From assembly GCF_964204645.1 (NCBI RefSeq), contig NC_134031.1, positions 18,597,307 through 18,661,306 on the forward strand: a stretch of DNA of 64,000 nucleotides. Direction: 5' to 3'. Shown piece after piece: positions 1 through 64,000 of the stretch (its first letter is position 1; every line of letters starts with the position of its first letter). The translations under genes and the position numbers were made by a program. The notes beneath the pieces are model-generated. The model had not been told where the DNA came from. It worked only from the letters and a program-made list of their open reading frames with translations, and searched no databases. The stretch comes from Tubulanus polymorphus. Its lineage: Eukaryota; Nemertea; Palaeonemertea; Tubulaniformes; Tubulanidae.

Positions 1-515
1 AATTCTGACATAATATCATATCAAAAGAAATATGATTTTGATCAAATTGATGAGAAGTTTGGCCGTCTTATTCCAGAGATATTATGCCAGAATTAATTCC
101 AAAAAAAATATTTGTTTTTATCTCACGTCCCCAGGATATTGTGATCTACTGATTTTTAAGCACCTAAGTCTGCTGTGTGTACCCCACCCCCTCAGACGAT
201 CCCCTTTTGAATGTCGCGAAGTCTGGACTAAAACTGGTCTAAAATTGAAGGTTCAGATATTTTTCAAAGAAACAGGGGGCGGCAACGCCTGGACGAATAC
301 GTTTTGGGAAAATGTTGAATGCCTAGACGGACATATGTGTTGATAGCTGCATTAATGAATTAAAACTGGGTTCGAAATACCGAATATGAACCTCGGACGC
401 GGGATTCCCCGTTTATCATCATTTTTACGATGTACTTCATCAGTTTGTAATAATGTAGAACACGCGTCCTTATCTAGTGAAGAAACTACAAAAGCACATG
501 TCTCCGTCGAAAAAC
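1..515. repeat. Left copy of a ~0.5 kb direct repeat flanking GPCR 1
   Basis: This segment recurs, in the same order and orientation, at about 2702-3265, on the other side of the GPCR. The first ~340 bases are diverged between copies, but 340-480 and 3102-3242 are almost identical, including the shared word CCTCGGACGCGGGATTCCCC. The window begins inside the element, so position 1 corresponds to sequence just downstream of a GPCR gene. No protein is supported in it. Confidence 0.8.
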
Positions 516-992
516 AGTCATACTGTTCGCAATACTAACTCAATTTACGTGATACTTAAAAAACTGAACCTTCATTTGTCTTGGGAAATTACTACTGATA
601 TGAATGTTATCTTCAAGGAAGCGTTTAAGAAAGTTCGTCGTTGACTGGTAGATCTTATTTCGGAGTATAGGCAGACGCCTTGTTGAAAAGCACAAGTTAT
701 CAGATCATTTTTGTAACTGGATTATTCGTTCGTGTGGCAGTCAAGAAACGACTAAGTAATGATATAAAACAATGAGTGAGAACGATAATAAAACATATAA
801 CATATATATTAATTTCAATACGAAAAACTAGAATATTAGTAAAACGTGTTAATGAATGGTAACTGATCTAAATTCGAGAATGGCGATGGTGTCTGAAGGT
901 AAGATGTCTCCAGAGGAGATACTCGGAATACAAACGGTGGTAGCGACATTTTAACCGGTTTATTCGCCGATCATCAGTCAAATTCGGATGAT

Positions 993-2156
993 ATGACATC
1001 TCTGTTTACCGGCGTATCGGGAATCATTCTGCTGATATTCACCCCGATCGGGATAGTTCTGAACATACTCAGCGCTGTACTGCTCGCCTATGAAATCCGG
1101 CACGCCCGCATGCGAGCTAGCACGTCCCAAACGACACTATTACTAAGCCTGTCCGTTGCGGATGGGGCGTTCCTGACATTTTTGCTTCTGACGACAATTT
1201 GTTTCGTATGCGAACAGGCGATATTCGGATTGGTAGTTCTGTTCCTGATGTACTTGTTCTACTCCATCTCAAGGTGGATAGTGGTCAGTGTTAACATGGA
1301 CAGATATCTCGGCATCAGACACACGATATGGGCGAGAATGTATTGCACAAGATCAACGGCTAGATTTCAGATATTTCTGATGGTGGGTCTCGGCGTCTTG
1401 GAGTCGAGTGTGGCGATAACATTGATGAGTCTGGGAATGATTTCTGGCGTGTTCATCTTACAGATCGTCCGCGGTCTGATCACCTGCACGGCTGTGGTCG
1501 TTTTAAACGTCAGTCTGGTTGTGTTCGCGGCATCACCCCCCACGACGCCGACGACACCCACCGCGGCGCCACATCAGACGGCTTCCTGGACCACACCGCT
1601 CAAAACAGGGCAAAAGAAGACCGCCGCTAGTCGTAGGGAAAGCGAACGCTCGGCTACTGGAGTCCAGGGTATTACGTCGAGAACGACTAAACGCCTCCTG
1701 GCGGTGTCGATATTGTTCATACTTTGTGAATCGCCCTGTTTAATTATAAGCTGTTACTATTTGTCTCATTGTTACGATGGGTCAGACCACCATAAAGCAT
1801 CTCTTCCATACCCTTCAAACTCAACTGATATTGGGCTGAATTCAATCAGTAGTAACCTCGCAAACCTTACAACAATACCGTGGACAACAGACTTTAAGGA
1901 CGATAACCGGCTGAATTCAACCTTCACAGACTCTACGCCTAAGGCTTCCGGAGATGCGACTGTTTGCGATGTATTTTTCGGAATCGTTTGTGCCCTGGCC
2001 GTGTTGGCCGTGACGGATTCGTCGTTGAACTTCTTCCTGTACTGTCTAGCCGGGGAATCTTTCAGGAAGAATTTCGTTAAAGTTTTCATCCGGCCGCTGA
2101 GGTGCTGTCGTAGACAAACCGTTTCTAATAATGGCCATCCTCCAATTCGAGGCTAA
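993..2156 (+). CDS. Intronless class A (rhodopsin-like) GPCR, peptide-receptor-like
   Basis: A single ORF of 387 residues with seven hydrophobic segments: TM1 about 9-33 (Asn 1.50 in VLNIL), TM2 46-72 with LSVAD, TM3 77-102 ending in DRY at 103-105, TM4 125-149, TM5 151-180, TM6 235-258 with CESP where CWxP is usual, and TM7 327-352 with DSSLNFFLY in place of NPxxY. The DSSLNFFLYC-LAGESFRK ending is typical of peptide and FMRFamide-like receptors. The protein presumably sits in the plasma membrane and couples to G proteins. Oddities: the loop between TM4 and TM5 is nearly absent, while the third extracellular loop (about 258-326) is very long, with three N-glycosylation sequons (N276, N291, N308) and Cys at 260 and 325. 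The long Thr/Pro/Ser third intracellular loop is about 181-233. The ligand cannot be told. Confidence 0.88.
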   Translation: MTSLFTGVSGIILLIFTPIGIVLNILSAVLLAYEIRHARMRASTSQTTLLLSLSVADGAFLTFLLLTTICFVCEQAIFGLVVLFLMYLFYSISRWIVVSVNMDRYLGIRHTIWARMYCTRSTARFQIFLMVGLGVLESSVAITLMSLGMISGVFILQIVRGLITCTAVVVLNVSLVVFAASPPTTPTTPTAAPHQTASWTTPLKTGQKKTAASRRESERSATGVQGITSRTTKRLLAVSILFILCESPCLIISCYYLSHCYDGSDHHKASLPYPSNSTDIGLNSISSNLANLTTIPWTTDFKDDNRLNSTFTDSTPKASGDATVCDVFFGIVCALAVLAVTDSSLNFFLYCLAGESFRKNFVKVFIRPLRCCRRQTVSNNGHPPIRG

Positions 2157-2701
2157 CCGACCGATTTTTGAATGCAGAGAAGGAATCATTTATTTCCCGT
2201 TAAAAACTTTTCGCGTGTTTATGTTTACATTCACATTGGCGACGTTGACCTTAGTGGTCACTCCAACCTCGTGTTATGACTGTTTATTCCCTTCGCGGCC
2301 GGAGGATCATCTAACGAAGAATGGTATTTTTCTCTATGAAACTAATGACTGTGACATGTTAACCGCCCATAACCTTAATTTGCTGAAATTCTCAATTATG
2401 TTACATGATTATATATGCATGTGTTAAAATATTTTTGAATGTTTACTGATACTTTCATAAATTACCTTTCTATGTGCTATACCTATCATTGATTGTAGAC
2501 ACTTTAAGCTAATATGATTTTAGACATTCATAATTATGTCAAATATGTTACAAACACAACGCAATGCATGTTGAAATTCAAATTAGACGATCGCTTATCA
2601 TTATACTCAGTATACGTTAAATTGCCTTCTTGGATTTCATGTATAACGCTTAATTACTTTAAATTTTCCTCCCATTGCATAAAAACGAATTGGAATCAAT
2701 T

Positions 2702-3265
2702 CTGAAATAACATCTCACAAAGAAATATAATTTTGATTACCGGTAAATTGAGAAGTTTGGTGGTCTTATTCGAGAGATATTACGTATGTTGGAATTAATT
2801 CCAAAAATATTTTTTATCTCACGTCCCTAGGACGAAGATCCGTACATCACGGATATTGTGATCTCTTCAGCTGTAAGTCTGCCGTGTGTGTACCCAACCC
2901 TCAGTGAATGGCGCGAAGTCTGGACTAACCCGTTTTTTTCAAAGTCTAAAATCTAAGCTTCAGACATGATACCATAATTCATTTCCGAAGAAAAATGTCC
3001 GGGGGTACTGCGACGTGCCACAGGGGGCGGTGACGCCTCGCCGGATGAACATGTTTTGAGGAAAAATGTTGAATGTCTGTTGAACGTCTGACAAATAGCA
3101 AGTTGATATCTGCATTAATGAATTAAAACTGGGTTCGAAATACCGAATATGAACCTCGGACGCGGGATTCCCCGTTTATCATCATTTTTACGATGTACTT
3201 CATCAGTTTGTAATAATGTAGAACACGCGTCCTTATCTAGAAAACAAACTACAAAAGCATATGAA
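2702..3265. repeat. Right copy of the direct repeat flanking GPCR 1
   Basis: This copy matches 1-515. The block at 3102-3242 is nearly base-identical to 340-480, while the part before it is only partly conserved with small insertions. After about 3265 the similarity ends, and a (TA)n tract follows some 190 bases later. If the flanking element is part of a repeated gene unit, the unit length is about 2.7 kb. Confidence 0.8.
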
Positions 3266-3453
3266 GTAAAACAGTCGTTTATTATTCCCAGATATCTAAT
3301 TTCATGCTTATAAAAACTAAATATTATTTCTTATAAAAACAACATAGAGTACATTAACAAAATGTTCAATGACTACGGATAAAAGACACCATAGTCGTCT
3401 TCCGCACATGACGAGGTGCCTAAAGAAATCAATTGATATCGTCAAAAGATCAG

Positions 3454-5092
<1,639 letters not shown>

Positions 5093-8000
5093 TCAATCAC
5101 TGCGAAAATCTGCAGACGCCGCGTGAGCTCCCTCGGCGAGTTCGGCGTTGTGACCGCTGACGAGCGACGGGTCGCGACCGACCGCTCCAGACGGACCGCT
5201 AACGAGAGCGTGATTCGCACCCTTCGCTAAACTCGACTGGTGACCTTGAACCTCGACGTAATGTTCGCTGAAAAACGGAATCAATTCATCAGTTATAGAA
5301 GGTGGAGAATTCCAGAGCATCGGGACAAGTGAATTCCAAAGCAACTCAGATCTGATCAACCCAAGAACACTTTCACCCAAAACCGTTTGGAACAACTTTA
5401 TCAACAGGACAAGAAACGGAGCTGCAATTACAGGGTCAGGAGTGATATTTTACAAATTAACAACAAAATTTGTAAGCTAATGGAATTAATTAGATGTTCG
5501 AGTTTGGCGCTTACATGAGTAGATCTCTATCGGGACCTTTAGGTAGAGTAGGATCCGGTCCGTTAGCTGCACTTCTGTTTTCAGATCTATAGCCATCTAA
5601 ATCAGTTACGAGCACATCAACACGAATAGGTCTGAAATAAACATCGAAAAAACAATATCAGTTTACGCATATTACAAACATCTGGTTTCAACGTCCTGCA
5701 CCAGATTTCACAGTTTTGAGTCAGGATTTGTCTCATTGAAAGTGAACTCAACTCCTAACTCATAACTGTGGAACTGGATCCTCAAGTCCTCAATAGATAT
5801 CCTCTATTCCAGAATAGTATTTTCTGTAAACCTGATAGAAGCGGCTGGTAGAGAAGCGGCCAATAGAGAAGCAGCCGATAGAGAGTTTGTAATCCGGAAT
5901 TGATATTCCTAAACCGGAACCTGCCTCAGTTTTACTAACAGCTCGCGTGGAACTCGTGTCAAACTGATAAATTGAGTACAAACCCTGAAGCCGTGTGTGT
6001 TTTATCTCTGTTGATATTAACAGGTGAAGGAGTGCGTCTTGATATCAGTGAATTAGCAGTATTCGGACGACTGGAGCTCGTCGATTCAGAGATACCCGGA
6101 TAATCAGACGACGAAGAACTGTGAATCAGCGAACGAAAGAAAAGAGAAACATGAATAGTTTTCACAACAATAACATTCCAATAAGTTTCCAATGCCGAAT
6201 TCAACAAACCTGGGTCTATTTTCCGGTGTTGGAAATGAAACATTAACCGCTGTTACTGAAGCCGGTGCATCTGAAATGAATTAACAATTTATGAAATTCA
6301 TCGGAAATCTAGTTACGTTCACAGATAATTTCTAGAATTACAGGTACCTGGTCCCGAAGCCGAGGCTGGCGAAGCTGGTCGCGGTGAAGATGACTGGGTA
6401 GTTGCGCGGTGCGCTGGGCTACCGGCTCCGGATGACTGTCTATTCCGTGCAGTCCTGAAAATAATCATAAGACTAATTTATCGATGGGGATCTAATTCTA
6501 CAGAGTCATCGGTTTAGATTTGACTCCTGAGTTAAAACACCGGAACCATAGGAGAGATGAAGGGGTTAGTTTTAATATACCTGCTCTCTTCAGGACTACT
6601 CATTGATTTCAATAAGATATGAGTCTTCGCTTCGTCGAACTCAGAAACTTCCAGAGCCATTTCAATTATTGTAGCAGCCAGTTCACTGTACTGTTTCTTA
6701 AACTTCTCTGTCACTTGAACAATAGATACATTTCCTGTATTTAATTGTCTTCAGGGCGAAGCATGAACAAAAATCTTAAATTTTTGGGGCATAAAAAACA
6801 CCGAATTAAAGATTCGTAATTTTTCTTCACTATTTACATCTTTTCTTCTCGGTTTCAGAAACTTGCAGTTTCGGAGTCGGACTCGGTGTCACGCGCTTCG
6901 CAGGAGAACTGGCTCCGGTCGAACCCGCTGAAGATCTAAAAACCAAAAAAAAATAAACGTTATCAAATCGAGAACAGGAGTTTCTGCTATGTACAAATTA
7001 GTGATTAAAAATCTTCGTGCAGCTACGTACCCAGCTTGTGAAGAGGTGACAGTGGTTCTCTTAGGAGGGCTATGCTGCTGCTGCTGCTGGCTACTGCTAG
7101 CATACCCAAGTTGTCCAAGTTGTCTACGAGCATTAGCCACATTACCATCAGCACTAAAAACACAGAACATTTTATACTTAGCCGTGTTGCAACACAGAAC
7201 GACATAAAGGGGCCATTTTTAATCGGGACCTCGTCACTCTCAATGGCTTCAATGATTCAGTAAAATTATGAAAAGCATATCTCATTCACAAAGATTCAGA
7301 TCGATTCAGTATAAATTAAATACTTTGTCCAAGGTTAAAGCAGCAGCATTTAAATTCCGCACCACAAGCAACGCATCGGACCCAATGTATCACAGATTTG
7401 TTGAAGCTCAAAACATTGAGTTTAAACAACTGTTTAGATCTGATTTATATATTTATGATTTCAATGAAAGCAGGGCCAAGAGGGTAACAAACAGGAACAT
7501 GCACATAATCAACCAGTTATCAAGCGACTATTACTAGTAAAGGCTCTGGACTATAGACCAAGTCAAACCTACTAATCCATTAGTAAAACTATGAGGCACA
7601 AATCCATCCATAGATCTAAGCAGCGAAGATGAAATGTAATCTAGTTCAAGTATAGAATATGTTTATTGTAAAACAGTGTGTTATGAAAGCGATTAAAGTT
7701 AGTGAAGTAATTTCAGTGTTTTTCTCTCGTACGCGATCAGAGCTGCTTGAATGATATCGACATCGACTTTAGGAAACTGAGACTTCAAACGCATCACGGT
7801 TTCCATCTTAATAGATCCGGTACGCGTCGGGAATCGCTTCGTCGGATTCGTTTCGAGTTCTCGAGCGGCGGCGGCTAACGACAATTTCTGCCTGAAAAAT
7901 AAAATCGTCATCGCAGAAATGAAATAAAAAATTGTATTGAGAATTTGGCAGCAACTTGACATTTCATCCCTCAACCAAGCCAAACTCAAGGCAATATAAG

Positions 8001-11000
8001 CAGGCTTGAGGAGGCTTTATTCATAATTTCAAATTGGAGAGAAGAGAGAGAAAAACCTAATCTACCGTTCTTGCAATATAATTATATCAGACTTACACAT
8101 ATAAGACAGTATTGATCATATCCAATGACTCTAAAGGGAATCTACTCTTCAACTCTCCCGATAGACTGTTCAATTTACGCAATTTAGCTCGAGTTTTCGA
8201 ATCATCGAATCCACAACTAGAAACAATAATCAAAACGGTGTCATACGGAAACCAAACAGGAGTTTAAATCAATTGATTTCGAACGTTTAAACGGTTAAGT
8301 CAAATTTGAAAACAGGATCCTCTGTTGTTCCGTAGTTTGACATTGAAATTTGACTCAAGAGTTCAAATAATTGAAAGCATTTTACTCCACAACAGGTTTT
8401 AGAGGGGCGGCCACCCATTTCATTTTACATCCACCCATCTGAGAATCAAGCACCCCTTAAAAAATATCTGCTGCCCATACCTGAGTGGATGTTAATATTC
8501 TATCAATGCTGATAATTGCTTTGAAATATATTGAGCAGTGAAAAATAGAAGATTCCACCAAAATTAAAGTTAATTTTCGTTTTGCTACTTCAGCTGCCAC
8601 GATGTCATTACGCAGCCCCTTTAAAATTCCATCACGGAGAACACTGGTAAATGAGCTAATTTGAGTCAAATTTGAACTGAGAACTGTTTGAAATTGATCC
8701 TGAATATTTGAATACTTACCCTTCAAATATGTCGTTTACGACGTACGCGTTTGTTATATTAGAATATTGCGAGAGATTGAAACGTTTCCAAGTACTGTTA
8801 ATCAGTTTTCCGGACGGCATGGCGGAGCTACCCTTCGCGGCGGAGCTGCCCTGATCAGCGTACCACGGATTAGACCGTAGACTCTTCATCGTGTCCGACT
8901 CACTGTTATTATTCCTGCGGAAAAACCTTCGATTCTACCCTGAACTCGACAGTCCCTTTTTCATGCAATGCAATCTCATTTCATCCGAATTATTTGAAAT
9001 ACATTCGTTTTCATAAATGATTAAATATTTGAACTTCAAATGCTTCCAATGAGCGAGAGAGCAAGGGTTATATTTCTCAAAAGCAAATCAACGAACAAAA
9101 TGCGTATTCAACATGCTTAGTTTCAACTGACTGTCTATAATTCAATTGAAAAACCCCACAAATATGAAGTAGAGATCAAGAGAGTAGTGACGTTTCAACT
9201 CATTTCTCTGAGCAATCATCAGAACTATAAGAGTAAACTAAGTTTTATGAGCCATTTACAAAACTAAACGAGTAGTGACGTTTAGACTTAATTCTACGAT
9301 TCAATTTTGTTTAGTCACTATTCTCTTAGTTTTGAAAAAGGGCACAAAGAATTGAGTCTAAACATCGCTACACTCTTAGTCTCTACTTCACAACCGTGGA
9401 TTTTTCCTTCAACAAGTAGCTTGTTAAGTAACGATAAATCATCGAATTCTGAGTAATTCAACAAGCAGCATCTAATGATTGCAGAAAATCATCTCAGAAT
9501 TGAATGATTGGCAATAATCGAGGAGGAATTGAATGTTTCTCTTACGCTGCCAGACGTTTTTGAATCAGTGAAACTGGCACAGAAGGACTCTGCTGCATTA
9601 CGCCTTCAGCTTCAAACATCTGACGAAGATTCTTGCGAGCTTCACTTTCATAGTTGTTACACCTAACAGCATCAAATCAACCATCAATACATCATCATTC
9701 CTTAGCAACATCTACATTTCTGAATTACTTTATATCATTATCATGTTTTTTTTGATGATGAAGTTTAATCAAAACTGAGAAAACTGTCCGAATAAACTGT
9801 TACATCATTAACTGTGGGTTTTGCTCATTAACTCTGAATACCGGTACTAAGATAAATACAGTGAATACCAGTCAAATTAAAACATGTGTGATCCTATTTT
9901 CAGCTCATTTGAACCCACATTATTCCACAGTAGTCAGTTGAGTTCGAATAAGGTTTTGATCTAAATAGGGATTGTCTGACTTATCTATAAGATTGATTAA
10001 CTAATTGATTTGATTTGACGTCCCTTACTTTTCCACCCGTTACACCTGCCAGGAGCGAAAACACGAATCTCGGATTTTGAAATCGGAAATCAAAGTTCAG
10101 CTATTATAGGCGGATGGTTGGTCGAATGAACGGAATGTTTTGTTCGGTCAAAGTACATAACTCGAAATAGTGGAACCTTAACTCATGTGGAACTGAATTC
10201 AAGATAATTTTACAGATCGGGATGCGAGGGTTGAGGGGTTGAGGGATTGAGGGGTCGAGGGGTTGAGGGGTCGAGGGATTGAGGGGTCGAGGGGTTGAGG
10301 GGTACTCACGAGGATAACACGTCCTGTATCAGCGACTGCTCGGCAGACGGGAATTCCCGTTTTAATCTATTCACCGCCGGGTTCGACGTCGATTGTTGCT
10401 GGTTGTCGACGGTCTCCTGGTATCCGTGCAACTTTAGATCTCTGATCGTAGCTTCTTTATCGTTATTATTCCTAGAACACAAAATGCATGAATATGATTG
10501 AAGTCAGTAGATAAAATAAACCTTAGGTTTCGCGTATAAGTCCCATTTCTTGATTTGAGTATAAATACCAGAAGAAACGTACTTGGCGAGACATTTTTTC
10601 AAGGCGCCATCTGGTGCCGAAGCGAACATCGATTTCAGCGTCGCGAAAGTGAATTCGTCAATTTGAATGAAACTTGTTTCCTAAAATAAACAACAACAGT
10701 TCGAAAATTAGTCTAGTTTAAACTAAGCTCAATTTTAGCGGTTTAGTTCCTAAATTGTACTTTCGTTTGATGTAGCTCAGGGGCTGCAGTTGTTCAACTA
10801 TTGGTTAGAAATAACCAGCAGGTTAAAATACCATAGCAACAATGAAACTTTTAACCAACTTTTTTAAGCAACTGGCCCCTGGTTTTGTTCGCAGTTTTCT
10901 TTTAAGGTTCTTACATCGTCATCGTCATCTCCGCCATTTGCAGCCCCCAACTGGTGAAGAGGAGTGTCTGTCGACTGAAAATTGAAAAGAACGTCTCAAT

Positions 11001-14000
11001 TCGTAAATACGCTATAGAAGAAACCTATACGCGGGGAAGCATGGAAGCGAGCATCCTCCCACTGCAGGGACTCGAACCTGATGGCATCGCTACACTCAGC
11101 CACGGCACGAACCCCATCCTCCCTCTGCAGGGACTCGAACCTGATGGCATCGCTACACTCAGCCACGGCACGAACCCCATCCTCCCGCTGCAGGGACTCG
11201 AACCTGATGGCATCGCTACACTCAGCCACGGCACGAACCCCATCCTCCCTCTGCAGGGACTCGAACCTGATGGCATCGCTACACTCAGCCACGGCACGAA
11301 CCCCATCCTCCCTCTGCAGGGACTCGAACCTGATGGCATCGCTACACTCAGCCACGGCACGAACCCCTGCATCAGTAGACCGGGTGCGCAGGTACATGCG
11401 CAGCTTTCCGAACGAAAACTTGCGGCACCAATCAGATCGCTCGTTGTATAATCGTTGAGGCAAATTTCAAGGAAGAACTATAAATGGGAAAACCCGGGCT
11501 AAAATAAAACGGGATTTCTGATTGGCTAAAATTCACATCATCTGAACTGCGCATGTATCTGCGCACTCGGTCGATTATGGCAGGGTTTCGTGCCGTGGCA
11601 ATCTCGATGCCATCAGGTTCGAATCCCTGCCGGGGGAGGATGGGAAGCGAGCGGTGTGTTTGAAGGTGGGGTACAAGCAGGATATGAAAATTTCATTGTC
11701 TGATCAGTGAAATAAGATGACGATTCATTCACATCTACAGTTTAAGATTCAAACTTGATCCCCGGATTGCATCATAAATGATAAATTTGCATCAAACAGG
11801 ACAACCATCGAACCGGATGTTGGATGCAGTTCCATAGCTCTCGGTTTCAAATATGACCATGACAGGGTGGCCCCTTTCCACAAAATAATAAATTCCCTGA
11901 TTCTTCCATTTCATAATGGAAAATTACCCACACGAATCTGAGGAATTTCATTTAAAATGTTACAATTCATATATTTCTTATTAATCACGTATTGAGATTC
12001 CCTGATTTTTTTCTAGAGTTTTCCAGCATTTCCAGGTCAGTGGCCACCCTGCGTATAAATCGAACACAATTAACTCACATTGATTACCTGCATTCCGTGA
12101 GTTGTAACATGTCCGGATGTTTTGGGGAAATATTGCTGAGCAGCGGGTTGAGGGTGTGCAGCTGCTGCGGCCTGCTGCTGCCGATTGGCCTAAAGATAGA
12201 AACAATCATGAAAAAATTAAAGCAAAGCTTTGATTAAAATAGCAAATTATCGACATGATCAACATGTGATCAACCACTCTAATAACAACAAATATCTAAT
12301 ATATCGTGACATCACTTTCTATAATCAAGATAATAATTGACCCTTTCAGTGCCGACTAATTAATACTCGAAAGTGCTAGAGATAATTTTTAAAGATTCCA
12401 GCCCAATGTGCTGAATAACAGTGCATCTACACCGCGGCGCAGTATATTGTTAGTTACTAATATTTCCATATGCTTGACAGATTCTGCCATCTTTCAATAG
12501 AGATAAGAAACTAACAACATCAATACACCGTGATGCGGTGTATAAGCAAAGTCCATCACCGGTTTATAAACCGCACTGTGGTGTAGACGCACTGAAAGGG
12601 TTTTTCAAGCAGGGCCAAATTTCACAGTCATGAATTCTCGGATGAAGAAAAAGAAATTAAAGGCAAACAACAAAAATAAACAATCAAATTAACTAATCAT
12701 ACAACAAACAAGTTCCTGGAAATGAAAACCGATGTTAGTATTTTCTTCTGATCTCGTCTTAAGTCACCTTAATATGGATTAGGATTAGGTGAAAACTTGT
12801 TTGAGTCTGTGTTAAGAACTGTATGCTATCATAAAGATTTAACCCTCAATCCTCCCATTCCCTCAAATGTACATAACATGGTGACCAATATCTAACCATT
12901 TACGAATTCCCCGAGTCTTTAATATTACAACACAAAATTCCCCGAGTAAATCTACCGTAGGTTAATGGAGAAATTTCTTGGTTTACAATTCATTCATTAT
13001 TCATGAATCATAACGTGTGGTCGATAGGATCCAGATTCCCAGAGTTTCCAGGTTTCCCTGTTCCTGTGAGGGAGAAGTGGCCCACTTTCTACTTAAAATA
13101 GTTATCAAACAAAACCAAATCTGTATCAAACTGATCAGGATTTAATGGGGTTTCTATCGATTACTGCTAACATCAAAATGCTGTAAAACAAAATCAAACA
13201 AAAAACAACACTAAGACCTAGAGTTGAACGACAATGAGAGATAAGACAGAGTCTAACCTCCTGCTGCCTGGCAGGACTCGGTTGTCTGGGGCTAGCATCA
13301 GGTCTATGATGATGATGCTGGTGTTGATGATGGTGGTGAGTTGCAGCTGGCTGAACAGCGGGAGATGCAGCCTGGTTCTGTTTACTGTATTCGTACGAGG
13401 ACGCCTGCTGATAGGTGTACCCTCGAGCCATATAACCCTAACAAATAGATTCATGATTAACAAGACCGCAAAAACTACTATAATATGATCGAGTGAATGA
13501 CCCTAAAATGAGAATTCATTTATTACTACAGGGTTGATGAAAGAAAGGCTGAGGCAAAAGTAAGCACTTTTTCACCTTTTTAAGCAATTTCGTCAGATCA
13601 GGACAGGGAGAGAGAGATCCCGGAATTTACACACAGCTTGCTTTTTAACATCATCAGTAGTGTTTTATTTGTGAGTTGTATGCGTTTCTAATTACCTGTA
13701 TATGTCTTGAGATAGCTATTCGAGGATCGTCCCATTGCGTGTTGCGATTCGAATGATTGATATAAAAACTGCAGAATATTAATATAAAACTTATAGTTTA
13801 ATTAGAATCAGTTTCTTGCGCTAATTATTACGACGATCTGTCATTATTTGACAGTTCAATTAATGCTCGGTTATTGAAACCGTTCATCTGTAAATAACGA
13901 ACATTATTCGTTAGATTCTAATCCGAACTTACTATCTGTTCGAATTCGCGTCCCATTTTCTTTCCCATCCCGGTGGAAAAGGGAGTTGCCAGTACTGAAT

Positions 14001-14018
14001 CTCACCAGTCGCAGCCAT
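5093..14018 (-). CDS. WW-domain protein with about seven CUE/UBA-like repeats (19 exons, 794 aa)
   Basis: Coding exons in transcript order: 14018-13933, 13768-13696, 13437-13258, 12189-12088, 10974-10915, 10680-10583, 10471-10310, 9662-9546, 8914-8720, 8216-8097, 7891-7733, 7153-7031, 6935-6838, 6713-6581, 6454-6348, 6270-6210, 6118-5984, 5631-5515, 5351-5093. Reading-frame phase closes throughout. Residues 13-45 form a WW domain, with W18, W41 and P44 and the core YFYINHSNRNTQWDDPR. A Gln/His/Ala-rich linker and an acidic GGDDDDD follow. About seven helical repeats of CUE/UBA type lie at roughly 181-565, then a Ser/Pro-rich tail and Gly-x-Asp/Asn octads at the C-terminus. WW domains bind proline motifs and CUE/UBA repeats often bind ubiquitin, so an adaptor role is possible, but that is inference. 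I recognise no named orthologue. The last splice (to 5351) is the least certain. An AG-preceded start means that a 5' UTR exon may lie upstream. Confidence 0.75.
5700..5781. repeat. Short foldback, family B (TTCCACAGTTNTGAG type)
   Basis: An inverted repeat with CAGATTTCACAGTTTTGAGT at one end and AACTCATAACTGTGGAACTG at the other. The same TTCCACAGTT/AACTGTGGAA hairpin words recur at 47846-47945, 52450-52497, 59968-60061 and 61044-61119, and as a 39-bp tandem array at 34342-34575. It is a dispersed non-autonomous element with no coding capacity. Confidence 0.6.
8378..8650. repeat. Dispersed repeat, copy 1 (intron 9 of the WW-CUE gene)
   Basis: It begins ATTTTACTCCACAACAGGTT and is about 80-85% alike, by eye, to 31905-32215, sharing TTTGAAATATATTGAGC and AGAAGATTCCACCAAAATTA. 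The second copy carries an extra ~35-base stretch (around 32098-32133). No terminal repeats or coding capacity are obvious. Confidence 0.75.
9167..9408. repeat. Foldback element in intron 8 of the WW-CUE gene
   Basis: The left arm, TGAAGTAGAGATCAAGAGAG...GTGACGTTTCAACTC, is the imperfect reverse complement of the right arm, GAGTCTAAACATCGCTACAC...AGTCTCTACTTCA. A second inner pair (AGTAGTGACGTTTAGACTTA and GTTTAGTCACTATTCTCTTA) lies between them. This is a MITE-like structure with no coding capacity. Confidence 0.65.
10215..10301. repeat. 10-bp G-rich minisatellite beside a splice donor
   Basis: About eight to nine units of GAGGGGTTGA, GAGGGGTCGA or GAGGGATTGA on the plus strand. They end 8 bases from the 5' splice site of WW-CUE exon 7 (donor at 10309-10308, minus strand). 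In the transcript the tract is C-rich. Confidence 0.9.
10778..10881. repeat. Family A foldback (MITE-like)
   Basis: A short palindromic element: the left end CAGGGGCTGCAGTTGTTCAA and the right end AAGCAACTGGCCCCTGG pair, with an inner TTGGTTA/TTAACCAA. Better preserved copies lie at 30511-30643, 23009-23143 and 57682-57817. Confidence 0.7.
11037..11660. mobile_element. Foldback element with tRNA-like arms and a five-copy 63-bp array
   Basis: Both ends carry GGAAGCGAGC next to a CCTCCC/GGGAGG tract and a tRNA-like module. On the left it is inverted (CAGGGACTCGAACCTGATGG...CACGGCACGAACC); on the right it is direct (TTCGTGCCGTGGCAATC...GGTTCGAATCCCTGCC, 11586-11632). Inside these, TGCGCAGGTACATGCGCAG (about 11386-11404) pairs with CTGCGCATGTATCTGCGCA (about 11547-11565). 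The module holds a box-B-like GGTTCGAATCC and a box-A-like CGTGGCTGAGTG, as in tRNA-derived elements. The left module is amplified five times at exactly 63 bp (CAGGGACTCG at 11065, 11128, 11191, 11254 and 11317). It lies in intron 4 of the WW-CUE gene. Confidence 0.75.
11865..12056. repeat. Dispersed repeat ending in GTGGCCACCCTG (hAT-MITE-like)
   Basis: It starts CAGGGTGGCCCCTTTCCACA and ends CCAGGTCAGTGGCCACCCTG, with a TTCCCTGATTTTTTTCTAGA interior. The ends CAGGGTGGCC and GGCCACCCTG are inverted repeats. Relatives are at 12840-13085, 36600-36745, 41810-42080, 48505-48790 and 53590-53715. The CAGGG ends resemble hAT-type non-autonomous elements; the class is inferred. Confidence 0.6.
12840..13085. 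repeat. Dispersed repeat, same family as 11865-12056
   Basis: It shares AATTCCCCGAGT, GGAGAAATTTCTTGGTTTAC, a CATTCATTATTCATG block and TTTCCAGGTTTCCCTG with the copies at 36600, 41810 and 48505. It sits in intron 3 of the WW-CUE gene. Confidence 0.55.
13696..14018 (-). other. WW domain, encoded across the first intron
   Basis: Exon 1 (14018-13933) encodes the start Met and FPPGWERKWDANSNRY. Exon 2 (13768-13696) supplies FYINHSNRNTQWDDPR. The split codon (TA|T) restores Tyr. Both signature tryptophans, the aromatic pair and the final Pro are present, so the domain should fold and bind Pro-rich ligands. The start ATG lies in GAAATGG, a reasonable initiation context, just after a T-rich stretch and AG that looks like a 3' splice site. 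Confidence 0.85.
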
Positions 14019-14034
14019 TTCCTGGTTCGAAAAA

Positions 14035-14270
14035 AAAATTTCCGCTCAGCTGGGATTCGAACCCGATATGATTGGGTAGACTCGCGTGCCACAGTACGAA
14101 CCGTGTAGTTCACGCGCTGGCTTAGACTGGTTGCCTGTACTATTCAATATGTGAATATAATATATATATCCTCCCCCGGCAGGGATTCGAACCTGATGGC
14201 ATCGAGATTGCCACGGTTCGTGCTGTGGCCGAGTGCACAGGTTCGAATCCCTGCCAAGGGAGGATGTCCG
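14035..14270. mobile_element. tRNA-like palindromic element upstream of the WW-CUE start
   Basis: ATCCTCCCCCGGCAGGGATT (from 14168) is the near-perfect reverse complement of the segment ending at 14265 (AATCCCTGCCAAGGGAGGAT), and both arms contain the tRNA T-arm word GGTTCGAATCCC. A further inverted T-arm-like GGGATTCGAACCC is at 14051-14063. The module matches that in the 11037-11660 element, including GATGGCATCGAGATTGCCAC. No complete tRNA fold with an anticodon loop is present. Confidence 0.65.
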
Positions 14271-15991
14271 TGCACGCGCACGCTGACCGGAATTCGAAAC
14301 CAACTATCTTTAATTAATATTGCCTTGTGTAGATTCTCACCATTAAAACCATGTCACCGACGAGAAAAAGACAAAAAATCCACAAAAAGCAGCAGAAGTT
14401 CTTTATAACAGAAATAATCAATACTTTTATTGACACATATAAATAACATTTACAAACTTTTCACTATTTACAAAATGTACACTTCGATATATTTACAGCA
14501 GGACTCCTTTCACAAGAATTACGAATTCATTGAAGACAAGTGTATAAAGAGATTGAAACTTTTTGTGACTAAGTATTTAAGTGATGAAGTAGTTCAGACA
14601 ATTATGTGTAAAATCATTGGATAACATCTAAGTTTCTGACAAATTTACGAGAATTTTAAGCACTTTATACATAATAAGGAGTAGTGATCAATTTTGGTCC
14701 CCTGAACTCCATATTACAACACCAATACATTATTGTTTTAAAGCTGTTTTTCCTACTCAAAGACTTTTATCTAAAGCTCTGCGGAATGGAAGAATTCTAA
14801 CAGACATAGACTTCATTCCTCAAATACAGAATAGAAAGTGAAAATACAGACTGAGACAAGATGTTTCTTGCAACATCAAAACTTTTTTAAACAGCACAAC
14901 AAAGTTAAATCTTTCTCATGAGACAGCAATAAAAATACTCCACTTTGAGGCGGTGATAGCAAAAATACTGATACAGTGAAACCTTGTGTTTATAAAAATA
15001 CGACTTACTACACAATCATGGAGTCAAAAATATTTTCGCCTAAATACTAGATTTCTCTAGAAATTGGAGCCAACAAAAGTAAGTCGTCGTAGTTGTGACG
15101 ATAAACATAATGTTGATGACTTATCCAAATGGCGACTTAGTAAATTGAACTGGAAATACACAAATTGCGATGCTAAAAACGACTTATCTAAAATCTGGTG
15201 ATAATCGAGTTTGACTATCGTGAAAATAAATACAGGTTTCACTGAGTTTCAAGTAAATACCGGTAATTCATAAATGCGTTCTATGATATTTTGACCGTGG
15301 TTTAAAGCTGATATTTTTCTCTACACAAATGTCACATTCTTTCGTGAAGTACGAATAACAGACCGAGTTCAACAGTTGTATCACGTCTCAACCCATAGCT
15401 AAGCTCGTAAAATTAGATCATTCAATTCATATGTTCAAAACCATTTTTCCAAAGTCAAATATTATTTCAACAACTAGAACTGGCTGAAAACACAGGTAAA
15501 ATGTCTGCGATTTCTCCCTGACTGTTTTTATCTCTTGCATTGAACTGCTTGAACAAGACAGCACTCTCCCGCATTCTCACCGTCGTCTCCACTATTCCCC
15601 TTACTTGATTTAATTATCACAGAATTCTATAAGCACCGTTTTGAGATTCATCCGTACATGACGTAGCGATGATAACGTATTGTATTTGATATTTTTTACC
15701 AGTAAAATCCGTTGAACTGTAGGTTATTTTACCTGAAAATAAAAATACAATATTGATTTCAGTTTTGGTAGTTTTTTTTATCTGTCCATTTCTCGGGTGG
15801 GGCAATCCATAAGCAATTTCCCAGATAGATTAATTTACACAGTTATTCAAGGTTTTGATTGGAGCCCAAAGAAAGCTCAACACAATCAATAATGAGCAAA
15901 AATAATTTCTTAAGGTGAAGAATCCAATAAAGCAACAGACCGAAGAAAGTGGTTTTCAGTTGGCATATCTTGATCTATAAGCGGATTGAAA
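14271..15991. other. Region between the WW-CUE and TMEM141-like genes
   Basis: AT-rich sequence with no convincing coding exon. The start of the WW-CUE transcript and the 3' UTR of the TMEM141-like gene must lie here. A minus-strand open stretch at 15733-15617 follows a good TTTTCAG but does not match the phase of the neighbouring exon, so I do not call it coding. Confidence 0.5.
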
Positions 15992-18962
15992 CTAGCGAGG
16001 TCTCTCCCCCGCGGCCCGTGTGAATACTAACCAGCGATGATGATTCAGATTGTCGACTAAACGCTGATACGATCGGGTAACACTATCGGTCGTAGTCGGA
16101 CCTTCTTTCATGTATTTGTGGACGCTCATCGCGACAGCACACGCAAATCCTACAAACACGTAAAAATTGGGCATTAATTCAAATTTAAATAAAATTGGAC
16201 AAAAACCATGAGAAATTTCCATCTTCATTTAAAAGGATGAAGATTCATCTAATTTCTATATAAATAGTTGCCAGTTTAATTCTGACTCTAATTGAGTTTA
16301 AACTAATCTATTTCCAATGTTTTAAAGCTTGAGTCAAATACTGTCAATCGATGAATTCCAAGCTGAATGAGGTTGAAACCGGATTATAGGTAGCAAACAA
16401 AAACCTGACACCACAAAATAAATAGACTAGGATTGAATAACATAACAAATGAATGTAGAGAAGCCAAGATTACATACAATCGCTTCCAAGGAATGTAAAC
16501 TCCAGTACAAATATAACGTAGAACTTTTTTCTCAGACAGAAATGTTTTGTTCCAGATGTTATCCCAGTTTAATGCAAGTGTTTTTACCAGGGACTTGGCA
16601 CGAATCCCATTGGTGGTATGGGTGTGTATATTTACCTATCGGTACAGCTGAACGACGCAGACGTGCTGGTAATCTCTTCATCAAAGCGACTTGAAGAGCG
16701 AATCCACCGCTGAGACCTGTCAAAAATACAAACATTCGAAACATCAGTAAACATCAGGCTTTCTATCTACAGAGGCACTGAACCCTGAACTCAGTTCACT
16801 AAACCGCAGCCAGGTGGCAGCGCGGTCGGCGAACAAGTCCAAGAAGTACCCCTGTAGGTATACATGACATGAACACATACATCCAAACGTTTACACAAGA
16901 TGACAAATATGATAATTGATGATTTTCATTGATTTTGTTTGATGTTGATTAAAATAAATGCAGAGAAAATAATTCGTAATTCCAAATGATTTTTTGTTAA
17001 ACCAATGACAAGCTTCGGATGTACTATTAATTTTCAAATTAACTTAATTAATAGAGGTTTTAACAACTCAGGAATCCAAGTAAACAGTGCAAAATTTATC
17101 TCTCAAATTAGGGATTAAAATTGCTATTACGATGGTTGATGAAATGATAATTAGCAGCGAACGATTGATATTCTTTCTCTGATTTCATAATGAGAATGAG
17201 AGCAGTTTTAGTTATTTTTTGTTAGAGCTGAAATGAAAAGAGGTCACACAATAACCTTTCAGATCATTGTATATCAACTAGACAAGTGAGGCTCCACGCG
17301 ACCTCGCCCTCGTCCGTCCTCTCTCTCCGCACATGTCCATCTGCTTCCGTAACCACGGCGACAATATCGTCATGGAAACAACATCATCGCATTGTATTTT
17401 TTCGTGTAACTATTTTTTCCGCAGCCGTTGAAAGTGAGACATCGCGATGTCATTCTGAAATTAACGTCAGCGTTAGGAAACAAACAAGCAACGAACTACC
17501 ACCAGCAGCAGGAACATGAACCACCATCGGATTATTACTGTGGCTCAATCAATGATGGTGAAAATTTAAAACTATTCCTTGAAGTGCTAGGAGATGGATG
17601 TAGATAGGTGTGGGGTGTTATCCAGCATGGAAAATCGATTATTTTCCAGCTTAAAAATTGCATTTATAGGGTAATAAAAAATCAACGAAAATTTGATAAA
17701 TGGTTTCATTAAAGAAAATGGTTTCGATCCTGCAAACAAATTCCTTCTTTTTATTTGACCCAAATTTATAACTAAATCTAGACCAATTTATCTATGTCTG
17801 GGTCAGTTTTACAGATCAGCGGAACTATTCGCAGTCTACATTCCAGATGAGTTAACAGTGCTTGGCGCTGAGCCAGACTGTGCACGTGAACAGCAATGTC
17901 AAGGACATAAGTGTTCACGCAGTGATATCACACACGAAGGAGATCGATTGTTATTACACATCTAATTATTACCATAAGGACATAAATTATTCTGTGAGTG
18001 TACTATAAAACATGCCTGATGACACGTAATAATTCACCGAAATTAATACCTCCCCTCAACTTAGTCTTGCCGCGATATAATCCTATTTAATAATCCATTT
18101 AATGCAAAAATTAATCAAATTTTAACCTCCATCTTTCATTAGGCCCTATATGATATCTCAAAGCTTATCCAGGATGAAAATCTTTTAAGTTTGGCATTTA
18201 TTAGGGCTATCTGTTTATCTAATAATATTCCGTAAAAAATTGTTCCTGGGCCTAGCTAGCTAGAAGGGACAGGGAATGGGTTTCCATTTCTCAGTCCATG
18301 ATGGGAATGGCCTAACTCATGAGTCAAGACTATTAACATAGAACTACAGAAATTTGGGTATTTAAAGCCCCTAATCAGTGACCAGTGTCAATGATGCCAG
18401 GCCAGCCTAGGCCAGTCAACCGCACCCTCACCCTCTCGGTGAACGCTTATTAGACTCATGTTGTTAATAGTCTAATTCACATCTAAATAGGCCTACCAGT
18501 CCACCAAACAAATTCATTTTTGAAGAATTCTTCGAACAATCCGATTAAATAAAAAATCAATTCAGTACATTACAATCATGGCTTCAAACCACAAACCTGA
18601 GAATCTTGACTTTTAAAGTATCAAGATTTAGATTGAGAAGATCCAAAAAAGAGATGTATCTTCTCAAAGAGTTGGAAGTTACCTACTAAGAGAAACTAAA
18701 TACTTACTCAAAAATAGTGAAGCTGTAGAGACCATAACTGCTTTATTTTGGGCGTTGACTGCGCTGGAGTTTTTCTAGAAAATAAAACATACAATTGGTA
18801 ATTTCTAACCAAAGAATGGGGGAGGGGGCGGGGGATGGATGGATTATTCGCCGGCGAATTTTCAGCAAAGGAAAGTGAAATAATCAGATAATTTACCTGC
18901 TGATTTTGTTTGGAGGCAACTGCGATCGTTTCTGCTAATTCTTGCATTGCTAATGGTGCCAT
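15992..18962 (-). CDS. Small two-pass membrane protein, TMEM141-like
   Basis: Four coding exons: 18962-18897, 18774-18708, 16716-16636 and 16149-15992, which close in frame to 123 residues ending at a TAG. Residues 1-40 are polar (MAPLAMQELAETIAVASKQ...). A first membrane segment is about 36-58 (VSTASLFLSLSGGFALQVAL), a basic loop is KRLPARLRRS, and a second membrane segment is about 70-86. The order AQNKAVM-helix-GFALQ-KR..P-helix-HKY, and the length, match vertebrate TMEM141 as I remember it (108 residues, ACQSHAFMKG then GMAFGLQ), but identity is low. TMEM141 is poorly characterised, so no role is assigned. The gene is head-to-head with the uridine-cytidine kinase gene about 640 bases away. 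Confidence 0.6.
17000..18660. other. Large intron 2 of the TMEM141-like gene
   Basis: The intron spans 18707-16717. It is AT-rich and I see no exon or RNA gene in it. Several AGGCCTA/TAGGCC words cluster at 18140-18495, as they do at 44.7-46.1 kb. Confidence 0.45.
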
Positions 18963-19059
18963 CAAACGATTCACGACTTAAAATAGAAGATTGTCTCAAT
19001 AGAGCGCGTTCAGTTCCCAGTGAAATATCCCGAGTCAAATGAAACCTCAAGCTCATTTA

Positions 19060-19599
19060 CTATCTTATTACTATGTACTAATGGCCTTGACCTCTGAAAA
19101 GATACCATGTTTTGTGCACGTGCGTTCAATGTTTACATTCTTCAAACTCGAATCTCGATGTGAAATTTTATTCTAAGATAAATCGGTTAGTTTTTAAATG
19201 GGGGATTGAAGGATATTTCGTGTATTAAAGAGGTCCCGATTCGTATTTGGGCTTTTTAGGAGAGATACGTGTATCGGAGTGACGGTTAGATTTAAACAGG
19301 CAGTGCGTGTTGTTCACGTGCACGCCGGGTGAAGGTCGAGAATGCCGGCTAGCTCGAATGACGTCACCAGGAAACCGCCGTTCACCGTTCACTGTCCTGA
19401 TAGATTTCATTTTTCAGACAAATATTCTCCCGTCTTTATAGGTTATACACGTTTTGTTATGAATAAAATATGAAAAAATAAAAATTAATTCTCCGATGAG
19501 GGAATTTCAGGGAAGCCCATTGAATGACGACATTTAGGAAATCCCGAAATGCTTACGAAATGACGTCATTGGAAAACTACTACCTGCCATCATCGCACG
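19060..19599. promoter_or_regulatory. Putative bidirectional promoter of the TMEM141-like gene and UCK
   Basis: The ~640 bp between the two divergent start codons holds two perfect cAMP-response palindromes TGACGTCA (19359-19366 and 19561-19568) and two CACGTG E-boxes (19117-19122 and 19315-19320). The second CRE is 32 bases before the UCK start codon. I saw no TATA box at a convincing distance. The promoter role is inferred from the head-to-head arrangement and the motifs. Confidence 0.55.
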
Positions 19600-22500
19600 A
19601 TGTCGAATGGAAATGCGAATTGTAGCTCGAATGATATGTCTTTATTGCGGAAAGGCAATAGTAACCGCGTGAATGCATTTCAGAATAGCCCCAGACCGAT
19701 TCTAATCGGGGTCGGAGGAGGAACAGCGTCTGGGAAGGTACACAGTACCAGAAAACCATCAATTCAATACAATGCCAATCAACTATATTCATACAATAAT
19801 ACAAAATTAGCACCAATTAAGATAGTCCCACTCACCCCGAAACCTTTCCGTAATAACTGATTATGAGGTCTAAATCCCAGTTTCACAGAGAGTCAAGGCA
19901 TAAGTCAAATGTTGGTCTTTTTGACACTACTCTACTGATTCTTTCTAGTGAAAGGGTTTTTATGTCAGTTATCCTAACCTACTGCTACTTCAATTTAGAA
20001 ATTTTTATATATAGATAATAAAAGAAACATACTTCTTATCACTTAAAACTCCATTAAAACAGGATGAAAATAATATGAAATGTTATAAACGTAAGAAATG
20101 ATATGGATATTTTGCCAATATTGTATTATTCATTGCCAATATCATTCATCATTGGCATAATATCCACTTTATAGATATAATGTGACTTCATCGTAAAGAT
20201 AGGATATTTTTCTGTTTATTCATAGAGTTCAGTTTGCAAGAAGATCGTTGAACAGCTTGGTCAGTTAGACGTGGCTGATGAGATGAGACGTGTTGCTGTT
20301 ATAAGTCAGGATAATTTCTACCGCACGTTGAATGAAGAGGACAGTAAACTGGCGGAGAAAGGACAATTCAATTTCGATCACCCCGGTAATTATATATCAT
20401 TGATGCTCCGCTCAATTCGGTACCATTTGGGGCTGTAAACATTTTTCCGACTTTGTAGACTCCGCTCATGTCAGACCTTCTGACTTGAGAGTCTGAGTTG
20501 GATGGTACAGTAAACTCCACTTAAGTCAGATCTTTTGACTTGAGAGGGATATCTGAGTTGGATGGTACTGTAGACTCCGCTCGAGTCAAACCTTTTGACT
20601 TGAGAGTGATATCTGAGTTGGATGGTACAGTAAACTCCACTTAAGTCAGATCTTTTGACTTGAGAGTGATATCTGAGTTGGATGGTACTGTAGACTCCGC
20701 TCGAGTCAAACCTTTTGACTTGAGAGTGATATTTGAGTTCGCTGGTACAGTCGACTCAAATGTTAAGTACCGGTATGATCTTAACTGTGGAACCGAGTCC
20801 TGTACTGAATTTTCATGGCATGAATTCGTGCGCATGAAGTAATTTTCATAAAAAATTCTTTTTTTTTCGTCCACAGATGCATTTGATTTTGAAGAAATGA
20901 TCGAGACTATACGAAAAGTGAAAAATTTGACACCGAAATTAGAAATTCCGATTTATGACCACGCGCGCAATTGTCAGTAAGTATCAGAGCTGTATAAAGA
21001 AGTATTTAACTGTTTGTTCATAAATTGAACTTTGATTCTGTTCTAAAAATACTGAAATTTCAATTGAAGATATGATTAAGATATGAAATTCATTTGGCCG
21101 AAGTCGGATATCAGTTAAAATAGTGCACAACAATGTGTCCTCAAGCTTACCATATCCTAAGAGACCATTCACAAAGTATTTGTACCAGGGGTCGGTTGGT
21201 TGCTCAAAAGTTGGTTAAAAAGATAACCAGCAGATAAACAAGAGACTTGTAAATGTCACTATGTCAACTATTCACTGGTTAACTCGGACCCCGTTTTGAG
21301 CAGCTGCAGCCCCTCAATTAGCATTATGTCCATAGGTCGAGTTTTTATCCCTATATCATCTATATTCAGTGGTTGCTGTTTGTATCTTCATGATTTTTTG
21401 CATACTGATAGCCATCTGCATGAACCAGTGAAATGGGAGGAAATAAACCAGAAAACTTATTTCAGCCATCTGCAGCAATAGTGACGCAAGAGATCGCATA
21501 CCGCATAACATTCTAAAACATTCTTCTAAATTGAAGGCCAATGAGTCACAAAAGTTTGTTCTGGGCTAAAACATGGAGTTATCACGCGTTTTTCGCTAGT
21601 AAAACATGTACATATTGTACAAACATTATTTTCACCTTATTTCTGACTCTGGTCATTAATCTTTAATTTTTAATCTTTCGTCAATTCTCAAAAATTAAAG
21701 ATGTTCTATTTTTGTTTGTTTTCAGGAAGGAGGATGAATTGTTGACTATTTACCCATCTCAATTGGATGTTGTTTTATTCGAAGGTATTTTAGTGTTTTA
21801 CGACAAGGAATTGCGTGATTTATACAACATGAAACTTTTTGTCGATACGGATCCAGATACTCGACTCTCTAGACGAGGTATGTCACTCAGTAGTATTTGG
21901 CTTTTTGCCATTCAATCAGTAAAAAATGAATTCCTATCCAAAACTGCACTCAAAATCTAAAAATACAATTTGAAGTCTGTTAGGATTTCTTCAAGATGAA
22001 ACTGAGTTTTATAGGTGAGGGGGCAAATTTATCTGTGGGAACATTTTGAAATTTGTCGGTTTTTAGCGTTGGTTTCTCATCGATACTCGGTCTATGAAAC
22101 CAGCCGCGCTTTATCTGAAAAAATTAATTTGCAGTAAATTCTGTAAAATATCTTCAAAAGTTACCAAAAATCTACATCAAGATAAAATGCTCGCAATAAA
22201 GCTTCTTGATTAGTGGATTCATCCAGGTTTTATCTACAGACAGGAATGTACCGTACTTAAAATAAACTTCAACTATTGTTATATTTATGTACTCGTACAA
22301 ACTTTTCTAAAAATCAATAACAAATCGCGTCGTGGAAATTTCCACTAATGCCGGACAGCACCGTGGCGGCCTTCGATGGTATTTGTACTTTGAATTCATT
22401 GGTTGTATTTATGTTTTGAATCGATCATCTGTCCGACTTGGACTTTCATCTATTTACACGCAAAGATAATAATAACAAAAACCCTCACTTCACACTGATC

Positions 22501-23701
22501 TAATAGCGTACAGACATTTTGACCTAATGATTGATTTCAGAAATATTTCAAGCTAGAATTTATCTCTCGCTCATCGATTTGTTCTTTCCAAATAGAATTC
22601 ATACCCATTTATACAAATTAAAAACATTAAAAACGAAATTTATTTTTCGAAAGTTGAAATAAAGAATTGAAAGATGCAATATTTCAGACTCTCTCTAGAG
22701 ACCGTCATCATTGCTTGTTTTTAATGATCTTAGTTTTTGTATAGTTGGTCTTAATTCTTTAAACACATTCAAGTGTAGCTATTTTCAACTATTTTTCTCT
22801 TGATTTCGTGGTGTTAAATTCCATGTAGTTGTACATTGTATTGTTTCAGTGTTACGGGATATGAATGAGTATCAACGCGATTTAGAGCAAATTCTCAATC
22901 AATACACGACGTTCGTCAAACCGGCTTTCGAAGAATTCTGCCTACCGGTTAGTGTCATTTTATTCCTGATGATGGCGCCTGTGTGAACTTAACTCAGCGT
23001 TTTACCTCCTGGGGCTGCAGTTGCTCAAAAGTTGGTCAGAGTTAACCAGTGGATAGTTAACATAGTGACAATTAAAAGTTTATTGTTACTATGGTCTTTA
23101 TCCAGCGGTTATCTTTAACCAACTGATGAGAAACCAGCCCCTGATCTTTTTCTTTCTGTTAAATGAATATTCAAGGTTGAGTTCTGTAGACTATTTCTAA
23201 CTTTAAACGCGAGCCCAGTCGCACAGTCAGGACTTAAGTCCGAAAGTGGTCTTAAACCAAATGACTTGCATTAAGTTAACTTAAGCGAGCTTAGACTGAT
23301 CTTGAATCTAAGTATTGACTGATCCCTGACTGGGTTTAACTCAGCTATTAGTCCCAGTCCCAGCCTTGAGACCGTCGTGGTTCTTGCATCCTCTATCTTT
23401 TCACATCTTTTAACAAGTAGCGTTTATTTCTTTCAGTCAAAGAAATACGCTGATGTGATCATTCCACGAGGTGCTGATAATAACGGTAAATATCTCTGAC
23501 ATTTTTCAATTCTAGTTCAGTCGAAGTCCGTTACAACTGTCACTGAACAGTATTTTGTGGGTTGTCTATTTTTCAGTTGCTATTGATTTAATCGTGCAGC
23601 ACATTCAGGATGTTTTACGTCCATCTCAACGGAAACAGTCGACGGTAAAAAGAGTTCGTCAAATATCGGAGACCGGGAGTGGCATCAATCGACCTCATTA
23701 G
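19600..23701 (+). CDS. UCK2: Uridine-cytidine kinase (UCK1/2 family), 273 aa
   Basis: Seven exons: 19600-19737, 20226-20385, 20877-20976, 21726-21877, 22850-22947, 23437-23485 and 23577-23701. It phosphorylates uridine and cytidine to UMP and CMP with ATP in the cytosolic pyrimidine salvage pathway. The P-loop [12 protein letters not shown] (39-50) is split by intron 1. [87 protein letters not shown] and [12 protein letters not shown] follow in the family's order, and the end NRPH matches the SRPH of vertebrate UCK2. The length is normal (human UCK2 is 261 residues). UCK1 and UCK2 are vertebrate paralogues, so the symbol denotes the nearest match only. The gene is intact; it shares a promoter interval with the minus-strand gene. 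Confidence 0.96.
20455..20755. repeat. 60-bp tandem array with 120-bp higher-order period, UCK intron 2
   Basis: Five units of about 60 bp, each carrying GAGTTGGATGGTAC and TTTTGACTTGAGAG. Units alternate between two types, ACTCCGCTCGAGTCAAACCT and ACTCCACTTAAGTCAGATCT, giving a dimeric period. Each unit contains an imperfect hairpin (CTCGAGTCAAA with TTTTGACTTGAG). Confidence 0.85.
21186..21315. repeat. Family A foldback (MITE-like), UCK intron 3
   Basis: It contains GTTGCTCAAAAGTTGGTTAA at the left and GTTTTGAGCAGCTGCAGCCC at the right, with CAGCAGATAA and TTCACTGGTTAACT inside. It is more diverged than the copy at 30511-30643. Confidence 0.65.
23009..23143. repeat. Family A foldback (MITE-like), UCK intron 5
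   Basis: The left arm GTTGCTCAAAAGTTGGTCAG and the right arm AACCAACTGATGAGAAACCA pair. The interior AACCAGTGGATAGTTAACAT and TTGTTACTATGG are shared with 30511-30643. Confidence 0.75.
23213..23338. repeat. Family C foldback (CTTAAGTC type), UCK intron 5
   Basis: CAGTCGCACAGTCAGGACTT at the left and TGACTGATCCCTGACTGGGT at the right, with GTGGTCTTAAACC and GAGCTTAGACTGATCTTGAA inside. Same family as 24970-25113. Confidence 0.6.
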
Positions 23702-24969
23702 CATCATCATCATCAGCAGCAGCTGCAGGTTTTATCTGAAAATACCGCGTTCAAATCCGTTTTTAATCTCGCAGCGATTGGAGATGAAAATGGATCCGAT
23801 TGATATTCTCCACTGTTGTAGAGGCTTGACAGAAGATTCATGAGTTCTCATATGAGACTTCTGCTGTAACAGTGCCTCATTTATCGTCGATGGGCACTTG
23901 ATGTTAAAAATCAGGTGCAATGTTGTCAAAATATTCTTTATAATAAAACAATGGCACAATTTTGTTGAACATTCTAGAAAATGGTATTTTTCCTGACACA
24001 AAAGGGCAGCACCACTGCCCTTCTCTGAATAACTTACCCATATTTAGTTCGGATCATGCCTCTGGAGCCACCCTCCCCTGGAGCTACCTTTGTGAGAGAG
24101 ATTGATCGGTTTCATATCTTAAACTAAAATCTCGAATTTGACATTTGTAATTGCGATTTTGGGGTAAAATAATGCCCAGATGATGGTTTTAACTGATGTT
24201 ATAGATGGGTGTTTGATCTAATGTAGAAGGTCTCCAATGAGTCTGATGATATTTTTGTATGTAACATATTTGTATGAAATATTGTATAGTTCTGTAAAAA
24301 AATTATCATTGTAAAATGGTCAATGTTCAAGAAATCAAACTCAGCGGCTCGAATTGATATTTTAGAGTCTTCCAGCAATGATATTTCTCTGAGAAATATA
24401 AAAAGGAAATTTGCTGTCAATTCATCAATCAAGCTGATTAATTAATACATGTTATATTGGGGGGGAGAGATGAGAATAAGGTTTTTTGGGGGGGGGATAT
24501 AGATAAGGACATCCTGGTAGCTAATTCGGGCCCGAATCGCCCGTTGGGAAATTTAAAAATCCTGGCGATGGGTCTGGTAAATGGGGAGCATGTGTTTTAA
24601 TGATGATGGCTTTAATATCTGTATATCAATATGTGTTTCTTCATTTTGAAGATCGACACAGTTCTGTTCTGTTTCCTCTGAATTCGAATGACTGAGAGAG
24701 AAATGTCAGTTTAAAATATTCAAATGTTTTCTGTGCTTTAGTGAAATATTGTTTGAGTTGATCGTGAATATTGTGTCAATTCAGGGAACAATTTTGTGTC
24801 TAAAACCAAATAAATCTTAGCATTTTCTGATGACATGAAATGATTTGTATCTATATAGTGTTTTTAGTATATATAGTATATACGCCTACATGTATTTTAA
24901 TTGTAGTGGCTCATCCAGGATCCAGTTGCACCATTCTGTGTTACGTCTCATTTTGTTCTTTTTCAACTA
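23702..24969 (+). other. UCK 3' UTR and flank
   Basis: Sequence directly after the stop is CAT/CAG-rich (23702-23728). Candidate polyadenylation signals AATAAA are at 23942-23947, 24809-24814 and 25339-25344; the sequence does not say which is used. Two G runs lie at about 24459-24466 and 24487-24496. Confidence 0.5.
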
Positions 24970-25113
24970 CTGGGGCCAGTTGCACAGTCGTGACTTAAGT
25001 CAAAAAGTGGTCTTAAATCTTAAGACCAGTCTTAAGTTCTTAGATTGGCTATAGAACTAAGTTGGTCTTAGACTGATCTTAAGTCTAAGTCATGACTATG
25101 CAACCGGCCCCTG
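24970..25113. repeat. Family C foldback, best-preserved copy
   Basis: It starts CTGGGGCCAGTTGCACAGTC and ends GACTATGCAACCGGCCCCTG, so the ends are imperfect inverted repeats. Inside, GTGGTCTTAAATCTTAAGAC, TTAGATTGGCTATAGAACTA and GTCTTAGACTGATCTTAAGT form nested palindromes. The outer GGGGCC-GTTGC end is the same as in family A. Confidence 0.75.
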
Positions 25114-28100
25114 TACTTTACATTCTGTAGAGTGGAACTGGGTCCCAGTGTTAAGAAACTAAAAAAAGGCCCATGTTACGAGTTAAGACTGACTGTTAAG
25201 ATTGTCTAGTACACCAAAATGACTGGTGTTAAATCTAAGCCTTGACCCATGGAATGGAGGTTGCTATCCTGGGTTAGAGTGGTGTACGATGTTTGCATAA
25301 TGTTAGTCATTATTAAATGTAAATATAATTAACTTAATAATAAAATGTTGATTCGTTATTTATTTATTTTTATCTTCACTTCGAAGCAGCTCTTCTAGTT
25401 CTATTTCTAGAAGTGCGCGGTGCACGACCAAAATATGACATCCACGCGGCAGTTTTATAGACTGGTTATATCTCAAACCAAACCCATGAGATAACTCAAT
25501 CGAAAATGAATTGAGGTTAGCAGCCTCGGGTCAAATTTAATACCAAACTTCAAAATCGGACGCAGGGCCACGAAGAGAGAAAAAGAGTTAAATTGAATGG
25601 AGAAGTTTTCCTCGACAGATCCATTGAGCCGATGTTTTACGAACTCAATTTGATGTCTGACTGATATATTTACGGCGAACCATAATGCAGCCCTGTTTTA
25701 TGGCCTGTTATTTTCGTTAACCCGGGGGTTAAGTTAGCCTCCGGGTAAAAGTTAATACTAGTCTATAAAACCGCTGGTTTACAACAGTGAATCATCATTT
25801 TCTAGTTGTCCACAGTTCGGTATCACTGGTAGGTGTGAGACGACGAACAAACCTTTCACAGATCGCTCATGCACAATCTATAGAATGACCAAATTGGTCA
25901 GTTTTGGATTGTTCTGGTGTGAAACCAGTTGTGGCACGTACGACAAAATGTCCCGTCATAGTAACATGGCGGCTTTTTGGGCTCCGGGTCTGGACTGTTC
26001 GGTACACGCAAACATTTCGATGAAACAGTACCGCTTTTCCTGGACACGGTGTGAATGGCATTTATATAGGGCATCAACTCATCAGAATAATCAACCAGAA
26101 AAGGGAACAACGGCCAACAAACTAACTACAAAAACTCAGTTTGCTACTGACTCGAGATTGAACCTGGAGACCCGGGCACGAATGCTATACATCAGATCGC
26201 GTACCCAAGTATGAAGTGTTAATTACCTAACGACCGCGATCTCAATTCGATCAAGTTGGACTGAGATATGTGTCGCACATGAATCTCTATTTTCCGCAAA
26301 CCCAATGAGATCGAGTGTGATGACAATATCAGCTTGGATTCATGAACATAAACAGCGATGATGATCATTATAGTTGTCAACGCTGGGTCTAATGTAGCTC
26401 AGTAATTCATGTCATGAATTTGTCATCACAATGTTTTATATTGATGTATTCACCGAGTTATTGTTATACGATCATTTATTGTCTTGTCTCGCGACACAAT
26501 TTCTCGCTAATGATGATTAAGGGAAGCTGTAAATCAGGCGAATACTCACCACATTGACAGCTCATCAAAAATATCCCAGGTCAATCCTGACACGGTGACG
26601 TATGGATATGCCGGGACACTTTTTAAACGTTTTGGGGATTTAATAAAAAGTGACACCGTGTTGTGGTTCATTTTTAGTGAAAAAATATCTCGCATGAAGT
26701 TCTGAACATGTAGACGATAACGTTTTGAAAGTTTCTTAAATGTTTTATGTCTGGTGTTTGTGGTTCACTCCGAGAAGTCGTGAACTGGTGTGGCAGGATC
26801 CACTGTGACTGGAAATGTGCTGATGAAGGAATGCCTAATTTCTGGTGTTTGTGGTTCATGTTCCAGGGTTGCATGGTCCAGATTCACCCAGTTCTGGGGT
26901 TGCATGGTTTCGTAAGGCAACACTCGCACGCTTAAACTACATGTAGCTACTAGTGGTCCAGGGCAGACAGCAAAGCCGTAACTTAACGCAATACCTCCTA
27001 CACCCTAAAGTGCTGCCGCTATACTCATCGTTAGCGGACTTTTCATACACTAATATGAACTTACCCTGGCAATAGACCAGCAATGGGAATAGCGGCAGCA
27101 CCATACGGTATTAGGAGGTTATATGTTTGGTTGCCAGTGTTGGCTCGCGTTAGTGTGTAAAAATTCCGCGAACGATGAGTACAGCGGCAGCACCATACGG
27201 TGTATTGATGGCCCGACCAAAGCCCCGCGACCTCATTGAACCAGGCTCGAGCCTTTTTTTTGGCACAGTCGACTCCTCGGGCCATGCTCCATTACGATGG
27301 TCTAACTGGAATCCGTGAATTGGGACCAAAGGTTTGTGTTGTTGTCCGAAGAATTGCGATAATTCGAGTTTCATTTTCTCTTACAATGGTTCCTCGTGTT
27401 CGAGAGTCGAGATCGATTCGACTTGAAGCATTCGAGTTATTAGGAGTCCACTGTGTTTACTTTTTGCACTCTATAAGGGTCGTTTTTTGTTAGTACGAGT
27501 CTACCAGCTAATTACAGCGCCAAAAGAACCGAGGGTGAGGTCTTCACTGACCAGTATTCATTCTGCATGGGTTTTTTTCCAGTACACCGACCTGTCGTTA
27601 TAGTCATCATAGATACTTCCTTAGTTTATCGGTAATCGATAAACGTCATTTTCAGAAGTGTCAAGTATGTTCTTTTTGATGTAAGGGATGGACTAAAAAC
27701 GTTGCTTCGCCAGAAAGGAAATACGCCGGTACCTGACTTAAAATGTCAGCGTGAAAATGCAGTCATCGGGAAACACGCAGATACCTAATGATGCTTGGTG
27801 TACGTGCTGCATGTGTAGATGTTACTCCTAGTTTTCAACTGAAATTCTTTGAGAAAAACACGACCCGCATAATTTGTTGAAATAATCAACATAATTTATT
27901 TATGCATCTATTATCAATAGGGATACGTGCAATACATGTATAAATACATAGATAATGAAGTATGATGTGTGTCCCAATGGTGGACTTACAAGTCAATCTA
28001 CATGCAAACAGAGACACTCATTTCATATTTACTCATGCGACTTATAGCTATTTTTTTTACAAATAAAATATCAGTATATAAAATAAGTGAATCATACATT

Positions 28101-28389
28101 ATAAATGCCTGTAGTGGATAAATTCAGCCAAAATTCGGCCATCTAAAAATGCCAGTTAAAATTGTCAATACAGCTAAAATATCGTTTTCGCATTAGAAGT
28201 TGTACTTGTAAGAAGTATTTTATGGTTGAGATGCATCATGCTCCCCGAGACGTTGAGTCAATTAGGATCCAAGTCATCAGCGTTAACACTATCTGAAAGT
28301 ATAGATCAAAAACGAAAGGTTATAATGTGACAATTTATCATGTGAACTCATGTCCTGCATGGATGATGCAACATGGAACCTTTGAAGTC
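25114..28389. other. Gene-poor intergenic region
   Basis: I find no credible coding exon on either strand. An inverted-repeat cluster lies at 26988-27200. The region 27890-28320 is AT-rich and unremarkable. Confidence 0.55.
26988..27200. repeat. Inverted-repeat cluster with AGCGGCAGCACCATACGG
   Basis: AGCGGCAGCACCATACGGT occurs at about 27091 and 27181 in direct orientation, and its partial reverse complement GTGCTGCCGCTAT occurs at about 27011. AATACCTCC at 26990 pairs with GGAGG at 27114. The whole thus forms a foldback plus a duplicated arm. Confidence 0.5.
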
Positions 28390-28840
28390 GAATGGAAGAG
28401 AGAAGGGAGAATAGGAGAGAGGGTGGAAGAGGGAGGGAGGGTGGAAGAGGGAGGGAGGGTGGGAGCAACAGAAAGAGGAGGTGGGAGAGGCAAGGGGAAA
28501 GAGGGAGGGAGAGAGGGTCAGAGAGAGGGAGAGTGGGAGAGAGGGTGGAAGAGAGGGTCAGAGAGAGGGAGGGTGGGAGAGTGGGTCAGAGAGAGGGCCA
28601 GAGAGAGGGAGGGTGGGAGAGAGGGTCAGAGAGAGGGCCAGAGAGAGGGAGGGTGGGAGAGAGGGAGGGTGGGAGAGAGGGCCAGAGAGAGGGAGGGTGG
28701 GAGAGAGGGTCAGAGAGAGGGCCAGAGAGAGGGAGGGTGGGAGAGAGGGTCAGAGGGAGGGCCGGAGAGAGGGCCGAGAGAAGGAGAGTGGGAGGGAGGG
28801 TGGGAGAGAGGGTGGTAGGGAACGAGATGAAGGGGAGAGA
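28390..28840. repeat. Purine-strand minisatellite (GGGAGAGAGGGTCAGAGAGA)
   Basis: About 450 bases in which nearly every plus-strand base is G or A, built of units of roughly 38-40 bases such as GAGGGTCAGAGAGAGGGCCA followed by GAGAGAGGGAGGGTGG. It is open in several frames only because of its repeat composition; no coding is inferred. Confidence 0.93.
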
Positions 28841-30510
28841 TATAGGGCACTGGCAAGTATAACTGTGGTCTGACACTGAAAAAAGGCCAAGTACCACACT
28901 ACTATGCGCTGACCACTGCTCTTTATCATCATGAAATATCATAGTTACACGAAGCCTTGCATTATTGAATTATAAATTGAATATTGAGATGGAGAGTTCC
29001 TCTACTGTACGACAAGTGAAACCCCAACAAACACTCACCACAGAGTACTTAATGATTTTCAATTTCCCCCTAATCAAACTTTCATCTGGTTTCACAATGA
29101 TTAATATTTAGTCTTAGATGTGATGGGAAATGTAGCAAGTTTCAATAATTATTGATTACTGGGTGAATAAAATTGCAAATGAGTTAAATCAGAAACTAAG
29201 TCATGAGAAACCAACCACACATGAAATAAGGTTTAAAGTCGGAGACCTAATTGTATTTAGAATCAAAATGAACTTTACTAGTTTTTAGTCTTACCTTTAC
29301 TCGATTGGCTATTGAAACAAAATAAGCTCAAACTGTTAGATTGGTTATAGAAATAAATTGATCTTAGGCTAGTTTCAAGTTGTTACATTTGATACAGCAG
29401 CAAAACGAGCTTTGAGTGGTTTTCGATCTAATAAGTTGTCATCTCTAAGACATGAATATCAGTTCACAAGATTATAATCCATTACTAGTCGATACAACAT
29501 TGCTATATTACAGCGCTAGTTATTAATCTGTCAGACATGAATAACCTTGACTTATCTTGCCTTTATTAAGAACTGCTCATAGGCTTTGTTTTTAGTATTA
29601 TGTTGATACATTGAAGCAAACAATGATAATATTGGCTGAATGTTGGTATATGTTCCTTAGAGCTAAACTGATATAGGAACCACTGAAGTAGGAGAACAGA
29701 ATCCAGAGTAAATTAATTAGAATTGAGGCATAACGTAAAAACAATTCCAGAACCCAGTTTCCTTTAGAGTGGCCAATCCAAGTTACCCCTGGGGGATCAA
29801 CCTGGATGACAACCACCATAGTAATAATGAGAAACCATAGCCGCGATTACACACACTCGATTTTGAAATGTATCCTGCCCCCCCCCTCTCCCACACGTCA
29901 TCTATGAAACTTGGCGCAGGTATTTTTCTGATATCTCAACGTTAACTGCTAGCTAGAAAATATTTGCCAATATTTGTTTGGTGTAGGGGGTTAAAATGGT
30001 ATGTAAACGTATCAAGTAAATTTATACAGACTAAATTCAACTCGCATAATTCAACAACAACATTCCGCGATAAAAATGATAATGAGGACTAAAAAAAAGA
30101 CATCAAACAAAGATATCGACGTTTAGACATAAAACTGATGTGTAATTTGTGTGCGACGTGCGGCGCGTGCCGGCGATTATAACTGAAATCATTTCCAACA
30201 TACAGGAAAATCGAATCAACCAAACATATCCCGAGACTGAATCATTAGAACACAGATCAAAGACTTCTGCGATTGGACAACATATCGCAATATGTCACAC
30301 TTACCTATCAGGAATTCAGTGACAACAATTTCAAAATTCGAGGCAAAGGTTCTTCTGATCTCAATTTTAAAATTAGGGATCATTGAATCAACAATTATTC
30401 CTAAGCGGCTCATCCTTTATCTTAAAATATATCTAAATAACTAGCGAATGGCTTGTAATTAGCTCAGAATTTATCACTTGTAACTCTAACAACTTCTGTT
30501 GTATATAAAT
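28841..30510. other. Intergenic, nothing recognised
   Basis: AT-rich single-copy-looking sequence. A C run followed by CTCTCCC lies at about 29877-29890. I see no exon, RNA gene or clear repeat family. Confidence 0.5.
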
Positions 30511-30643
30511 CAGGGGCCGGTTGCTCAAAAGTTGGTTAGAGTTAACCAGTGGATAGTTGATATGGTGACAATTGAAATTTCATTGTTACTATGGTATTTA
30601 ACGGCCGGTTATCTTTAACCAACTTTTGAGCAACTGGCCCCTG
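30511..30643. repeat. Family A foldback, best-preserved copy (133 bp)
   Basis: Near-perfect inverted termini: the left end CAGGGGCCGGTTGCTCAAAA and the right end TTTTGAGCAACTGGCCCCTG. They continue inward as GTTGGTTAGAGTTAACC and GGTTATCTTTAACCAAC. The interior is GTGACAATTGAAATTTCATT. No clear target-site duplication is visible. The size and palindromy fit a MITE. Confidence 0.85.
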
Positions 30644-30829
30644 AAGTTTTACTTGTATATATTACACCTGATGAGGGGATATAACTTTGTGTAAATAAAC
30701 TGTTATTTCTAATTAGAAAATGAGGTTTTTATTGTTATCGCTTTTATGGATATTTGAATCATTATCAGTTTGTGGAGTATGAAAATAATACAAACGTTCA
30801 TCTAAGTAAGATTGAACAGAACAGCGTCT

Positions 30830-30985
30830 CAATCCCATCTCCATCTCCCCTCTCACTATCTCTATCTCTCAACCTCTCTTTCCATCTCCTCTCGTCCGAC
30901 CCGCTCTGCTTTTCATCCCACTCCCCCTCTCCACTTTCTCCTCCCTCTCCACTTCCCCTCTCCCTCCCCATCTCTCTCACTCACA
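30830..30985. repeat. Pyrimidine-rich CT/CCCTC tract
   Basis: A ~155-base stretch of almost pure C/T (CATCTCCCCTCTCACTATCT and onward), ending before TCACTCACAGTGACATTG. Open frames across it (Ser/Pro/Leu-rich) reflect composition, not coding. Confidence 0.75.
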
Positions 30986-31069
30986 GTGACATTGTCACTG
31001 CAGCTGTCACTAGCGATCGAGCGTTTCATCAAAGTGAACACAAGTGCTATCATTAATCGGGAATAATCA

Positions 31070-31113
31070 AGACGAAACTTCAATCATCCGATAACACGTG
31101 AACGACACACAGG
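31070..31113 (+). other. Possible 5' non-coding exon end (donor at 31114)
   Basis: ACACACAGGGGTAAGT ends with a strong donor consensus. The exon of GPCR 2 starts after a good acceptor at 39392-39393, so at least one upstream non-coding exon is expected. This is one candidate, and the link over ~8 kb is speculative. Confidence 0.2.
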
Positions 31114-31904
31114 GGTAAGTTAACAAACAACTCTTTTACAGATAAAGCCAGAAATACAGGTAAAGATATTTCAACAGTAAGAATTCAGGCGAAACAAATA
31201 CTAAAACAAAACCAGTGGGAAACTTAACAACCAATTTTCGAGCAAATGGCTCCGTCTTGGTTCTGTATTAAACTCATCCTTTTTGATAATGTGTCAGGTG
31301 CGTAAGGCTTCTGTTAACTTAATAAGCAGAAGACGACGACGTTCTGGTTTAATGAAGTCTAGAGACTTATCGCAATATTCCGACGAAATCTTAAGAAGAT
31401 TTTACATCGGAGGGCGTGAACATGTTGCGAGTATTAGAATTAGAAACACCGTTTTGAGCGCTGCCGATATCACTCTTTAAGCCGCTCACAGATATCCCCT
31501 CAGCATCGAGCTTCAATAATTCCAGATTATACATTAACGACGCGTTTTTTTATGAATTGATGAATAACGTAATTAAAATTTCACAGCCGTTAGTTACTGA
31601 TGAATAGATCGTTGATAAATCAACATTCCCGCCTGAAATTACTACCAGAGAAACATACAAAACTTCTTACAAAAGATAAATGATTATTTCAATTGCTGGG
31701 TTAATGTCCAAATGATTAATATTTTACGATGAGGTTTATAGCAAATAAGGACCCATAAAACAATCTTAACATTTCAACTTCGTGTACATGCTCTAATTAT
31801 CTTAATTCTAATGATTAATGCTTCATCCCAAAGCAAAAACCTAGCACGCATTTGTTTAGCTTTATGAACTATAGGGGCTAGTTCCTCAGATATATCCTCA
31901 GTAT

Positions 31905-32215
31905 TTTACTCCACAACAGGTTTTAGAGGGGCAGCCACCCCTTTCATTTCTCAACCCCTCTGATAATCAGCCACCCCTCGTAAAATAACTTCTGCCCCTA
32001 CCAGAGTGGACGTCAATATTCTATCAATGCCAACAACTGCTTTGAAATATATTGAGCTAATGTGAAAAATAGAAGATTCCACCAAAATTAAGCTTAAATT
32101 TTCTATATTTTTGTGGCTGGGAGGATTGAAAGCCTTGCTACTTCAACAGCCACGATGTCATACATTTAACATCGAATGCAGTCCCTTTAAAATTCTAGCA
32201 TATGGGAAATCCTGA
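31905..32215. repeat. Dispersed repeat, copy 2 (matches 8378-8650)
   Basis: It shares ATTTTACTCCACAACAGGTT, TTTGAAATATATTGAGC, AGAAGATTCCACCAAAATTA and GCCACGATGTCAT with the copy in the WW-CUE gene. It carries an extra TTGTGGCTGGGAGGATTGAA segment near 32113. Confidence 0.75.
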
Positions 32216-34341
32216 AGGCCATATGAAGATGATGGCCTTGATAGTCCAAAATTAAACATCCTCATCCTATTTACCAGTGACCCTCTCAAAACTGAGTTGA
32301 CAGTCGCTAAACCCATGGATAAATAAGTATTATTAATGTCACAATGGGCTGGTGTTTAACGGAAGTTCGTTGATGTTGCATATTTGCGTGGCACTCAGGT
32401 TAACACGCACAGACAGAAACAAAGTCGAAGCTTTTAAGGAAACGACATTCTCTCTCTCTGAGCGAGAGGAAAAAAAAGCCATAAATGCTCCCCTAGAAAT
32501 GACGACGATTTTTGAAACGGCGTTATATATTAATCCAGATAATCGTACAGTTAGCACGTTCGCGCTGCAGTTAAACTCACTCGAGAAGAACTTAGTAAAA
32601 CTCATAACGATCTAAGTCTTTAGAGAATACTTCAGATCTGTCGAAATGTTTACTGAGAAGACGCATCCACTGCACGCTGGCGTTATGCGCAGACATTTTC
32701 TGTTAACATAAAGTAGGAATTGAAATTCAGGAATACAGAATTTCTGAAGAAGACTAGTCAAACATTGAATAAACTACTTACTAGTGCAAGGAAACATTTT
32801 CGGACTTTAATTTTTGTTATTATCTTAATATAATTGTCACAACGCGGATGAGATATCGTACTTCCTAAGATGTCGGGTAAGTTGCACATTCAGTATCAAT
32901 AGAACTAAGACAATCTTTAATTGGTCTTGAGTCTGATCAATGATTTTACCCGGAAAGTTAGCACTAATCGGGGCCTATCGTCCACAAGTAGACAGTTTTT
33001 GTACTTGGTCAGCCTCGACACTATAGAGCTGATTTATAGGTGAGTATTTCACCGCACTAGTCACACACAGAAATCATCACTCACTCATATCTCCGTTATA
33101 CCTCATAATTGATACCTGAGCCAGAATTGAGGTATAATAACACATCGGGAGATGACGGATGATAAGAAGATAGCAATTTATTCAGATAATCATAAGATTG
33201 TGAGAAATTCCAATCTAAGCCATGGAGGGATTTGTTAAATTTTCGTTTTTACTCTTGAAAACCCACTAATTAAGACACACAAGGAGTTAATCAAGGAAAT
33301 ATTTAAGTTATTTCCATGATGGTTTTTCGCCATATAGCATGGAAAAATAGTCTCCTATCCAGGACTTGTAATTGCTTACAGAGTTAAAATCAGTTTTTTT
33401 TTCCGATAATTTACCCGTAAAATTCTAACCGAGAACTGTGGAACTGGATCCCGATACTAATTGCGTCCAGATTTATGATAACCCAGTTTTGGGACTAGAC
33501 TGTGACGAATTCTGTCCTAACCTTTTAGACCGGGAACTCTGGAATTAGAGCCGACAGATCTCCAGTGCGGTTTTTGTCTCATCGAAGGAAGGTCTGAATT
33601 CCGACGGATCCAGAAAAAAATTGTACTGATATTCGTAAAAAAAAAAAACACTGTTAGCAATAATTGAATATGCATGAGTGTAATTATCTTGCATCTGCGG
33701 AGACTGCGGAGACTGAGGAGACTGAGGGAGTGTGATGCCACACTGTCTGTGCTTATATCAACTCAACATGCAACAGTTAGTTCTCAGTACAGCTCAAAAT
33801 CACTTTAGTTCGGCCCAGCTCAGTTCAGCTCAGTTTAGCTCAAGTTTAGTTAAGCTTCTATTGACCTCAGTTGAACAAAAATTTAGTTTAGCTGGACTAG
33901 ATTTCAAAATGACATCAACAAGCTTAACTGATCTTCATTCGAAAGGCAGAACTTTCGAGATGAAAATGAGCTCAGACCGGTCTCCGGTTCAGACTGTATG
34001 ATTAGCCGCGATAAGCACTGCTCAAACTCGATGGCGATTCATTTATAATGTATAATCAGTCTAAATGTTATTATTGATTGAATCAGTTGCGTCTGATACG
34101 TCACACGTGATATCTCGATATCTGAGGAAAAAAAACGACATTATTTGAACGTTTTAATGAGATTTTATCGATAAGTAATAAATCTTTGTTCGCCACGAGA
34201 AAAAATTGTCGCAACAAATATTGACGGTTTTATGAAATATGGAAATCCTCAGGAAATTATCGGAAATCTATCAACAGGTTAATGATTATTAGGAGGGCTA
34301 CCTTCGATGAATGACCCAAATTTAAGGGCTCTGCTTGGGTC

Positions 34342-34575
34342 CAGTTCTACAGTTAGGTGGGTTTGATTTAATTCTGTAACCAGTTCAACAGTTGTGTGGG
34401 TTAAATTTGACTCTGGACCCAGTTCCACAGTTGTGCGGGATGAATTTGACTCTGAACCCAGTTCTACAGTTGTGTGGGTTAAATTCGATTCTGGACCCAG
34501 TTCCACAGTCCTATAGGTTTGATTTGGCTCTGAATCCGGTTCCGCAGTTAGGCGGGTTTCATTTTGAAATGTAAA
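34342..34575. repeat. 39-bp tandem array, six units
   Basis: Units begin CAGTT[CT][CT][AC]ACAGTTGTGTGGGT and repeat every 39 bases (starts near 34342, 34381, 34420, 34459, 34498 and 34537). The 39-base period keeps frames open. The unit is an amplified arm of the family B foldback (TTCCACAGTTGTG). Confidence 0.85.
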
Positions 34576-36599
34576 CCCACAATGGCACGTATGTCTAACA
34601 GGTTTCTGGACTGTATTTGCAGATTTCTCTGGCAAATATCAGATCTATCTCGTCACTGAGACGCTAAACAAACTATCTCGCAGAGGATTCTGTCAACACA
34701 ACATCAAACATTCATAAAATATCAAACAACTGCAGCTTTCATCCTCAAATAACTTGAATATTAAATTAGTCTAGCGACATTTATAATTCTAACTGCGAGA
34801 TCGCGTGTGATACGTCGTTCTTTTCAGAATCTAGATTATCCGCAAAATGAAAATTTGGCATAGGGAAGTGTTTCGCTCGTGCAATCCCAGCTGAAATCAG
34901 CTTAGTGAGGATGTAGGATGTAAAAAAACTATTCCTCATCTCAGATGAGTCTTTTCCCCGAGGTACGGTTAATCACAGATAGGAAACCATGAATCCCATC
35001 GAAGATCGTATTGTCAGAGAAAGTGACAAATTACAGTGTCTCGCGATAGTAACTATCATTCGGTCGAACCTCCCTCGGTAAACGCAGCGTGGTAAAACAT
35101 TGCGTAACGATTATTAGTGTAAATTGATGGATACTGATAGCGCTACAGGTTTTAATCAAGTTTCTCGGAACACAGACAGCGGGAAACGAAAACAACAATT
35201 AATGGAGTTTCTTTTTAAAATAGACAGAACTACTTTCGCACAAAAATTCGAGATTCTAATCATTCTAAAACTTAGAATGAAGAAGTCAATATCAAAGATT
35301 TGAGACGAGATTAATGAAATATCTAAAATTAAATTTTGTTCGCATTTGGAATTGGATTTCATCGAAATTCAGAATCTTCTTTTAGATTTTTTTCCTATTG
35401 TTATATCTAAGACTCCGAGGCATAAGATAGTTACTGGTTGGTCACAGGTGCGTTTGATAGGGATGGAACTCAAGATAAATATATTAATGAATTATCGACT
35501 GCACGAAGAGAAAATCAAAAAGATAGGATTTTCATGAACTTATCTTCATTGACAGCTGATACATTGCACACAATCCATACGAGAGCTTACACTGAGCAAC
35601 TGGGTCCTAGGTTAAGATTAGGTGGTAGAATCAATTCATCGAAAATAAGTTAATCTTAAATATCACTGAGGCTTAATAATCAAAAGTTTCTTACTTTGTA
35701 CTCAGTTTAGAATAAACAAAATTTTCTCATTTGTGTGAAAATATCAATTTAGGATACGTTTTTAGCTTCAACAGGAAGGCGCCTGAAACATGTGATTTAT
35801 ATACATTTACAATTGTCTTGTTTTTTATTCTTATTTTATGTATTTTATTACAATGACATGTGTGATATAAATAAATACATATGATATGGTGAATTACCTT
35901 AACCTGCACCCAGCAAGGTGGACTTACAAGTCATTCTATACACAAAACAGAAATTAGTTAGTATATGATTTGCCAATACTCAATCTTTTTGAGTTATTGA
36001 ATGCAGACATACAAAAATTTACAGTAGTTCATGTAAGTAAAAGTGAATTTTTCCTTGTCCGTGCTTTCACGAGAAAATTAGCAATTGTCATAGAAAATTC
36101 TACATTACGATGATAAATAATTGATCTTGAGATCTAATAAAGTTTATCATCGCAAAGTGAAGTATCGACTGTTCTGTTGAATAGAAGGTGAATTATTGGT
36201 TTGTGAGACCAGTTTTACTGATGATTGCACAATTATTAGACAGTCTCTCTCGTCGTCTGACCGTAACTGCTATTATTAACAGGCGTACCTAGTACAAGAC
36301 ATTGCAATTATAATATACAAGAAAATAACAACCTCTCAAGGCATAAACACGTCATAAAAACCCACAGCAGAAAGGTGGAAAATAATATCTTATTGGAAAT
36401 ATGAGATGTGAGACAAGTGAATTGATTGACTTTTTCAGTCTAGGGTCGATGAGATATTCTGTATAAACTAATACACAGTGTTTGAGTTCTCGGTAGACCT
36501 TACTGCGTTCTCAGCAGTTCTGCAGTTCCCAGTTTGACTAGACTTACTGTTAAATCTAACTCATTAATAGTTAAACACATGAAATTCATTCATTTTTCA

Positions 36600-36745
36600 G
36601 TGAAACATGTGGTCAATAGCATTATCCAAATTCCCTGAGTTCCCATGTCATTTGATAGAATAGTCAAATTCCCTGAGAGTTTCTGATTTTTTCTAGATTT
36701 TCTGATTCCCTGAGTGTTATCCCTGTTTTCTAGATTAAAGGCCAC
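36600..36745. repeat. Fragment of the GTGGCCACCCTG repeat family
   Basis: Contains CATTATCCAAATTCCCTGAG, TTCTGATTTTTTCTAGATTT and AAAGGCCACCCTG, as in the copies at 11865, 41810 and 48505. Confidence 0.55.
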
Positions 36746-36880
36746 CCTGTATTAAGCTCAAACATTTTGTAACACAGCAAGGGCAGAAAACAATGCCGGG
36801 GTTAATCGTTAGTTCTGAAAACAAAGTTCCACTCGTGACTAGACGAGAAGATACACAATATGCGTGTATGATGATAACGA

Positions 36881-37104
36881 GAGAAATCCAACAATAACGA
36901 AGCCAAGATTGAAAAATTCTATATCAGAATAATTATATTTGAGGAGTGACGTTTGGGCTAACACCTGTTAGCCATCATCAGGCCTACTGAGTACGAGTAC
37001 ACCTGATGATGGCTAACAGGTGTTAGCCGAAACGTCGCGCCTCAAATATAATCATTTTGATATGGAATTTTTCAATCTTGGCTTCGTTATTGTGGGATTT
37101 CTCT
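36881..37104. mobile_element. Long foldback element, ~100-bp arms
   Basis: The left arm GAGAAATCCAACAATAACGA...GTTAGCCATCATCAGG is an almost exact reverse complement of the right arm CCTGATGATGGCTAACAGGT...ATTGTGGGATTTCTC. The central loop holds only about 20 bases (CTACTGAGTACGAGTA). The CTGATGATGGCTAA and CGAAACGTCGC words are common in foldback MITEs of marine invertebrates (from memory). The well-matched arms suggest recent insertion. Confidence 0.85.
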
Positions 37105-38917
37105 TGTTCCACTCGTGACTGTTGAACTCGGGCTATAACTATCAGAGTGAGTTGTGATTGTGAGTTATGATTGTGAGTTGCTATTGATCACATTCGATGT
37201 TTTAACTCGCGCAATGTACATTAACTATACAAATAACATGTCCACACAAATGTCAATTTCGTGGCGATCACAAAATCAAATGCCAGAAATCATAGTCATA
37301 GATGCTTCGTGACTTATCGATAGTTTTAAGCTTACTCGCGAGTTGTTTATCTACCGGTATGGACCTCACAGAAACAATACTCAAACCAAACTTCCATAGT
37401 GAAGAATCGCGAAGTCATGAACTGCAGAATCAGTGAGTAGAATTCTAACATATCATGATTTCGTTTGACGTGAAAGCGGATTATTATTCATGTTTTCTAA
37501 ACAGTCGTCGTTCGAAATCATGAATTTCATGATATTCGCTGTCTGGATATCACGACCGTCACGAGCTTCTAAAAAACCGGTGAGCTTCAATCGAAATTAG
37601 TTCATCTGAATTCTTATTATAGGGTAATACACAATTGTAATGGTTTACAGATGAGATTAAAATGTTAATATTTTATACATTTGGAATGAGAGGTTTAAAC
37701 CCTTAGGACCAGTCCACAGTTGTGAGTTCACTCATTGAAAATGTACTCATTTCATAAATCAGGGCCCAGTTTCAAGAAAAAGTTTAAGCTTAAAACAGTT
37801 AAGTTTGAATTGTTGTCCTCATTGAAAACATGAAGTAACCAATGGCAATTAATCAAAAAATTTGAGTTAAACTTTTTCGTGAAACTGGTCCCAGGGGTGA
37901 TTTAATTGTTCATCGTAATGCTAGACGGTTATAAGCACATTGTGCAAGATATTTGAAAAGATGAAGTTGAATCGCAGAATAAACTACTATCTCAAGGAAA
38001 CATTTCACACGGCCGTTACCAGAGGGTGGTAGGGGGTGTGGACGACCCCCCTTTTAAAATCCAAATTCCGCATTTTTAGTCCCAAATTCAGTTTTTTCAC
38101 ATACACGGAAATTCAATAAACATTTTGTTTTAAAATGTCCATAAAACGCCCTCAGACTTTGTTTTTCGTTGTTAAGCGCGTGGTTTCGTTCGTTACGACA
38201 CAGACTCGGAGCGTTTTTTATCCGATGGTTATATTTGAAAATGGAAACTCTATATCGAATTCTAAACCTGTTGAAAATATAATCAGACACAACGGGATTT
38301 CAAATGAATATTCGAATCTAAATGAGTCCCTAGGGTTGAGATAAGTGTCGTTCTGTAAAGCTATACATTAGTCTAGATTGATGATTGCCAATTTTAGGGC
38401 ATTTTAGAAAAGTGAAATTTATGTAGCAGATTTTTGCATTCATAAAAATGGCAATACATAATACGGCTGTGGTCTGTTATAAATGAATTGATGATTAGTG
38501 TTTGAACAATAAAAATTTCCTCAGCTCTTCATCATCATACGCTAACGATTCACGCGAACAATTAACAGTTACGAAAAAAACCTATTGAAAACTTTGATTC
38601 GCGTCATTAATCAACGTCCGTTTATTGATATCAATATGGATCGTAAAACAGGGCGTCATTCAGTCAGTCGATCATCCTCTAAGACTAGCGAGAAAAAATA
38701 TACACGGTAATTTTTTCTCGGTTATTAATCACATTATGAAACGAACAAACGGCGATTCAGACATTCAACAAATCATAATTGAGTGCGGCGTAGTAGAAAA
38801 AATTTCATTTGATATGTTCAGATTAGGGAAACAACTGATTGAGTTGTTTTCTGGTTCGGTCTGGTTGAAAAAAGTATCGCAAGAATCATTTAACCCTCAA
38901 AGGCTCCATTAACAAAT

Positions 38918-39330
38918 CACAATTTCATTGAATTTTTCTGAATTGTTGATAACATCGAGAATAAGAAGGACACCATTAGTAACTAATCATAATTTTACTG
39001 ATTTGTTGAAGTCACTGAGAATGAGAAGGTTGCCATTAGTAAGTTGTAACTAATCATAATTTTACTGAATTGTTGAAGTCACTGAGAATGAGAAGGTTGT
39101 CATTAGTAAGTTGTAACTAATCATAATTTTACTGAATTGTTGATAATTTAGAATACGAAGGTCATTAGTAACTAATCATAATTTTACTGACTTGTTGAAG
39201 TCACTGAGAATGAGAAGGTCGCCATTAGTAAGTTGTAACTAATCATAATTTCACTGAATTTTACTGAATTGTTGAAGTCATTGAGGATGAGATTAATCAT
39301 AATTTAACCAAATGTTTGAGAATGAGAGAA
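38918..39330. repeat. Tandem array, ~67-bp unit, just upstream of GPCR 2
   Basis: About five units of TAACTAATCATAATTTTACT followed by GAATTGTTGAAGTCACTGAG and AATGAGAAGGTTGCCATTAG; one unit is shortened to ~56 bases. It ends some 60 bases before the splice acceptor of the GPCR 2 exon. Confidence 0.85.
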
Positions 39331-39415
39331 GGTTCTTAATCTTTTTTGGACCCACTGTTTCTAACTATCTAAAGCTTATTGCTCTTTTTCAGGTGAAACA
39401 CATAACTAAAGAAAG

Positions 39416-40498
39416 ATGGCCGACACGACGAACTCGAAGATGGTAAACACGTCGACGACTAGCGCCGCGCCAAAAACCTGCGGAGATTTTGGTTTGGCGT
39501 CGTGCGAATACACGCCGCTCTACGCTATACCAGTCGTACCGATATCGGCGCTGACCATCTGCGGAAATCTATTCAATATAATAGTGTTAACGTTCACGCG
39601 TGGTATGCACAACAATCCTGGATATTTCATGTTCAATTTAGCGCTAACCGACTTATGCGTCGGCGTGATAATGGCGTCGTTCATGGCTCCGAGGATTCTC
39701 GGAGGTACGTGGCCGGCGACTCGCGTTCAGAGCGACATCACCGCGTTCTTCATCCAGACGACCGTCAGCGTGTCGTTGATGTCGCTGACCGGTTTGAGCG
39801 TCGATCGGTACCTCAACATCAGTCGACCGCTTCACTACGACCGCCTGATGTCGAAGTGGCGTTGTATCGCGATTCTGATCGGTATTTGGACGCTCACCGG
39901 CGTTCTGCAGCTGCCGCCCGTGTTTTTCGGTTGGGGCGTATTCTTCTACGATTCGCGGTCGTTTCTGAGTTATTTCGACTACGCGCACTCGTGGGAGTGG
40001 ACCGTCGGTTATAACCTCATCTTCACCGTGCCGTGTTTGCTCGCGATATTCACGTGCCACGTGAAGATATTCCGCATCACTCGACGCCACATCGACGCCA
40101 TCAACGCTACCACCGTCCAATCAAACGCCAACAACAAACAACGAACGAGCCACAAAGCCATGCGCACGGTCGTCATAACGATAACCATGTTTTTCATATG
40201 CTGGACGCCGTTTTGTTTCGAGCAGTTGTCGTACTCGCTCAGCGGGAACACCGTCGCCCCCTGGCCGCAGGAAGTGCACATGCTCCTCTTGCTTCTCATA
40301 TTGTCGAACAGTTTTATGAATTGCATCATTTACAGCACGACGCATAAAGTTTTCCGAGACGGAGCGCGCCGGATTTTACGCACGGTTTTCTGTCGTCGCG
40401 GCTCGAGACCTCGCGTCGATCCGTACGACAACGAATTGAGATCGCGCTCTAAATCGCTATCGGTTACTATCTCCGTGGTAACCGATCAACAAAGCTGA
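39416..40498 (+). CDS. Class A (rhodopsin-like) GPCR, orphan, coding part in one exon
   Basis: A 360-residue receptor. TM1 is about 37-60 (GN at 50-51), TM2 72-95 (LALTDL), and TM3 108-132 ends in DRYLNISRPLHY. TM4 is 149-171, TM5 196-217 and TM6 250-272 with CWTPF (262-266). TM7 is about 288-308 with NSFMNCIIY, i.e. Cys replaces the Pro of NPxxY. The N-terminus has a glycosylation sequon (N11) and Cys at 22 and 30; the tail has a Cys (326) for possible palmitoylation and Ser-rich phosphosites. The canonical TM3 and second-loop cysteines are absent. An acceptor (TTTTTCAG, AG at 39392-39393) lies 22 bases before ATG, so the 5' UTR is spliced. The codons are GC-rich against AT-rich flanks, which supports coding. 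Ligand unknown. Confidence 0.92.
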   Translation: MADTTNSKMVNTSTTSAAPKTCGDFGLASCEYTPLYAIPVVPISALTICGNLFNIIVLTFTRGMHNNPGYFMFNLALTDLCVGVIMASFMAPRILGGTWPATRVQSDITAFFIQTTVSVSLMSLTGLSVDRYLNISRPLHYDRLMSKWRCIAILIGIWTLTGVLQLPPVFFGWGVFFYDSRSFLSYFDYAHSWEWTVGYNLIFTVPCLLAIFTCHVKIFRITRRHIDAINATTVQSNANNKQRTSHKAMRTVVITITMFFICWTPFCFEQLSYSLSGNTVAPWPQEVHMLLLLLILSNSFMNCIIYSTTHKVFRDGARRILRTVFCRRGSRPRVDPYDNELRSRSKSLSVTISVVTDQQS

Positions 40499-41608
40499 AT
40501 CCACGATGATACGACGAAATCAAGAATTCAAGTAAACTGGAATCGGTCTCGACTCAGAATTGCGAAACATTTCAATCAAGCTGAAATCATTACTAAACCA
40601 AAACTTTATTCCATAGTTAGTTTTCTAGGTTTTCCAGGTCAGTGGCGCCACACAAATCACTGTCAGCTCAGTGGTTGAGTGTTTCTTGATGTACGCGCCA
40701 ATGATATTTGTGCCTCACTTCAAGTAGTTTCTAACTTCAAAACCAAATTTCAAGCTGTATCAATTGAAGTACAATTCACTCATATTCTTACATTCAACAC
40801 GATGTTTACCGGTTTATATAATCTAAGATAAATAGCATCCGTGGAAATAAAAGATCAATTTTCATATATTTGATATGATTCATTTTCAAAGGCAAGAAAA
40901 TTATATAATATTGAGTGTCCCTACAGATCACTCATTCCTGAGCAGTTGTCAGGGAGAAAATTTCATATTTTAAGGAAGCCTCCGCATCACTTTCATATCC
41001 CGATTGCAGCAGACTCCTCCTAAATCGGTACTGTTTATCTCCATTTTGGCGTAGTCTACTCTACAACCGTGAACAAAACAAACAACTTTGAAGTACCTAT
41101 AAAAGCATTTTCGATTTAGAAGGAATTTTCGATAAGGAATCAAGGAGTCGCAGGGACTCTGATATAGAGTTTTTACTAGTTCGACAATGTCATAGAAATT
41201 TTACAGAGACCACCATCAGTTGGAGAGAACGGAGCCACATTTCACAGTTTCGGGAACTAGCGGAGTGAAAAGCCAATATATTCACAACATTTTCCAATAA
41301 CTTCATTCGAACGAACTATCGATGTATTTACACGAGAAACTATTATAAACGAAATCCATCAATAATGCAATAAATCAATAAATAACGCAATAACGTTCGT
41401 CGAATTATTGCAAAATTACACGCGGGAAACAAATGTTGAGGAAATTAAGTAAATACATATTGACTCACTCTCTCCTGCGCACACCCCTTACTGTGACAGT
41501 TATTAGTTGCTCGATTTCAGCCACAAATATCAATGACAAACTGCAATTTATCAAAACCATCTGCCATTGAAACGGACATTATTAATTTCATTGAGCTTTG
41601 AATCAATC

Positions 41609-41790
41609 TGAAACCTGGAGCCACCCTCTCTCAACAGGAATCTGAAACCTGGAGCTACCCTATCAATAGGAATCTGAAGCTACCGTTTCAACAGATTCTG
41701 AAGCTTGGAGCTACCCTTTCAACAGATTCCGAAGCTTGGAGCTACCCTTTTAACAGGAATTACCAGTCTGGAGCCACCCTCTCAGACAGC
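41609..41790. repeat. ~35-bp tandem array (CTTGGAGCTACCCTTTCAACAG)
   Basis: About six imperfect units of the form CTGAAGCTTGGAGCTACCCT followed by TTCAACAGGAAT. A related pair of half units (CTGGAGCCACCCTCCCCTGG) is at 24060-24080. Confidence 0.8.
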
Positions 41791-41809
41791 ATCTTTCATG
41801 TGTGACCGT

Positions 41810-42080
41810 CTACACCTCACCTGCGTTCCACCCATCTACAGAACCCCGCAGTTTTCCCTGATTTTTCCATGTGATTACACAAAACTCCCAGAGTAGATGG
41901 AGAAATTTCTAGGTTCAAAATGCATGATTTCATTCATTTTTCATTGTATCATGTACCAATAAAGAAATACGTGATCAACACGGTTATCTGAATTCCCCGA
42001 GTTTTCCAGACTTTTGGTAAAATTTGTCAAATTATCCTGATTTTTTCTAGAAGTTTCTGATTCCCTCTAAGTGTTACAGG
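41810..42080. repeat. Dispersed repeat, same family as 11865-12056
   Basis: Shares GGAGAAATTTCTAGGTTCAA, AATTCCCCGAGTTTTCCAGA and CTGATTTTTTCTAGAAGTTT with the other copies. Confidence 0.6.
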
Positions 42081-42181
42081 TTAGACATTTGAACTGCAAA
42101 CACATATATTCACCATTTTTTTGTGCGATATTTGGACTAACACTTTAAATGAAGAATGTTTCTTAAGTTTCACGACTTACC

Positions 42182-43616
42182 TTAGTTTCTATACTCCGGT
42201 AAATCAATACCCATACGGTCAATATTTGTTGCATAAGGATTCGTGCAATTAGTGAAAATTTTTCTGGCTCTGGTATAACAATCATACGGTCTCCGCGCGA
42301 TGCCACGAGCTGAAATAAAACATCGATCAGAAGTTTACCTCAATTCACTTGTTCCACTTGTAAGTATACCCCCCGTAATAGTTACTTCTCAACTGTGTTA
42401 GCCACTTGAATATTTTTTCTAACCTTACCGATGCGTAAAGGGAATGCGTTTGATGCAAGAAACTCTTTAATTGTTTTAGTGGGTTTGTCGAAAATTCTGT
42501 CGTTCACAACATCGACGAAAATTTCCTGAAAATCAAAACGAAAAACTTGAAACTCAGACAAATTCTCAGTCATTGTGGAAGTTTCAAACGGAATATGTCA
42601 AGTGTAGCTTGCCTCGCACTGTCGTGCTATGTTTTTCCTACTTTCATGGCCCCGGAAATTGCTCGCTGCCCAAGAAGATCTATTGATCCCGCGAAATTAG
42701 AGACAAAATCAATTTACTGTAAATAATACTTACATCGCAAACTTTTCTGACATTGCGAATCAGGAATTCATCTTGCGACCGACTCCAACTATTCCCCTCA
42801 TCAATTTCAACGCCTAAAAAATATTCAATTGAATGACTCAAAAAATAGCAGAAGATATATCATGATATTCGATAAAGTACAGATCTCCTAACCTGGTGGA
42901 TTCGGTAATATTCTCTGATTACGGATATTTAGAATGGTAGCCGGTTTATCGGGGGTCATCAGCGCCGTCCAATCTAAATCACATTTTCCACTTTTATCAT
43001 TACAACTCATTATATAATTCGAAGACGTTTCATCGGAATTTTCACCTCGAGTCGTCGGAACGTCGACAGAATCACCGTCCGAGATCGAGTGCCTTTGAAT
43101 CGGTAAAATTTCACCGTCAAAAACGTACGAATTTCGAGAATATTCATCCACAGATTCTGGACTAGTTTTCGAATCCGAAGTTCGATCTAGAATGCATTTT
43201 TTAGTGGGCGGCGCTTTCTGACTGACGTCTTCGAACATATCTCTCTGAGTATCGGTGGGCCTTTGAAGAGACGACCGGTCGCTTTCACCGGAGCTGTTCA
43301 CCGAAATGAGTGAAATCTGCGAGACGACGCCCGCTTCAGCTGTGCACGAAAACATGTCTTTTTGCGTGTCACACGGCGTTTGAACGTGAATTTCGGCGCT
43401 TGATTCTAATTTAGAATTTTCAATTTGATGTCGCGAAGAATCAATAAGAAAGTAAGCTTTCAGGAGATTATTCATGTGCTCCTTCATTCTCTTTTTTTTC
43501 CTCGAAGCGGATTCTCGTTTTTGAGAATTTTTGGTAACTAGCCACCGTTGAGTGAGCGAGGTCCGAGCCGTGAAATATTCCGATTGTTGGCTATCGCACG
43601 TATTCACTCCATTCAT
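42182..43616 (-). CDS. Unrecognised 342-residue Ser-rich protein (4 coding exons)
   Basis: Exons 43616-42893, 42813-42734, 42525-42429 and 42309-42182 join in phase (1, 0, 1) to a TAA stop. The start chosen is the ATG 16 bases after a good acceptor (TTTTTCTGTGTAG). The frame is open upstream of it, so more N-terminal sequence may exist. About the first 240 residues are polar and low-complexity: a basic patch (KNSQKRESASRKKKRMKEH), then many Ser/Asp/Glu and two copies of a C/PTDTQ[KR]DMF motif (PCDTQKDMFS and PTDTQRDMFE). The last ~100 residues, across the three small exons, look folded and conserved (WSRSQDEFLIRNVRKVCDEI, FDKPTKTIKEFLASNAFPLR, RPYDCYTRARKIF). I do not recognise the family. 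It is divergent to ODF2, but 2.6 kb separates the start codons. Confidence 0.65.
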
Positions 43617-43699
43617 CTCTAGTCCAAAATACCTACACAGAAAAAGAATATTTGAAACCATGGTTTTACTTAACTTACACACACACACACAGCACGGCG

Positions 43700-46201
43700 T
43701 GACGCTGATTTACCAAAAGAAAATATTCGTATTCGAATAGCAATGGTGTTTTAAGTGGTTGTTTTATGTTTTTTCAATCAAATATGGACATTTCAGATGA
43801 TGCCGGCCGATATGATGGATGTTTGGGCGACGAATCTCCGGATGTCTGTCTGTAAAAATCATTTTTACGCGTTTGTTTATTATACGTTTTTTAATCAACG
43901 ACAACGGAGCAATAAAATTTCAGTTCAGTTCAGTAGGTAAAGGTTGTGTACATATAACCATTAGGGACACCTAACCGCAGTTGCTCCCAGTTAGACCCTT
44001 AATGACAATTTTTAACATAAGGTGACTCTCACTTTTAACTTAGAACACAAACTTTTACTTTTTCAAAATTGTTATCCCGCGGCGCCCGGAGTACTCCGCA
44101 TTCGAGCCCGGAAACGCGATGAATTCAGAGCCGTTACTAGTCAGCGCCGTGGAGGACTATACGCCGCACTAACTACTCATAAACATAACCTATAATCCGA
44201 ACCACTGATTATAAACTCAATAATCCTTAATACGATTAGAATTGTAAAACATATTGTTTAAAACCGAAAACATCCTATTTTAGAAAGCGTAGGATTTCTG
44301 TAGTAATTTCAGATTAGATGAATCAGGTAATTCATTAAAAATACCCAAATATATGATCGACGTTCCACACTTCAGTTCTCACTTGTCGTTGACCGTTTTG
44401 AATATTCGATGTTCTGCCTCAACTTGTTTAATACCTCGGCTAAATTCAAGTTTTTAGGATAAAATCATACCGACCGCAGGTAATTAGTGACCTAAGTCTT
44501 TGTGTAATATCGGAATTTATGCCAGTGAATGTAACTGTGGAGATTTTTGCGGCGTAAATGCACAAAATAAGAATTTATTTTTGAATGTTTGGATGAAATT
44601 GATGTATTGTGTATCGTATGCCGACTTTCGTTGAAGTATTTTGAATTTTTTGAGCCACCGTTCTGTTGTTGTTGTTGTTGTTGTTTATAACCCCAGGCCT
44701 CGATATTCTTTCTTTATGTTCTCCTACAGTTATCGGTAGGCCTAGATCAAATTGTACAATAAGCCTTTCACTTTCAGTTGAAACTTTTCAAAGGTCTTCC
44801 TTAAATTCTTCGTTCATGAAACGGCTGTCTTTAATTAATAATAGGCCTCTAAAAAAATGTAAGTAGGCCTAGTGTACAAGCGAAGGCTATTCCTAAGAAG
44901 TGGCTTAATTTTGAGCCTTTTTTATTTTTAAAGTAGATATGAGAATTTTTAGACTTTTATGGTTTACAAATTTCCAGGTGACCAATCATTTATAGGCTAG
45001 GCCTATTCTACCACCTTGAGCATGATTGAAACTTGAGGCTAATTAGATACACACCACACATTGTAATTAACTAAGGAAACAATTCACGCTTACTAATTAT
45101 TGGATTCACTGAGCAGAAAAATGAGTAAATCACAGAGGACTCAGTGACTCAGGCTGTGAGATGCATGTTTACACGTACTAACCTGCCTGTTTGATAGTCT
45201 GATAGTACCCTCGGGGGTTCACTAATCACAAACTGTATATCACCAATCACTGGCTAGCGTGTGGTGTAAGGTGTTTTGAACTCAGCTGTGGTTGTGAATT
45301 CATTAAATTTATTGTGCAGTAAAATCTCGAGTTATTGAAGCTTTGATTATCTAATAACGGTGAGTTTGAGGAAAGCTGTAAATTTTGGTCAGGATTTTGT
45401 TGTGAATTCATTTATTTATGAGTAAGATTTTAAAGATTTGAGTTTCTGACACATTAGAGAGGGCAGTTGCTACATTGGAAAAATGTGTTGAAATGGTGGT
45501 CAGATTTTTCAAGCATTCAATTCTAAGAAATCTTTATTTAGCCTATTAGGGAAAATCGAATGTTGTCGGCTGGAAGTGCGAAAGACTAGCGGCACTGTGA
45601 ACAGAAAATTTAAGATAGAACAAGGCTTCTTGCCCTTAGGAGTGCACCTTTGGGATTTATATTTCGACTTTTTAAAGATTTTTTTGCAAAAGACTTTGGA
45701 GGGCACATTGAATTTTGAAGGAGATGGACTAGTCCACCTGACAGTGGTCCACCCCCTAAATCCACCCTCGGAGTATGTGGTTTATATAGGCTAATACAGA
45801 TAGGAGTTCAGTCTGTTGCCCTCATAGTCCAAAAATACAGGCTAGATACAAACAATAATTATATCAATGGACATAAGCCTAGTAATAATGTCTAATGGAC
45901 TAAATCAGCCACCTAGGCCTATCTGTCCTTTAATTACTAGTCACTGAGTGAAGAATGAGTCGGCCTTTTATCGGTATCCATATTTATTCAAAGGGCACTG
46001 AATGTATATTTGATTAGAGATGTCGGTATAGACTAAGTAACATTTTGTCGGCACATTCAAACTAGATTTCTGTAAGAGTAACAGGCAGAATCCGGTCGCT
46101 GAAAAGTTGGTTAAGGTTAACCAGTGGATAAGATTTCATTGTTACTTACTAGGCCCTATTTATCCACCAAATTTTACGAACTGATGTTTTTTTCGTTGCA
46201 G
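43700..46201. other. Region between the unknown gene and ODF2
   Basis: Must contain the promoters of both flanking genes and any ODF2 5' UTR exon. I could not place either. AGGCCTA words are dense at 44.69-46.15 kb, and a short (TTG)n is at 44663-44685. A partial family A foldback lies at 46083-46175, directly before the first ODF2 coding exon. Confidence 0.45.
46083..46175. repeat. Truncated family A foldback
   Basis: GAAAAGTTGGTTAAGGTTAA and AACCAGTGGATAAGATTTCA are retained and the right arm is degenerate. It ends about 25 bases before the acceptor of the first ODF2 coding exon. Confidence 0.55.
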
Positions 46202-46224
46202 TTCTGAATTTGTGAAAAGAAAAA

Positions 46225-49200
46225 ATGACAATCGGAAAAGGAGAACGCAGTACATCGCCGGTACATGTACATGTTAACGAGGAGACGCCGGTTCATGTAC
46301 ATATTAAAAAAGGAGCAGCAAGTCGAAAAGGAGCAGCAGAGGTAGGTCAACGGACAAGCCATAACGTTATGGGTCGCAATTGAACTCTTCGTTTCATTTC
46401 ACTGCTTTTTTTTCAGGCGAGTAATTTGAGGTCGAGCACTGCCTTAGCGAAAACGAGATGTCGTAGCCCATCCCCTGGCCCGTGGATCCCACCCCCGGGT
46501 AAATCAACCAGAGGATCTAAACCACTCACTTGGCAGGTATGTACCGATACTTAGAATCAACTTCGATATTTACAGCAAAATTTGATAAATTTGGATGTAT
46601 TAGAATAAGTGACCATTTTAAGATCGAAATCGTGAAAATTACTTGAATCTTACTACATGCAGAAATATTTGAATTATCTAATGATAAATAATTTCACGTC
46701 TTGTTTCCATTTCTCGCATGTTTTATTTGCGTGTTTTTTTTCGCTTTGCATAATTTGTTAATTGCTTTGTTTGATGAATTTCCTGCTTGCAATTCTTTAA
46801 AAATCTGAATTTCGACTATCAGTAGTTTATTAAATTCTAAAACTATAGACATAGTTAAACAACAACTAAAAATCTGCCTGATCGCTAGTTTGCATTCTAA
46901 AACGAAATGTAGTTTTTGACCAAAAAAAACTAATCCTCGGGTAAATGCTAGATATTAATTACTAAGATTAGATAACTAATGAAAACTAAAGTTGACCGAT
47001 AACTTTAATTGAGAATAAAAAATTCGAGGACTGTGAAAATTCTGAGAAAGCTGAACTGGCAAAAAATTATTGGTAAGTTTAGCGTAGAAAAAATAGCTGT
47101 TAATTTTTCGAACAAATTTGACTCGTTTTGGACCATGTCAAGGTTCCGCAATTTTGGGTTAAATCTTAATTCTAGATTCAAACTCTGGAGATCCGTGGAA
47201 CTGGGTCCTGGATTCAGTTTCACAAACGGGATTGAAATATTCTTTCAATAATGAAGCTGAATTTATGGGCTGATGGTAGATCATCTTTTGGCCTGTCGGA
47301 AAATATTCAACATGTCAAGTTTACTACGATGTAGTAATGTTTAATACAATCGACCTTCAATTCAGAGTTAATGCTGTTTAAATATCGCTCCGTCAAACAG
47401 TAGAATTCAGTCTCATCGAGGGACGCTTTATATTTCTTTTCTTTTTTATGAAAGAAAGTCATGGAATGAATTGTATTATTGTTTTGACAGGGTCTAGTTT
47501 GTACACACATTCACCTAGTAAGTCGTCGGTACTGTCTTTGTATAATTGTAAAACATTCTTCGCTTGAAAACTGAATGAAAGATTGTGCCGTTTTAGTTTA
47601 TTGAAATTGACTTAGTAATGACACACATTCCACGTCAATAAACAGGTGGTTGATTTTAGCCAATATTTGTCGGCCCTGGCGTGTGTGGTTTATGTCACTG
47701 TTTTAGTGCCTTGATTATATATAAAATCACTGGTTGTTTGACATAGCAGTTAAAACAATCTTGAGCAAAAGTGATTATACTTTTTCATATCATAGATTTA
47801 GCAAATTAGGACTAAATCAGCTTTGAAAATATACCTTATAATCTATGGCCAGTTTCACAGTTGTGAGTTAAAGTTAACTCTGACCTCAGGATCCAGTTCC
47901 ACAGTTTATGAGTTAGAATTGATTCTTGGGTTAATATTAGTACAATCTAAATATTTCAACACCAGGAATTACAAGGAATCCAAAAAAACAACTCAGTTCA
48001 TTTTAAACTTTGAGATCAGAATTGTCGAACTGTGGGCTGACGAGCTGAAATCAAGTAGTGCTCAATAAAACATCTTTTCTGGTTCCGATGAAATTATGAA
48101 ACGGATTTAGGAAATATGATTAATTTTTCACTGTTTGTTCAGGGTAAATCAGGAAGATTAGAAATACATCAGCCCCGTAGCGGATCCGGCGGGGAACTCG
48201 ATACCGATGAAGAAGATCAGGTCGAGAATAAAATGCGTCAATACGAAAATAAAATCGATAATTTGATGACCGAAATGGGAACTTTACGCAATGAGGTAAC
48301 GATGAAAATAACGAACTCTTTTCATGTTGGCAGAACAAAGTTTAGTATAAAAATCACACTCTAGGAAAGAAAATAAGAGTGAAATTCAGTATTCCTGAAG
48401 ATGACTATTAGGATGTAGTCGAAACATTGGATATGAATCAATAACTCGAGGAATTATTTTGCTTCTTTAGCGTGGGATTTTTTATCATAACAATATGAAC
48501 TCACAGGGTGGCCACTGACCTGGAAAACTCGCGGAATAAAAACCAAAAAATCTAGAATAAAATCAGGGAAAATTTGAGCAATTTGACAAATTTTATGAAC
48601 AATCTGGAAAACTCGGGGAGATCTGGTAATGCTTTTGACTACTTGTGTTTCTTTATCAATAAGTGATTCAATGAAAAATGAATGAATTGTAACGTTTAAA
48701 CCTAGAAATTTCTCTGATTCACTGAGGGAATTTTTAGTCATCACATGGAATAATCGGGGAAAACTCAGCAGGGGAATTTGTAGCGAAGTGTCTAGAGAAT
48801 AAAAAAACTGACCCATGAAACGATTGTTTTTTGTTTCACAGGTCGAATTACAGAAAACTTTACGAGAAGTCGATAAAAAGGACGATTTATTGGAAGAATC
48901 TCGACGGATTCTCGAGGAACAGGAGGAAAAACTGGGCGAATATAAAGACGAACTCGAAGAAACCGAACGCGAGAATCTGATCTTGCGACGCAGCATGGAA
49001 CGAGGTTTAGAGCGTGTCTGCGACGCCGAGATGAACCGAGCCGAACAGGATCGATTGACCTCGGAGAAAGAGGAACTGATGAAGAAACTCGTCGAGGTTG
49101 AAATAGACGGACAGGCGGCGGCGAAACAGTGCGCCGCGTTGAAAGACGCGATACGTCGTCTCAGAGAGGTACGGTATATCGTACCGGGATCAGTTGTACA

Positions 49201-52200
49201 GCGGGGACTTAGTGCGGGATCTTAAGACTAGCCTTAAGTTGTTAGATTGGCTACAGAACAAAAATGAGCTTAGACTGGTTTTAAGTTGTTAGATTGGCTA
49301 CAGAACAAAAATGAGCTTAGACTGGTCTTAAGCTGTTAGATTGGTTACAGAACCAAAATGAGCTTAGACTGGTTTTAAGTTGTTAGATTGGTTATAGAAC
49401 CAAAATGAGCTTAGACTGGTTTTAAGTTGTTAGATTGGTTATAGAACCAAAATGAGCTTAGACTGGTTTTAAGTTGTTAGATTGGTTACAGAACCAAAAT
49501 GAGCTTAGACTGGTTTTAAGTTGTTAGATTGGTTATAGAACCAAAATGAGCTTAGACTGGTTTTAAGTTGTTAGATTGGCTACAGAACAAAAATGAGCTT
49601 AGACTGGTCTTAAGCTGTTAGATTGGTTACAGAACCAAAATGAGCTTAGACTGGTTTTAAGTTGTTAGATTGGTTATAGAACCAAAATGAGCTTAGACTG
49701 GTTTTAAGTTGTTAGATTGGTTATAGAACCAAAATGAGCTTAGACTGGTTTTAAGTTGTTAGATTTGTTATAGAACCAAAACGAGCTTTAGACTGGCCTT
49801 ACGTTGTTAGATTAGGTCTAAACCAAGCTCAAGCCAGGGTTCTGTTTAATGGAAACTCGATTTGATTTTATTGATTTCTCTGATTAATCTAATCCGCCTT
49901 TCTTCTCCCCCTCCTTTTTCCTCTCCCTCTCCTTTTTCCTCTCTCTCTCCCTCTCCCTCTCCCTCTCCCTCTCCCTCTCCCTCTCCCTCTCCCTCTCCCT
50001 CTCCCTCTCCCTCTCATTAATTGTCTCTTAATGTATTATTTCTGTCATGTTTTAGGAGAAGAGAATCAGTCCGTCTGACAGTGCATTGATCGCTAAACAG
50101 CGCGAGTTACTGATGGAGAAACTGGCTGATTTCGAATCGACGAATCGTAATCTACGTCGTCTGCTGAGAGAGGCTCATCGTAAAGAGGCCGCCGGAGTTC
50201 GGCTGATCGAACAAAGAGACGTTTTAATGAGGAAATTAGCGGAAACAGACGATTCTAATCAGGTTACTAACGACGACGATCAATCAATAACACCGTGTGC
50301 TACCTAGTTGACATGACAACTGTTATCATGGTTACTCCTAAAGCCGCACCTGATTACAATGAAATTGAAAAAAACCAATGAGTGTTTCATTTCGCATTCC
50401 TTCACTGTTTTTCTGTTGGGATGAAGCTCATCTTGTGTCGCTGTCTGCTGACAAACCAGGGCCCAGTTGCGCGGTCATCACTTAACCAGTTCCTAAGACT
50501 GGTCTTAAGTTGTTTAATTATTTGTAGAACAAAAAAAGTTGAAACACATTCTAAACGTAAGCTTTGACTGTAAAACTGGACCCAGTAGCCTGTAGTTGAT
50601 GACAGTGAGGTAGCAGAATACATCTTCAAGCTTTGTAATTGATAGAAATAACCTTTAGATCTAATGAACCTTTACTCACTATAACTCTACTGATAACACT
50701 AATGATAAGAGGACCGACGTGAGCGCAGCTCTTTTCCAAACGAGCAAATCGTTTATTTTCGATGTTGATTCTGTTTTCACAGCGACTGAGAGCGAGTTCA
50801 CTGGATAAAGAACGCGAGATGGTAGAATTAAAAGCGCAACTCGCAGCTCAAAGGGTAAGTGTGTCGCAAGTCCGTTTCCACGGTTCATGGTTGAAATTCC
50901 ACTAGGGTTAGAAAATTTGTAATCAAGTAATTTTGGCCCTCGAGTGAAATGCAACAGAAAACCGTATATCTGGCTCCGCTTCAAGGCCTGGGCCCATTTT
51001 CACAAAATAGTTGAACTCTTCATATTTGGTGTAATTGCTATAATGAGGACGACAATTCAAACTCGACCGTTTTTGGCTTACACTTTTTCGTGAAACTGTT
51101 TGATTTTTTGCTGTAAACTCTGACCCAATATAGATATCTATTTCAATAGAATTGCTGCGATTGTTTATTTACCAGGATGAGAATTTAGCTATGGCGAGTT
51201 TACAGGGTTCGATGGAATCGACAAGAGGACATTTACAAAAACAACTGCGCGCTAAAGAAGCCGATTGTAATCGTTTGGCCGTACAAGTTCGGGTATGTAT
51301 ACACACTTAAAAATGATTTTCACAAATTTCTGTTTGAATAATGAAATCGGGCGATGATTGTTGAATCGTTCTCGTCGTAAATCAGGGAATGGAAAGTCAG
51401 TTAGCTCAGGAAAAGATCGAAGTCGACCATCTACAGGAGTTACTGGGTCAAGCGAAGGAGAAAGCGGAAAGAGATAAAGAGGCTTTGAAGAAAGCTACCA
51501 GGTACATTGCGTAATATTGATCTAACTCTCCTTCAAACAATACAAACAGTAATATTGCCATTTAGTCAAAGAAATGTTCAAGCATTCCAAATATAGTAGA
51601 CTCCCTGTGGTTATTTATGATTTCCAATCGGCTATTAGGTCGTGGAAATATTTCGGGATTCGTTTTGACTCGTATTTTTATTTTTTTTCTAGGGTACAGA
51701 AGCAGCGAGCTTCGAGAAGCGAAGACGCGATGGAAATCATGAATTCGCAATTACTGGAGAAAGAAACTCAACTCGCCGAAATTCAGAATCATATGGACGA
51801 ATTTAAAGCGCGCATCGAGAAATTATCGCGCGAAAAGAACCAAACGATCACCGATAACGCTGTATTGAGAAAGTAAGCGTTTGATTTCATATTACAAAAA
51901 ATCTCAACAGAGATCGAGCTCGAGTCTAATGTCCGTTCTATGATATTTTAACAGTCGTATTTCCGAGTTGGAAGCGATGTTAGAAGCTACCGACGATCGT
52001 AATAAGTCGCAACAGGACGGTTTAAACATGAAACTACAACATAAATCATCGGAGGCGAATACGCTACGTTTGGAGAACGATCGTTTGAAGGTGAGAGAGA
52101 GAATCATTTCAATTAAACATCATGGTGTTAGTGGTTGAAGTCCCGCAGTTCGTATGGTTTAGCGTGACTCAATGGGTCCTCGTTACCGGTAGTTTATCGG

Positions 52201-55200
52201 TTCTGATTATGTTTATAGAACTCAGCGAGTCGTATTTAAACCATATTTACAATGTGGAACTAGATCTTATATATAACATATACAATGTCAATATCATCCT
52301 TCAGAAAGTTCAGTTTCAGTTCAGTTCAAACGCCGTGATTAACTGACTCTTCCGGCCTCGGTTTCTCAAAAAATTCAAAACTCATTACGACGAAAACTTT
52401 TTTTTCGATTTCAAGTTTGAACTCTCCGGGATTGTAATAGCGTTCAAGACTCAGTTCCACAGTTCTGAGTTCAACGCACAACTGTGGAACCAGCTCCAAT
52501 CGGATTTTCAAGGATGATAGCTACATGTACGAACGATAGGTTAAAGAATGTGTATTACCCCTGGCTGACCCTGATATAAATACGTCAATCTCATTATCTA
52601 CGTCGTAATCCGTATATCTATATCTATTATCAGTGTTTCTCCAGTTCAGTTTATATCATTAGCAATTTCTATGTTTCCTCTATTTGTTTCCGAGCTACAG
52701 CTAAAGTCCTCGAGCCAGTTCCACAGCTGTCTGTAGAGTTGAAATAACATTCTTGGGGCCAGTTGCGCGATAGTTAAAAGTTAACAGGCGAATGAATCCC
52801 GCAATGAATCAGACGATGGTATTTGTCCACCGGGTAACTTTAACCAGCTTTTGAGCAACTGCAGGCCCTGGTAGTTGATATTCGGTGTTTGAGTCTAGCG
52901 AAGCTTTAAGCGACATCCGTGGAACTGGATCGTGTCCTACACACATATTTTCAAGTGTTCTGTTGGATATTTTTTCCACATTGACAACTCGGATCAAACT
53001 GCTCGCACAATGATCTTCCGCTATTGGCGAAGAGGGTCATTCATTTGAAAACTTGCCAATTTCTTCAAGTTGGCCGCATTTGTGAGACAAAAGACAAGGG
53101 TTGACTTACTTTTAGCAATATTTAGGAGATAAAGGTTTCCTTAAAACAGTGCGTTTGGGTAACTTTGAGAGTTTGAATTAATTTTACTCATCATTTTCCG
53201 ACCTCGTTCGAATTCCTAAAGACCGAACTCGATTCAATGAAAGAAGATTTCAAACGTCAGGCGGACGAACTGCGTCAGGAGGGCGCCGTGTTACAGGCGC
53301 GATACGAGCAACTGAGTCGTAGTCTGGACGCGGCGAATCACGATAAACAGCGTCATCAACTTCAGAGCAGACGCCTCGCCGATCAGATCAATAATCTCAA
53401 TTCGGACGTCGAGAAATTCGTCGCCGATTCGACTCGTTTGAAACTAGAACGAGATCAATTGAAGGTACTCGTCAATCTGCTGTTGCTGTTGCTGCTGATG
53501 TGCATGTACTCACTAGTGTAGGGTACTCGCACGCATGGTATTCTCATTAAACCCAGTTCCACACTCTAAATCTAAAACTATCCTAACACAAAGTGGCCGC
53601 TTACCTGGAGATCAGGGAAAATTTGGGGAATATTCTTATCTTTAAAAGAGTCGGGGAATCTGGATTTTGTAAAAACAAAATGAAGCTAAAAAAAAGGGAA
53701 AAGTCAGGGAAATTTATCGAGATTGTTGTGTACCTGGGTTTTTTGGTCGTTTGCAAATTGAGTGTTGATATTTTGGGTTCGCATTTTGAGGCATGATTTT
53801 AGCTATAGTCTTATTATTTGGAAAATGCTTTGCATAAATTTTCTGATTTAAGTTTTGAGATTTACAATTTACGAAGTTTCTGCTTCCAATGAAATGATAA
53901 CTAGATACGTAGATTGCAATAGAATCACTCAGGGTTTTTGAGTGAATTGAAAAATGAAAATTTGGTTCGAATACATTGCTAGGATATCATTTATGGCTTC
54001 ATAGATTCTCCAGCAAAACCTATTCTTTCTGTCTCTCGTATGCGCTGTAGTCAAAATCAATTTTGGATCTAATTTCGTCAAAATTCATCATTTGAGATTC
54101 GTTGAATTTGAATAAGATATTGAATATGATCTGGATCCATTTCCGCAATTGACAATTGTTATTTAACTGTAGAGTCAAACCTAATTGGAAAAGGCTTAGC
54201 TCTAGAGTTAGATTCAAACGACAACTGTGGACTCGGGTTATGATTGATTTGTTTTTGTTTATTGCGCGAAGTCTGAACTGGAAACATCTCGTAGTTTCTC
54301 CGCCGCTCAAATCGATGCGTTGAACAAAGAATGCGCCGCGCTGAAATCGAAATGCGAAAACTTGAAAATCGATCTCGAAGCCGCCGCCAGGGGGCAGGAG
54401 AAGGAGAGAATCGAGTCGACTTGTTTGACCGAACAGGTCGACCAGTTGAAGTCGACCGTCGGGAAACTGCGATCGGAAAATATGGACGCGATAAATGAAA
54501 ATCAGGATTTGAAGGTATATTTGAGAGTTCGCAAAATTAAAGTTTTTATTAGAATAATGATATTTGATTGGTGGCTCTTTGGGTGATGGTACCTATAATA
54601 TTTAGGAATTGATTTACGATAAGAAGTTGGAGGAATTACAAAATTGCTTGTTTAATTACACGTTAAACAACTATTGAGGTTAGAAGATATCTTATAACCT
54701 TAAAGGCCCAGAAGCCCACACACATTATAAATGATAGATTTCTCTTAAATTTGAAAGTTGAAATTTGTAGATGAATTTGAAATCACTTGTCACGTACTGT
54801 TATCACTGTTTCAAGGCTATAGAACATGATCTTGAATCTTAAAATTGTTGGATTGACCATGAAATAAAAATGAGCTTCAAACTTATACCTGGCCGTGGAA
54901 CCAGTTGCATAGACCAGACTTTGAGAGTCCAAAACTGATCTTAAAACATTTGACCTGTTAGATTTCAGCCTTGACTGTGCAACAGGCCTCCGGACTTCTA
55001 AACTATAGATTTTTATCTGGAAATTTATGTATCTTCAGTTTATTTTTTTATTTTTCTGTACTTTTATTCGATAAAAGCATGAATTGAAATCGGAGAAAGA
55101 ATTATTGAAAACGCGTACGGAACAATACGCTCGTGACCATGCCGACCACGAGGCTAAAGTCGACGCGATTCAAACGGAGTTAGACGCCGCGATTAGAGGC

Positions 55201-58200
55201 ATGGAGGCATGTCGCCTAGACAACCAACAACTGACCGACAATCAGGCGGCGTTGACTCGAGAAAACGATAACTTGAAACGTGATTTCGAGGAGTTGCGTT
55301 CTAGGAATTGTTTATTACTGGGTGAAAGAGATGCACTTCAGGTATCACTAGACCCGCGTAGTACCGAACATGCTTTTTACCTTACTGTCTCAAAACCCTT
55401 TCACTGACAGCATCTACCCCGCTATATGGTGTTTGATTGTCCCACCACAAACTGCATCTACCTTGCGGTGCCGCGTATTTTCTTACTTATTGATTAGCTA
55501 GCATCGTGAAATCGTAGGTATGTGGGGTTGTCTGAGTCGGCACTGGGTAGTTGAATTTTCAGAATTTTTTGAATATACATGTATGTCCACCGATTGTAGG
55601 ATGTGAAAGTGAAAGGGTTAATGTGCACAGATCTTCGTGTACATAGTATATGTATGATATGATAAGTAGTTCCTCTCCTCAGATTAGGCTTTCATATATT
55701 GTATACTGTTAGAATGTTCCTCTAAATATCTAATTCCTGTCTAAAATGTTCCATCATCCAATGAGCCTCTGCTCCTGCTGCTGCTGCTGCTGTTGTCAGT
55801 AAGAACAGTCAAAATTTACTAATCAAAATATCTCTTTAATTAATGGGGTCCAGTCTCCTTGTGTGGAGACTGGAGCCCGGACCCAGTTCCATATTTCCTG
55901 GCCGAATTGGTTGAATTCATTTCCGATGATTTAACCCTAGCCAAATTTTAACTAAAAGCTATGGAGCTGGATCGTGATTACGTAATCTCTTACCCTTAAA
56001 TTTCAAATACGTTTGAACATTTCAAAATGTCGGAATTTTCGAATCCTCGATTTTTGTTCTGAAATAAGACGTTTGTTTCCGACGCGCAGAATACGATGAC
56101 GACCTTCGAGCAGACGACGCCGGCGACCGAGAATCACCGCGAGTTACTGCAGCACGTCGACGAACTCAATCAACAATGCGTTGTGTTAAAGATGCATCTC
56201 GCGTCGGTTACCGACGATTTGAATAAATCGCTCGAGCGAGTCGACGCGAAGAATAAAGATACGTGTCGTCTGACCGGACAGGTCGACCAGCTTCGACTCG
56301 ATTTCGATAAACTGAAAATGAAAAACGGCAACTTGAAATCGGAACGAAAAGAGTTAAAGGTATAAAAACATCGGGGAAACTTGAGAGACAAAGTTTCACA
56401 CTTTTATAATCAGGGCCTGGTGGTTGCTTGGTCAAGGCTTAGATTGAAGACCAGTCTCAACTTAAGGCCACTTAAGTTCTGCAGCCAATCTAATAAGTTT
56501 AGATCAGTCTTAAGATTGAACACCACTTCTTGTTAAGTTGTGGTTGCATGGTCACGACAGCCAATATGACTGAAGATCAGTCTTAAGATCTAACACCACC
56601 TTTGAAGTTGAGTCATGACTGCACTGATCCCCAGGTGAAATGGGCCCGTTTGGCAGTCCTGACTTTAAAATCCAAAAATGGTCTCGAATATTGAGATTGG
56701 TCTTTTAAGACTTTTTTGACTGTAGAACGAAGATGGACATAGACTGGTCCTAAAGCTTAGCCATGACTGACCACTGGGTCTGGATAATAGATGTCTCGGC
56801 TTGGAAGTAATTAGCTTAAACGGCATAATTTTCAAAAGATCATTTAACTCAACTTGAAAAAACTTCATAATTGCCTGAATTTGAATCGAAGTTTTACCGA
56901 AACTCGTGTTGTTTCTATCATTGGCATAAAGATGGCGCTGCAGCGCGCTAACGATGAATTGTGCGAGTTGCGAGGTCGGTTTACCGGTTCACAGTCGCTG
57001 AACGACTCGCTGAAAGCGGAGGTTAACGTCGCGATGAAAGGATTCGAAACTCAACAGACGGAATGCGACCGATTGAACGAACAGTTGAACGCGGCGAAAT
57101 CTGAAACTCAAAAATTCGTCGCCGAAAACGCGGTTCTTATTAAAGATAACGAACGTTTGAAGGTAAAAAATAACTCAGAAAAGTGTTGAGTTAGATTTAG
57201 TTACCGTTTAGAATTATGAACCTATTGTTTCCTGTTACTGTTGATGTTACTGTTTGATTTCCTTTTACTGAAAATGTTGTTTATTTTGTTTGTTTGTGAA
57301 AAATTGAAATAAAGTTTAGAGATGAATTTTATGGCTGCCATTTCTATTTCTTGTTGTTCGTTTGTGAAATAGTTCTGTGTTATTACCAAACCTTTTTTTG
57401 CTTCGAAAACCAGTTCCACGGTGTAAGGACTTGGGACTGGAAACCTATTTAACCTTTAGATAATTTTCCTTTGAATGATATGTTGGCGATTGTTTTCACT
57501 AATCAAAATCCATTTATTTTTACTAATTGTAATGTAGTTGTATATTGTTTGTAGGTAGGTGTTTAAAGAAAACCAAATACGCTTCATTCTAATTGATGGT
57601 TGTTCTGAAAACTGTGTTACAGAGCATTACCCTGAATCGTGAAATAATTCTTTCCTTTTACTGGAAATTACTAAACAATCTAGGGGAAGGCAACTGCTCA
57701 AAAAGCTGGTTCGAGTTAACCGGTTGGTAGTTGACATTGTGATAAATAAAAGTTCATTGTTACTATGGTATACATCTGACGGTTATCTTTAACCAACTCT
57801 TGAGCAACTAGCCCCTAAATCCTATGCTTTGCTTGTTCCCAGCCCCCTCTCCTTCCCTCTTCCGGTTGTTACTAAAAACTCCGAAGTCATATTCTCTTAA
57901 TTCAGCGCGTGTATGTTTAATGATTCGATGTTTGTTTGCATTTTAGTCGTCGATTGGAACTATCGAAGATAAATTATCGCAGGCCGAGTTAGAAGTGTCG
58001 ACTTTGAAATCGAGTCTACGCCAATACGAGAACTTGGTCGAGGAATATCGCGTTCAGGTCGGTATACCGGGGCTGGTGTTAGAGAGGGGGTTTCCTTGCG
58101 TATATTGCTGTATATTGAAAATGATGAATTTGATGAAGTCGAGAGAATAAGGCCTAATGTAGAAACGTAACGACGAATCTCTTTGTAATTCAGGTGAATA

Positions 58201-61200
58201 AATCTCGAGCCGAGTCCGAGGAAGTGATCGGTAAATATGAGGAATCGCAGAAAGAAGTAGCACGCGCTCAACGCGAGGGAGATATAGAACTAGAGAAGGT
58301 AAATAATTCACTTATTTATCGCCGTGCGTCGAGAGGAAATAAAACTAACAAACAATACAGAAAAAACACTTGAAATCAACACAGATTTTTAATGTGTTAA
58401 GTTAACTACAGCGGAACCTTGTTACAACGAACTTCAGGAGACCAGAAAATCTCTTCATTGACATTCTAATCGATAGTTCATTGTATCTAGTATGAAATTA
58501 ATCAAAATTGTCTAAACTTTGGTCACAAAATTCCAGGCCTGTTATCTGATTAAGTGTTATCCAAGTTCGTTATAACGAGGTTCAATTGTATAGTTTAAGA
58601 ATGAAAGCTAACTATAGTAAAACAATTGATCCATGAGCCAAGGCATTGTAGCGTTTAACATTAGTCTGTGCACTCTTTAACAGTAAGCGGTTAACCAACA
58701 CCTCGGTAGCTGGTAGGTTTAGAATTTCATTAAGCTACCGCATGCTGCCAATTACCATCATTTCACCGATGTTTCTCTGAATAAAGAATATTGTCCGCAA
58801 TATTTGACACTTGTAAAACAAATATACGCAGAATTATTTGGATTGTATTTCACTTGCACGTAAATATTGTATTCTATGATATTTACTGTAGTACACAGCA
58901 TCCTACCTTGCAACATTCTCACATTGCAGTGAATCTCACTAACTGAGTTATGCTTTCTATGCTAATTGAGTAATGTATGACATTCTGAAATATCTCAGAG
59001 GCGCGACAAGCTCCTGTTTGTCTCTGCCGATTCAGAATTTTAATTCGAAGATATTGAAAATGAACTTGATTTAAAAAATGAGAACTTGGTCGTGGGTCAA
59101 GATTTGATTCTAGCTCATTGAAACATTGAAAAACACACTGATTCTGAATTGAAGGGCACAGTTCAGGGTGTCTTTCATGCTTATAGGGACTAGGTGCAGC
59201 AGACCTGACTACGACTGCTATTTGAGAATAGTTTCTATTCCTAGTTCAACTTCTCTCAAAAATATCTAAATACAGCAGAACTGGCGTAAGAATTTCGACC
59301 GAATTTGCCGATTTTCCGAGTTACAGCTGTCCAACTTAGGCCATTTCTACTATACTCTCCAAATCGGTGTAATTTCTAGTTCATTTTCAATCGTACAACT
59401 TTTTTTGTCAAATTCTCTCGGTTTTATTGAAATCTACTACAATCAGTGATATCAGGTAGTCCGGACTGGTCTGGTCCAGCTGCTGCTGCTGCGTTATTCT
59501 ATGATGTGATATGACTATACTATATTTGACACTGACTCGTCTCGTAGGTTCGTAGCCGATTACAACAACGTTTACACGAACTCGAGCCGCTCCCGGAATT
59601 ATTGAAAACCACCGAACTTCGCTTGCAAGATTTAAACGATAAAAATATCGATTACGAACGTCGAAATATCGATCAGATGAGATTAACTACCGAGTTAAAT
59701 TCAAAGGTAGGAGAACCCCTTCTCTCCCCTCACCCCTTTATACTCCCTCGTCGCACCTCTACAAGGGAGGACTCCCCATACCCCGTTGTTAAGATTTTTG
59801 TTCGGCTGAAGTATTTGTTTTTCTCGTTCTGTGTCGATGTTTTTACGTTTTGTACGTAGCTTCGCTTAAAACTAACATTTTCGCGTTTTCTAGTGTCAGA
59901 TTTCTGTGTGTTTGTTCCAGACAATGTTTCAGGTGGTTTTCGGGATGTCTCGTTCTAGGGGCTGGAACCAGTTCCATAGTTCACCCAAAAATCAGTTCAT
60001 ATTCAGTACTCAACCCACGACTGTGAAACTGTAGAACTGTGGAACTGTGAAACCAGCTCCTGGACAAGGGCTTTGCTTTTTGAGGAGCCTGATGATACCA
60101 AAATTGTTGAACACTTCACACGTACTTGAAATCTATAATCTAGCCATTGTTGAGGTGTAACCCGTAAGATTATCTGGTATTCAGAATGATCAAGGGGTAA
60201 CCCATAAGATCTTCTGTGGACCAGTAAAATCAGCTGGTATTCACACTGTTTTAGGGGTAACCCGTAAGATCATCTAGTATTAGGCCTCTAGAAAGCTGTC
60301 AGTGTTTTGTGTATCTAGTCTTGGCTCATGGTTAAACGGATAACAATTTTAAAAAAAACGGTTTAATTCTAAAATTAATGTTTTTTAACACGTCACAGTT
60401 TCAAGGATTTCTCGGTTTAACATACCGGTACTCGCATAACTAACATTTAAAGCACATGAAAATTTTCAGGTCTCGCAATCCGCAGCCGTGGAGCGCTCGT
60501 CCCCACCACCCCTGCGGTCCCGGTCTCCTGTATGGGACTCGGGCTACTCCCTGCCTCCTCGACCCCAGTCTCCGGTACGAGATACGACCGGCGGCGGTTG
60601 GAGCTCAGCGGATTCAGAAATGTTACGCGAACTGATGCAGAAGGTAAACTGTCGTCTGCTGTAAGAGCAGACGGACGGACGATGCATGAGTGTCTGGTTG
60701 AAGGGATCTATTTATAAACACAAAGCTGCCAAACATTAACAAGATTCAGTAAACCTCACCTAACTGGGTTAAAAACCTGGGACCAGTTGCTCAAAAAGTG
60801 GTTAGAGTTAACCGGGGGGATAGTTGACAATTTCATTGATACTTTGGTATTTATCCATCGCTTATCGATCACTTACTTCTGAGCAACTGGCCCCAGGACC
60901 GGCAAAATCAGTCCGAGTTAAAAATTGGAAATATAAGATCAGAAAAAATCAGAAAATGATCGCCTTATTGGTGTGAGTTAGTCAAAACTCCTAAGTTTGC
61001 TAGTTAGGTAAGGTTTACTGTAAATTATAAACCTTTTCCATTTGGATCTGGTTCCACAATTCTCTGTTAAATCTGACTCTAGAGTCAATTCTTAACTTAA
61101 AACTGTGGAACTGGGTCCAGAACAAAGACTTCATGAAGAACCCTAGACGGGTATTCGACAATTTTCAAAATGATCTCTATTATTCGAACTGTTTAAAATT

Positions 61201-62857
61201 GTCTCATGATGTTGGCAGCTCTCCAACACATATTCTATCTGCATCACTTAACCTCTTCTAATCAATGTTTCTCAATCAAAGGCACCCCATGGTTTTTCGA
61301 AGAAGCAAATGTATTTCTGTATCAATGATTTTATGCATCTTGTGTTTTTGCGATCTCTGGTGGAGAGTTACTGTATGTGTCACTTGATTTCGTCTCATTC
61401 CAATCATTGCTTTCAACCCACCCAATATTGCATGTAATTGATTATTTGGGTTTTTAGCCCAGCAAAATACGACTTTGTTTGATTATGAATAACAAATGTT
61501 TCACCGGTTGAAGAAAATTCAATAAGTTTGATATTCTGACTTCTGACATAAGAAAAAAAAAGGGAGCCCAATAAGTTCGAATGAGTCGTCATCGCGGGTC
61601 TCTGATTGGTGTTTTTTGTAAATATTTGTAGGTCGACCATTTAACGAAACAGTTAGAATCGTTGAGAGACAAGTGGCACATATCGCAGGACGAGAACCGT
61701 TCGTTACAGACGACTCTCGAGATGTTAGAACGTAAATTACGAGAGGCAGACGAACAAAATCGTGAACTCGTAAACGCGCTTAATAAAAAAGAGGAAACCA
61801 TGGCGACTAATCAGGTGCGCGGCGCTTTTATCATTCCATACATGGCTACTATCATTACTGCTAAACGCGTTATGCTACACTCAATGCTTCCGCTCACGCG
61901 TATAGCTTCATTTAGACAGATGAATAGGCATCTGTCCTTTAGACTGCACCTTACTCTGCAACAGGTCGAATAAGGTGCAGTTTATGTTTTTAGTAAGGCA
62001 GAGTCTACTGTATTTAACTGAATTCACTCATTTACTTAATTAAGAGTCTATTCTATCATTTCTACTCAAACCACAAACACTGCCAGGTTGTCTATTAGAA
62101 TAGAATCTATATGACACAATGTATCTGTCACCATCACTTTAATCCATCACAGGCTTCACAATGCTATTAAATAGACAGGTAAAATGACAGGATAACATCG
62201 AACTAAAGAATAATCAATATTTTTTCGTTACAAGATGTTGAAATGTTATCTGAATAATTTCAGCATCGTCTAGACGAGAAATCTCGCGAGAACTCGTGTT
62301 TAACTCGTCAGTTAGAGAACTCGTTGACGGACGCGCGACGACAGGCGGAGCAGTCCCGCGAGAAAGCGTCGCAGAAAGAGCGACAATGTCACTCGCGAAT
62401 CCTCGATCTGGAAGCGCAACTCAGTCAAACACGCGGAGAAATATCACGTATCAAGAGAGAGAAAGAAGAGGTGCGTTCAGTCTTAGCTCATTCTAAACCG
62501 AAAATACTTTTAAATATGCTTGAAACTCCTTTAATTTGATCAAAACGCCCAAAACTCCTTCGATTCAGAAAAAAAGGGAATAAAAATTTTTGTTTGAAAG
62601 TTCGTTCGACTCAAATCGACAACATTTTAACCGCGTTGCTGTTTTTTGTATTTTCGTCGCAGGCCGAAAGAAGGTATAACTCGAGGCTTTACGATTTGAA
62701 GGATCGTTTGGAACAATCTCACAGCACGAACCGCAGCATGCAGAACTACGTTCAATTCCTGAAGAGCTCGTACGCGAACATATTCGGAGACACGACGATG
62801 GCTGGCAGCGCGTGCGGTGGCGCCACCTCTCCGCTACGATCCAGCGCGTTGAATTAA
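46225..62857 (+). CDS. ODF2: Outer dense fiber protein 2 / cenexin
   Basis: Coding exons: 46225-46341, 46417-46536, 48143-48295, 48842-49168, 50056-50262, 50783-50854, 51176-51292, 51386-51501, 51693-51872, 51955-52090, five extra cassettes (53222-53464, 54272-54514, 55078-55341, 56090-56359, 56932-57162), 57947-58057, 58194-58298, 59548-59706, 60470-60643, 61632-61814, 62264-62470 and 62663-62857. With all exons the protein is 1309 residues; without the five cassettes it is 892 (human about 830). ODF2 is a coiled-coil scaffold of mother-centriole appendages, needed for cilia, and of sperm-tail outer dense fibres. Diagnostic matches: VHVHVNEETPVHVHIKK (N-terminus), PGPWIPPPGKS, KQRELLMEKLADFESTNRNL, and DRLEQSHSTNRSMQNYVQFL followed by KSSYANIFGD at the C-terminus. 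Every junction closes in frame. Confidence 0.96.
48505..48790. repeat. GTGGCCACTGACC dispersed repeat in ODF2 intron 3
   Basis: Inverted relative to 11865-12056: it starts CAGGGTGGCCACTGACCTGG and contains AAATCTAGAATAAAATCAGG and TGAATGAATTGTAACGTTTA. It ends about 50 bases before exon 4. Confidence 0.6.
49187..49800. repeat. 47-bp minisatellite (about 12 units) grown from a family C foldback
   Basis: It begins 18 bases after the ODF2 exon 4 donor with a family C end (TCAGTTGTACAGCGGGGACT). The internal unit GAGCTTAGACTGGTTTTAAG followed by TTGTTAGATTGGTTATAGAA and CCAAAAT is then repeated every 47 bases. Single-base variants (GGCTACAGAACAAA or GGTTATAGAACCAA) recur in blocks, which suggests duplication of several units at once. 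Confidence 0.9.
49900..50020. repeat. (CTCTCC)n pyrimidine tract before ODF2 exon 5
   Basis: After TTCTCCCCCTCC come TTTTTCCTCTCCCT blocks, then about 15 CTCCCT hexamers. It ends some 35 bases before the exon 5 acceptor (50054-50055). Confidence 0.9.
50458..50584. repeat. Family C foldback, ODF2 intron 5
   Basis: GGGCCCAGTTGCGCGGTCAT at the left and TTGACTGTAAAACTGGACCC at the right, with AAGACTGGTCTTAAGTTGTT inside. Confidence 0.6.
52755..52869. repeat. Family A foldback in the intron before the ODF2 cassette array
   Basis: GGGGCCAGTTGCGCGATAGT at the left and CTTTTGAGCAACTGCAGGCC at the right, with AACTTTAACCAGC inside. It lies 353 bases upstream of cassette 1. Confidence 0.65.
53222..53464 (+). 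CDS. ODF2: ODF2 cassette exon 1 of 5 (81 codons)
   Basis: Phase 0 at both ends, 243 nt, acceptor CCTAAAG and donor GTACTC. It encodes a heptad-rich helix from TELDSMKEDFKRQADELRQE to DSTRLKLERDQLK. The block LDAANHDKQRHQLQSRRLAD then Q aligns with the equivalent segments of cassettes 2-5. The codon choice is GC-rich against AT-rich introns, which supports coding. It is absent from human ODF2 as I recall it. Confidence 0.85.
53590..53715. repeat. Fragment of the GTGGCCACCCTG repeat family, ODF2 cassette intron
   Basis: Starts AGTGGCCGCTTACCTGGAGA and continues TCAGGGAAAATTTGGGGAAT, like the inverted copy at 48505. Confidence 0.5.
54272..54514 (+). CDS. ODF2: ODF2 cassette exon 2 of 5 (81 codons)
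   Basis: Phase 0 at both ends and again exactly 243 nt; acceptor GCGCGAAG, donor GTATAT. Its LEAAARGQEKERIESTCLTE then QVDQLKSTVGKL corresponds to LDAANHDK... of cassette 1. It ends NENQDLK. It contains QVDQL, also found in cassette 4. Confidence 0.87.
54893..54995. repeat. Family C foldback between cassettes 2 and 3
   Basis: AACCAGTTGCATAGACCAGA at the left and CTTGACTGTGCAACAGGCCT at the right, with AAAACTGATCTTAAAACATT inside. Confidence 0.55.
55078..55341 (+). CDS. ODF2: ODF2 cassette exon 3 of 5 (88 codons)
   Basis: Phase 0 at both ends, 264 nt: one heptad (21 nt) longer than cassettes 1 and 2. Acceptor ATAAAAG, donor GTATCA. It contains LDAAIRGMEACRLDNQQLTD and ENDNLKRDFEELRSRN, and ends GERDALQ, the only cassette not ending in Leu-Lys. 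The extra residues lie in the C-terminal half. Confidence 0.85.
56090..56359 (+). CDS. ODF2: ODF2 cassette exon 4 of 5 (90 codons)
   Basis: Phase 0 at both ends, 270 nt; acceptor GACGCGCAG, donor GTATAA. It encodes VDELNQQCVVLKMHLASVTD and CRLTGQVDQLRLDFDKLKMK, and ends SERKELK. It is closest to cassette 2 over the QVDQL segment. Confidence 0.87.
56413..56634. repeat. Double family C foldback between cassettes 4 and 5
   Basis: It runs from CAGGGCCTGGTGGTTGCTTG to GACTGCACTGATCCCCAGG. GATCAGTCTTAAGAT occurs twice (about 56504 and 56575), so two elements seem joined. Confidence 0.6.
56641..56784. repeat. Family C foldback between cassettes 4 and 5, second copy
   Basis: GGGCCCGTTTGGCAGTCCTG at the left and AGCCATGACTGACCACTGGG at the right, with TGAGATTGGTCTTTTAAGAC inside. 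It directly follows the previous element. Confidence 0.6.
56932..57162 (+). CDS. ODF2: ODF2 cassette exon 5 of 5 (77 codons)
   Basis: Phase 0 at both ends, 231 nt (exactly 11 heptads); acceptor GCATAAAG, donor GTAAAA. It encodes LKAEVNVAMKGFETQQTECD then RLNEQLNAAKSE, and ends AENAVLIKDNERLK. The last six residues are almost the same as ENDRLK at the end of the constitutive exon 51955-52090. Confidence 0.85.
57682..57817. repeat. Family A foldback in the intron after the ODF2 cassette array
   Basis: GCAACTGCTCAAAAAGCTGG at the left and AACCAACTCTTGAGCAACTA at the right, with TTCATTGTTACTATGG inside. It lies about 130 bases upstream of exon 57947-58057. Confidence 0.75.
60470..60643 (+). other. 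ODF2: Ser/Pro/Arg-rich ODF2 exon interrupting the coiled coil
   Basis: A phase 0/0 exon of 58 codons whose first ~48 residues are not coiled coil. They contain ERSSPPPLRSRSPVWDSGYS and PPRPQSPVRDTTGGGWSSAD. The Ser-Pro pairs (SSPPP, RSRSPV, PQSPVR) are possible proline-directed phosphosites. Human ODF2, as I recall it, has a continuous coil here, so this looks like a hinge. It could be alternatively spliced because it preserves the frame. Confidence 0.8.
60781..60897. repeat. Family A foldback, ODF2 intron after exon 60470-60643
   Basis: CAGTTGCTCAAAAAGTGGTT at the left and CTTCTGAGCAACTGGCCCCA at the right; the interior is partly degenerate. Confidence 0.7.
61044..61119. repeat. Family B foldback, ODF2 intron
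   Basis: GGATCTGGTTCCACAATTCT at the left and AAAACTGTGGAACTGGGTCC at the right form a hairpin. Similar hairpins are at 47846-47945, 52450-52497 and 59968-60061. Confidence 0.7.
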
Positions 62858-63083
62858 CTGTCCGGTGATTATCATCATATATTTATTTATTTTGTCCTCT
62901 CTGATGTAAATTTATGATATTTGAATATTTATATTTATTATTATTTCGATGTAATTATGATGAATTTAGGATAAGATGATTTGTAACCTGTTCGCTAGGT
63001 GCGTATATATTGTATTGTAATGCTTTAGTGTTTAATGCCTTTGAGAAAAATGGAATGAAAAAAGGAAGAAAATGCATTTCTGT

Positions 63084-63089
63084 AATAAA
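63084..63089 (+). terminator. Probable polyadenylation signal of ODF2
   Basis: AATAAA, 227 bases after the ODF2 stop codon (TAA at 62855-62857), is the first canonical hexamer in a plausible 3' UTR. Confidence 0.6.
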
Positions 63090-64000
63090 ATACAGTGAAC
63101 CCTGCCTTATTATCAAAACATAGACATTTGCTCAATGTGAGCTCAAATCACTGACCTAAACTTAAACTACAAGTTTGCAGAGATTGACTGAATCTCATCT
63201 TAATTTCTGGTTTTAAGATTGACGTATCTTTTGCCTCAGATAACTCAACCTAAACTTTGCCTCCGTCTCATACCTTTGTTGAGATGGACTAAAGTATAAA
63301 ATCTCCGATGTACATATCTTTTGATAAGCACTGAAATTGACATAGATACTCAGTCCACTATCTTATTTCACTTATTGTCAGTGTTGAAGTCCTTTTTTTT
63401 ACATCGAGCTCCTCGGAAACTGGAATGTCAGTTTTCCAATCCTCCAGGCATGAAGGGTTTACTGTATTTTCGTTCATTCATCGCGAAGTATTAAAAACTT
63501 GTGCTTCCATCGAATGTGAGTTTATATGATATAAAACTGATTCGAATATTTGTGTAAATAGAGAGAATTAACGACCGCTCGAAAGAATGAATTTAAAAAA
63601 CTACTCAGGTCTTCATTAGATAAACATCTTACAACATCAAATATCATGAGCATTTTCCATCAAGATGAAATTTTTGATTGTTCGTTGTTGACTAACAGTT
63701 TTCGATCGATCAAACACAATCTTATCGCAGAAGTTTCTTCCTTTGTCAAAATAGTTGAATATATATGTTACGATATATCCTAATTTGAATATTCATATTT
63801 TATGCAAATTAGCATCTCATTAGATATACTGTATATTATACTGCTGTAGATTCGAAATAGATAATGCAGCCTTCTGAACTCTGTAAGATTCAGTCGAACA
63901 GTTGTGGGTTAGAAGTGAATAACTTTAATGCAGTTGTTGTAATAAGTAGGCTGTATAATTTATTCATTGATAATGTTTTAGTAGTTTAAGTATTAGATTG
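63090..64000. other. Downstream flank of ODF2
   Basis: AT-rich sequence without recognised exons or repeats of the families above. Nothing further can be supported. Confidence 0.45.

What the first reader, a model, noticed from the sequence alone, without database searches (positions are those of the whole stretch)
53222..57162. Five homologous cassette exons inserted into the ODF2 coiled coil
Between the exon ending ENDRLK (51955-52090) and the exon starting SSIGTIEDKL (57947-58057), which are adjacent segments in human ODF2 as I recall it (ENERLK then ASFAPMEDKL), lie five exons of 243, 243, 264, 270 and 231 nt. All are phase 0 on both sides, four of five end in Leu-Lys, and they align with one another (LDAA/LEAA/LDAA/LNKS/VNVA then C-x-L-x-x-Q). 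Together they add 417 residues, enough for roughly 60 nm of extra coil. Because each is frame-neutral, they could be skipped, combined or used one at a time. That would let one gene make centriolar or sperm-tail scaffolds of different length. The splicing mode is inference.
Basis: partly seen in the sequence, partly recalled or inferred. Interest (0 to 1): 0.85.

Follow-up and report, generated by a model that had tools for sequence, protein, structure and literature searches.

The report
Repeated extra exons lengthen ODF2 coil
In this animal the gene for ODF2, a rod protein of centrioles and sperm tails, carries five old copies of one exon that would make the rod up to about 60 nanometres longer; the copies fit so neatly that any could be left out, but whether cells do that is untested.

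Summary
Five GT-AG exons (243, 243, 264, 270, 231 nt; phase 0-0) lie between two exons that adjoin in vertebrate ODF2 as recalled. They are one family: a profile of any four finds the fifth among 2840 window ORF pieces at E 9e-16 to 3e-5; the best other piece scores at most 9.1 bits. A genome search found no convincing further copy. Synonymous sites look saturated, so the duplications are old. Corrections: phase 0 is not special (11 of 13 other introns), and the literal C-x-L-x-x-Q motif fits one copy. New: all five copies and the exon before them end at heptad position e, so skipping adds no register break in 32 of 32 combinations, though random deletions often add none either. New: all five acceptors are weak (percentiles 8-27 of 99; P = 0.0008 against the gene's others), donors ordinary. 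This fits optional exons but does not prove it. No cDNA and no other animal genome could be searched, so isoforms and the age of the insertion stay open. Best reading: an old tandem exon-duplication array that extends the ODF2 coil, perhaps with regulated inclusion.

The parts
46417..46536 (+). ODF2 exon n0 (N-terminal, PWIPPPGKS...)
   Evidence: ORF between AG and GT that resembles recalled vertebrate VPWMPPGKS (the end was set 3 nt too far)
48143..52090 (+). ODF2 exons n1-n8 (48143-48295, 48842-49168, 50056-50262, 50783-50854, 51176-51292, 51386-51501, 51693-51872, 51955-52090)
   Evidence: gene model; alignment to recalled vertebrate ODF2; own-genome search
53222..53464 (+). cassette exon A, 81 aa, phase 0-0
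54272..54514 (+). cassette exon B, 81 aa, phase 0-0
55078..55341 (+). cassette exon C, 88 aa, phase 0-0; 7-residue insert in the alignment
56090..56359 (+). cassette exon D, 90 aa, phase 0-0; N-terminal TTFEQTTPATENH scores poorly as coil (possible hinge)
56932..57162 (+). cassette exon E, 77 aa, phase 0-0; begins with ATG in good start context
57947..62857 (+). ODF2 exons c1-c7 (57947-58057, 58194-58298, 59548-59706, 60470-60643, 61632-61814, 62264-62470, 62663-62857 with stop)
60470..60643 (+). exon c4, 58 aa Ser/Pro-rich, second phase 0-0 segment absent from recalled vertebrate ODF2
   Evidence: 58-residue gap; splice sites at percentile 69 and 69
52755..52870 (+). foldback repeat in the intron before A (edges approximate)
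   Evidence: (I1, D1)
57690..57815 (+). related foldback repeat in the intron after E (edges approximate); one arm 88% complementary over 24 nt to the copy before A
   Evidence: (I1)

Best explanation
An exon of the ODF2 coiled coil, perhaps n8 or its last part, was tandemly duplicated long ago into five exons (A-E) placed between n8 and c1. Shown: the exons are coding-like, homologous, found only in this gene, in frame, and end at the same heptad position as n8. Inferred: spliced in, they extend the coil by up to 417 residues (about 62 nm), so ODF2 becomes a longer spacer in centriole appendages or the sperm tail. Inferred from weak acceptors and heptad neutrality: inclusion is regulated, so that exons can be skipped singly or together without disturbing the reading frame or the coil register on either side.
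For: Leave-one-out homology. Only this locus: next genome match E 0.34. Codon choice. Codon-position identity 0.41/0.55/0.33 against 0.26/0.30/0.26 in shuffles, so the protein sequence is what is kept. Left out, n8 and c1 join with no gap of 5 or more residues against recalled vertebrate ODF2. n8 is the best non-cassette piece in 2 of 5 leave-one-out searches (C, D) and second in 2 more (A, B), at only 6.2-8.2 bits; n8 and E share 18 of 20 nt at their ends including the donor (D7). Ends of n8 and A-E at heptad e in 24 of 24 tests (6 ends x 4 window lengths); other junctions are e|f in 3 of 13. No extra register break in 32 of 32 exon combinations; 7 of 9 other single-exon skips add at least one. 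Acceptors weak, P = 0.0008 against 15 other ODF2 acceptors and 0.005 against 99 kinesin acceptors. Alternative exons have weaker sites on average, and in mouse an Odf2 cassette exon is skipped in meiosis (PMC4671708, PMC3905889, passages).
Against: No transcript evidence. Weak acceptors and the heptad position may both come from one ancestral copy, so they are not five independent observations. Donors are not weak (P = 0.20 and 0.65), and one ordinary exon, c3, has an acceptor as weak (percentile 11). Random in-frame deletions of the same lengths add no break in 43-64% of trials, so the 0-of-32 result taken alone has a chance of about 0.06 (product of the five fractions). Scored alone, the starts of A, B and C prefer heptad b, i.e. 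a stutter at the junction. With the exons left in, the vertebrate alignment spreads over n8 to E instead of one clean gap. 5 of 15 undoubted ODF2 exons score below zero in the codon test. Derivation from n8 rests on weak scores; pattern-preserving shuffles support n8-D (none of 500) and weakly n8-A (P 0.03), not n8-B, n8-C or n8-E.
Confidence: 0.5

Rival explanations
1. Constitutive elongation: the same duplicated exons are always included, giving one longer ODF2 of at least 1230 residues and no isoform choice.
For: Donors ordinary; the gene is mostly phase 0, so symmetry needs no splicing explanation; the full-length model has 1019 of 1230 residues with coil P > 0.5; neutrality follows from tandem duplication alone.
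Against: All five acceptors are at percentiles 8-27 of 99.
Confidence: 0.38
2. The array is ancestral in animals and was lost or reduced on the way to vertebrates; it is not an insertion in this lineage. (Compatible with the best explanation or with the first rival.)
For: Identical residues use the same codon in 82 of 179 cases (46%, expected 44%), so synonymous sites look saturated and the duplications are old.
Against: None that could be tested; one scan each of bacterial/archaeal and viral contigs for ODF2 found nothing usable.
Confidence: 0.3
3. Part of the array serves alternative first exons: exon E opens with ATG in strong context, and a promoter in the preceding intron would make a short C-terminal ODF2.
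For: Sequence ATAAAG|ATGGCG at 56926-56937; mouse Odf2 uses a distinct start site in meiosis (PMC3905889 passages).
Against: E aligns with the other four copies as an internal exon and has an AG before it; no promoter test was made.
Confidence: 0.07
4. Foldback repeats in the two introns that bracket the array pair with each other and loop out all five exons together (all-or-none skipping or circular RNA).
For: 24-nt arms 52829-52852 and 57701-57724, 88% complementary.
Against: Seven copies of this repeat core lie in the window; each bracketing copy can fold on itself (-45.2 kcal/mol, z -4.1 after E; -35.5, z -0.8 before A), which competes with long-range pairing.
Confidence: 0.06

Closest known systems
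Vertebrate ODF2 / cenexin
   Different: The vertebrate form as recalled joins the two flanking segments directly; it has no A-E and no c4.
Meiosis-skipped cassette exon of mouse Odf2 (PMC3905889, passages seen)
   Same: An ODF2 exon whose skipping is tied to a switch from centriole to sperm-tail role.
   Different: One exon in a mammal, not a five-copy family; its position against A-E was not compared.
Tandem exon duplication in coiled-coil muscle genes (troponin T, PMC2447309, listing and start of abstract seen; tropomyosin recalled)
   Same: Duplicated exons in a coil protein, some alternatively spliced.
   Different: Here five 77-90 residue units in a centriole/sperm scaffold; use unknown.
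Mutually exclusive exon arrays such as Dscam (recalled)
   Same: Homologous exons in a row in one gene.
   Different: Here all five can be joined in frame with each other; the only complementary intron pair of note bracketing the array is a dispersed repeat.

Membership tests
ODF2/cenexin orthologue | Colinear similarity along the protein, incl. C-terminal SMQNYVQFLKSSYAN(I/V)FGD | tested here: met
No Pfam model reached its cut-off.
Tandem exon duplication | Adjacent exons homologous to each other beyond coiled-coil composition | tested here: met
   Leave-one-out profiles; pattern-preserving shuffles: 9 of 10 pairs at P <= 0.002, D-E 0.04.
Tandem exon duplication | Same phase and boundaries in all copies | tested here: met
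   Phase 0-0 in 5 of 5.
Alternatively spliced cassette exons | Transcripts with and without the exon | not testable with these tools
   No cDNA held.
Alternatively spliced cassette exons | Weaker splice sites than constitutive exons | tested here: inconclusive
   Acceptors weak, donors not; c3 is as weak; copies not independent.
Alternatively spliced cassette exons | Frame-neutral | tested here: met
   5 of 5, but 11 of 13 other introns are phase 0 as well.
Mutually exclusive exon cluster | Inclusion of one copy only | not testable with these tools
   No cDNA; all copies can be joined in frame.

The most novel reading that the evidence does not exclude
A built-in length adjuster: one gene makes up to 32 ODF2 rods that differ in steps of about 11-13 nm, because each optional exon is neutral for reading frame and for coil register, letting cells set the size of centriole appendages or sperm-tail fibres by splicing.
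Probability: 0.15. Interest if true: 0.8.

Novelty: new variant of a known kind. Interest (0 to 1): 0.48.

Why it matters
If the exons are optional, ODF2 length would be a natural experiment on how a coiled-coil scaffold sets organelle dimensions, testable by measuring appendages or sperm-tail fibres against isoform. If constitutive, it is still a clear case of a coil lengthened by exon duplication. I saw no report of such an array, but looked only at listings of ten searches and at passages of a few papers; some searches concerned ODF2, one search found no paper, and none of the 12 papers shown held the ODF2 term.

Tried and rejected
Phase-0 symmetry as evidence for optional use: dropped, since the gene is mostly phase 0. 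Recent duplication: dropped, synonymous sites look saturated, although B and D share 21 of 23 nt and A and E 14 of 14 nt locally. Further or decayed copies in the window: none seen, next profile match E 0.52. Copies elsewhere in the genome: none convincing. Known domain in the cassettes: coil matches only; in the PDB the best is bacterial Lpp, E 5.1e-5, a coiled coil; in Pfam the best is E 0.0002, cut-offs were printed for exon A alone and none was reached there. RBFOX-like TGCATG sites: 25 in the window, 27.5 expected. Naming the organism: no COI match in the assembly, and genome-size searches of papers gave nothing. Relatives in bacterial/archaeal and viral contigs: none. PDB relatives of the segment after the array (c1-c3): best E 0.1. 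Looping-out by the foldback repeats: kept as a weak rival.
Full report
What was checked. The window lies in a 267.8 Mb genome (contig C7), an animal's to judge by its genes (inference). The ODF2 gene runs on the + strand; I modelled 21 exons, n0 to c7, and did not find the extreme 5' end. The five exons of the finding are at the stated places with the stated sizes, all phase 0-0 with AG and GT at their edges.

Is the gene ODF2? Without the five exons the protein aligns with a human-like ODF2 sequence that I recalled from memory over 692 residues, 307 identical, with two gaps of five or more residues (smaller ones were not printed): 9 residues in n2 and 58 residues that are exon c4. The recalled sequence was tested against ten goat sperm peptides that I split from a run-on table in PMC7189512 (passages seen): 8 of 10 match fully and 2 differ at one residue. 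One, ASFAPMEDKLNQAHIEVQQLK, starts at the residue that follows the insertion point. The table gives goat ODF2 as 76 kDa, which leaves no room for 417 more residues (inference). So these residues are extra relative to vertebrates. Where exactly they were inserted is less sure: with the five exons left in, the aligner opens three gaps (194, 100, 123 residues, 417 in all) between the inside of n8 and the inside of E, with 311 identities instead of 307. All 14 genome matches of the ODF2 model at E <= 0.001 lie in this gene.

Are the five exons one family? Yes. Profiles built on four find the fifth with 21.6-55.4 bits (E 9.2e-16 to 3.1e-5) among 2840 six-frame pieces of the window, and the best non-cassette piece never passes 9.1 bits, although the pieces include the rest of the same coiled coil. 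With shuffles that keep hydrophobic positions, 9 of 10 pairs reach P <= 0.002; D-E is 0.04. Codon positions 1, 2, 3 agree in 41, 55 and 33% of 788 aligned codon pairs, against 26, 30 and 26% in shuffles. Synonymous codon scores are +0.08 to +0.39 bits per codon, against -0.02 or lower in the 25 longest of 65 intronic stop-free runs, the only ones printed; 5 of 15 other ODF2 exons score -0.03 to -0.13, so this test is soft. A whole-genome search with the 417 residues returned the five exons and one match at E 0.34. n8 is the first non-cassette piece in the leave-one-out searches for C and D and the second for A and B, and its end matches the end of E in 18 of 20 nt including the donor. Pairwise, n8-D stands out (none of 500 shuffles), n8-A weakly (0.03); n8-B, n8-C and n8-E do not (0.13, 0.53, 0.06). 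Origin from n8 is a lead only.

Age. Where two copies share a residue, they share the codon in 82 of 179 cases (46%; 44% expected from usage). The duplications are therefore old. This leaves open that the array is older than this lineage and was lost on the way to vertebrates.

Coil register. A Viterbi heptad assignment with the recalled COILS matrix puts all six junctions of the array (n8|A to E|c1) at e|f for each of six penalties from 2.5 to 8; elsewhere 3 of 13 junctions are e|f. Scored alone, the ends of n8, A, B, C, D and E are at e in 24 of 24 tests (four window lengths). The starts differ: A, B and C prefer b, which means a stutter at the junction, while E and c1 prefer f, and D f in three of four windows. 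Because every end is at e, each acceptor meets the same register whatever precedes it. In all 32 combinations skipping adds no register break; skipping other single exons adds at least one in 7 of 9 cases; random deletions of the same lengths (150 each) add none in 43-64% of trials, so for five exons together chance would give about 0.06. Lengths are 81, 81, 88, 90 and 77; C has a 7-residue insert in the alignment. Register neutrality follows naturally from tandem duplication of a coil exon; it is a condition for optional use and no proof of it.

Splice sites. I trained site models on kinesin genes of the same genome: 20 regions chosen among the 138 matches, 151 introns placed by a spliced alignment of my own, 135 kept, 99 used. 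Several of the 13 AAG acceptors among the 99 look misplaced, which makes the test milder. Cassette acceptors lie at percentiles 19, 12, 8, 18 and 27. Position -3 is A in 4 of 5 against 0 of 15 other ODF2 acceptors; the first exon base is G in 0 of 5 against 11 of 15. P = 0.0008 against the gene's other acceptors and 0.005 against the kinesin set. One other ODF2 exon, c3, is as weak (percentile 11). As whole sites the donors are ordinary (percentiles 29, 69, 46, 52, 79; P = 0.20 and 0.65), although +5 is G in 0 of 5 against 9 of 14. PMC4671708 (passages) states that sites of alternative exons are weaker on average; it also says that strength depends on intron age, which is another way to explain the result.

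Function. In mouse, a cassette exon of Odf2 is fully repressed in meiosis, tied to a switch from a centriole role to a sperm-tail role, together with a distinct transcription start (PMC3905889, passages). Optional exons in ODF2 thus have a precedent. For A-E I hold regulated inclusion somewhat more likely than constitutive use, at about even odds, and a full combinatorial length code unlikely but not excluded (0.15).

Limits. No cDNA, no other animal genome and no structure prediction were available. The vertebrate comparison and the coil matrix are recalled. The species was not identified.

Noticed in passing
60470-60643: Exon c4, 58 aa Ser/Pro-rich (SSPPPLRSRSP...RPQSPVRD), phase 0-0, sits where recalled vertebrate ODF2 has nothing; ordinary splice sites. 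A second extra segment, mostly not coil.
   Followed up: partly
56090-56160: Exon D opens with a stretch holding a proline (TTFEQTTPATENH) that scores poorly as coil, a possible hinge in the extended rod.
   Followed up: partly
52839, 57788 and 21198, 23019, 30519, 30614, 60785: Dispersed repeat core TTTAACCAGCTTTTGAGCAACT, seven matches with up to 3 mismatches in the window, 0.00 expected; the two copies in the introns that bracket the array are foldbacks.
   Followed up: partly
34341-34549 and 19 further places: Short motif AACTGTGGAACTGG: 25 matches with up to 2 mismatches in 64 kb, 0.43 expected; six of them spaced 39 nt apart at 34341-34549.
   Followed up: no
39419-40495: Rhodopsin-type GPCR in one open frame (Pfam 7tm_1, E 3.5e-41).
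   Followed up: no
48143-62857: 17 of 19 introns of this gene are phase 0, against 52 of 99 in kinesin genes of the same genome.
   Followed up: partly
42888-43709: Open frame of 273 aa on the - strand without a Pfam match at E <= 0.001.
   Followed up: no
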